Assembly (NCBI GenBank): GCA_013519935.1
Contig: JACDUA010000039.1
Span: forward strand, 1-40,944
Length of the DNA: 40,944 nucleotides
Source of the DNA: Ectothiorhodospiraceae bacterium WFHF3C12
Lineage (GTDB): Bacteria; Pseudomonadota; Gammaproteobacteria; Nitrococcales; Nitrococcaceae
Reading direction: 5' to 3'
Part shown: piece after piece, positions 1 to 40,944 of the stretch
Numbering within the stretch: the first letter of the stretch is position 1
Layout: each line of letters opens with the position of its first letter
Notes under the pieces: model-generated
Database searches by the model: none
What the model saw: the letters and a program-made list of their open reading frames with translations, nothing else
What the model was told of the DNA's origin: nothing
Made by a program: the position numbers and the translations under genes

Positions 1-1946
1 AGGGCGGCTGCCGCGGCCCGGGCGGTGGGATCCGCTTCACCCACCGCGATCCCCAACTCGGCGGCGGCCAGGGCGGGGCCGTCGTTCTGGCCATCTCCGA
101 CGAACGCAGTGGGTCTCCGCGCCTGCAACTCCCTTATTATTGCGAGCTTCTGTTCGGGCGAACAAGTGTGGGCGACATTGCACGCGTCTATCCCGAGCTG
201 ATCGGCCACACGTTGGCAGGCGGCGGCGGAATCGCCACTGACCAGGTGGATCTCGCAGCCCAGCTGCTGGAGTGCCGCCACGGTGGCGGATGCCTCCGGA
301 CGCAACGCCTCGCTGAAGTGGATCCGCCCGATGAACCTCCCGTCGCGGGCCACGCAGAGCTCGGTGCCGTGGTCGGCCGCGGTAGGCACAGGTATGCCGG
401 CCCGGCGCAACCAGCTGGCACGGCCGGCGTGGATCGTACTGGGGGGGGCTCGCCAATGAGTACCTTCTCCCGGGGTAATGTCCCGTTCCCCCTCGGCCTT
501 GGTAACGCCGGTCCGGGCTGCCAGTCCCGATGCGAGAGGGTGGCGGGTGCCTGTCAACGCGATGGCGGCGGCCTCCAGGACCTGATCTTCGCCAACCCCA
601 TCGGCGGGCTCCACCTCGTGCACCCATGGTTGGGCCCGCGTCAGCGTGCCCGTTTTGTCGAATACCACCACGCGGGCTCGGGCGGCGAATTCCAGCACGG
701 CGGGATCCCGGAAAATGATGCCCGACCTGCCGGCCGCGCCTACCGTCAGCACGGCGACCAGCGGTACCGCGAGACTCAGCGCGCAGGGGCACGTGACGAT
801 GAGCACCGCCAGGGCCCGGGTGGCGGCATCCGTCCCGGAGGCGTCGTTGCCCAGGGCCAGAACTGTGGCGACGGCGGCGGCCATGAGGACGATGGGCAGC
901 AGCGCCCGGGCGCTGCGGTCAGTGAGCCGCTGCAGGGCGCTCTTTCGGCTCAGCAGCTGCCGCACCGAGCGTGCCAGGGCGTCGATCCGCCGCGCACCCG
1001 CCCCGGCGGTAACCCGCACCCGCAGGGTGCCGTCGCCGTTGCGTGTGCCGGCGAGCACCTCATCCCCACCGGTACAGGTCTGAGGCGTGGACTCGCCGGT
1101 GATCAGGGCCTGATCCAGGGTAGAGCGACCATCGACCACCATCCCGTCCACCGGAATAGCGTCTCCAGGCGTCACGTGTATGACGTCGCCGGCGGTCAGG
1201 TCGGCCACGGCTACGTCCCACACCCCGGAGCCGTCGACAAGCCGGGCGCGCTCGGGCAACGCTCCCAGATAGGCATGCACCGCGCGAGTAGCATTTCGCC
1301 GCACGCCGAGGTCGATGAGCCGAGCCACCAGCTGGAACGTGATCAGCATCACCGCGGCGTCGAAATAGACCCCGGTGCTGCCGCGGGCGAGCTGGACCAC
1401 GGAGACCGTCGCCGCGGCGAGCACGGCGATGGTGATCAGCGTGTCCATGCCGGGCACCCGTGCGCGCAGGGTGCGCCAGCCGGCCACATAGAAACCGTAG
1501 CCGGAATACAGCAGCACGGGCAGCGCCAGTACACCCGAGGCCAGCGCCAGATGCCATTCCGCCCAGAGCTCGACGACGCCCAGTGGGGCCAGATAGGTGA
1601 GTATGGCGGACATCATGCTCCACATACCGAAGCATACCGCCACCGCCAGGCGCATCTGCAGCGCGCGGCGAAAGGCGGCCTGCGGGCGGTCGCCGGCCCC
1701 CCCACCTTCTCCGGCTGGGCGGATGGTGTAGCCGAGACGCCGGACCGCGGCCTGCAGCGCCTCCAGGGAGGTTAGGCCAGGGTCCCAGCGAACCGTGGCG
1801 GCGTCCGCCGCGAAGTTGACGCCCGCGTTAATGACCCCCGGCTGGCGCTGCAGGGTGGCTGCCACTGCTGCAGCGCAGCCGGCGCACATCATGCCCTCGA
1901 TCTGAAGCGCCGTATCCTGGTGAGGGGTCGAGGCTGTCGCCGACAA
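1..1946 (-). CDS. Heavy-metal (probably Cu+) translocating P1B-type ATPase, C-terminus cut by window edge
   Basis: About 648 residues are visible; the end lies left of position 1, so the gene is partial. Motifs in order: a heavy-metal-associated domain with CAGC at about residues 21-24, membrane helices from about 95, TGES (about 283-286), the intramembrane CPC (386-388), DKTGT with the phosphorylated Asp about 430, the nucleotide-domain HP (469-470), and GDGQND near 617. This pattern is the Cu+ P1B subgroup. The start is a TTG at 1946 because a GAGGG Shine-Dalgarno lies seven bases upstream and no useful ATG precedes the CAGC motif. It begins two bases after the stop of the monoheme cytochrome c. 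Location directly after ccoN-ccoO suggests the CcoI/FixI role of supplying copper to the oxidase; a general copper exporter (CopA) is the alternative. Confidence 0.9.
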   Translation of the reverse strand, partial: MSATASTPHQDTALQIEGMMCAGCAAAVAATLQRQPGVINAGVNFAADAATVRWDPGLTSLEALQAAVRRLGYTIRPAGEGGGAGDRPQAAFRRALQMRLAVAVCFGMWSMMSAILTYLAPLGVVELWAEWHLALASGVLALPVLLYSGYGFYVAGWRTLRARVPGMDTLITIAVLAAATVSVVQLARGSTGVYFDAAVMLITFQLVARLIDLGVRRNATRAVHAYLGALPERARLVDGSGVWDVAVADLTAGDVIHVTPGDAIPVDGMVVDGRSTLDQALITGESTPQTCTGGDEVLAGTRNGDGTLRVRVTAGAGARRIDALARSVRQLLSRKSALQRLTDRSARALLPIVLMAAAVATVLALGNDASGTDAATRALAVLIVTCPCALSLAVPLVAVLTVGAAGRSGIIFRDPAVLEFAARARVVVFDKTGTLTRAQPWVHEVEPADGVGEDQVLEAAAIALTGTRHPLASGLAARTGVTKAEGERDITPGEGTHWRAPPSTIHAGRASWLRRAGIPVPTAADHGTELCVARDGRFIGRIHFSEALRPEASATVAALQQLGCEIHLVSGDSAAACQRVADQLGIDACNVAHTCSPEQKLAIIRELQARRPTAFVGDGQNDGPALAAAELGIAVGEADPTARAAAAA

Positions 1947-1948
1947 GG

Positions 1949-2530
1949 TTATTCCCTCGATACGTCGAAGGTTTCACGCAGTGCGTCGGCGGTCCAGGGG
2001 CTGCGGCCGGCGTGTTCCTTGCGGATGATTTTGACGGTCTCGGCGTCCACGGCCGGGGCGTGGTTGCCCCATTGGGCGCGGATGTAGCTGGTCACCGCGG
2101 CGATCTCGGCGTCGGAGAGTTGGCTGCCGAAGGCGGGCATGGACCCGTTGTAGCGTTCGCCGGCCACCTGAATCGGCCCTTGCAGGCCAAAGTTGACGAT
2201 GGCCACGGGGAGCGCCGGTTCGTTCCTGACCCAGCGGCTTTCGGCCAGCGGCGGGAAGCTACCTGGCACGCCCTGGCCGCTGGCCTGGTGGCAGGCCGCA
2301 CAGTTCGCACTGTAGACGGCCTTGCCGCTGATCGAAGCAGAGTCCGCTACATGCACCGGTGTACGGCTGTCGCCGCCAGCCAGGGGATAGCCAGTCTGGG
2401 CAATGATGTAGCCGGTACCCCAAATTACCAGAGCGGCTACCAGCATCAGGACCAAGCGGGGGACCGGTCGATCGCCCTCGGTAGGTTCCGCCTGTTCGCG
2501 GCGCTGAGGGTTGTCGCGATCACCGGCCAT
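1949..2530 (-). CDS. Membrane-anchored monoheme cytochrome c, third subunit of the cbb3-like oxidase
   Basis: 193-residue protein with one N-terminal transmembrane helix (about residues 25-45) and a single class-I cytochrome c domain: CAACH at 77-81 and a probable distal Met in GSMPAF. The ATG at 2530 was chosen over upstream alternative starts because AAGGGTG precedes it and it overlaps the end of ccoO by 11 bases. It sits where ccoP is normally found, but standard CcoP has two c hemes and this has one. It probably carries electrons into CcoO/CcoN. No ccoQ is present. The next gene starts two bases after its stop. Confidence 0.85.
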   Translation of the reverse strand: MAGDRDNPQRREQAEPTEGDRPVPRLVLMLVAALVIWGTGYIIAQTGYPLAGGDSRTPVHVADSASISGKAVYSANCAACHQASGQGVPGSFPPLAESRWVRNEPALPVAIVNFGLQGPIQVAGERYNGSMPAFGSQLSDAEIAAVTSYIRAQWGNHAPAVDAETVKIIRKEHAGRSPWTADALRETFDVSRE

Positions 2531-3134
2531 TGGCGTCACCCTTCTGCTTATGGGGCAGGGTCTCAACTGGATAGGTGTGGTCCAGAGCCTTGAGATAGGC
2601 GACCAGATCCTTGGCTTCCCGGGTGGTTACCACGGTGCCGTGCTCCGGCCCGTATGGATCGGGGATATTCACCACGGTGTCGCTCGGTAGCGGCTCGCGT
2701 ACCACACGGAACAGGTACCGATAGGCGGGCATAATGCTGTCCTCGACCACAGCCCGCGGGTTGTAAAGATGGATGTAGTGCCAGGTCTCGCTGGGCTGGC
2801 GGGCGCCGATGTTGAACAGGTCCGGGCCGGTACGCATGGTGCCCATCAAGTGGGGTTGGTCGTAGGCGTAGTCGCCGGGCACCGAAGCCCGGCCCCAGCC
2901 GCGCTGTTGATCGGCGTTGGAGAAGCCCGGATCCCGCGGCTGCTGGCTATGGCAGTAGACGCAGCCCTGGCTGATGTAGATCTCCCTGCCGCGTAGCTCG
3001 GCCTCGGAATACGCCTCCAGCTCGTCGGGGACGGGCGCGCCGGCCATTTGGGTATAGGGCATCACCACCAGCATCAGGGTGGCGAAGAGCAGTATCAGGG
3101 CGGCCCCCGCCATGATGGCGATAGTGCGGGTCAT
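2520..3134 (-). CDS. ccoO: cbb3-type cytochrome c oxidase subunit II (CcoO/FixO), monoheme cytochrome c
   Basis: 204 residues: one N-terminal membrane anchor (about 5-25), then a periplasmic cytochrome c domain with the CcoO-type heme site CVYCHSQQPRDP (Cys58, Cys61, His62) and the distal Met in SIMPAYRYLF. The QP(R/V)(D/R) run after the heme motif is characteristic of CcoO. The start at 3134 (MTRTIAIM) overlaps the ccoN stop by four bases, which implies translational coupling; the reading frame extends further upstream, but only inside ccoN. It relays electrons from the cytochrome c subunit to the heme b/b3 centre of CcoN in the inner membrane. Confidence 0.93.
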   Translation of the reverse strand: MTRTIAIMAGAALILLFATLMLVVMPYTQMAGAPVPDELEAYSEAELRGREIYISQGCVYCHSQQPRDPGFSNADQQRGWGRASVPGDYAYDQPHLMGTMRTGPDLFNIGARQPSETWHYIHLYNPRAVVEDSIMPAYRYLFRVVREPLPSDTVVNIPDPYGPEHGTVVTTREAKDLVAYLKALDHTYPVETLPHKQKGDANGR

Positions 3135-4750
3135 GTGCGGCCCTCCGGGATGGTGGAACGAAACAGGGTCGGTCGGTCGGCAGGCCGGCCGCCGAGCCAT
3201 AACAGCGTCAGGAAATGCCCGGCGAACAGCAGGTGGCTGGCGGTCATCAGTGCGCCGCCGACGGAGCGTGCCTTCAGGTAGGGCAGCGTGAGCCGGACCG
3301 TCTCCATGAACGCCGTATCACCATCGAGCAGTGCCAGCCCCTGGAACCAGCCGCCGATGGACAGCGCCACCACGTAAATGATGATGCCGCTGAACGCCAG
3401 CCAGAAGTGCAGCACGATCAACCGCCGGGAAGGCCATTCCCAGCCGGTGATCCGCGGCATGATGAAATAGACGGCGCCGAAGAGTATGAAGCTGAGAAAG
3501 GCATACATGCCCAGGTGAGCGTGTCCTACCGTGTAATGGGTGAAATGCGTTACCACGTTCACGGAGCGCAGCGCCTCCATGGATCCCTGCAGGGAGGAGG
3601 CCGTGTACATCAGCGATCCGATCCAGACGAAACGCAGGGTGGGCGAGTCCCGCAATCGGCCGAAGTGGCCGATCATCGTGCCGTGGTGGTTGATAGCCAC
3701 GGTAACGACCGGGATGACCATCATCACGCTGTGGACGATGGACAGCGTCACCAGCCAGGTAGGCACGGGCCCGCCGATCAGATGGTGGATGCCCACCTGG
3801 CTGTAGAACAGGGCGAGTGACCAGAATCCCAGCAGGGACAGGCGGTAGGAGATCACCGGTTTGCCCAGGATCTTCGGGATCATGTAGTAGGCGATGCCCA
3901 CGCCGATGGGCGTGACCCACAGCCCCAGCACGTTGTGGGCGAACCACCAGTTCACTGTTGCCCCGGCCGCCCCCGGGAACAGGTAGGGCAGGTTGGCTAG
4001 CAGGAACAGCAACGGGAACCAGATCAGGGCCCCCATCAGGTACCAGCTGGTTACGTACAGGTGACGGACCTGACGGTTTCGCACTGTCAGCAGCAGCGGC
4101 ACGGCGCACAAACCCCCGGCCAGCACGAACAGGGCGTCCACCTGCCAGGGGAATTCCAGCCATTCCTCGCCATCGGAAAGTCCGGCGCCGATGGACACCA
4201 GCCCGAGGACCATGCCCAGGTTCCAGACCCAGGCGCCGGCGGTTGCGTATCCGGCGCCCATTAACGGCGTCTTGAACAGGCGGGGCACCAGCCAGACGGC
4301 CGCCCCCAGGCCGGCCATGGAGGCCCAGCCGTAGGCCACGGCGTTCAGATGCATGGGACGAATGCGACCGAAGGTCACCGCCTCTATGTCGGCCAGCAGC
4401 TCCGGCATATGCATCTTGAGAGAGCTGAGCAGTCCATAGAGCGAACCCACCACGAGCCAGACGACGGCGGAAGCCAGTAGGGTGAGTACCGGCACCCTTG
4501 AGGAGAGGTCGGCCTCACGGCGGGCCGTTACGGCTTCTTCGTCCGTTGCGTCTCTGGGGGCGTCGGCCAATCCGTGCCGGCCGGCGGCCGGATCCTCGGC
4601 CCGTCCCACCTCGCCGGCGGCAAAGATGGTTCGTGCGGCGCTGGCGCCGTGGCTGAACTGGTCGGTAGCGATGGACCAGACCAGAGCCAGCAACGCGCCT
4701 ACGGAGATCAGAAAGGTCAGTGCCAGCAGAAACGCAATGGTTGGAGTCAC
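3131..4750 (-). CDS. ccoN: cbb3-type (class C) heme-copper oxidase catalytic subunit with CcoS-like N-terminal segment
   Basis: 539 residues, GTG start after GGGGGA. Residues about 1-50 (one helix, then ALVWSIATDQF and TIFAAGE) resemble the assembly protein CcoS; an acidic linker (50-83) leads into CcoN. Catalytic residues are present: His134 (low-spin heme b), His272, His322 and His323 (CuB), Tyr302 in SYRLS (class-C active-site Tyr), and His410/His412 in GHAH (heme b3 and b). The CuB histidines and Tyr argue for an oxygen reductase, not a NorB-type NO reductase. The Glu of the usual FEG motif is Gln388 (SLQGSM), which may alter proton or active-site chemistry. It lies 214 bp downstream of a Cys-rich gene preceded by an NsrR-like operator, so the oxidase may be induced by NO. 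Confidence 0.92.
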   Translation of the reverse strand: MTPTIAFLLALTFLISVGALLALVWSIATDQFSHGASAARTIFAAGEVGRAEDPAAGRHGLADAPRDATDEEAVTARREADLSSRVPVLTLLASAVVWLVVGSLYGLLSSLKMHMPELLADIEAVTFGRIRPMHLNAVAYGWASMAGLGAAVWLVPRLFKTPLMGAGYATAGAWVWNLGMVLGLVSIGAGLSDGEEWLEFPWQVDALFVLAGGLCAVPLLLTVRNRQVRHLYVTSWYLMGALIWFPLLFLLANLPYLFPGAAGATVNWWFAHNVLGLWVTPIGVGIAYYMIPKILGKPVISYRLSLLGFWSLALFYSQVGIHHLIGGPVPTWLVTLSIVHSVMMVIPVVTVAINHHGTMIGHFGRLRDSPTLRFVWIGSLMYTASSLQGSMEALRSVNVVTHFTHYTVGHAHLGMYAFLSFILFGAVYFIMPRITGWEWPSRRLIVLHFWLAFSGIIIYVVALSIGGWFQGLALLDGDTAFMETVRLTLPYLKARSVGGALMTASHLLFAGHFLTLLWLGGRPADRPTLFRSTIPEGRT

Positions 4751-4964
4751 CTCAATCCCCCGGTGAAAGCGTGATCGATAGCGGTGGTTGCAGGTCGGCT
4801 ACCGATTGACGACGAGCGCTTCGCCCCTCTCGGTGCAACCTGGTAGCGAAAGCCATACAGTCAGCTGCGCGGCATGACTGCGCCGTTGCCAGCCGTGGGC
4901 GCCTAGGTGCCGGACGTATCCCACATTGCCGGGTGTTGCCGCCACGAGGCGTGGCTACAGCCCG

Positions 4965-5270
4965 TCAGGACGCCGGCAGACCGGCAACGGCCCTCGTCGG
5001 CTTTCCTGTACGCCGATAATCCGGTTCGGTCCGCGCAAGGTTATGGGGCGTGCCGGTTTGCGCCATCACCTCTGTTTCCAATGCCTCTAGAACCACCGGC
5101 GCCGCAAGCGCGCACACGCATACGTGGCGGTCAACGAGCCTCGTCGCGCAGTAATGGCGTAGGTCGTATGCGTGTCCTTCGCAGAAGCAGGCAACGCGCT
5201 CCGTGTGCTTGCGCAAGTCCTCGAACTGAATCGCGAGGTTGTAGGCGTCCGCATATCCGCTGGTAGCCAT
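4965..5270 (-). CDS. Small cysteine-rich protein upstream of ccoNO, unknown function
   Basis: 101 residues; I do not recognise the family. ATG 5270 has a strong Shine-Dalgarno (GGGAGGTG), which is the main reason to accept it as a gene. Five cysteines lie in the N-terminal half, including two C-x-C pairs (CFC at 28-30, CVC at 51-53) plus Cys42, with several His between them, so metal or heme binding is possible. The C-terminal 25 residues look unstructured. There is no signal peptide and no clear transmembrane helix. It is the first gene after the operator at 5372-5390 and points the same way as ccoN-ccoO-cytochrome c-P-ATPase, 214 bp away. It could be an accessory factor for the oxidase or an NO-responsive protein. 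Confidence 0.6.
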   Translation of the reverse strand: MATSGYADAYNLAIQFEDLRKHTERVACFCEGHAYDLRHYCATRLVDRHVCVCALAAPVVLEALETEVMAQTGTPHNLARTEPDYRRTGKPTRAVAGLPAS

Positions 5271-5371
5271 GGTTCACCTCCCGTGGGCTCTCCCGCCGGT
5301 TGTTCCCAGTGGTTGGCGGCCCATCTGCCGCTCCAGCCACAGTTACGGCGTCTGAGTGTTAACTTCTATAT

Positions 5372-5390
5372 AATGTATATAGAATACATT
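5372..5390. promoter_or_regulatory. NsrR-like operator 1 (perfect dyad)
   Basis: AATGTATATAGAATACATT: perfect 7-bp inverted half-sites, AATGTAT and ATACATT, with a 5-bp spacer. This matches the core of the known NsrR site (ATGTATTTNAAATACAT). It is 111 bp (centre to start codon) upstream of the Cys-rich gene at 5270; nothing on its other side reads away from it, so it should control the leftward oxidase cluster. It is one of two perfect copies in the window. Confidence 0.75.
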
Positions 5391-5503
5391 AAAAAATCCA
5401 GTACGCGCCGTCTACGCCATGGCCGGTAGCGACTCATGGTGGCGGGATGCGGGAGTTCGCCTTTCGTCCCCTTGGCAGCCTTGAAGAAACTCCCAGTGGG
5501 CGG

Positions 5504-5833
5504 TCAGCCTGCGGTACGAGCCGTCAGATCCAACATGAGAAAGGCCAGAGACAGAAGTGTGTTAAGCGCCCAGGCCACCGTTATCCACCGGGCCAGGACG
5601 CCGTAAAGGGGCTTGTGGACATTATCCGCGGTGGCCCAGATCGCAGCCACGATCCAGCCCGTGTACACGATCAGCGCGACGGCCAGCACGGCGACCAGTG
5701 GTGTGGCGGTCGGTGGGGCGTATGACCAGAGCAGCAATATCCAGAGGACATTGCTTGGTATGACGCCATAGAGCCAGAAGACACGTGCGAGCGACGCGGA
5801 TTCGGGAAAACACCGACGAAGAACGCCTACCAT
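5504..5833 (-). CDS. Small integral membrane protein, unknown function (paralogue at 35820)
   Basis: 109 residues with about three hydrophobic helices (roughly 18-38, 43-68, 80-103), a Trp-rich middle section and a conserved-looking Asn and terminal Asp. The start ATG at 5833 has GAGGGG upstream. Its C-terminal 43 residues align without gaps to the membrane protein at 35820-36200: the shared pattern is W-x5-W-x4-N-x10-R-x5-W-x2-N and a final LxLD. It is divergent from the TehA-like gene, with an AT-rich dyad between them, so the two may be co-induced. Function is not known to me. Confidence 0.7.
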   Translation of the reverse strand: MVGVLRRCFPESASLARVFWLYGVIPSNVLWILLLWSYAPPTATPLVAVLAVALIVYTGWIVAAIWATADNVHKPLYGVLARWITVAWALNTLLSLAFLMLDLTARTAG

Positions 5834-5880
5834 GACAAAGCCCCTCTATGGTCGCCGGCGTGCATACCGGCACAATTAAA

Positions 5881-5899
5881 TATGTATTTAGTATAGTAG
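5881..5899. promoter_or_regulatory. NsrR-like operator 2 (one good half-site) in divergent promoter
   Basis: TATGTATTTAGTATAGTAG: the left half matches AATGTAT at 6 of 7 positions, the right half only 3 of 7. An alternative dyad, TAAATA-TG-TATTTA, overlaps it at 5877-5890. It lies 57 bp from the start of the small membrane gene (5833) and upstream of the TehA-like/nsrR pair, so it is a candidate for nsrR autoregulation. Weaker than the other sites. Confidence 0.45.
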
Positions 5900-6034
5900 T
5901 TTAAGTTCGGCGTGCCAGTCGGCACGAATTGGCGAGACGGTCGTAAGGCTGAGTGAAGCCGAGACGCAGTCGCAACACGACGTAGTCACGCCAAGAAGGG
6001 CCACCGGTCGTTCAAGGGCGGAGGATTGCCTTAC

Positions 6035-7093
6035 ATGCGCGTGATTGAAACGCTGAAGAATGCGACTGAGACCCTGTCGCCGGCCTACTTTGCCATGGTC
6101 ATGGCTACCGGCATCCTCTCCATTGCGGCGGACATGCAGGAGCTGGGTACCGTCGCCCTGGGGCTGTTTCTGGTCAATATCGTCGCTTACGCCGCGCTTG
6201 GTGTGATGCATGGTCTGCGACTTGCCTGGTTTCCGGCGCGTTTCCTGGCGGATCTGACGGACCACGCCAGGGGACCAGGCTACTTTACATGGGTGGCCAG
6301 CACGGCCGTGCTGGGCGGCCAGTTCATTGTGCTAACGGACGGATATCGTGTTGCGGTCGTGCTTTGGGGCATTGCCTGCCTGCTGTGGCTGGCTGTGACG
6401 TACACGCTGTTCACGGTATTCGTCGTAAAGGAGCACAAGCCGGGTCTCGGCGAGGGCATCAATGGCGGGTGGCTGTTGGCGGTGGTCGCAACCCAGTCCA
6501 TCGCGGTGCTAAGCGCGTTGATCGCCCCACACTGGATCCAGCCATACCGCCTGGAGCTGAACTTTGTTGCGCTGTCGATGTGGCTGTGGGGTGGGATGCT
6601 CTACATCTGGATGATCGCGCTCATCTTCTATCGTTATTATTTCTTTTCCTTCTCGCCTGGTGATCTCGCGCCGCCATACTGGATCAACATGGGGGCGATG
6701 GCCATTTCGACGCTCGCCGGCTCTCTGCTCATCGTCAATAGTCCGGACGCGCCCTATCTTGAATCCCTGCTACCATTCCTCAAGGGGTTTACGGTTTTTT
6801 ATTGGGCCACCGGTAGCTGGTGGATTCCGATGCTGCTGCTTCTAGGCATCTGGCGGCACGCAATCAAGCGGTTCCCGCTAAGCTACGACCCGCTGTACTG
6901 GGGGTTGGTCTTCCCGCTCGGCATGTACACCGCATCCACCTCCCAGATGATCCGGGCGATGGACCTGGGATTTCTCGAGGTTGTGCCTGACGTCTTCTTC
7001 TACGTTGCGCTGATCGCTTGGGGTCTCACCTTTATCGGGATGATGGCGCAGATGATTCGTACCCTGCTTCCGCGGTCGGCCGAGTCGCTGTAG
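6035..7093 (+). CDS. TehA/Mae1 (TDT, SLAC1-type) family transporter
   Basis: 352 residues, about ten transmembrane helices. It opens with SPAYFAMVMATGILSIAA, the typical first helix of the tellurite-resistance/dicarboxylate transporter (TDT) family, which in other organisms carries anions, C4-dicarboxylates or sulfite. ATG 6035 is chosen because GGAGG lies ten bases upstream; the TTG at 6026 would sit right on that site. It precedes nsrR by 32 bp in the same direction, probably as one transcript from the promoter around 5890. Substrate unknown; an inorganic or organic anion relevant to low-oxygen or nitrogen-oxide metabolism is a guess from context. Confidence 0.85.
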   Translation: MRVIETLKNATETLSPAYFAMVMATGILSIAADMQELGTVALGLFLVNIVAYAALGVMHGLRLAWFPARFLADLTDHARGPGYFTWVASTAVLGGQFIVLTDGYRVAVVLWGIACLLWLAVTYTLFTVFVVKEHKPGLGEGINGGWLLAVVATQSIAVLSALIAPHWIQPYRLELNFVALSMWLWGGMLYIWMIALIFYRYYFFSFSPGDLAPPYWINMGAMAISTLAGSLLIVNSPDAPYLESLLPFLKGFTVFYWATGSWWIPMLLLLGIWRHAIKRFPLSYDPLYWGLVFPLGMYTASTSQMIRAMDLGFLEVVPDVFFYVALIAWGLTFIGMMAQMIRTLLPRSAESL

Positions 7094-7125
7094 GCCACGA
7101 GGCTAGGGCGGGACTGACGATACCT

Positions 7126-7560
7126 ATGGAACTGACACAGCATACCGACTACGGGCTGAGAGTCCTCATGTACGCCGCCAGCAACCCTGGACGCCGCGTG
7201 ACGCTCAAAGAGGTCGCGGCCGCTTACTCCATTTCCATGGAGCATCTTCGTAAGGTCGTTCATCGCCTGGCCCGCCACGGCCTGCTGGTCACCGCCAAGG
7301 GCCGTTCTGGCGGCTTCATGGTTAGTCAGCCGGCGGGGGAAATACGTGTCGGCGATGTGGTGCGGTTGCTGGAGGGTTCACTGGAGATCGTCGACTGCGA
7401 GCGCCAGCCTTGCCCATTGCGGGGGGCGTGTGCGTTGAAGCGCGCCCTGCAGCAGGCCCGCCATGCCTTCATGGAGGAACTGGACAAGGTCACGCTGGCG
7501 GACCTTGTCAGCGAGGGTGACACCGTGGATCGTCTGTTGAAGCTGAACGCCAGGCCCTAG
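7126..7560 (+). CDS. nsrR: NsrR, [4Fe-4S] NO-sensing Rrf2-family repressor
   Basis: 144 residues, full length for NsrR. It starts MELTQHTDYGLRVLMY, the Rrf2 first helix, has a winged helix (about 25-65) with KVVHRLARHGLL and the wing KGRSGGF, then VDCERQPCPLRGAC. The three Cys fall at 91, 96 and 102 (C-x4-C-x5-C), the same numbers as in E. coli NsrR, and Asp8, the fourth cluster ligand in Streptomyces NsrR, is also present. In known systems the [4Fe-4S] protein represses until NO destroys the cluster. The matching AATGTAT-N5-ATACATT dyads in this window are its likely targets. It is convergent with the P450 gene. IscR is excluded because its Cys spacing differs. Confidence 0.95.
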   Translation: MELTQHTDYGLRVLMYAASNPGRRVTLKEVAAAYSISMEHLRKVVHRLARHGLLVTAKGRSGGFMVSQPAGEIRVGDVVRLLEGSLEIVDCERQPCPLRGACALKRALQQARHAFMEELDKVTLADLVSEGDTVDRLLKLNARP

Positions 7561-7639
7561 GGACATGCACCCTGGGTGATCGCAACGCACCTGCGAATCC
7601 CCCGTGCGATTTCGCTTGTGGCGCAAGTGGTTGCCGGTT

Positions 7640-8809
7640 TTAATTGCCGTTCGGCGCGTCGTCCAGTCTCGCCGGCAGCCGGTGGTAGCCGCTGCCCGGA
7701 TAGCCGGCAGGCTCCGGATGGTCGTTGCTGATGGGCGAGAGACGTGATGTTCTCGCCAATAACGCCTCCAGGAATACCCGCAGCTCCATGCGTGCGAGCG
7801 GCGCTCCGGGGCAAACATGCATGCCGGCGCCCCAGAGCAGGTTCCCGGACTGATCCCGGGACAGGTCGATGGTGTCCGGCTCGGCGAAGGCTTCTGGATC
7901 TCGATTGGCAGCAACCCAGTTAAGAGTAAGTCGGTCACCGGCCTCGATATGCCGTTCACCGAGGGTTGCGGGCTGTGTGGCGACCCGCCGGTTGTCTACC
8001 AACGGGCCGTGCCAGCGCAGGATCTCTTCGATGGCATCGGCGCACAGCGCTGGCTCGTCCCGCAGCTGACGCTGTAGCGCGCGATCATGGGCGAGGGCGT
8101 GCACGATGATACCAATGGCGGCGGATAGGGTGCCGATTTCGCCCACTGTCCAGTTGCGCAGAATGGAGACAATTTCCACGTCGCTCAGCGGCCGGCCGTC
8201 CACCCGCTCCCGCATCAACCGGCTGGTGGCGTCGTCACCGTTTAGTCCTGCATCGCGCCGGACGTTGAGTGCGTGTGACACATAGCCCTGGAAGGTCTCC
8301 GCGAGGCGGGCGAGGCGAGGCCGGTCCCGCTCCAGGGTGGCCTGCTGGTTCTCCAGGGTCCATTCCACCAGGGTTGGGCCAAGGTCGTTCGGCCAACCGA
8401 GGAAAGCGCACTGTGCGGCGGCTGCGAAGGGCCGGGCCACGGCCTCCATCACCTCGACCGTGTCGTTTGTCCCCGCCGCCTCCAGGACTCCGTTAGCGAT
8501 CGCCTCGCAGTCCGGCTCAAAACCGGCGACCCGAGCCTCGCTGAAATAGGGCTCGATCAGCTGCCGATAGACCGTGTGCTGCGGCGGGTCCATGCCATTG
8601 GGTACGGATATGTGCCGGGAGACCGCATTGCTGAACGTATCGGGGTCGTGGAGGACCCGGGTGATGTCCTCATGCCGGAACAGCGTCCAACCCTGGTACT
8701 CACTGTAAGCGACCGGACACTGCTCGCGCATGCGGTCATAGGCAGCGCGCTGGTTGTCCAGGATCTCCGGTGAGACCGGATTCCAGTCTTCCTGCCGGGG
8801 GGTGCCCAT
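7640..8809 (-). CDS. Cytochrome P450 with non-canonical I-helix and Trp in the heme loop
   Basis: 389 residues, soluble bacterial-type P450. E262-x-x-R265 is the K-helix motif, NRDPEAF is typical, and the heme Cys333 sits in WGAGMHVCPG; the family usually has Phe where this has Trp326. The I-helix reads TVGEIGTLSAAIG: aligned to P450cam, the Thr252 equivalent (Thr227) is kept but the acidic Asp251 equivalent is Gly226. Fungal P450nor (CYP55) also lacks the acid. Start ATG 8809 follows GGAGG at the right distance. No ferredoxin or reductase gene adjoins it. A perfect TTGAC-N4-GTCAA box lies about 91 bp upstream. The P450 call is firm; a role in NO chemistry is only a hypothesis, and monooxygenation or peroxygenation remains possible. 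Confidence 0.93.
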   Translation of the reverse strand: MGTPRQEDWNPVSPEILDNQRAAYDRMREQCPVAYSEYQGWTLFRHEDITRVLHDPDTFSNAVSRHISVPNGMDPPQHTVYRQLIEPYFSEARVAGFEPDCEAIANGVLEAAGTNDTVEVMEAVARPFAAAAQCAFLGWPNDLGPTLVEWTLENQQATLERDRPRLARLAETFQGYVSHALNVRRDAGLNGDDATSRLMRERVDGRPLSDVEIVSILRNWTVGEIGTLSAAIGIIVHALAHDRALQRQLRDEPALCADAIEEILRWHGPLVDNRRVATQPATLGERHIEAGDRLTLNWVAANRDPEAFAEPDTIDLSRDQSGNLLWGAGMHVCPGAPLARMELRVFLEALLARTSRLSPISNDHPEPAGYPGSGYHRLPARLDDAPNGN

Positions 8810-8893
8810 CGAGGCCTCCACAACGCCGTTGATTCAGTCGGGCCGCTGCCCGGTTCCGACACAAGACGCTAACCGGACAGCCGAACGTACACG

Positions 8894-8907
8894 TTGACGC
8901 GAGTCAA
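8894..8907. promoter_or_regulatory. FNR/DNR-type box upstream of P450
   Basis: TTGACGCGAGTCAA, a perfect TTGAC-N4-GTCAA dyad. It is centred about 91 bp before the P450 start codon. Crp/Fnr-family NO or oxygen regulators (FNR, ANR, DNR) recognise TTGAT-N4-ATCAA and close variants such as TTGAC/GTCAA. The same dyad recurs at 27343. Confidence 0.6.
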
Positions 8908-8947
8908 TCGTTCAACCGCGCCGCTGCGAGGGGCACGCCTTGCGAGC

Positions 8948-9430
8948 TTATCGGTCCGACGGCGTGACGCCGGGAAAGCGCTGCGAGACATAACGGCCGT
9001 GGCAGCCGGCGCATTGACGCGTCATGCTCTCGAAGCGTGCCAACTCGGCGGCCGTGTCCTTCTGCTGTGCCGCCGCGGCGAGTTCAGCCGCCGTCGCGTG
9101 GAAGCGCTTGTCGCGCTTGATGAAATCCTTGGGAACGGCCCCGGCCAGGTCCTTGCGGTCCGCCGGCGTCAGCTCCTGCTTGAGGATGAAGCTGTCGTGG
9201 ATGGCCTGTGCCTTGTCCTGGACCCGTGCGTGATCACCCGTCACGATACCTTCGTAGATCGACTGCATTGCGTCGGTAATGTGCCGCATCTCCTGCTGCA
9301 GGAGTCCCCGTAGCTTGGGTGTGAGCGCGGCGGTGACATCTTGATCGTCCTCGTTGTCGGCACCGGCTCTCAGCGGGATGATTACGAGCGCGCCCAGCAA
9401 CAGGACGGCGAGCGGCTTTGACAGGGACAT
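8948..9430 (-). CDS. Periplasmic c-type cytochrome, c'/c556-like four-helix type
   Basis: 160 residues with a Sec-type signal peptide (about 1-24, hydrophobic PLAVLLLGALVIIPL) and one heme site, CAGCH (140-144), close to the C-terminus. A C-terminal heme site in an all-helical protein is the arrangement of cytochrome c' and c556. Met48 in the first mature helix could be the distal ligand, which would make it a c556-type electron carrier; a five-coordinate c' would bind NO. GGAGG precedes the ATG at 9430. It follows the sulfide:quinone oxidoreductase by 60 bp on the same strand and is probably co-transcribed with it. Confidence 0.82.
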   Translation of the reverse strand: MSLSKPLAVLLLGALVIIPLRAGADNEDDQDVTAALTPKLRGLLQQEMRHITDAMQSIYEGIVTGDHARVQDKAQAIHDSFILKQELTPADRKDLAGAVPKDFIKRDKRFHATAAELAAAAQQKDTAAELARFESMTRQCAGCHGRYVSQRFPGVTPSDR

Positions 9431-9490
9431 GGGTCAACCTCCGGTTTATTGGTTGCCAGCGGGCGGCTACCCGGTCGTCGGTCGAAGCGG

Positions 9491-10738
9491 CTACCCGTTG
9501 GTGGATTTCAGTGGACGGTGGCGTATGTCCGGCTCGCGACCGCGCAGCATCTGCTTCCAGTAGAACGGCGGCAACAGGCGTTTCTTGACGAACCAGTAGA
9601 AGCGGGACTCCTTGAACGGGTCAAGCGGCAGCGTCGGTGTCACGACGCCGTTATAGACGAACTCGGCCAGCATCACACGCCCATAGGCCGTGACCAGCGG
9701 GCACGAGGTGTAGCCATCGTAACGCCCGGCCATGGGTTTGTTGTCCAGCCAGGCGAGCAGGTTCTGCACGCTCACCGGTGCCTGCTTGCGCACCGCCGCC
9801 GCCGTCTTCGAGGTGGGCAGCGAGCTGGCGTCGCCCAGCGAGAAGACGTTCGGGTAGCGTTGGTGCTGGGTCGTAGCGGCATCCACGTCGGCCCAGCCGT
9901 CTGCGTTGGCCAGTGGGCTGTCGCGCAGAAAATCCGGCGCCCGCTGGTGAGGGGTGACATGCAGCATTTCGAAGGGCTGTTCGACGATTCGGGTTTCGCC
10001 CTGGCCATCAGTGGTCTTGAAGCGGGCAACCCGGGCCTCGCTATCCACCGAAACCAGGTCGTGCCCGAGCTTGACGTCGATACTGTAGCGCTGCGCGACG
10101 CGCTCCAGATGCGGCACGAAGTCCGGTACGCTGAATAGCGCGCCGGCCCCGCTGTAGAAACCCAGATTGCTCTGCGAGAGCCGCCCCTGCCGGCGCTGGT
10201 GGTCCGCCGCCAGGTAGGCGATCTTCTGCGGCGCTCCCGCACATTTCAGAGGCGGCGGCGGTTGAGTGAACACCGCGTTGCCGCCGCGGAAACCGCGCAG
10301 GCATTTCCAGGTATACGGTGCCAGCTCCGGGTGGTAATTGCTGCACACCCCATTGCGCCCGAGGGCCTCCCGCAGGCCCTCGACCCGGTCCCAGTCCAGG
10401 TGGATGCCGGGGGCGACGACCAGCACCTGGTAGCCGATGGTGCATCCGTCTTCCAGCGTCACCTGATCCTGATCGGGTTCGAAGGTGGCAACCCGCTGGC
10501 GAATCCAGGTCGCGGCATCGGGCAGGGTTTCCCGCTGCGGGCGCACGGTGCGTTCCATGGCGTAGGTGCCGCCGCCGACCAGTGTGAAGGCCGGTTGGTA
10601 ATAGTGCGTATCGCTGGGCTCGATAATCGCCACGTCGAGATTTGGCCGCCGACGGAGCAATGACGCGGCCACCGTGGTCCCGGCGGTGCCGCCTCCGACA
10701 ATAACGATCTGGTGATGTGAAGGGGTTGGATTACTCAT
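9491..10738 (-). CDS. sqr: Sulfide:quinone oxidoreductase, mitochondrial SQOR-like (type II)
   Basis: 415-residue FAD disulfide oxidoreductase. The N-terminal Rossmann motif is VIVGGGTAGTTVAASLL; PPPLKCAGAPQKIAYL carries Cys166, and YDGYTSCPLVTAYGR carries Cys346, the redox-active pair (human SQOR Cys201 and Cys379). Cys132 in VCSNY is also conserved. The whole chain, including MLHVTP, GWVDVD-like and YPNVF-GD segments, parallels human SQOR. It oxidises sulfide at the membrane and reduces quinone. The C-terminal stretch after 370 (FYWFVKKRLLPPFYWKQML) is the membrane-association region. An FNR-like box lies 78 bp upstream of the start codon. The downstream c-type cytochrome may be linked to its function. 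Confidence 0.95.
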   Translation of the reverse strand: MSNPTPSHHQIVIVGGGTAGTTVAASLLRRRPNLDVAIIEPSDTHYYQPAFTLVGGGTYAMERTVRPQRETLPDAATWIRQRVATFEPDQDQVTLEDGCTIGYQVLVVAPGIHLDWDRVEGLREALGRNGVCSNYHPELAPYTWKCLRGFRGGNAVFTQPPPPLKCAGAPQKIAYLAADHQRRQGRLSQSNLGFYSGAGALFSVPDFVPHLERVAQRYSIDVKLGHDLVSVDSEARVARFKTTDGQGETRIVEQPFEMLHVTPHQRAPDFLRDSPLANADGWADVDAATTQHQRYPNVFSLGDASSLPTSKTAAAVRKQAPVSVQNLLAWLDNKPMAGRYDGYTSCPLVTAYGRVMLAEFVYNGVVTPTLPLDPFKESRFYWFVKKRLLPPFYWKQMLRGREPDIRHRPLKSTNG

Positions 10739-10808
10739 TGGCAGCGTGCGCTCGCTTCGTGGCCGGGCTTTGAACCATGCATGGTAAGTGGCGCATTAAT
10801 TACGTTTT

Positions 10809-10822
10809 TTGAGTAAAATCAA
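10809..10822. promoter_or_regulatory. FNR-type box upstream of sqr
   Basis: TTGAGTAAAATCAA matches the FNR consensus TTGAT-N4-ATCAA at 9 of 10 fixed positions; the centre is 78 bp from the sqr start. It partly overlaps a second AT-rich dyad, AATCAATT-N10-AATTGATT, at 10817-10842. The region also forms the 3' flank of gltD. Confidence 0.6.
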
Positions 10823-10894
10823 TTTATTTATATTAATTGATTATATATATAGATACCTTGTTGTCCCGTGCTTCCGACCATGGCCATGCCATGC

Positions 10895-12406
10895 TCACCC
10901 AGCGCCCTGGAGCGACGGCCAGCCGTCGGCGCGCAGCGGCCGGTTGCGCGTGCGCAGGCTCGGGGGCAGGGCGGATTCGCCTTGCAGGTGGATGTCGATG
11001 GACCGGGCCAGGTCCCGCCCCTCGCCGATAGCCCAGACCAGCAGGGAGTGGCCCATGGCCGCGTCACCGCCGGCGAACACGTCGGAGATGCTAGTGGCCA
11101 TGGACTCGTCCGTGGCTATGGTGCCGTCGCCGGCGATCGCCAGCTCCGGTGCCCCCAGGTCGTCCGTTTCCGGGCGGGCGAAGCCGGCGGCTATCAGTAC
11201 CAGATCCGCCGGCAGGCGCAGGCCGTCTTCCAGTACCTCCCGGTCCACGCGGCGGCCGGCCTGGTCGCGTATCCACTGCACCCGTTCCGCCTCCAGCATG
11301 TCCACGCGGCCGTCACCGTCCTCGTCCAGAAACGCCAGGCTATTGATGCTGAAGCGTTCCTCACCGCCTTCCTTCTGGGCATAGCTCTGGCGGTAGATGC
11401 GCAGTGGCAGCGGCCAGGGGTTGGTGGCCGGGCGGTGTATCGGCGGTTTTTCGTTGATGCCGATCTGGATGACCTGCTCCGCGCCCTGGCGCAAGGCCGT
11501 GGCGACGCAGTCCGCGCCGGTGTCGCCGCCGCCGAGCACCACTACCGACCGGCCGGCAGCATGCGGTTCGGCGGGCGCCGGCCGCCCCGCCTGAAGCCGG
11601 TTGGAGCGGGTCAGGTAGGGCATGGCGAAGACCACGCCTTCGAGTTCCCGTCCGGGAATCGAAACGTCCCGCGGGTGCTGTGCGCCGATGGTAAGGCCCA
11701 CTGCGTCGTGTTCGCGGCGCAGCGCCTCCAGGGTCATATCGCGCCCCAGCTCCGTCCCGGTATGGAAGCGGATGCCTTCCGCTTCTAGCTGTTCGATGCG
11801 GCGGTCAAGACGCCATTTGGCGAACTTGAACTCCGGCAGGCCGTAGCGCACCAGGCCGCCGGGGGCGTCATCCCGCTCGAAGATGCTGACCCGGTGACCG
11901 GCGCGGTTGAGCTGCTGGGCGGCCGCCAGCCCCGCCGGGCCGCTGCCCACCAGCGCGACGTGACAGCCCGTGCGCCGAGCCGGCGGCTGCGGCATGATCC
12001 AGCCCTCGTCCCAGCCGCGGTCGACGATGGCCCGTTCCATGTTCTTGATGGTCACGGGCGAGTCGTTATAGGCGAGGGTGCAGGCATCCTCGCAGGGGGC
12101 CGGGCACGCATAGCCGGTGAACTCCGGGAAGTTGTTGGTGCCGTGCAGCCGGTCCAGGGCGTTGTGCCAGTCGCCGCGGCTGACAAGGTCGTTCCAGTCC
12201 GGGATCAGATTGCCAATGGGGCAACCGGCGGTGCAGGTGGGCACCCCGCAATCCATACAGCGGGTAGCTTGCTCGCGCAGCTGCTGCTCCGACCATTCGG
12301 GCGCGTAGATCTCCCGGTGATCGCCGGTGCGTTCCGCCGGGTCGCGGTCGGGAATGGGCCGGCGCTGATAACGGAGGTACCCGTCGGGGTGGTTCTCGCT
12401 GCTCAT
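10895..12406 (-). CDS. gltD: Glutamate synthase small (beta) subunit GltD
   Basis: 503 residues. The N-terminal Cys cluster CMDCGVPTCTAGCP (about 50-63) and a second CPAPCEDAC bind the iron-sulfur centres that pass electrons to GltB. The FAD site is VGSGPAGLAAAQQL (about 150-165) and the NADPH site VVLGGGDTGADC (about 290-300). It takes electrons from NADPH and feeds the large subunit. The ATG at 12406 comes four bases after the gltB stop (12411), so the two are one operon. Confidence 0.96.
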   Translation of the reverse strand: MSSENHPDGYLRYQRRPIPDRDPAERTGDHREIYAPEWSEQQLREQATRCMDCGVPTCTAGCPIGNLIPDWNDLVSRGDWHNALDRLHGTNNFPEFTGYACPAPCEDACTLAYNDSPVTIKNMERAIVDRGWDEGWIMPQPPARRTGCHVALVGSGPAGLAAAQQLNRAGHRVSIFERDDAPGGLVRYGLPEFKFAKWRLDRRIEQLEAEGIRFHTGTELGRDMTLEALRREHDAVGLTIGAQHPRDVSIPGRELEGVVFAMPYLTRSNRLQAGRPAPAEPHAAGRSVVVLGGGDTGADCVATALRQGAEQVIQIGINEKPPIHRPATNPWPLPLRIYRQSYAQKEGGEERFSINSLAFLDEDGDGRVDMLEAERVQWIRDQAGRRVDREVLEDGLRLPADLVLIAAGFARPETDDLGAPELAIAGDGTIATDESMATSISDVFAGGDAAMGHSLLVWAIGEGRDLARSIDIHLQGESALPPSLRTRNRPLRADGWPSLQGAG

Positions 12407-12410
12407 GGCG

Positions 12411-15400
12411 CTACTCGCTCATCCGAAGGGGTGAGTCCGCGTCGGTGGTTGCCGCGGCTGTCTCTGGCAGCTCTTCCAGGGCTGGCGGCAATGGCATGCG
12501 CAAGTCGTCGCCGCGTTCGGCGGCGGCTTCCAGTACGGCCGCATAGCGTCTGGGCATGACCTTGACGAACCGCTCGGCGGAATCCGGCCAGTCCACCAGC
12601 AGCTCTTCGGCACGCCGGCTGGCGGTGGCCGCCAGGTGGTTGCGAAGCAGCCGCTGCACCAGGTCAAGGTCGCGCGGGTTGGTGACGGGCTCGACGCCGA
12701 CCATGGCGGTGTTGATGCGGCTGTCCAGGGCCGGGTCGTCCCCGAGCAGGTAGGCCTCCCCGCCGCTCATGCCGGCGGCGAAGTTCGGCCCCACCGGCCC
12801 CAGAACCACGACGGCGCCGCCGGTCATGTACTCGCAGCCGTGATGGCCAACGCCCTCGACGACGGCCACCGCGCCGGAGTTGCGCACGGCGAAGCGCTCC
12901 CCGGCGCCGCCCTGGACGTAGAGCTCGCCTGCGGTGGCCCCGTACAGCGCCACGTTACCGATGGTCGCCGCCGACTCGGCCGGGTAACCGGCGTCAGCGG
13001 GCGCGCGGATGCTGATGCGGCCGCCGGACAGTCCCTTGCCCACGTAGTCGTTGGCCGCGCCGCACACGGCCAAATCGGTCCCCGCCGGCAGGAACGCGCC
13101 GAGGCTCTGCCCCGCGGTTCCGGAGACATCCACCCGAAGCGCGTCGGGTGCCGTTTCTTGCTCGTCACGATCCCGCAGCCAGTGGTAGCCGAGCCGAGTA
13201 CCGGCAGTGCGGCAGGTATTGTCGATGGACAGAGTCAGGCGGCCGTTGCCGCCCTCGGCGGGTGCGCCATTGAGCTGAGCCAGCAGCTCGGCATCGGCGT
13301 CCTCCGCGGCCCGCCGGGGCAGTCGGCCCTCGCGCCGGGGGGCGTCCACCCGCGGGGGCTTCTCGAGCAGCATGCCGAGATCCAGCAAGTCCGCCCGGGC
13401 GTTGCCGGTGGCTCGCTGGCGCAGGCAGTCCAGCCGGCCGACCATGTCGTCCAGGCGCCGGAAGCCCAATGACGCCATGTACTCGCGCACTTCCTGGGCC
13501 ACGAAGCGCAGGTAGCTGACCACGTGTTCGGGCTTGCCCGGGAAGCGCTTGCGTAGCTCCGGGTCCTGGGTGGCGATGCCTACCGAACAGGTGTTGCAGT
13601 GGCACTTGCGCAGCATGATGCAGCCGATGGCGATCAGCGCGCCCATGCCGAAGCCGTAGTACTCCGCGCCCATCAGCGCCGCCACCATGACGTCGCGCCC
13701 GGTCTTCAACCCGCCGTCGGCGCGCAGATGCACCCGCGAGCGCAGCCGGTTGGCGACCAGCACGCGCTGGGCGTCGGTCAGGCCCATTTCCCAGGGCAAG
13801 CCTGCAGAGTGGATCGACGTCCGCGCCGCCGCACCGGTACCGCCGGATTCGCCGGCGATAAGGATGCTGTCCGCGCCCGCCTTGGCAACGCCGGCGGCGA
13901 TGGTGCCGACTCCGGCACTGGCCACGAGCTTGACCTGGATCTCCGCCCGGGGGCTGGCGCAGCGCAGGTCGTGAATAAGCTGCGCGAGATCCTCGATGGA
14001 GTAGATATCGTGGTGCGGCGGCGGCGAAATCAGGCCCACGCCGGGTGTGGTGTGGCGCAGCTCGGCGATCAACCCCTGCACCTTCTCGCCGGGCAGCTGA
14101 CCGCCTTCGCCGGGCTTGGCCCCCTGGGCGATCTTGATCTCTAGCTGTGCTGCCTGGGCCAGGTACTCCAGGGTGACGCCGAAGCGCCCGCTGGCTACCT
14201 GCTTATTGCGGCATTCCCGCTCGGTGTCGAAGCGCTCCGGCTGCTCGCCGCCTTCGCCGGAATGGGCGATGCCCCCGACGCGATTCATGCCGATGGCCAG
14301 GGTCTCGTGGGCCTCGGGGCTGAGCGCGCCCAGGGACATGGCACCGGAAAAGAAACGGCGCGTAATGGCCTCCACGGACTCCACCTCGGACAGCGGCACG
14401 GGCCGCCCGGCGGGCAACAGCTCCAGCATCCCGCGCAGTGCGCTGGGCGGGTGGTTGGGGTCGTTGAGGCGCGCCGAGAATTCCCGGTAGATCGCCTCGT
14501 TGTCCTGCCGGGCCGCTGCCTGCAGAAGTCCCAGGGTGTCCGGATTCCAGTCGTGGTGCTCGCCGTTGCGGCGCCAGTAGTGCATGCCGCCGACGGGCAG
14601 GAAGATGGCGTCGGCGGGCCCCTCGCCGTAGGCCTCCCGGTGCAGCTCGCGCAAGTCGGCATCCAGCTCCGGCAGTCCTGCACCGCCCAGGCGGGAAGCG
14701 GTCCCCGTGAAGTGCCGGTCTACCAGGTCACCGTCAAGGCCCAGGGCCTCGAATAGCTGGGCGCCCTTGTAGCTTTCCAGGGTGGCGATGCCCATCTTGG
14801 CCATGACCTTGCGCAGGCCGTTCTCCAGAGCCTGTACGTAGTGGCTTGTTGCCTTGCCGGGCTCGATGCCGTCGGCCGTGGTGGCGGCCGCACTGGCCAG
14901 CCCGAGATACGGATACACGGCGTCCGCGCCGTAACCGAGCAGGGTGCACAGGTGGTGGACGGTGCACACGTCGGCGGCCTCGACGATCAGCGCGCAGCGC
15001 CCGCGCAGCCCCTCGCGGATCAGATGCTGGTGAACCGCCGAGGCGGCCAGTAACCCCGGGACGGCCAGGCAATGCTCGCCGGCGTCCCGATCGGTGAGGA
15101 TCAGTAGCTCACAGCCCTCGGCGACGCGCCGCGCCGCGGTCTCGCACAGGCCGTCCAGCGCCGCTGCCAGGGACCTCTCCAGCGGAAAACTGGTACCCAG
15201 CGTGCCTGCGCGGAACCCCCTTGAGCGGAGGGATCGAAGCGCCTGCACGTCGCCGGCACCGAGCAGCGGCGATTCGAGGCGAATGCGGCGGCAGTGCTCG
15301 GGGCCGTCGGCCAGCAGATTGTGTGCGGGGCCGATATGAGTCACCAGGGTGGTGACCCGGTCTTCGCGCAGGTAGTCGATGGCCGGGTTCGAGACCTGGG

Positions 15401-16949
15401 CGAAGAGCTGTCGGAAGTAGTCCGGCAGCCGGCCGACGTTCCGGCGCAACGTGCCGGGTGGCGTATCGTTGCCCATGGCGCCGACCGGGTCGGCGCCGTC
15501 CGCCACCATGGGGCGGACCGTGTGCTCCAGATCCTCCACGGTGAAACCCGCCGCGCATTGGCGGCGGTTCAGGTCGGGGACTTCCTCCGTCGCGGTGAAC
15601 CGTTCATCTGCGTCCGACGCCAGGGTTACCCGATGGGCCCGCAGCCATTCACCGTAGGGCCGGGCCGGGAAGTCCTCGAATACCGACGCCCCTTCGCGCA
15701 CCGTGCCGCTGCGCGGGTCGGCGATGAGCATCTGCCCCGGGCCGAGGCGGCCGCGCTCACGGATTCGACCAGGGGGCGTATCCAGCACGCCGGCCTCGCT
15801 GGCCAGCACCAGGCGGCTATCAGCGGTGATCTCGTAGCGGCACGGCCGGAAGCCGTTGCGGTCCAGCACCGCGGCAAGCTGCTCGCCGTCGGTGGCGACG
15901 ATCAGCGCCGGGCCGTCCCACGGCTCCATGATTAGGCTGTGGTAGTCGTACCAATCACGCAGCGACTGGGACATCTCTGGGTCCTTCTGCCAGGCCTCCG
16001 GTACCATCATGCGCAGCGCGTGGGGCAAGGACCGGCCCCCTTGGCCGAGCAGCTCCAGCACCTCGTCGAAAAGCGCCGTGTCGCTGAGCCCGGGCGTGAC
16101 CAGGGGACGCAGCTCGTCCACATGGGCGTCCAGGGCCGGATGGGCGATATCCGCCTCGCGGGCCCGCATGCGGTTGAGGTTACCGCGATAGGTGTTGATC
16201 TCGCCGTTGTGTACCAACGCCCGGTAAGGATGGGCCAACGGCCAGGCGCCCAGGGTGTTGGTGGAGAATCGCGAGTGCACCAGAGCCAGACTGCTTTCGA
16301 AGTCCGGCGCACTGAGGTCCGAGTAGTAGCCGCGCAGCTGGTGGTTGGTCAGTAGGCCCTTGTAGACCAGCCGGCACCGGTCCAGGGAGCAGATATAGGT
16401 GGCATCAGCGGCCTGGGGGAAGCGTGCTGCCGTGGAGTGTTCCAGCCGCCGGCGCAGAACGAACAGCTCCCGGTCCAGGTCAACGCCGGACAGGCCGTCA
16501 CGGTGCGCCAGCAGGACCTGTTGTATGGCCGGCTCCGAGGCCAGCGCAGTGGCGCCCAGGTCGGTGTTGTCGGTGGGGACGCCCCGCCAGCCGAGAATGC
16601 GGAAGCCGGCCGCGCGCATGGTCCCGCGCAGGTGTTCCTCCACCAGGGCGCGGATGGCGGCGTCGGCGGGCAGAAACAGCTGACCGACGGCGTAGGCGTT
16701 GGTATCCGGCAGATTGAAGCGGCTGCGGAAGAAATGGTCCGGCTTCTGAACGAGGATGCCCGCGCCGTCACCGGTGTTCTCCTCGGCCCCCCGAGCGCCT
16801 CGGTGGTCCAGGTGTTCAAGGACGTGCAGGGCATCCTGAATAACCTCGTGCGAGGCGCGGCCCTCAAGGTCCGCGACGGCACCGACCCCGCAGTGGGCGC
16901 GCGGGCGATCCGCAAAACCGTCGCCCTTCGTACCCCGGTGACTGTTCAT
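12411..16949 (-). CDS. gltB: Glutamate synthase large (alpha) subunit GltB
   Basis: 1512 residues, normal length. It makes two glutamates from glutamine and 2-oxoglutarate. A 19-residue propeptide precedes Cys20 in AHCGVGAVADLEG, the N-terminal nucleophile of the class-II glutaminase domain (about 20-420). A central domain follows, then the FMN/synthase domain with GEGGEQPERF and GAKPGEGGQLPG (about 880-960), the [3Fe-4S] cysteines in CIMLRKCHCNTCSVG (near 1110), and a C-terminal beta-helix of GGxG repeats (about 1300-1420). It is transcribed before gltD. No operator of the two local types was seen upstream of its start. Confidence 0.97.
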   Translation of the reverse strand: MNSHRGTKGDGFADRPRAHCGVGAVADLEGRASHEVIQDALHVLEHLDHRGARGAEENTGDGAGILVQKPDHFFRSRFNLPDTNAYAVGQLFLPADAAIRALVEEHLRGTMRAAGFRILGWRGVPTDNTDLGATALASEPAIQQVLLAHRDGLSGVDLDRELFVLRRRLEHSTAARFPQAADATYICSLDRCRLVYKGLLTNHQLRGYYSDLSAPDFESSLALVHSRFSTNTLGAWPLAHPYRALVHNGEINTYRGNLNRMRAREADIAHPALDAHVDELRPLVTPGLSDTALFDEVLELLGQGGRSLPHALRMMVPEAWQKDPEMSQSLRDWYDYHSLIMEPWDGPALIVATDGEQLAAVLDRNGFRPCRYEITADSRLVLASEAGVLDTPPGRIRERGRLGPGQMLIADPRSGTVREGASVFEDFPARPYGEWLRAHRVTLASDADERFTATEEVPDLNRRQCAAGFTVEDLEHTVRPMVADGADPVGAMGNDTPPGTLRRNVGRLPDYFRQLFAQVSNPAIDYLREDRVTTLVTHIGPAHNLLADGPEHCRRIRLESPLLGAGDVQALRSLRSRGFRAGTLGTSFPLERSLAAALDGLCETAARRVAEGCELLILTDRDAGEHCLAVPGLLAASAVHQHLIREGLRGRCALIVEAADVCTVHHLCTLLGYGADAVYPYLGLASAAATTADGIEPGKATSHYVQALENGLRKVMAKMGIATLESYKGAQLFEALGLDGDLVDRHFTGTASRLGGAGLPELDADLRELHREAYGEGPADAIFLPVGGMHYWRRNGEHHDWNPDTLGLLQAAARQDNEAIYREFSARLNDPNHPPSALRGMLELLPAGRPVPLSEVESVEAITRRFFSGAMSLGALSPEAHETLAIGMNRVGGIAHSGEGGEQPERFDTERECRNKQVASGRFGVTLEYLAQAAQLEIKIAQGAKPGEGGQLPGEKVQGLIAELRHTTPGVGLISPPPHHDIYSIEDLAQLIHDLRCASPRAEIQVKLVASAGVGTIAAGVAKAGADSILIAGESGGTGAAARTSIHSAGLPWEMGLTDAQRVLVANRLRSRVHLRADGGLKTGRDVMVAALMGAEYYGFGMGALIAIGCIMLRKCHCNTCSVGIATQDPELRKRFPGKPEHVVSYLRFVAQEVREYMASLGFRRLDDMVGRLDCLRQRATGNARADLLDLGMLLEKPPRVDAPRREGRLPRRAAEDADAELLAQLNGAPAEGGNGRLTLSIDNTCRTAGTRLGYHWLRDRDEQETAPDALRVDVSGTAGQSLGAFLPAGTDLAVCGAANDYVGKGLSGGRISIRAPADAGYPAESAATIGNVALYGATAGELYVQGGAGERFAVRNSGAVAVVEGVGHHGCEYMTGGAVVVLGPVGPNFAAGMSGGEAYLLGDDPALDSRINTAMVGVEPVTNPRDLDLVQRLLRNHLAATASRRAEELLVDWPDSAERFVKVMPRRYAAVLEAAAERGDDLRMPLPPALEELPETAAATTDADSPLRMSE

Positions 16950-17101
16950 CGCCTATCTCTTCTGTGGTTGTCGCTGGCGCGGCAAGCGAAAACGGGCAGA
17001 AAGGGTGATGGCTGGTTCCAGCCCCATCTGGCGAGGCGTTGGAGAGTCGCGTTTCCAACCTGATGTCGCTTGCCCTGGCCCAGGGCTCTTGCCCGCGGGA
17101 C

Positions 17102-17299
17102 CTAAACCCAGCCCGGGGGATCACTCGCCGGGAAGCTCTCCCAGGACGACTCGTCCACGACGTCCCAGTCGGGCCGCCTGTGAGGCACGTGGTCGACCTC
17201 CTGTGGACGAGGTAACGGGGCGTGGACCGTCGTAGCCGCTGCGTGCAATGGCTGGCGGCGGGTTGCACGGATTGTGTTGGTAGCGTGCTCGGCGATCAT
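17102..17299 (-). CDS. Small protein with C-terminal ESFPASDPPGW motif, unknown function
   Basis: 65 residues, probably soluble. The C-terminal segment DVVDESSWESFPASDPPGW resembles a short motif (DEaSeESFPASDPPaW) I have seen in small uncharacterised bacterial proteins; its role is unknown. ATG 17299 follows GGAG with an eight-base gap, just after the hemerythrin stop at 17315, so it is the second gene of that operon and should share operator 3. The N-terminal half is low-complexity and may be disordered. Confidence 0.65.
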   Translation of the reverse strand: MIAEHATNTIRATRRQPLHAAATTVHAPLPRPQEVDHVPHRRPDWDVVDESSWESFPASDPPGWV

Positions 17300-17314
17300 G
17301 ATCGATGCTCCAGG

Positions 17315-17914
17315 TTACTGTACGCACAGAGGGCAGAAGCCCGTGCCTGATTGCGGTAGGTGGAACTGGAACTCATGCTCGATTCGGTCGCGAAGATCGC
17401 GGTAATGGGCCGCGTTCTCCGGCGTGAACGCTGGATCCAGGGTCCACTGAAAGGCGGTGGTCATCTCCATCCAGTCCTGCGCCGTAAGTGACTCATCCAG
17501 AACAGGGAACAGATCCCGTTCCTCGCCATTGAGATGGCTGCGGTAGAGACGAACATAGGCGCGGGCGGTACGCAGCAGGTGATCGCGAGGTACCGGGATG
17601 CCAACCTCGATTTCATCAATTCGGCGCTGCAGTTCTGTACTCTTGCGCGCCAGGCGTTTGCGTTGGCCGTGGATGTGAGAAACGACGTTGACGGCATCGG
17701 GGCGGCACGCGACCAGCCGTTGCATGAGGAGCTCCTCAAACGGATAGTGGTAGTGGTCCGGGTTCCGAACCAGATAGCCGAGGATATCCTCCATCAGGGC
17801 GAAGTCCGGGTTGTTGTTCGCCTCGACGCACTCGAGCTGCTGCTGCATCGCTTGGAGCAATGCCCTGAGATTGTCGTGGTCCTGCCGCAGTCGCTTAAGC
17901 ACCTGATTGTCCAT
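17315..17914 (-). CDS. Hemerythrin HHE-domain protein, probable di-iron NO/O2 sensor or repair protein
   Basis: 199 residues with one complete hemerythrin-like four-helix bundle. Ligand candidates: His13 (DHDN), His54, His56 and Glu60 (DHYHYPFEE), His80 or His82 (SHIHG), His127 and Glu131 (SHLNGEERDLFP). A short C-terminal tail has CPLC. It lacks the N-terminal Cys domain of the E. coli repair protein YtfE/RIC, but hemerythrin proteins are classical NsrR targets. A perfect NsrR-like dyad is centred 42 bp upstream of the ATG. It may bind NO or O2 or supply iron for cluster repair; which of these cannot be told from sequence. Confidence 0.9.
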   Translation of the reverse strand: MDNQVLKRLRQDHDNLRALLQAMQQQLECVEANNNPDFALMEDILGYLVRNPDHYHYPFEELLMQRLVACRPDAVNVVSHIHGQRKRLARKSTELQRRIDEIEVGIPVPRDHLLRTARAYVRLYRSHLNGEERDLFPVLDESLTAQDWMEMTTAFQWTLDPAFTPENAAHYRDLRDRIEHEFQFHLPQSGTGFCPLCVQ

Positions 17915-17946
17915 GACGTAATCTCTGTTTACTGGCAGTTTCCAAA

Positions 17947-17965
17947 AATGTATACGAAATACATT
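17947..17965. promoter_or_regulatory. NsrR-like operator 3 (perfect dyad)
   Basis: AATGTATACGAAATACATT, perfect 7-bp half-sites with a 5-bp spacer. It is centred 42 bp upstream of the hemerythrin start codon and follows the nnrS stop. A site this close to the start codon should overlap the promoter, fitting repression. Confidence 0.8.
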
Positions 17966-18029
17966 AAATAGTCCAGGATAGGAAGGTGACCACGGAAAGG
18001 GTCAAGGTCCGGGACGGCCAGATATGACG

Positions 18030-19169
18030 TCAACGCGGTGGAATACGTACGAGCAGAATCAGCAGCAGCGCATAGGAGAGTGCCCAAAGGCCGCTTGCTA
18101 ACGCCAGCGCTGTCATATTCTCCGGCATGAGGATGCGGAGCAGGGCAGCCGCCGCTATCGTGCCGGCCATCAGCGGGATGGTCAGCGATCGCGCTGGGTC
18201 GCGTTTCGCCCTGTTCAGCCGTACGCGTGCCATGACACCGGTGGTGAGTGTCCCCAGCGCACCCACCGTGATCGCATGGGTCGCCGTGGTGGCCCCGAGC
18301 AGGCCGCTCGTCCAGGCCGTGCCGAGTAGCGCCACGCCGGCCACCAGCCAGGCATAGCCGAACCCCAGGCACCAGAGGTCCGGCCGCCCAGCCGCCGCCC
18401 AGAGACGCCAGCGCAGCAGCCGGGCCAGGCCGAGCGCGGCGGCCAGTATTGCGAGTCCGCCGGCGGTGACGCGAGCGTCGGGGACCGCGGCCGTGGTGAC
18501 TGCAAGAGCCATGATGATTAGCAGGGCGCCTTCAATGCGCGGCTGCACCCGCGCCTCCAGGTGACCGCCCGCACGCTGTATGGCGCCAGCGGCGGCCGGC
18601 GCGATAATCCGGCCGCCCATGAACAGCATCAGCAGCGCGAGCAGAAGCACCGCCTCCTGTAGTAACACGAAAGAAAGCCAGGAGACGCCGGATGCGGCCG
18701 CGGCATGGAACAGGACCGGGACGGCGCAGAGGGCGATCAGCAGTGGCGCGATGGTCTGGTTGCGCCACTTCTTGGCGCCCTTCATGAACTGCGGCACCAC
18801 CAGCCAACCGAGCATGGCGGGGAACGCGGCGTTGGCCAACAGGGCGGGCGCGCCGCCGGGCAGCAGCAGATAGCTGAGCCGGGCAAGCAGCCAGAGCGCG
18901 AACAGGCCCGCCAGCCGAGGGGCGGATACACGGTTGATCAGATAGCCCGATACCACCGCCAGGGCGAAGCCGAACAGCAGCTCGTGGGCATGACCTGCCG
19001 GCGTGGCAAAGGCCGGCAGCAGCGGCTCACCGGACAGCATCCCGTGCACGCTAGCCGGCACCACCACGGCGGCATAGAGTGTCGCGGCAGGGAAGAAGAC
19101 CTTCTCAGCGGCGTGGTGACGGGCAGTCGACGACCGACGCCTGCCCGCGGCTGGTTCGGCTGCAGCCAT
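18030..19169 (-). CDS. nnrS: NnrS family heme-copper membrane protein (NO stress)
   Basis: 379 residues, about twelve hydrophobic helices. The N-terminal helix-loop GHAHELLFGFALAVVSGYLI and the later HAITVGALGTLTTGVMARV are characteristic of NnrS, a membrane protein that relieves NO stress and is under NsrR or NnrR control in other proteobacteria. The HAH and later His residues could bind heme or copper. It starts 12 bp after fdxA (stop at 19182) on the same strand, so it is probably expressed from operator 4. Exact biochemical activity is not established for the family. Confidence 0.93.
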   Translation of the reverse strand: MAAAEPAAGRRRSSTARHHAAEKVFFPAATLYAAVVVPASVHGMLSGEPLLPAFATPAGHAHELLFGFALAVVSGYLINRVSAPRLAGLFALWLLARLSYLLLPGGAPALLANAAFPAMLGWLVVPQFMKGAKKWRNQTIAPLLIALCAVPVLFHAAAASGVSWLSFVLLQEAVLLLALLMLFMGGRIIAPAAAGAIQRAGGHLEARVQPRIEGALLIIMALAVTTAAVPDARVTAGGLAILAAALGLARLLRWRLWAAAGRPDLWCLGFGYAWLVAGVALLGTAWTSGLLGATTATHAITVGALGTLTTGVMARVRLNRAKRDPARSLTIPLMAGTIAAAALLRILMPENMTALALASGLWALSYALLLILLVRIPPR

Positions 19170-19181
19170 GACAACGTGGGC

Positions 19182-19505
19182 TCAGCGTTCCAGATGTGGC
19201 AGCTTATTCGGCACGCCGTCCCATTCCTCAGCGTCTTCCGGAGGATCCTTCATCTCGGTGATCACCGGCCACTTTTTCGCAAGCTCGGCGTTGATTTCCA
19301 GGAAATGCGCCAAGTGATCCGGCACATCGTCCTCCGAGAAGATGGCCTCCGCCGGGCACTCCGGCTCGCAGAGGGTGCAGTCGATGCACTCCTGCGGGTC
19401 GATGGCGAGGAAGTTCGGCCCCTCGTGGAAGCAGTCCACGGGGCAGACCTCAACGCAGTCCGTGTACTTGCACTTGATGCAGTTATCGGTGACGACGTAG
19501 GTCAC
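19182..19505 (-). CDS. fdxA: 7Fe ferredoxin FdxA ([3Fe-4S][4Fe-4S])
   Basis: 107 residues starting [26 protein letters not shown], with a second [16 protein letters not shown]: together the classic 7Fe cluster set. The conserved C-terminal half ends KLPHLER as in FdxA of many bacteria. The start is GTG 19505, with GGGAGG upstream; longer in-frame extensions run through the operator and do not match the family. It passes electrons to unknown partners; the P450 and the SDH genes are possible beneficiaries. It is divergent from sdhB and upstream of nnrS, with an NsrR-like dyad 42 bp from its start. Confidence 0.96.
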
Positions 19506-19537
19506 AGGTGCCTCCCAAACAGCAGGGATCACATGAA

Positions 19538-19556
19538 TATGTATATGATATACATT
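19538..19556. promoter_or_regulatory. NsrR-like operator 4 between fdxA and sdhB
   Basis: TATGTATATGATATACATT: 6/7 and 7/7 matches to the half-sites with the 5-bp spacer. The centre is 42 bp from the fdxA start, the same distance as at the hemerythrin, and about 180 bp from the sdhB start on the other side. Confidence 0.75.
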
Positions 19557-19725
19557 TACAAGATACAAAAAATACCTCGACCACATGCTGTGCCCGCCGG
19601 CAGCGTGGCGAGTCTATGCGTGATTGCTGCCGGTCCCATCGCGCCGGTGACCGTCTGCTATGGTGGGCGGTAGCCGCGCGCCAGCAGCCACGATCTGTAG
19701 GCGGTCATTGACGGGAGTCCATCAA

Positions 19726-20565
19726 ATGATAATTCGCCGATCTGAGGAGCAACCCCGCTGGACGCTGCTCCGGCGATTCCCTGTTCCCAGGGGATTCCAC
19801 GCGGCTTCGCGGTCCCGGGTGCAGGCCGGGCGTGAGTGGCCGGCGCCCGAGGGCGCTGGCAACGTGAAACGAATGCAGGTGTACCGCTACGATCCAGAAG
19901 GAGATGAGCGCCCGCGGGTGGATACGTTTCACGTCGACCTCGACGAGTGCGGGCCGATGCTCCTGGACGCACTCATCAAGATCAAGAACCAGATCGATCC
20001 AACCCTCACGTTCCGCCGCTCCTGCCGGGAAGGGGTTTGTGGCTCCTGCGCCATGAACATCAACGGGACCAACTGGCTGGCTTGCACGCGTGCACTGGAT
20101 GAGCTGGACGACCCCGTTACCGTGTATCCGTTGAACAATCTGGATGTGATCAAGGACCTGGTCGGCGACCAGTCCCATGCCTTCGCCCAGTATGCTGCGA
20201 TACGCCCCTGGCTGCGTGCTTCCCCGCCGCCGAAGGACCGTGAGCGCCTGCAGTCACCGGAGCAGCGCCGGGAGCTGGACGGCTACTACGAATGCATACT
20301 CTGTTTCTGCTGCACCTCGGGCTGCCCCAGCCACTGGTGGAACGGCGACCGTTTCCTGGGGCCGGCGGTCCTGCTTCAGGCCTGGCGCTGGCTGGCGGAT
20401 AGCCGTGACGAGGCCACGGGCGAGCGGCTCGACGAGCTGGAGGATCCGTTCCGCCTGTATCGCTGTCACACCATTCTTAACTGCACACGTACCTGTCCCA
20501 AGGGTCTCAACCCCGGCAAGGCCATTGCCGAGATCAAGCGCAAGCTGCTGGAGCGGCAGGGTTGA
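19726..20565 (+). CDS. sdhB: Succinate dehydrogenase iron-sulfur subunit SdhB with N-terminal extension
   Basis: 279 residues. It carries the SdhB cluster set: [2Fe-2S] in [19 protein letters not shown] plus LAC, [4Fe-4S] in [12 protein letters not shown], and [3Fe-4S] in [17 protein letters not shown]; the SHWW after the second motif belongs to the quinone site. SdhB usually begins near [12 protein letters not shown]; the ATG at 19726, supported by GGGAG, adds about 46 basic residues ([15 protein letters not shown]). GTG 19864 would give the standard length but lacks a clear ribosome site. Order is B-C-D with no flavoprotein gene (sdhA) in the window, so SdhA must come from elsewhere. Confidence 0.93.
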
Positions 20566-20613
20566 TGCGAATTTGGCGAATAGGTGCGCAACGGCTGGGG
20601 AAGGGCAGCGAAC

Positions 20614-21009
20614 ATGACTGAGCGAACCAGGCCGCGATCGCCCCACGTGCAGATCTATCGACCGCAGTTGACGTCGGTGCTGTCCTTCACACACCGGCTC
20701 AGCGGCATCGCCTTGTCCGTCGGCGGCGTGATTCTGGTGGTGTGGCTGTTGCTCGCTGCAGCGGGCGGATCCGCATTCGGTGGCCTGAACGCCGCGCTGG
20801 GCTCCTGGTTCGGGCGGCTGCTGCTGTTTCTCTGGACTTTTGCGCTGTTCTTCCATCTATGCAACGGCATCCGCCATCTGTTCTGGGATGCGGTGCTGGG
20901 CTTCGAGCTCGCCAACATCTACCGCTCCGGCTGGCTGGTGGTTGTCGCCAGCACGGTGCTGACCGTGTTGACCTGGGTCATCGCCATGTCGATGCCAGGG
21001 GTGGCGTGA
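20614..21009 (+). CDS. sdhC: Succinate dehydrogenase cytochrome b556 subunit SdhC
   Basis: 131 residues, three membrane helices. The N-terminal RPQLTSVLSFTHRLSG has the quinone-site Ser and Arg, and FHLCNGIRHLFWD contains the heme b His. It anchors SdhB and binds quinone. ATG 20614 lies 48 bp after the sdhB stop; the stop TGA overlaps the sdhD start, so C and D are translationally coupled. Confidence 0.93.
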   Translation: MTERTRPRSPHVQIYRPQLTSVLSFTHRLSGIALSVGGVILVVWLLLAAAGGSAFGGLNAALGSWFGRLLLFLWTFALFFHLCNGIRHLFWDAVLGFELANIYRSGWLVVVASTVLTVLTWVIAMSMPGVA

Positions 21010-21404
21010 TGGCGGGTAGCGACGATCGGGCCGTGTTGCGCCGGGCCCGGGGGCTCGGTTCGGCGAAGTCTGGTGTGCGCCACTGGTGGTGGCAGCGGGT
21101 CACGGCTGTGGCGCTGGTGCCTCTGACCGTCTGGATGTTGGTGCTGTTATTGGCGACAGCCGGTGAAGGGCGCCGGGCCCTGATGGTATGGCTGGGCAAT
21201 CCGGCGGTGTCAGTGCTCACGGTCATGTTCGTCGTAATGATGGCCTGGCACATGGTGCTGGGATTGACCGTGATCGCCGAGGACTACCTTCATCACGAAG
21301 GTGTCAAGTTCGCCGCGATCACGCTCATCCAGGTTGGTGGCGTGATTGTGGGAGTTGCGGGGGTGATATCGGTTTTGTGGCTCGCCCTTGGCGGGACGCA
21401 ATAG
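21009..21404 (+). CDS. sdhD: Succinate dehydrogenase membrane anchor SdhD
   Basis: 131 residues, three helices, with AWHMVLGLTVIAEDYLHHEG providing the second heme b His and the Asp-Tyr of the quinone site. ATG 21009 overlaps the sdhC stop. It completes the membrane part of complex II. The run ends here: the next genes are not sdhA or sdhE. Confidence 0.92.
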   Translation: MAGSDDRAVLRRARGLGSAKSGVRHWWWQRVTAVALVPLTVWMLVLLLATAGEGRRALMVWLGNPAVSVLTVMFVVMMAWHMVLGLTVIAEDYLHHEGVKFAAITLIQVGGVIVGVAGVISVLWLALGGTQ

Positions 21405-21832
21405 GTCGCTGTGGTAGTGGCCGGTGGCGCGGCCTTGGCCCCGTTTCACGGTTACAGCGGCCACCTTCATGTCGGTGACCATCACGGCGACTCCAGCCAG
21501 CCCACCTCCGAAGGTCGCTAGGCGCGAAGCTTTCGTAGGCTCCCTCTTTGACCGCATCCCAAGTGACCCCTGCTTTCCCCGATGTGACATACGGCTGACG
21601 TTGACCGGCATCTTGCGGACCCCAGGTGCCGACGGGTTCGGAGCGCCGGCGCCCCGGGTCTCTTGACGCACGAACTCTGAGGTCGCTGGCCAGAATCACC
21701 GGAAACCTGTGTTGCGTTTTTGAAAGAAGTATTTAAAATACATTATATGAGTATACGGGAATCCCTCTGGATGATCGGCCCCGCCAGTTCCGGGGTTCTG
21801 ACGATTCACGCATCCGGAGAGCAAGGTGCGAA
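21405..21832. other. Intergenic stretch holding operator 5
   Basis: About 430 bases between sdhD and the next gene. The first 270 bases are GC-rich; open frames there are unconvincing, without ribosome sites or recognisable motifs. The last 110 bases are AT-rich and hold the operator at 21726-21744 and a probable promoter. Confidence 0.6.
21726..21744. promoter_or_regulatory. NsrR-like operator 5
   Basis: GAAGTATTTAAAATACATT: right half perfect (7/7), left half 5/7, spacer TTAAA as in the best-known NsrR consensus. The centre is 98 bp upstream of the start codon at 21833, so it likely controls the small protein-rubredoxin-OsmC-DUF2249 run. Confidence 0.7.
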
Positions 21833-22075
21833 ATGGATACCAGGCATATCATTCGAGAAAGCATGGCCTGCGAGTCGAGGCGCATTCGCTTCCTGGAGCG
21901 TAGCCGCGGCACCGCGGCCGCCCGGGAGTTCGCCATGCGTACCCGCACTGGTTACCGCAGCGCCGTTCTGCGGCGCTCCGCGCCGGCGGCCGAGGTGGTC
22001 TTCCGGCTTCGGCTGCTGGGTTCGTACTGCTACCTCAAGCGCTACCTAGATTTTGGGGCGAGCGCGGCAAGCTGA
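21833..22075 (+). CDS. Small Arg-rich protein, unknown function
   Basis: 80 residues, 14-15 of them Arg, with an N-terminal IRESMACESRRIRFLERSRG and a more hydrophobic C-terminus containing LGSYCYLKRYLDFG. ATG 21833 has AAGGTG upstream. I do not recognise it. It is the first gene after operator 5 and 34 bp before the rubredoxin gene, on the same strand. It may be a nucleic-acid-binding or cytoplasmic regulatory protein, but nothing shows this directly. Confidence 0.55.
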   Translation: MDTRHIIRESMACESRRIRFLERSRGTAAAREFAMRTRTGYRSAVLRRSAPAAEVVFRLRLLGSYCYLKRYLDFGASAAS

Positions 22076-22109
22076 CGGGCAATCGCCTGGCATTAGAGGT
22101 GAAGCATCG

Positions 22110-22334
22110 ATGAGCGAAACACAGACACAAGCCGGTATCGAGGGCCGGAAGGCACCCCCTAGCGAAGCTTATGCCCAGTACATGTGCATGATCTGCGGCT
22201 GGATCTACGATGAGGAACAGGGGTTGCCGGAGGCGGGCATCCCGCCCGGTACCCGCTGGGAGGACGTCCCCGAGGACTTTCTCTGTCCGGAGTGCGGGGA
22301 ACCCAAATCGATGTTCGAAAGAATCGATATCTGA
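22110..22334 (+). CDS. Rubredoxin
   Basis: 74 residues: an N-terminal extension of about 22 residues, then a complete rubredoxin fold, [42 protein letters not shown], with both C-x2-C-G iron-binding pairs. ATG 22110 follows GAGGTGAAG. It is a one-electron carrier; partners elsewhere include alkane hydroxylases, flavodiiron NO/O2 reductases and superoxide-detoxifying enzymes. No partner lies beside it, but the operator 5 context makes an oxidative or NO defence role likely. Confidence 0.96.
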
Positions 22335-22345
22335 CAGGAGGCACG

Positions 22346-22768
22346 ATGAAACGCAACGCGGCAGCAGTATGGCAAGGTGGTCTCAAGGACGGTAGCGGGA
22401 CCATTTCCACCGAGAGCGGGACGCTGGCCCAAGCCCAGTATTCCTTTGGCGCCCGCTTCGAGCAGGGCAGCGGCACCAACCCGGAAGAGCTTCTCGGGGC
22501 CGCCCATGCCGGCTGCTACTCCATGGCCCTTTCGCTGGTGCTGGGCGAGTCCGGCATCACCCCGGAGCGGATCGACACCACGGCCACCGTGAGCATCGAG
22601 CCGGACGATGGCGGCTTTACCATCACCGCGGTGCATCTGGACGTCCATGCGCGCATCCCCGGCATCGATGAGCAGGCCTTTCAGGATGCAGTCAATGCCG
22701 CAAAGGCGGGGTGCCCGGTATCGAAGCTGTTCAACGCCGAAATCACGCTTCAGGCCCAGCTCGCCTGA
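22346..22768 (+). CDS. OsmC/Ohr family peroxide-handling protein
   Basis: 140 residues. Shows the family core [23 protein letters not shown] (first reactive Cys) and [11 protein letters not shown] (second Cys), matching OsmC better than Ohr. These proteins reduce organic hydroperoxides with the Cys pair. ATG 22346 has AGGAGG nine bases upstream and starts 12 bp after the rubredoxin stop. It belongs to the same operon and fits a stress-defence set. Confidence 0.93.
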
Positions 22769-22803
22769 CGCCTGGCACACAGATGCAGATAGGGAGTCTT
22801 GTC

Positions 22804-23067
22804 ATGAATCGTGACAACCAGGCCGGTGATGCGACGGAGACCGCTTACGTCTTCGACGCGCGCGGCATCGACCGCCGTTTCAGGCACCCGGCCATCTTCG
22901 CCGCTGTGGACTCGCTGACCCCCGGCGAGGTCATGCGCTTCGTCAACGATCACGATCCGCTGCCCCTGCTTGGCCAGTTGGGCGAGATATTCGGCGAAGC
23001 GCTCGGGGTTGACTACCGCCAGCGGGAACAGGGTGCGGTGGTCATCGACTTCCGGCGCCTGGACTGA
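22804..23067 (+). CDS. DUF2249-domain protein
   Basis: 87 residues, single small alpha/beta domain of the DUF2249 type: FDARGIDRRFRHPAIFAAVDSLTPGE, VNDHDPLPLLGQL and YRQREQGAVVIDFRRL. Such domains occur near denitrification, NO-stress and Fe-S genes; the biochemical role is unknown. ATG 22804 has GGGAG upstream. It is the last gene before a strong hairpin terminator at 23103. Confidence 0.85.
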   Translation: MNRDNQAGDATETAYVFDARGIDRRFRHPAIFAAVDSLTPGEVMRFVNDHDPLPLLGQLGEIFGEALGVDYRQREQGAVVIDFRRLD

Positions 23068-23072
23068 CCGCC

Positions 23073-23735
23073 ATGGCAGCCGTATTGCGGGACGATGATG
23101 GTAGCAGGGAAGGTGAGACCTTCCCTGCTTTCTTCCAGCAGGCGCCGGTCGTTCGCGTTTCCGATCCTCTCAGTCGCCTTCTCGGCGTGTCCGCGGATGG
23201 TGTGATCACCTACCGCTATGCCGACGCGGTGCGGCTTGCGGGGCATTCCTGCCCGACCGTGGCTGGGACGTATCTCATGGGCCGGGCGGCGCTGGCGGCG
23301 CTGTATCCCCGTGAGCTGCCCGAGCGCGGCGCTATCGCGGTGAACATGCCTGACCGCGAAGATGAGGGTGTCACCGGCGTCATCGCTCAGGTGCTTACCC
23401 TGCTTACCGGTGCGGCGGGCTCCGGTGGCTTCCCCGGGATAGGCGGGCATCACGCCCGGCGCGGCCTGCTGGGCTTCGATCCGGTGCAAGACCAAGCGGG
23501 CGGAGGCGTGACGCTGCGGCGGCTGGATACCGGCCGTACGGTCACGGCCTGGTTCGATCCATCCGTGGTACCCATGGACTCCGCTCAGCCGCAGCGATTG
23601 AGGGCGATTCTGCAGGGCCAGGCGGATGCCGCGCAGTTGGAAGCCTTCGGGCAGGCCTGGCAGGAGAGGGTCAGACGGATGCTCCTGGAACATGCCGAGG
23701 ATCCTGATCTGGTGTGGGTCGAATCAGCGGACTAG
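23073..23735 (+). CDS. FmdE-like domain protein, unknown function
   Basis: 220 residues. RLAGHSCPTVAGTYLMGRAAL resembles the metal-binding motif of FmdE (formylmethanofuran dehydrogenase subunit E) domains, where the His and Cys bind a metal; VNMPDREDEGVTGVIAQVLTLLTGAAGSGGF is a likely second conserved part. The ATG at 23073 begins five bases after the previous stop, but a strong hairpin terminator falls on codons 11-20 of this frame. Because FPAFF (residues 17-21) looks like part of the domain, I kept the longer start. It precedes ubiU and may act in the same low-oxygen programme. Confidence 0.75.
   Translation: MAAVLRDDDGSREGETFPAFFQQAPVVRVSDPLSRLLGVSADGVITYRYADAVRLAGHSCPTVAGTYLMGRAALAALYPRELPERGAIAVNMPDREDEGVTGVIAQVLTLLTGAAGSGGFPGIGGHHARRGLLGFDPVQDQAGGGVTLRRLDTGRTVTAWFDPSVVPMDSAQPQRLRAILQGQADAAQLEAFGQAWQERVRRMLLEHAEDPDLVWVESAD
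23103..23134 (+). terminator. Strong hairpin, Rho-independent terminator-like
   Basis: Perfect 11-bp stem, AGCAGGGAAGG with CCTTCCCTGCT, loop TGAGA, followed by TTCTT. It sits just past the DUF2249 stop (23067) but inside the first codons of the FmdE-like frame, so it could terminate or attenuate the operon-5 transcript before that gene. Confidence 0.7.
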
Positions 23736-23751
23736 CGGCGGCGGCAGGGTA

Positions 23752-23765
23752 TTGATGAAGGTCAA
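23752..23765. promoter_or_regulatory. FNR/DNR-type box upstream of ubiUV
   Basis: TTGATGAAGGTCAA: exact TTGAT-N4-GTCAA, the consensus given for DNR-type regulators. The centre is about 84 bp before the ubiU start codon, the same geometry as the other boxes here. Confidence 0.7.
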
Positions 23766-23842
23766 TCTCTCGGCCGCCGCGGCACCGCTATGCTTGGGGG
23801 CTACGTCACGCGGTGGCATTGGCACAGGCGAGGGGACGAGCA

Positions 23843-24841
23843 ATGGAGCTGGTATGCCCGGCGGGTAGTCTGCCCGCACTCCAGGCAGCCGTGGACAACG
23901 GCGCCGACACGGTCTACACGGGGCTGCGGGACGGGACCAACGCCCGGCATTTCCCCGGTCTGAACTTCACTCCCGAGAAGCTGCGTCGCGGGATCGACTA
24001 TGCCCACCGGCACCGGCGGCGCGTACTCATGGCCATCAACACCTATGCGCAGTCGAGTGGCTGGGCGCAGTGGACGAGCGCCGTCGATCACGCCGCCGAT
24101 CTGGGAATAGACGGCATCATTCTGGCTGACGCCGGGCTTCTGGAATACGCATCCCGCACCCACCCGAATCTGCCCCGGCATCTTTCCGTCCAGGGCTCGG
24201 CCACCAGCACCGAAGCGCTGCAGTTCTACCAGGAGCTCTTCGGTATTCGACGGGCGGTGCTGCCGCGGGTGCTGTCGCTGGCCCAGGTCACCCGGCTGGC
24301 CGAGGATGCCCCGGTGGAACTGGAAGTGTTCGGTTTCGGCTCACTGTGCATCATGGCCGAAGGCCGCTGCCTGCTCTCGTCCTACGCGACCGGCGAGTCC
24401 CCCAATACGGCTGGGGCCTGCTCCCCGGCGGCGCACGTGCGCTGGTCCGAGTTGGACGACGGCCACCTGGAGTCGAGGCTCAACGGTGTGCTCATCGACC
24501 GCTTCGAGCCGCAGGAGCGCGCCGGCTACCCGACTCTGTGCAAGGGTCGATTCACCGTCGGTGAGCACACCGGTCACATCCTGGAGGAACCCACCAGCCT
24601 GAATACCCTGGACCTGCTGCCCCAGCTCCACGCCGCAGGCATCACGGCCATCAAGCTGGAGGGACGCCAGCGCAGCCCGGGCTACGTGGCCGGCGTGACC
24701 CGGGTCTGGCGCCAGGCCATCGACCGCTGCCTGCGGGATCCGGGCGCGTACCGGACCGATCCGGACGGTAATGTCGTCCTGGCAGGGTTTTCCGAAGGCA
24801 GTCAGACGACTCTGGGTGCCTATCACCGATCCTGGCAGTAA
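23843..24841 (+). CDS. ubiU: UbiU, O2-independent ubiquinone biosynthesis [4Fe-4S] protein
   Basis: 332-residue U32 peptidase-family protein. The cluster cysteines are at 169, 176, 193 and 233, nearly the same positions as in E. coli UbiU (169, 176, 193, 232), within GFGSLCIMAEGRCLLSSY and NTAGACSP. With UbiV and UbiT it allows the hydroxylations of ubiquinone synthesis without O2. ATG 23843 follows AGGGGACGAG. The FNR/DNR box 84 bp upstream suggests low-oxygen induction. ubiV follows 15 bp later. Confidence 0.96.
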   Translation: MELVCPAGSLPALQAAVDNGADTVYTGLRDGTNARHFPGLNFTPEKLRRGIDYAHRHRRRVLMAINTYAQSSGWAQWTSAVDHAADLGIDGIILADAGLLEYASRTHPNLPRHLSVQGSATSTEALQFYQELFGIRRAVLPRVLSLAQVTRLAEDAPVELEVFGFGSLCIMAEGRCLLSSYATGESPNTAGACSPAAHVRWSELDDGHLESRLNGVLIDRFEPQERAGYPTLCKGRFTVGEHTGHILEEPTSLNTLDLLPQLHAAGITAIKLEGRQRSPGYVAGVTRVWRQAIDRCLRDPGAYRTDPDGNVVLAGFSEGSQTTLGAYHRSWQ

Positions 24842-24856
24842 ACGGAAGACGCATCG

Positions 24857-25744
24857 ATGCCGAAGATTGCATTGGGGCCATGCCAGTATTTCTGGCCCCG
24901 CGAGCAGACCGAGACTTTTTACGCACGCATCGCCGAGACGTCGGCGGATATCGTCTACCTGGGCGAGTCCGTCTGCCCCAAGCGCCGGGAGCTGCGTCCG
25001 GAGGATTGGATTGCCCTGGGCCGCGAACTGGCAGCGCAGGGCAAGGAGGTGGTGCTGTCGACGCTCACCCTGCTTGAGGCACGCTCCGAGCTCGGAATGG
25101 TCCGGCGGTTGTGCGACAACGGAGAGTTTCGGGTCGAGGCCAACGACGTAGCGGCGGTGCAGATGTTGCGCGAGCACCAGCTGCCGTTTGTCGGCGGCGC
25201 CTTTCTGAATATCTACAATCCCGAGAGCCTGCGCCTTTACCGAGAGCAGGGCATGTTCCGGTGGGTGATGCCGCTGGAGATGGGGCGCGACAGCCTGGGT
25301 GCGTTATTGGCCGACTACAGTGCAGCCGATGTCGAGACCGAGGTGTTCGCCTACGGTCGTATGCCACTGGCCTGGTCGGCCCGCTGTTACACCGCCCGTT
25401 ACCATGACCTGCCAAAGGACCAGTGCGGCCTGCGTTGCATCGAGGACCCGGAGGGCATCCCGGTCCATACCCGCGATGGCGAGCTGTTCCTGAATATCAA
25501 TGGTATCCAGACCCAATCCGGCCGAGTGACCAACCTGTTACCGGAGTGGCAAAACATGGCCGATATGGGCGTGGATGTACTTCGTATTAGTCCGCGCCCG
25601 GAGGGCACCGCGGAGCGTATCGAGGCCCTGGCGGCGGAAATGCGCGGCGAGCAGGGCGCCGTGGCGGCCATGAGCGAGGGCGAGGTGGAGGACTGCAACG
25701 GCTACTGGTTCGGGCAGGCCGGCATGCAGGTGGTGCGGGAATGA
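24857..25744 (+). CDS. ubiV: UbiV, partner of UbiU in anaerobic ubiquinone biosynthesis
   Basis: 295 residues. Opens PKIALGPCQYFWP; cluster cysteines are Cys40 (GESVCPKRRELR) and three in ARCYTARYHDLPKDQCGLRC with C-x12-C-x3-C spacing, the pattern of E. coli UbiV (39, 180, 193, 197). It forms a heterodimer with UbiU. Same operon as ubiU. Confidence 0.96.
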   Translation: MPKIALGPCQYFWPREQTETFYARIAETSADIVYLGESVCPKRRELRPEDWIALGRELAAQGKEVVLSTLTLLEARSELGMVRRLCDNGEFRVEANDVAAVQMLREHQLPFVGGAFLNIYNPESLRLYREQGMFRWVMPLEMGRDSLGALLADYSAADVETEVFAYGRMPLAWSARCYTARYHDLPKDQCGLRCIEDPEGIPVHTRDGELFLNINGIQTQSGRVTNLLPEWQNMADMGVDVLRISPRPEGTAERIEALAAEMRGEQGAVAAMSEGEVEDCNGYWFGQAGMQVVRE

Positions 25745-25778
25745 TCGTGGCACTGCAAATGTGGCGCACGCCCGCGCC

Positions 25779-26018
25779 ATGAGACAGATTGTCGATGCGC
25801 ACGGCAGTAGCTGGGACGTGCAGGTGATGTTCGCCTCGTATGGTGTCTATTACTTGATTTTCGCGGCGCAGGGAGCGGGCGAGGTGCGTAAGTCGCCCGT
25901 GGCAGCCGACACCCAGATTCAGGCGGAACGCGCTCTGGCCGACCTCTCCCAGGAAGCGCTGCTGAATGAGTTGGCCGAGTCGGTGGGGTTGGAGGAAACA
26001 TCGGCTTTCGGCTTCTGA
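25779..26018 (+). CDS. Small hypothetical protein after ubiV
   Basis: 79 residues from ATG 25779 (GTG 25761 would add six). The sequence starts MRQIVDAHGSSWDVQVMFASYGVYYLIFA and ends in an acidic, helical C-terminus. No family recognised. It follows ubiV by 34 bp on the same strand and is convergent with ubiT, 13 bp away. It is conserved in style (balanced composition, no low complexity), so likely real, but neither start has a strong ribosome site. Confidence 0.5.
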   Translation: MRQIVDAHGSSWDVQVMFASYGVYYLIFAAQGAGEVRKSPVAADTQIQAERALADLSQEALLNELAESVGLEETSAFGF

Positions 26019-26031
26019 AAGCGCCGGCCGC

Positions 26032-26499
26032 TCAACTCATCCGACCGGGGTCGGCGGGCTGATCCGGCACGAGATCGGCAAGTCGATACAGCCAAGGCGC
26101 CAGCGCTGCGGGCAGTCCTGCAGCGGCAACGGTGTCCAGCACATTTTTCACGACTAGGCCCAGCGCCGTATCGCCGGACATGGACAGCCGCCGCTGGAAG
26201 AAGAGCGTGTCCGGGTCGAGGCGCTGGGCAGCCACCAACAGCAGATCCTCCGCCTGCGCCCGTATGGTGACGGCGGGAGCGCTCCGGCTCGGCATGATTC
26301 GTCCGCGTTCGACGGTCAGTGACAGGTCCAAACGCGGCTCGTGAATCTCGACCCGAACCGTCTGCCCTTCCAGCTCGTCCAGGTCACCGTCGGCCAATGG
26401 CTCCCGCAGTGCGAGGGTGCTCAGGAAACCGGTCATGGCATTCACCACGGGCGGTGGGGCCAGGCATAGCGGTTTCAGAAGCGTGCTCGGACGAAGCAT
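26032..26499 (-). CDS. ubiT: UbiT, SCP2-domain protein of anaerobic ubiquinone biosynthesis
   Basis: 155 residues, one SCP2 (sterol carrier protein) domain: VRVEIHEPRLDLSLTVERGRI, then TIRAQAEDLLLVAAQRLDPDTLFFQRRLSMSGDTALGL. UbiT binds isoprenoid precursors and completes the UbiUVT set. ATG 26499 follows GGAG. It lies 109 bp downstream of the Fnr-like gene on the same strand, possibly co-transcribed. Confidence 0.92.
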   Translation of the reverse strand: MLRPSTLLKPLCLAPPPVVNAMTGFLSTLALREPLADGDLDELEGQTVRVEIHEPRLDLSLTVERGRIMPSRSAPAVTIRAQAEDLLLVAAQRLDPDTLFFQRRLSMSGDTALGLVVKNVLDTVAAAGLPAALAPWLYRLADLVPDQPADPGRMS

Positions 26500-26608
26500 A
26501 GCGTATTCTCCATTAGTATCCTCCTAGTGTCTCCCAGGGGAGCCCGCGTGGGGGTTATGTATCGCCCGGCGACGGTAAGCCAGGTTGGACGTTAGGGGCA
26601 TGGTCACC

Positions 26609-27271
26609 TCACAGTGCAACCTGGTCCGCCGCGTCGTGCGCCACCAGATCGCGGACCGTGGCGACACTCAGCCGGAGATGGTTGGCCATCAGCGGCACTG
26701 ATATGCGCAGCTGCTCGCCCGAACCGGGTGTCACTGCCTCACTTCGTTGCCGCAGCGCCTTAAGGCAGTCCACCACCTTCCGACGCGGCTCAGCCAGCAT
26801 GAGGTAGCGGTGCTGGCGTGCGTCCACCTTGGCCTGCCAAGCCATAGCGCTCTTAAGGACCTGCATACCAATCGGTGAGTCAGTCGCAGCGAGCCTTTCA
26901 GAGTCCAGCGGGCAGACTATCGCCGGCTGTATTGCTACGGCGGAAAACCAGTAGCGGCCATAAGCGAAGCCCCCAAGCCCCGCCAGCTCACCCGGCAGGT
27001 AGAATCCGACCACGGTAGGCTGATGTTCATCATTCACCTGCCAGCGGGCGAGAATCCCGCGACGGACGGCATAGAGGTTGCGGAAGGGCTGGCCGCTGCT
27101 GAACAGGGTCTCGCCGGGCTCCAAACGCGCCAGCGGTTGGAAGGCCTCGGCGCTGTGCTCGCGCACGGGGGGCAGGGGGCACTGCCCGGCCTGCGGACAG
27201 CTGTGGCAGGGCGATACATCCGAGAACCGGATGAGCCGGAGCCTTGACGATCGACAATCCGTTGACTTCAT
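26609..27271 (-). CDS. Crp/Fnr-family regulator with FNR-type cysteines but divergent recognition helix
   Basis: 220 residues (FNR is about 250). The N-terminal CHSCPQAGQC places Cys22, Cys25 and Cys31, and Cys120 in AIVCPLD matches the fourth FNR ligand, so it can hold an O2/NO-sensitive [4Fe-4S] cluster. The cNMP-like beta domain is at about 45-125 and the dimer helix at 130-165. The recognition helix reads SVATVRDLV where FNR has TVETISRLL: the Glu and Ser-Arg that read TTGAT are Ala, Arg and Asp, and the chain stops soon after with no wing. A TTGAC-N4-GTCAA box lies about 78 bp upstream. It is a plausible regulator of the boxes here, but its DNA recognition is uncertain. Confidence 0.88.
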   Translation of the reverse strand: MKSTDCRSSRLRLIRFSDVSPCHSCPQAGQCPLPPVREHSAEAFQPLARLEPGETLFSSGQPFRNLYAVRRGILARWQVNDEHQPTVVGFYLPGELAGLGGFAYGRYWFSAVAIQPAIVCPLDSERLAATDSPIGMQVLKSAMAWQAKVDARQHRYLMLAEPRRKVVDCLKALRQRSEAVTPGSGEQLRISVPLMANHLRLSVATVRDLVAHDAADQVAL

Positions 27272-27342
27272 GGCCCAAACGCCTTGCGTCAGGCGTGATT
27301 ATAGCGTTCACGGTATCCTCGGACAGGAGAGAATGAAGGGAT

Positions 27343-27356
27343 TTGACGTGCGTCAA
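27343..27356. promoter_or_regulatory. FNR/DNR-type box upstream of the Fnr-like gene
   Basis: TTGACGTGCGTCAA, perfect TTGAC-N4-GTCAA dyad, same half-sites as the P450 box at 8894. Centre 78 bp from the regulator's start codon; suggests autoregulation or control by another Crp/Fnr protein. Confidence 0.6.
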
Positions 27357-27476
27357 AGTGATGCAGGGTTGTTAGGACTCTATCGGAGCAATCCAGATTA
27401 CGCCTATATGGTCCTCGGCTTCTTGGATTAGCAAGTATCGGGTTCGCCCAAACCTTCGTTACCAGATACTGCTGCG

Positions 27477-28676
27477 TCAGCGTACGGCGGGCTCTCGCGG
27501 GAATCGCCGGATGCGAAAGCTCATCGCGGTGCCGAGGATCAACCCCACCGTGGAGAACAGGAAGGCCGAGCGGAAATCACCCGTGGTCTCGATGAGCCAT
27601 CCCGCGACAGCCGGTCCGATGAACTGACCGCCGGCGAAGAACAGCGTGGCAAAGCTGAAGGCGATCGGAATGTAGCGCGGTGCCACCTGATCGGTGCTGC
27701 CTGCCTGAACCAGCGCGAAGGTGCCGTTGACCGCCGCGCCCAGGATCAGGAAGTGTAGAAAGAAGAAGAGCAGGCTCTGCTGCAGCAACGGCAGAACGGT
27801 GGCGATTGTGACCAGCGCCATGGCCGTGGTGAGCGCGTTACCGCGGCCCCAGCGGTCGGAGAGCAATCCCCAGGCCGGACCCGCCGCAATCGACAGTAGC
27901 CCCATCATGGCCACGAGCTGGCCGGCGGTTCGCTCCGAATATCCGGCTTCGACGACGAAACTGACCATGAAGATAACCTGGATGATGTATGTCAACCCGA
28001 TAAGACCGTAGGTGGCGGAGACGAGCAACACCCGCGGGTTCCGGTAAATTCGCCACTTGTCCGCCGAAGGCGGGGTGTCGTCCGAGGCAGTGCCGCTTCC
28101 GGGCGGGTCCTTCAGCGTGCCCGTCACGAGCACCGCCACGACCAGCGCGAGGCCCCCGAACAGCGCCCAGCTCGCGCGCCAGCCGGTCTCCCCGAATTTG
28201 GTGTACAGCCAGGGCACGAGAACCCCGATCAGAAGGCTGCCCGCACCGATGCCCGCGGACATGCAGCCGATCACCAGCCCGCGTTTTTCCGGGAACCAAG
28301 CGGCCAGCAGCGCGACCATCGGCGCGAAGCTGAAGGCCGTACCGAATCCCAACAACGCCATGAGGAAAAGTAGCACTGGATAGCTGGATGCCACGCTGAG
28401 ACCCGCGAATCCCACAGTGACGGTGATCAGCCCGAAAACCACTGTCCTGCGCGCACCCCAGCGCGCGGCCGCGGCGCCACCGGTGAGGACGAAGAGCAGG
28501 TACCCGAGCGCCGTTACCGTGCCCAGGGTCCCTGCCTGCTGGTAGCTCAGACCGAGGTCGGCGCGCATGGGCGGCAGCAGAACTCCGAACGCGAGACGCG
28601 CGAACACAATGACCACCAGGGCCGTGAAGGTTCCGCAGAGGACGGTGAGAACGATGTTCGGGCGGGTGTCGCTCAT
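27477..28676 (-). CDS. MFS transporter
   Basis: 399 residues, twelve predicted helices. Opens NIVLTVLCGTFTALVVIVFARLAFGVLLPPMRADLGLSYQQAG, typical of the major facilitator superfamily of the YbfB/YjiJ or oxalate/formate-antiporter-like groups; GWRASWALFG and GLLSDRWGRGNAL are the loops 6-7 and 8-9 type signatures. ATG 28676 has AAGGAG. Substrate unknown. It is separated from gdhA by 388 bp, so it is probably its own unit. Confidence 0.88.
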   Translation of the reverse strand: MSDTRPNIVLTVLCGTFTALVVIVFARLAFGVLLPPMRADLGLSYQQAGTLGTVTALGYLLFVLTGGAAAARWGARRTVVFGLITVTVGFAGLSVASSYPVLLFLMALLGFGTAFSFAPMVALLAAWFPEKRGLVIGCMSAGIGAGSLLIGVLVPWLYTKFGETGWRASWALFGGLALVVAVLVTGTLKDPPGSGTASDDTPPSADKWRIYRNPRVLLVSATYGLIGLTYIIQVIFMVSFVVEAGYSERTAGQLVAMMGLLSIAAGPAWGLLSDRWGRGNALTTAMALVTIATVLPLLQQSLLFFFLHFLILGAAVNGTFALVQAGSTDQVAPRYIPIAFSFATLFFAGGQFIGPAVAGWLIETTGDFRSAFLFSTVGLILGTAMSFRIRRFPREPAVR

Positions 28677-29064
28677 GGACGCTCCTTTCTTGTTATCCGG
28701 TTCGGGAGGCAGAACCCCACGGGTCCGGCCGACGCCTGGCATCAGCGGGGGTAGGAGGCTCGGCGTTCGAGGGCGGCCGATCAGATTTCGAAGTCCCGCT
28801 TTCGCTACCGCCACGTTCTGGCAGAACAATGCGCCAACCACATTGCCTGTCCTCAACGAGCACACGGTCCTCGTGGAGTAGCAGGCCGGAGACACGTCCG
28901 GTTCGTCGGCCTTTGCCGTCCGCACAAATCGTACTCGATACCGGCTTGAGCACAACTGGCCTTAGAGAGACTTCCGGAAGACGGATTGCAGCGCCCGGCA
29001 GACGGAACCGGCAGTGCCTGCCTTTCCGGTAAGCATCGCCGAGGCCGCGACAATCGGGTGACCT
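28677..29064. other. Intergenic stretch between MFS gene and gdhA
   Basis: 388 bases. The first 20 bases hold the MFS ribosome site (AAGGAG). Short frames occur on both strands but lack ribosome sites and recognisable motifs. I saw no operator of either local type; a weak TTGAG-N4-ACTGG is not a box. Confidence 0.6.
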
Positions 29065-31499
<2,435 letters not shown>

Positions 31500-31598
31500 T
31501 CAGGTAGCTTTCGCTGTTCTGTTGAACGGTAGGCTGTATCGTACTATTAGAAAAAAATATGTATAATGAAACTTTCTCAGGCGTTATGAGAAAAAGTA

Positions 31599-32546
31599 AT
31601 GATGAGCTTGCCACCGCTTAAGGCTCTCCCAGCCTTCGAGGCTGTAGCCCGACTCAGCAGCTTTACCAAGGCCGCCGAAGAACTCAGTGTCAGCCAAGGC
31701 GCAGTCAGTCATAGGGTCCGCCAGCTCGAGGAATACTTGGGCGAGCAGCTGTTTGCGCGGTCCGGGTCTCGTGTCTTGCTTACCGATCAAGGCAAACAGT
31801 TCCAAGAGGCAGTCGTCCCCGCGCTACTGCAGATCGGGCGCGCAAGCGAGCGTGTGAAGGGCAGAAGCGACACGAGGTTGCGTTTGGCAGTACAGAGCTC
31901 TTTCGGCGTGCGTTGGTTGGTGCCGCGGCTATCGGACTTCCAGGCTCGGCATCCGGAGGTAGATCTGATTCTGGAGATGATCGATGACCCATCCGCGCTG
32001 TCTGAGCGGGTCGCGGATGCCTTTATCACCCTATCAAGTGGGCAGCGGGGGTTCAGCTCAACCCTCTTGTATGCCGAACGGCTGTTCCCGATTTGTAGTC
32101 GGCAATATTGGGAGTGGATGTGTACGGACCTTAAACGCCACGGTCTTGTTGGCGACGAAATGCCGGAGCAGGTCGACGCCGATTGGCTTACGCGATATAC
32201 ATTACTTTCTTCCTCTAGTATCACCGGCGACGAAGGGGGCGACTGGCGTCTTTGGCTCGGACACGCTGGCAATGGTCTTCCGGAAAGCGCGATGTTACAG
32301 CAGTTTAGCCATATGCTAATGGCTCATACGGCAATGCGATATCACCAGGGAATCGCGTTGACCAACCATTACATGATCGACTCCGACGAGGATCAAGATA
32401 TCGTTATTTTGCCATGCGTTGCCGTATCTACCGGTGATCAATTTCGCTTTGTGTATAAAACTGCACGTCGAAGCGAGGAGGGAATAAGAAGTCTACATAA
32501 ATGGATCGAGAAGAAGTCTATAGAATCCGGCCTAAGATATGCCTAA
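31599..32546 (+). CDS. LysR-family regulator (GcvA-like), divergent from the EamA gene
   Basis: 315 residues. The N-terminal helix-turn-helix, LPAFEAVARLSSFTKAAEELSVSQGAVSHRVRQLEE, is standard for LysR and closest in style to GcvA; the effector domain follows from about 90. ATG 31599 or 31602 can serve as the start; neither has a clear ribosome site. Probable regulator of the divergent EamA transporter at 30531. Confidence 0.9.
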   Translation: MMSLPPLKALPAFEAVARLSSFTKAAEELSVSQGAVSHRVRQLEEYLGEQLFARSGSRVLLTDQGKQFQEAVVPALLQIGRASERVKGRSDTRLRLAVQSSFGVRWLVPRLSDFQARHPEVDLILEMIDDPSALSERVADAFITLSSGQRGFSSTLLYAERLFPICSRQYWEWMCTDLKRHGLVGDEMPEQVDADWLTRYTLLSSSSITGDEGGDWRLWLGHAGNGLPESAMLQQFSHMLMAHTAMRYHQGIALTNHYMIDSDEDQDIVILPCVAVSTGDQFRFVYKTARRSEEGIRSLHKWIEKKSIESGLRYA

Positions 32547-32641
32547 AAGTAGCTCTACCTAGCCCGCTCACTGTCAGTTTTTTTAGTGTTACTCGTTAAC
32601 AACGGACGTCGTGCAGTCGTTAGTAGTTTGGTTCGAGGGAC

Positions 32642-33601
32642 TCAGTAAGCCCACAAAGGTCCATGAAGAAGAAGGCTCTCCGCCTTGCGAGTTAGCTGAG
32701 CGACAATGTTCGCGGCAGAGTCTTCAGAGTGGATGAAGTCTAAGGCTTCGCCGCAGAAGAGTTCCGCGATGTCGTAATCGTTCACTGACTTCGCGCTCCA
32801 GAATCGTTCTCGGACTGTTTCCAAATGTTCTGACAGGTCGCGCTCGCGACCATGCCAGGTCTTCGTGAATTGATTCTGTAATGCCCGACCGGTAAAGGGT
32901 TCCGGCCAATCATAACCCCGCACAATATCAAACACCCGAGTGCGAAGCGTATCATCTCCACTCGACCGAACGAGCAGTTCCTTAGCCAACTCCGGAAGAG
33001 ATGCTTCAGGCGTAGCCATGAATCGTGTGCCGACGAGGGCGCCGCAGGCACCGAGCATGATGGCTGCGACAAGACCGCGATGATCCCCAATACCACCGGC
33101 TGCTACGACAGGTGTGGGGGACACAGCATCCACGATCGAGGGGACGAGGGTGGCCGTGCCCCTGCCGCCACCGTGTCCACCGGCTTCCTGTCCCTGTGCC
33201 ACAATCAGGTCTGCGCCTTGTTCAGCGACTTTGCAGGCGTCGGTCACGGACTGTACCTGGCAGATAACTCTTGCGCCATGCTGTTTGATGTAGGGTATGA
33301 AACTCTCGGGATCTCCGAACGATAACATTATTGCGGTCGGGGAATAGGAAAGCGCGAAATCTAGGACACTCGGATTCTTACTTAGACTCCATGTAATAAA
33401 ACCGATACCGAATTTGTCCACGGTCAATTGATCATCCAGTTCATTTCTTAACCAGTCAACGTTACCGTACCCAGCGCCTACAATTCCGAGCCCGCCCGCT
33501 CGGCTAACCGCAGAAGCAAGCTGGCCGCCAGCGACGTATCCCATCGGTGCCAATAGTATCGGCGTTGCAATGTCAAACATTTCGGTAAGCTTAGTCTTCA
33601 T
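32642..33601 (-). CDS. Nitronate monooxygenase (NPD)-like flavoprotein
   Basis: 319 residues, FMN-dependent 2-nitropropane dioxygenase/nitronate monooxygenase fold: IATPILLAPMGYVAGGQLASAVSRAGGLGIVGAG, then QGQEAGGHGGGRG, where the His is the usual catalytic base, and VAAGGIGDHRGLVAAIMLGACGALVGTRF for FMN phosphate. Such enzymes oxidise alkyl nitronates, releasing nitrite. GGAG precedes ATG 33601. It is divergent from the next LysR gene. Confidence 0.88.
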   Translation of the reverse strand: MKTKLTEMFDIATPILLAPMGYVAGGQLASAVSRAGGLGIVGAGYGNVDWLRNELDDQLTVDKFGIGFITWSLSKNPSVLDFALSYSPTAIMLSFGDPESFIPYIKQHGARVICQVQSVTDACKVAEQGADLIVAQGQEAGGHGGGRGTATLVPSIVDAVSPTPVVAAGGIGDHRGLVAAIMLGACGALVGTRFMATPEASLPELAKELLVRSSGDDTLRTRVFDIVRGYDWPEPFTGRALQNQFTKTWHGRERDLSEHLETVRERFWSAKSVNDYDIAELFCGEALDFIHSEDSAANIVAQLTRKAESLLLHGPLWAY

Positions 33602-33768
33602 TAGGTTCTCCGTAAATGTTAAGCGATCAACAAGTGAGTAAGCGCCTTAAGTTGGTAAGAGCGATCACGTGCATCGGAAATTAATATCAGACCGATGTGC
33701 GGTTTGACAATCGAGAAAAATTGATACTAGATATCGATAAATACGTTTTCTTGGCTGAGGTGCCGATA

Positions 33769-34635
33769 ATGGATACCGAGTACGCGCGAACCTACCTAAT
33801 GGTCGTGACCGCCGGAAGTTTCTATCTTGCCGCGGAGCGCCTGCATGTTAGTCAGTCAACCGTCAGCACACGCATAAGATCATTAGAGGACCGGCTTGGT
33901 GTTCAACTGTTTGCGCGAAAGAAGTCCGGAGTCGAGTTGACCCAAGCGGGCCGTAGGTTTCATAAGCACGCAGCTAGCCTGGTTAGGACCGTGGAGGCAG
34001 CCAGGCATGAACTCGGTGTCCCGGAGGCATACGAAGACTCGGTCACCGTTGGTGGGCGATTCGGTCTATGGGACGGGCTTCTGACGGTATGGCTGGCGAG
34101 GATCCAGACACAGCTGCCAGGGTTGTCCGTTCGGGCGCAGGTCGGCTTCGAAGAGGACCTGATGCACGGTCTAGCCGAAGGGCAAATCGACATTGCGCTA
34201 ATGTATACCCCCCAGAGCCGGCCCGGCCTGATAGTGGAACCTCTCCTAGAAGAGCGGCTGGTTCGGGTTAGCAGTCACGGAAGGGAGGATGCCGCGGTCG
34301 GTGACGATTATGTCTTCGTCGATTGGGGCGCCGACTTCAGGGCAGCTCATAGCGTGAGCTTCCCGGAGTTCGCTGGCGCAGGTGTCACCGCGAGTATCGG
34401 TTGGCTGGCGCTCGAGCTCATCAGCCGTCGGGGAGGTGGCGGGTATTTCCCGTTGCGGTTAGTTCGGCCTCACTTGGCGCGTCGAGAGTTGCGGCTCGTG
34501 AAGGGGGCGCCAGAGTTTTCTCTTACCGCCTATGTAGTCTATCCGCGAGAAAGGCGTTCAGAAAAAATAGAATACGCCCTTGAAGGTATTCGTTTGACGG
34601 CAAAGAGTGTAAGCCAGGCCTCCGTGATGGACTGA
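33769..34635 (+). CDS. LysR-family regulator, divergent from the NMO-like gene
   Basis: 288 residues from ATG 33769, selected because GAGGTG precedes it; a longer frame starts at 33697. HTH: EYARTYLMVVTAGSFYLAAERLHVSQSTVSTRIRSLEDRLGVQLFARKK. The effector domain runs from about 85. Likely controls the nitronate monooxygenase-like gene and itself from the shared 165-bp region. Confidence 0.9.
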   Translation: MDTEYARTYLMVVTAGSFYLAAERLHVSQSTVSTRIRSLEDRLGVQLFARKKSGVELTQAGRRFHKHAASLVRTVEAARHELGVPEAYEDSVTVGGRFGLWDGLLTVWLARIQTQLPGLSVRAQVGFEEDLMHGLAEGQIDIALMYTPQSRPGLIVEPLLEERLVRVSSHGREDAAVGDDYVFVDWGADFRAAHSVSFPEFAGAGVTASIGWLALELISRRGGGGYFPLRLVRPHLARRELRLVKGAPEFSLTAYVVYPRERRSEKIEYALEGIRLTAKSVSQASVMD

Positions 34636-34676
34636 ACTGAGTTCAACCTTCCGTGTAGCGACGCGGAATCGTATGC

Positions 34677-35714
34677 CTAAGGCAGAACAGCCAAGTCCTC
34701 AACGCCTAAGCTTGGATCGTGATCAAACATGATGTTCATGTTTTGTATCGCCTGTTTGGCGGACCCCTTGCCTAAGTCATCGATTGCAAGTAATAACGTA
34801 GTTGTGTCCAAGGATGGCCCCGGATGTGCCGCGATGAGCGCACGGTTTGTACCGCGTACATGTTTTGTGTGCGGGTTAGATTGATATGGAAGAACGTCAA
34901 TAAAATCCGCTGAGGCATATCTTTCGGCCAAGATGTCATAAATCCTCATGGGGTTCGCTGAATGAGTTATTGTAATTGACGTGTGCATGCCACGATTTAT
35001 TGGGACTATATGGGGTATTGCCGATATGTGTAAGTCACCACCAAGGAAATAATGATGCGCAGTAGCAAGATCAATGTTGTTAAACGGCGTCAGGGGTTCC
35101 GTTGTTGATATATTCTCTTTTAATTCTGCGAAATGCGCTGCCTGATATGGGGTTCTCTGGTCTGCAGCCAGTCCCATAACGATACTGGCAATCACGGTCC
35201 CAGAAAATATTAAACGTGAAGATTGAAGTGGAGCAAGCAACAATAGTATCGACGTAGCAATTGGGGCTGGCGAAAAAACATTGATAGCATTATGTATATG
35301 GGTGCCATTTATTTCTGGAATACCATATGCTATAGGTCGAAACCCATTTCCATTATTCAGCACGCTGATGGTTTGCGCTGGAAGAGGGGTTTGTTTTGTT
35401 AGGTGCGATTCATCGGATAGTATGATAATGCGCGTCTTTTTTGATGGTGAATGGGTTAATGGTGAATCTGTCTCCAAAAGAGAGCTGGTAATGAATAAAA
35501 GGTCGCATTTGGCTAGTGAAAGCGAATCGTGGTGAAAGAGTATGGGAACTTCGTCCAGTTCGGGTTCAGTGGCATTGTGTATTGGAGTTGTGGGTAGGTT
35601 TTCGTTTAATTGGAGGAATTGAACCTGGCAGCGAGGATGTCGAACGAGCAGACTTAATAGCTCCCATATTATGTAGCTGTTCGAGCCTATAATCCCAACG
35701 TTAATCATGAGCAC
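34677..35714 (-). CDS. ArgC-like (N-acetyl-gamma-glutamyl-phosphate reductase-like) protein without catalytic Cys
   Basis: 345 residues. Fold match to AGPR/aspartate-semialdehyde-dehydrogenase: N-terminal VGIIGSNSYIIWELLSLLVRHPRCQV, HIVPINRGMHTSI and C-terminal LGKGSAKQAIQNMNIMF. The catalytic motif NPGCY-AT-G of ArgC appears here as SPAPI-ATS: Pro replaces the active Cys, so thioester chemistry is unlikely. GTG 35714 (AAGG six bases upstream) or ATG 35708 can be the start. It is strikingly AT-rich compared with the host genes. It may be a non-catalytic paralogue, a scaffold or an enzyme with altered chemistry. Confidence 0.8.
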   Translation of the reverse strand: MLMINVGIIGSNSYIIWELLSLLVRHPRCQVQFLQLNENLPTTPIHNATEPELDEVPILFHHDSLSLAKCDLLFITSSLLETDSPLTHSPSKKTRIIILSDESHLTKQTPLPAQTISVLNNGNGFRPIAYGIPEINGTHIHNAINVFSPAPIATSILLLLAPLQSSRLIFSGTVIASIVMGLAADQRTPYQAAHFAELKENISTTEPLTPFNNIDLATAHHYFLGGDLHISAIPHIVPINRGMHTSITITHSANPMRIYDILAERYASADFIDVLPYQSNPHTKHVRGTNRALIAAHPGPSLDTTTLLLAIDDLGKGSAKQAIQNMNIMFDHDPSLGVEDLAVLP

Positions 35715-35819
35715 GCCAAACCTTAAAGGATTAGATGGTAAATTTGTCGTACTTCTTCGGTTTTAACGTGATGGTTCAACACTTAAACGAATGTATTCAT
35801 TATGGTCCCATGGTGGTTT

Positions 35820-36113
35820 TTATAATGCGTCTAGAAGCAGTGAAAGGCTTATTAATGTTACGTTAAAAACCCATGGTATGCTAATCGCACGAAAGAACGC
35901 CGTCCATTCCGAATCACGTAGATTCTTAGAGTTGCGCCAAACTGTAAGAGCAGCCCACATATTAATGAACAGAAAGACTGCAAGGGGTAGCGCGATATCC
36001 GGGGGTGACGTGTTGCTTGACGAGGGGCCCCGGATGAAGATGACGGCTGGTAAGACCGTCCCTGCGATCCAAGCGACGATTAGCGCGTTCCCAAGTTTCA
36101 GTGGTGCTTTCAT
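35820..36113 (-). CDS. Small integral membrane protein, paralogue of the 5504 protein
   Basis: 97 residues from ATG 36113; a TTG at 36200 would add 29. About three helices. The C-terminal 43 residues align gap-free with the protein at 5504-5833: W-x5-W-x4-N-x10-R-x5-W-x2-N and final LLLD are shared, 11 identities and many conservative changes. It has the AT-rich style of its neighbours, so its copy came with the block. Function unknown. The start is uncertain, as neither codon has a strong ribosome site. Confidence 0.65.
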   Translation of the reverse strand: MKAPLKLGNALIVAWIAGTVLPAVIFIRGPSSSNTSPPDIALPLAVFLFINMWAALTVWRNSKNLRDSEWTAFFRAISIPWVFNVTLISLSLLLDAL

Positions 36114-36761
36114 GGCTGCGGATGGATCTTCTAATGTTCGAAACTCAAGTATGGGCGTACCGTGTAGCTTGAGTGTCGTCCTTGCGAGGGACCTAAGCAA
36201 ATGAAAATATCAAATAGCTGGTATCGGGATTATTGATGTTAGCTTGTCGTGCTAGTAGCGCGCGGCTGATCTTTGGGGAGCGCGCCAACGCACGACCGAA
36301 GGGCTTGTAGACGGGCACACCACGGTGTGGAGTGTATGTCGCCGCGTCGAGTCTTTTTGCGCGCTAGGTGCCGGCAGGGCATGGCCGCTCTGACCATAAA
36401 GTATGGACGTTGGGGAAGGTGTAGGCGTCTTAGCGTCGACGGGCCGCTCGCCGTTGGCTCTGTGGGCCTAAACGTTTGCCCCGGTGTTGCGCCTGTGGAT
36501 CGCCTCGGCGCTGAGCTCATCCAGGCCGAGGACACCTGGACCCTATCTACGGGAAGGGGACGCTCCCACGAGAACAGTCCGAGTTAAGCAAAGGTGGGTT
36601 AGAAATATTGTCCGAACTCGGTTAGTTTCCAATGTCCGGTGACATTGGGAACCTTTTCCTCCCCCAGCGCATCATGCTGCTAAGCCGCGCAACGTCGGTC
36701 GCGAACAGCTGTATGACCGTCTGCGTGCGATCCAGTATGCAGATAAGAAGGGGGCAAGCCG
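36114..36761. other. Stretch with no clear gene between membrane protein and reductase
   Basis: About 650 bases. 36240-36590 is GC-rich and contains open frames on both strands, but none has a ribosome site or known motif; it may be decayed mobile-element DNA. 36629-36648 has the dyad CCAATGTC-CGGT-GACATTGG followed by a short T run, possibly a terminator. The last 20 bases carry GGGGGC, the likely ribosome site for the reductase. Confidence 0.5.
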
Positions 36762-37421
36762 TTGCCGCACGCAGTGCAAGTCCTGAATACGCATTACATA
36801 ACGCCTGACGTTATTCGCTTGATGGTAACTAAGCCGGATGGCTGGACGGCGACGCTTGGAAGCAGCGTTAGACTGGCGGTCCCGAACGTGGGTCTCAATA
36901 ACCGATGGCGTCCTTTCTCGATTACGTCCCATCCCAGTGATCCAATTCTAGAATTCCTAATAAAAATATATGAAAAAAAAGAAAGCGTAACAGCTCTATT
37001 GGCTAGCCGTGTTCCGGGAGATACCTTGCTTATATCGAACCCATTCGATGGAATTGATACGAATGATGTTGCCTTCTTTATTGCAGCCGGGACAGGCGTC
37101 ACGCCTTTTCTTCCTATTTTGAGGCATCGTTCGGCCAAAGGTTTAATTGATAACGAAAAGCTGCTCCTTTCCAGCAAGACGCCTGCGGACGTTATTTGTG
37201 GACACGAACTAAGATCACTTCTTGGCTCTAATTTTGTTTCGCTATGTACGCGCGAAGCAGATCATCGAAATCGAAAGGGTCGAGTGACCGAATCAGTTAT
37301 TGAAGAGATGATGGCCGCCGGGAATCCTCGAGTTGCTGTGTGTGGACCGAGTCAGTTTGTGATAGACGTTTGTAAGTTCCTAAACGATTTAGGTTTGCCG
37401 CGTAATCTGGTTGTGACGTAA
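36762..37421 (+). CDS. Ferredoxin-NADP+ reductase-type flavoprotein, no iron-sulfur domain
   Basis: 219 residues from TTG 36762, the only usable start, preceded by GGGGGC. FAD motif RPFSITS (about 50-56) and the pyridine-nucleotide part AAGTGVTPFLPILR (about 107-120); the end has VAVCGPSQFVIDVCKFL. It is a plain FAD/NAD(P) reductase module that would pass electrons to a partner protein. The AT-rich codon use matches folE and the ArgC-like gene, so it belongs to the acquired block. Confidence 0.82.
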   Translation: MPHAVQVLNTHYITPDVIRLMVTKPDGWTATLGSSVRLAVPNVGLNNRWRPFSITSHPSDPILEFLIKIYEKKESVTALLASRVPGDTLLISNPFDGIDTNDVAFFIAAGTGVTPFLPILRHRSAKGLIDNEKLLLSSKTPADVICGHELRSLLGSNFVSLCTREADHRNRKGRVTESVIEEMMAAGNPRVAVCGPSQFVIDVCKFLNDLGLPRNLVVT

Positions 37422-37460
37422 AGAATCATAAAAAAACTACTGTGCACCATGGAGATGAAG

Positions 37461-38000
37461 ATGAATGAATTGTACCGAGAGATCATAAAAGGAATTGGAG
37501 AGGATCCGGATCGTGAAGGACTGGTAGAAACACCGGAGCGTGCTGCGAAAGCGATTCAGTCTCTCACGTTGGGTTACAGTCAAGATCTATCGGAGATTGT
37601 GAATGGTGCACTGTTTGAGGCAGATACTGACGAGATGATAATCGTGCGAAATATCGAATTTTACTCACTGTGCGAGCATCATCTGTTGCCGTTTAGTGGT
37701 TGGGCTAACGTCGCATATATTCCGGATGGTTTCGTCATTGGGTTATCCAAAATAGCGCGAATCGTCGATATGTTTGCGCGAAGACTTCAAATACAAGAAA
37801 AACTAACAAGAGAAATCGCAGATGCGATTCAATCGGTTACCGGTGCACGAGGTGTGGCAGTTCAGATCACTGCTAATCATCTATGCATGCGCATGAGAGG
37901 AGTCGGCAAACAGAATTCAGAGATGAGTACCTCTGTCATGTTGGGATCTCTCCGCGACACAGCATCTACGAGGAACGAATTTCTTGCTTTGATCCGGTGA
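37461..38000 (+). CDS. folE: GTP cyclohydrolase I (FolE)
   Basis: 179 residues from ATG 37461, chosen because GGAG lies six bases upstream (upstream in-frame ATGs at 37449 and 37455 overlap that site). Zn and active-site motif [12 protein letters not shown] with Cys and His ligands; [19 protein letters not shown] supplies the third Cys ligand and the catalytic region. It makes dihydroneopterin triphosphate, the entry to folates and pterins. A chromosomal folE elsewhere is usual, so this AT-rich copy is probably an extra one, perhaps for a pterin cofactor used by block enzymes. Confidence 0.95.
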
Positions 38001-38279
38001 GTAGAGATTACTTGATATGATGTTTCAAGTTTGTCTCACCGGACCGTGTATGGCTTGAAGGTTGTTGGTCCGTGTCAAAACTTAGTCGTTGCTCCTAGCG
38101 AAGCTATTGTGGGACTACAGGCTCGGTGTTCGTAGAGTTACGGACTTGGCCGCGACTAGGCGAGAGTGCGGTCGCTATGATCACTTTTCCGGCCCACCTC
38201 CACTCAAAGGTCGGGGCTCCAAGATGACGGGGACTCTCCATCATCGGAACCTCCTTTAGATAGAAAACCCAGCGCCTTT

Positions 38280-39000
38280 TGCCTTGTCGATTGTCCCCCG
38301 AAAACGCCTGTTGTCGGGCGTATTCGGTGGCTGTCACCCACTTCAGGGCCGAGTGGGGCGGATCTCATTATAGAAGCGCCGCCACTCCTCGACTTGCGCC
38401 TGGCATCGGCTAGGGAGAAGAACCTATGCGCGTTAAGGCGCTCCTGGCGTACTCGGCCATGGAAACGCTCGATCGAGGCGTTATGCGACGGCGTGCCGCG
38501 TCGGGGAAGTCGATCTCCACACCGTTTTCATGGGCCCAGCGGTCTATGACCTTGCCGACGAATTCCGCGCCGTTGTCGGCCTTGATCGCTTCGGGTACGC
38601 TCCGCTCGGCCGCTAGAATGTCCGTGACCGCGGCGACGTCTTTGCCGTGCAAGTTCTGATTGACCCGAATCGCGAGGCACGCTCGCGTGTACTGATCCAC
38701 CACCGTCAACGCGCGCAATCGGCGCCCGTCGTATAGCGCATCGGAGGCAAACTCCATGCTCCAGATTCGGTTTACGCTACGGGCCTGACGCTGGGGCTGA
38801 CGCCGTCGGGCACTTCTGTGCCGTCTCGGTACACGGTGGCGCAGCGTAAACCCTTCAGCGCAGCAGAGCCGATGGATACACTTTTGATTGGCCGGCCAGC
38901 CCTCATGGCGCAGGAGCACTGTGACCGGGTCGACCACGTAATGTGGCTGCACGGCCACGATCTCGCGGATGCGCAGGGTGAGCACCGTGCTGCCTGTCAT
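38280..39000 (-). pseudogene. Decayed IS3-family (IS407-like) transposase orfB remnant
   Basis: One frame gives IRPHY-like PHYVVDPVTVLLRHEGWPAN and NRIWSMEFASDALYDGRRLRALTVVDQYTRACLAI with DNGAEFVGKVIDRWAHENGVEIDF; the sequence then shifts frame into RRGTPSHNASIERFHGR and RQERLNAHRFFSLADAR, again into VEEWRRFYNEIRP, and again into HSALKWVTATEYARQQ. At least three frameshifts make it non-functional. The 5' part is missing at the IS21 boundary, 22 bp beyond the ATG at 39000. Confidence 0.85.
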
Positions 39001-39022
39001 CGGTCATCCAATAATCCCCAGC

Positions 39023-39046
39023 TGATGGTCATTGAACTTTCCCCAC
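39023..39046 (+). repeat. Left terminal inverted repeat of the IS21-type element
   Basis: 24 bp, exact reverse complement of 40921-40944. Confidence 0.95.
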
Positions 39047-39568
39047 CTGCTGGGTTTCGGTGATGGGTTCCTCGGGCCGGACGAGACCGGCGCGGAGCTT
39101 CTCCTCGAGCTTGCCCTCGTTCAGCGCCTTGGTCAGGGTGGCGATCATGGCCGTGGCGGTGGTGAACAGCACCCTGTAGCCGTGGTTGGTCGCCTCCAGG
39201 CCTAGGCCGACGGCGAGGTGGGTTTTGCCCACCCCCGGCGGGCGGAGGATGATCACGTTTTCGCCGTGGTCGATGAAGTGGCAGGCGGCCAGCGCCGTGA
39301 GCTGCTTCTTGTCGAGCGAGGGCTGGTAGGCGTAGTCGAAGGCGGCCAGGCCCTTGACGAAGGGGAAGCGGGCCAGGCTGGTGCGCATGGTGATGTTCTT
39401 GGCGGTCTTCGCCGAGACCTCCTCACCGAGCAACAGCTCGAGGAAGTCGGCGTAGCCGAGCTCCTTGCCGGCCGCCTCCTGGAGCAGTGCCTCGAGCCGT
39501 TCCTGGCTCTTGAACAGCCGCAGCCGATGCAGGTGCTCGCCGAGGCGTTCGAGTTGGGCGGGGTTCAT
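39029..39568 (-). CDS. istB: IstB-like helper ATPase, truncated
   Basis: 179 residues (IstB is about 250). N-terminal helical part, then Walker A RPPGVGKTHLA (near residue 110; Gly of GPPG is Arg). After KLEEKLR (about residue 155) the usual Walker B and downstream domain are absent; the chain ends AGLVRPEEPITETQQVGKVQ, and the stop lies in the terminal repeat. An internal deletion of about 80 codons is the likely cause. ATG 39568 overlaps the istA stop. The element is probably non-autonomous. Confidence 0.9.
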   Translation of the reverse strand: MNPAQLERLGEHLHRLRLFKSQERLEALLQEAAGKELGYADFLELLLGEEVSAKTAKNITMRTSLARFPFVKGLAAFDYAYQPSLDKKQLTALAACHFIDHGENVIILRPPGVGKTHLAVGLGLEATNHGYRVLFTTATAMIATLTKALNEGKLEEKLRAGLVRPEEPITETQQVGKVQ

Positions 39569-40896
39569 GGATGGCTCTCCCGGCCGCCGGCGGCGGCCAG
39601 ATGGTCGTAGACGGCCAGATCCCGGATCTCGACCTCCAGGGCCGGATCGGTCGGTTGGGTGCCCGAGCCGGGGGTGGTGCGTGTACGCCGCTGGTTACGG
39701 GCGATCGCTCCGGGGCCGTGGGCCGGATCGATGCGCATCTGGTGGGTGCCCTCGAGCGCGGTGTGGACGGCCACCGGCTCGCCGCGGTGGTAGAAGACCA
39801 ACTGCTCGCCCTGGCGTTCGACCTCCACGCGTTGGCCGATCAGCCGGAACGGGACCGAGTAGCGATTGGTCTGGTAGCTGACCAGGTAGTCCTCGGCGAC
39901 CACGCGGCTGGCGCGCATGCCGAGCCAGAAGCTCGGCTGGCCGGCGGTGGGGAGCAGGTACGGTGCCTCGCGCTGGAAGCGCACGATGGGCGGCTCGTGG
40001 GTGGTGCCGTGGATGCGCTGGTCGGCGATCTCCGTGGCCCAGTGCTGGAGCTGCTCGTTGAGATCGACCTCGTCGACAAAGCGCCGCCCGGGCAGGAAGT
40101 TGTGCTTAAGGTAGCGCACGCCGCTCTCGACCTTGCCCTTGGTCTGGGCGCGGTAGGCGCGGCACAGCCGCGGCTCGAAGCCCCAGTAGTCGGCGAAGCT
40201 CTTGAACGTGGCGTTCCAGCGCACCCGCCCATCGCTGCCGGGATGGCAGACGGTGCGGGGGCGGTCGTAGAGATGCTCGCGGGTATGGCCGGCGAAGTAA
40301 GCGAAGGCCTGCTCATGGGCATCGAGGAACTGGCGCAGCGACTCCCGCGGATAGGCCAGGTAGAAGGCCCGACGGGAGAAGCCCAGCGTCATCACGAAGA
40401 AATGCTCGACGGCCACACCCCGGCGAAAGCGCACCCGCGACTCGCCCCAGTCGATCTGGCTCTGCCCGCCTGGCGGCGTCTCGAAGCGCAGCAGCGCGCG
40501 CTGGGCCTGCTCGCGTACCGCCCGCAATGGCTTGACGAAGCGCTTGACCGTCTCATAGCTGCCCCGGTAGCCGTGGCCTGCGCGCAGCTCCTGGTAAAGG
40601 ATCTGTGCCGAGTACTCGACCTCCGGGGCGCGCTCACACAGGAACGCTTCGTGCTCGGCGAGCAACGTCGTCGCGGGTCGTTGACGTTGATAACCCCGGT
40701 AAGCGGGCTCACGCAGACAGCGCCGGATCGTCTTGCGGTCCAGGTTAAACCGTCGCGACAACGCCGAAATAGAGACCGACTCCAGAGCCGCCACCCGGCG
40801 AATCTCCTCCCAAAGCTCCTGGCGCACCATAGCCGTCTCCGCAGGTGAAGGACCTGCCTGGATCATGCGCCCTGGATCGTGCTTGGCCATCTTCAT
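39565..40896 (-). CDS. istA: IstA transposase of the IS21-type element
   Basis: 443 residues from ATG 40896; an ATG further out at 40935 would run into the terminal repeat. HTH: SVSISALSRRFNLDRKTIRRCL. DDE catalytic triad: Asp in QIDWGE, Asp in HLYDRPRT and Glu in TKGKVESGVRYLK. The C-terminal beta-barrel YLVSYQTNRYSVPFRLIG follows. The gene is intact, unlike istB. Confidence 0.94.
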   Translation of the reverse strand: MKMAKHDPGRMIQAGPSPAETAMVRQELWEEIRRVAALESVSISALSRRFNLDRKTIRRCLREPAYRGYQRQRPATTLLAEHEAFLCERAPEVEYSAQILYQELRAGHGYRGSYETVKRFVKPLRAVREQAQRALLRFETPPGGQSQIDWGESRVRFRRGVAVEHFFVMTLGFSRRAFYLAYPRESLRQFLDAHEQAFAYFAGHTREHLYDRPRTVCHPGSDGRVRWNATFKSFADYWGFEPRLCRAYRAQTKGKVESGVRYLKHNFLPGRRFVDEVDLNEQLQHWATEIADQRIHGTTHEPPIVRFQREAPYLLPTAGQPSFWLGMRASRVVAEDYLVSYQTNRYSVPFRLIGQRVEVERQGEQLVFYHRGEPVAVHTALEGTHQMRIDPAHGPGAIARNQRRTRTTPGSGTQPTDPALEVEIRDLAVYDHLAAAGGRESHP

Positions 40897-40920
40897 GGCA
40901 CTCCCTCCGCAAGGTGGAGG

Positions 40921-40944
40921 GTGGGGAAAGTTCAATGACCATCA
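40921..40944 (-). repeat. Right terminal inverted repeat of the IS21-type element
   Basis: 24 bp, exact inverse of 39023-39046; it coincides with the last base of the window. Confidence 0.95.

Follow-up and report, generated by a model that had tools for sequence, protein, structure and literature searches.

The window, that is, the whole 40,944-nucleotide stretch of DNA analysed here (contig JACDUA010000039.1 of Ectothiorhodospiraceae bacterium WFHF3C12), carries on its minus strand a cytochrome P450 gene (7640–8821), the product of which is 393 amino acids in length as read from a GTG start, with an ATG at 8809 as alternative. Membership of this protein in the P450 superfamily is seen in its Pfam p450 score (66.8 bits, cut-off 22.8), its Cys ligand and ExxR motif, and its fold. 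The structure as predicted by AlphaFold2 from 56 family sequences has a pLDDT of 92 and a pTM of 0.92, and all 50 of the Foldseek matches listed are P450s by title, the best E value being 7.8e-25. As modelled, any helix in the B-C region would be shorter than four residues, with helices F and G appearing to be joined by three residues.

The I-helix of this P450 reads RNWTVGEIGTLS. Within it the motif RNWTVGEIGT (8129–8158, minus strand; residues 222–231) has Gly230 instead of the canonical acid, at what we take to be the position of Asp251 in P450cam numbering, and retains Thr231. The heme loop WGAGMHVC (7811–7834, minus strand; residues 330–337), which extends as WGAGMHVCPG, supplies Trp330 and the ligand, Cys337. 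Residue numbers here are counted from the GTG. The original prediction, i.e., an earlier reading of this same DNA, counted instead from the ATG four codons later, with numbers therefore four lower; its Gly226 and Thr227, described as an absent acid beside a retained threonine, thus are Gly230 and Thr231, and the Trp326 which it placed in the heme loop is Trp330.

Convergent with the P450 is an Rrf2-superfamily regulator (7126–7560, plus strand), the best family match of which is NsrR (NCBIfam NF008240; 130.5 bits, cut-off 182), preceded by a SLAC1/TDT-family transporter (6026–7093, plus strand). The next gene upstream of the P450 encodes a cytochrome c'-like protein (8948–9430, minus strand; PF01322, 29.5 bits, cut-off 26.5), and two genes upstream is a flavoprotein (9491–10738, minus strand) resembling type III sulfide:quinone reductases (SQRs), its score of 201.8 bits against selenoprotein-type SQR III lying under the cut-off of 525. 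Flavocytochrome c-type relatives are found close to the P450 in three other loci (L097–L099).

Farther along, on the minus strand, are a hemerythrin-domain protein (17315–17914), NnrS (18030–19169), and a Fer4/DUF3470 ferredoxin (19182–19586). These are followed by a DUF2249 protein (22711–23067, plus strand), by two U32 peptidase-family proteins, presumably UbiU/UbiV-like (23813–25744, plus strand), by an SCP2-domain protein which we take to be UbiT-like (26032–26499, minus strand), and by a Crp/Fnr-type regulator (26609–27271, minus strand) in which Pfam finds only the cNMP-binding domain and in which an N-terminal CxxC-x5-C can be seen by eye. Fumarate reductase/succinate dehydrogenase-type subunits are encoded in the window too. 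The claim that NsrR, hemerythrin and NnrS lie nearby thus stands insofar as all three are present, but the NsrR-like protein is below its family cut-off, and NnrS and hemerythrin are 8–10 kb off. Equally, the claimed absence of an adjacent redox partner is right for the neighbouring genes, the ferredoxin gene being about 10 kb from the P450. That ferredoxin, with relatives in three other P450 stretches (L137, L138, L140), is the nearest candidate electron donor found.

Two further features lie toward the window's ends. At 1949–4750 (minus strand) is a cbb3-like oxidase set consisting of a 539-aa CcoN-like subunit, a FixO-like subunit, and a CxxCH protein. The CcoN-like subunit, at 269 bits versus an NCBIfam ccoN cut-off of 583, may be of a divergent subtype. 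At 39029–40935 (minus strand), that is, at the window end, is what is judged by eye to be an IS21-type transposase and helper pair.

The stretch separating the P450 from the cytochrome c'-like gene contains an FNR/DNR-type palindrome, TTGACGCGAGTCAA (8894–8907). This palindrome is exact and 72 bp upstream of the P450 GTG, i.e., at promoter distance, just as the original prediction had claimed of a box upstream of this gene. The same type of palindrome precedes the U32 pair by 47 bp (23752–23765) and the Crp/Fnr-type gene by 71 bp (27343–27356), and a one-mismatch box (10809–10822) lies upstream of the SQR-like flavoprotein. The exact form, TTGAYNNNNRTCAA, is present three times in the window versus 0.05 times as expected from shuffles; boxes with at most one mismatch number 12, versus 1.8 expected. 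With its box at promoter distance, the P450 gene may be counted as a putative member of an FNR/ANR/DNR regulon.

The P450 family and its I-helix

The window P450 falls within a single clade of 83 tree rows (SH-aLRT 99), outside of which are both P450nor and seven other P450s from related genomes. The tree, as built by a quick method and displaying some long branches, consists of 90 of 106 P450 sequences plus P450nor, with fragments, duplicates, and rows with internal stops excluded. Its rows span nine phyla, i.e., Pseudomonadota, Verrucomicrobiota, Planctomycetota, Actinomycetota, Acidobacteriota, Myxococcota, Thermomicrobiota, Armatimonadota and Hydrogenedentota. From genome contigs, a scan yielded 80 named loci, the best 80 of 91 relatives, at 41–62% identity, two records among the loci (L005 and L029) appearing to be one that is duplicated. 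Carriers of the family include Aquisalimonas and Halopseudomonas, as well as the culturable nitrate respirers Noviherbaspirillum autotrophicum and Marinimicrobium agarilyticum. Plasmid records add homologues from Paraburkholderia, Caballeronia, Shinella, Ciceribacter, Ensifer and, at 46% identity, the cyanobacterium Sphaerospermopsis, along with Deinococcus plasmid homologues at 37–38%.

Two individual members may be described here. On a Deinococcus ficus plasmid (L114), a 38% homologue is flanked by siroheme/nitrite-sulfite reductase genes on one side and on the other by a TIGR04053 radical SAM gene, a context which differs from that of the proteobacterial family loci. One genome related to that of the window (G004) has two copies of the P450. 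The first is an uninterrupted reading frame, with narG about 14 kb away. The second (L019; also L132, 9331–10545) has an in-frame stop and a partly missing C-terminal end, and it adjoins NsrR, hemerythrin, NnrS, and a TDT transporter which is a relative of that found in the window.

Absence of the I-helix acid is a trait of the family, since position 230 is Gly, Ser or Ala (81, 7 and 1, respectively) in all 89 family rows having a residue there, counts over rows which here, as below, include near-duplicates. Homologues possessing a canonical acid–alcohol pair, which the original prediction had named as counting against it, thus were not seen among these rows. Position 231 is nevertheless Thr or Ser in all 89 (83 and 6), RNW is found in all 89 rows with that stretch, as are both E266 and R269, and C337 is present in 88 of 88. 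The heme-loop aromatic, in turn, is Tyr (72) or Trp (16), the usual Phe being absent from all 88 rows. By comparison, D/E-T is seen at the canonical I-helix position in each of the ten non-family rows having the stretch (eight distinct genes). The window P450 and its family, that is, lack the D or E preceding the conserved I-helix Thr which with that Thr makes up the acid–alcohol pair of canonical monooxygenases.

Most members possess another conserved acid two residues upstream of the missing one. This residue, E228 in the window P450 and overlooked in the original prediction, is retained in 85 of 89 rows, with Asp in two of the others and His in two. In L011 and L103 the motif is AGHGT, which differs from the common AGHET solely in the acid.

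Gene neighbourhoods, genomes and upstream boxes

Genes flanking the P450 were compared using 19 seed proteins representing 15 gene types (NnrS, RIC, qNorB, cNorB, NarG, NarH, NarI, NarK, HemN, NsrR, Hmp, UbiU, UbiV, UbiT and hemerythrin), types picked after neighbours had been clustered and with some seeds taken from the P450 loci themselves. At least one of these NO, nitrate or anaerobic gene types is present in 26 of the 80 named loci versus none of 60 control stretches (834 kb, drawn from 50 of the named genomes, with 25 of the 60 shorter than 15 kb and four of these under 600 bases). Limiting the comparison to stretches of at least 15 kb leaves 19 of 56 named loci versus 0 of 35 controls (Fisher p 3e-5). 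Among 13 extended loci of the window's class, which to judge from an Aquisalimonas member should be Gammaproteobacteria, ten have such genes. With seed-giving loci removed, the numbers are 23 of 77 for the named set and 8 of 11 for the class set. None of the 15 types was found in the remaining 54 named and three class loci.

The partners vary. In the named set the most frequent is RIC (14 loci), and among the class loci it is NnrS (8 of 13). Plasmids of Paraburkholderia and Caballeronia show the order narGHJI, a peptidylprolyl isomerase gene, narK, a small gene, and then the P450, with DUF2249, hemerythrin, NnrS and Rrf2 genes found beyond this stretch on the Paraburkholderia plasmid. NnrS adjoins the P450 in three loci (L128, L133, L137), the last of which has, by a P450 piece ending at the contig end, RIC twice, NsrR, hemerythrin, NnrS and ferredoxin. 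In a fourth locus (L129) the P450 is divergent from a globin-FAD-NAD, i.e., flavohemoglobin-type, gene with two boxes in between, and in a fifth (L139) it is surrounded by NnrS, UbiU, UbiV, UbiT, NarK and NarG. qNorB is present in six planctomycete or verrucomicrobial loci (L041, L046, L057, L086, L089, L108), two of them near-identical.

A fixed operon partner was not found, immediate neighbours instead varying among loci. When Pfam families were tallied over the 150 ORFs closest to the P450, out of 415 near ORFs, the commonest families reach 7 of 150 and are from a single Burkholderiales lineage. Rrf2 and hemerythrin are not in excess there, with two each among those 150 versus two and three, respectively, among 150 of 372 farther ORFs. 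With neither a dominant partner nor such an excess, the NO/nitrate link thus is with the island rather than with any one neighbour. CrcB and a 'lysine decarboxylase'-family gene were considered as partners and set aside, being limited to one Burkholderiales lineage. As separate observations, nine loci from at least two phyla (L030, L033, L034, L038, L041, L048, L063, L064, L082) have a gene for a Cys/Met-metabolism PLP enzyme no more than 6 kb from the P450, and in L139 (9718–11342) a UbiT-like ORF abuts that of the P450, both being on one strand and preceded by a box. The latter arrangement suggests a two-gene unit and a possible link of that P450 to anaerobic quinone synthesis.

Boxes recur as well. 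Of the 88 loci having at least 150 bp of upstream DNA, 13 have TTGAN6TCAA no farther than 300 bp ahead of the P450 (12 of 87 without the duplicate), versus about 1.1 as expected from the background of that same DNA, and in 12 of these 13 the box is 60–135 bp from the P450 start. In the extended set, a box precedes the P450 in L128, L129, L137 and L138 and the UbiT–P450 pair in L139. This box is absent upstream of the P450 in the other 75 of the 88 loci, where therefore either other regulators act or none of the FNR/DNR kind.

In a class-level sample the family is present, at E ≤ 1e-60, in 6 of 276 genomes, too few for a co-occurrence test, and a relatives set and the named set therefore were used. 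The relatives set contains 59 genomes, including the window's own, ten of which carry the P450 family (G035 counted from two N-terminal fragments, each at a contig end, and G032 from a 33% homologue). NarG is above cut-off in eight of these ten versus 13 of the 49 other relatives (p 0.002), and RIC is found in four of ten versus one of 49 (p 0.002). NorB-like proteins, at five of ten versus 12 of 49, display no clear association (p 0.13), and five of the ten (G004, G026, G032, G035, G039) have NarG without a NorB-like match. Other contigs of the window's genome encode NarG and a qNorB-type protein; RIC had no match in this genome.

Named-genome counts cover 50 of the 80 named loci (L029–L078) and are compared with 200 genomes of the window's phylum, sets which differ in taxonomy. 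NarG is present in 29 of the 50 versus 24 of the 200 (p 6e-11), and NorB-like matches in 40 versus 54 (p 1e-11), though weak matches of about 470 aa may represent cNorB or instead cbb3 oxidase subunits. Counting strong NorB-like matches only (E below 1e-60), the numbers are 27 of 50 versus 15 of 200. Given NorB-like matches in 40 of 50 P450-bearing genomes, the P450 does not in general take the place of NO reductase (NOR). Nor need NO removal depend on the P450 where NOR is lacking, since at least one NOR-less relative (G039) has a flavohemoglobin-type gene beside its P450.

Possible roles of the P450

That the P450 sits within an NO-response locus, as originally proposed, is borne out by the NO/nitrate genes and boxes of the window together with the same gene set in part of the family, and the P450 itself very probably belongs to the nitrate/NO response. 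Low oxygen or NO thereby would induce the P450, via its FNR/ANR/DNR-type box, within a larger set of nitrate-respiration and NO-defence genes. NO formed in nitrate respiration might then be bound by the ferric heme and, with electrons from ferredoxin or NAD(P)H, be turned over, e.g., to N2O. The P450 would in this way shield cytosolic enzymes alongside NorB, RIC, NnrS, hemerythrin or Hmp, and loss of the I-helix acid would fit a chemistry that has no need for proton delivery to bound O2. The likeliest single role is that of a heme-thiolate enzyme which consumes NO in the cytosol, at a probability of roughly 0.4, with a micro-oxic monooxygenase close behind; NO as the substrate is a similarly tentative proposition. 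An enzyme supplied directly by NAD(P)H in the style of P450nor is clearly less probable than NO as substrate. It is doubtful, if conceivable, that this phylum-spanning bacterial family reduces cytosolic NO or consumes it in some other way, convergently with P450nor, by another electron route, and replacing NOR in nitrate respirers without it.

The monooxygenase alternative would be a class I enzyme of micro-oxic, nitrate-respiring cells, ferredoxin-fed and with Glu228 or water replacing the missing acid, and is a credible if lesser contender. The model is closest to EryK, CYP109 and AryC, i.e., to structures titled hydroxylases and the like, one of which (7ayx) similarly is without the acid; E228 is retained nearly throughout the family; and the window locus does possess a ferredoxin gene, with its relatives in three other loci. 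A monooxygenase nevertheless might be expected in other company than anaerobic nitrate respiration, and no biosynthetic or catabolic partner lying within 6 kb is common to more than 9 of the 90 clustered loci, the nine being those sharing the PLP enzyme. The AGHGT of L011 and L103, furthermore, is without either acid.

The same NO/nitrate context and the same loss of acid could also accompany a heme-thiolate which binds NO without turnover, that is, a non-catalytic sink or sensor acting perhaps with a protein partner, and the window P450's immediate neighbours include no reductase gene except for the SQR-like flavoprotein. Retention of all of the P450 hallmarks (E266, R269, C337, and Thr or Ser at 231) makes such a role unlikely. 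Less probable still is a mobile gene with an unrelated job which collects in anaerobic islands through joint exchange. The spread over phyla is indeed patchy, some members are plasmid-borne, and 54 of 80 named loci have none of the sought genes, but unrelated phyla show different partners from the same functional set, and boxes are found upstream of the P450 itself.

The window P450 is a member of an uncharacterised bacterial family which lacks the usual oxygen-activation acid. Among the papers listed in full-text searches of the open literature, none was found on this family or on a P450 in an NnrS/NsrR/Nar locus, and a term search of Rodionov 2005 (PMC1274295) gave no P450 match. Should the NO-consuming role be true, such a bacterial counterpart of the known P450-type NO reductases, widespread as it is, would give denitrifiers as well as incomplete denitrifiers a soluble path for turning NO into N2O, and gene-based estimates of N2O producers would change. 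Even without NO reductase activity, a P450 linked to anaerobic respiration and lacking its oxygen-activation acid would be unusual, and its chemistry is directly testable.

Comparison with known P450s

EryK (PDB 2JJO), AryC (PDB 7AYX) and CYP109 are the nearest solved structures by Foldseek, at 24–30% identity. The PDB titles of EryK and CYP109 name erythromycin, steroid or fatty-acid ligands, in which they are unlike the window family. AryC, also the top phmmer match among solved structures, is like the window P450 in having no acid at that I-helix position, and loss of the acid alone thus is not diagnostic of NO reduction.

Other P450s are comparable in chemistry or setting. The nitrating P450s TxtE and RufO, which a section of PMC9500659 describes as consuming NO plus O2, are likewise bacterial P450s with NO-involving chemistry. 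The window P450 is not a TxtE-type 4-nitrotryptophan synthase, scoring 66.7 bits against TIGR04458 versus a cut-off of 500. A portion of PMC13033781 reports a P450-type NO reductase from a green alga, besides those of fungi, and also a 'CYP55-like' protein of Nostoc sp. MS1, proposed before now, by similarity only, as a bacterial P450 that reduces NO. The likeness of the latter to the window family is by description, not by sequence. In Hyphomicrobium denitrificans, an excerpt of PMC12423496 places a P450 within a sulfur-oxidation locus.

P450nor (CYP55A1; PDB 1EHE) forms N2O from 2 NO, NADH and H+ without a redox partner, as stated in part of PMC5691058, and its Ser286, Thr243 and Ala239 contact the nicotinamide amide, according to a passage in PMC4030948. 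Identity between it and the window P450 is 23% over 370 columns. CYP family membership involves identities of about 40%, and CYP55 orthology was rejected in view of that 23% together with P450nor's position outside of the family clade. K62, R64, E71, S73, S75, D88, R174, S286 and D393 of P450nor we take to be NADH contacts or parts of its proton path. In the window P450 the columns of K62, R64 and E71 have A, S and N, those of S73 and S75 are gaps, that of D88 has G, and those of R174, S286 and D393 have E, P and G, so that of ten residues compared only Thr243 is kept. Direct reduction by NAD(P)H in the manner of P450nor, as originally suggested, finds no backing in this distance or in these residues.

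What survives of the proposed likeness to P450nor is the absent acid, the Thr243 column, which is Thr or Ser throughout the family alignment, and the R174 column, which is Lys or Arg in 45 of 56 family rows; the other residues compared in the window P450 do not support it. With the tested residues not kept except for Thr, the shared loss of acid is convergent at best. P450nor and the window family thus are alike as P450s with a small residue in place of the I-helix acid, with the Thr retained, with an E-P-x-F in the C-helix, and with an NO context; they are unlike in the heme loop, where P450nor has Phe and the window family Tyr or Trp.
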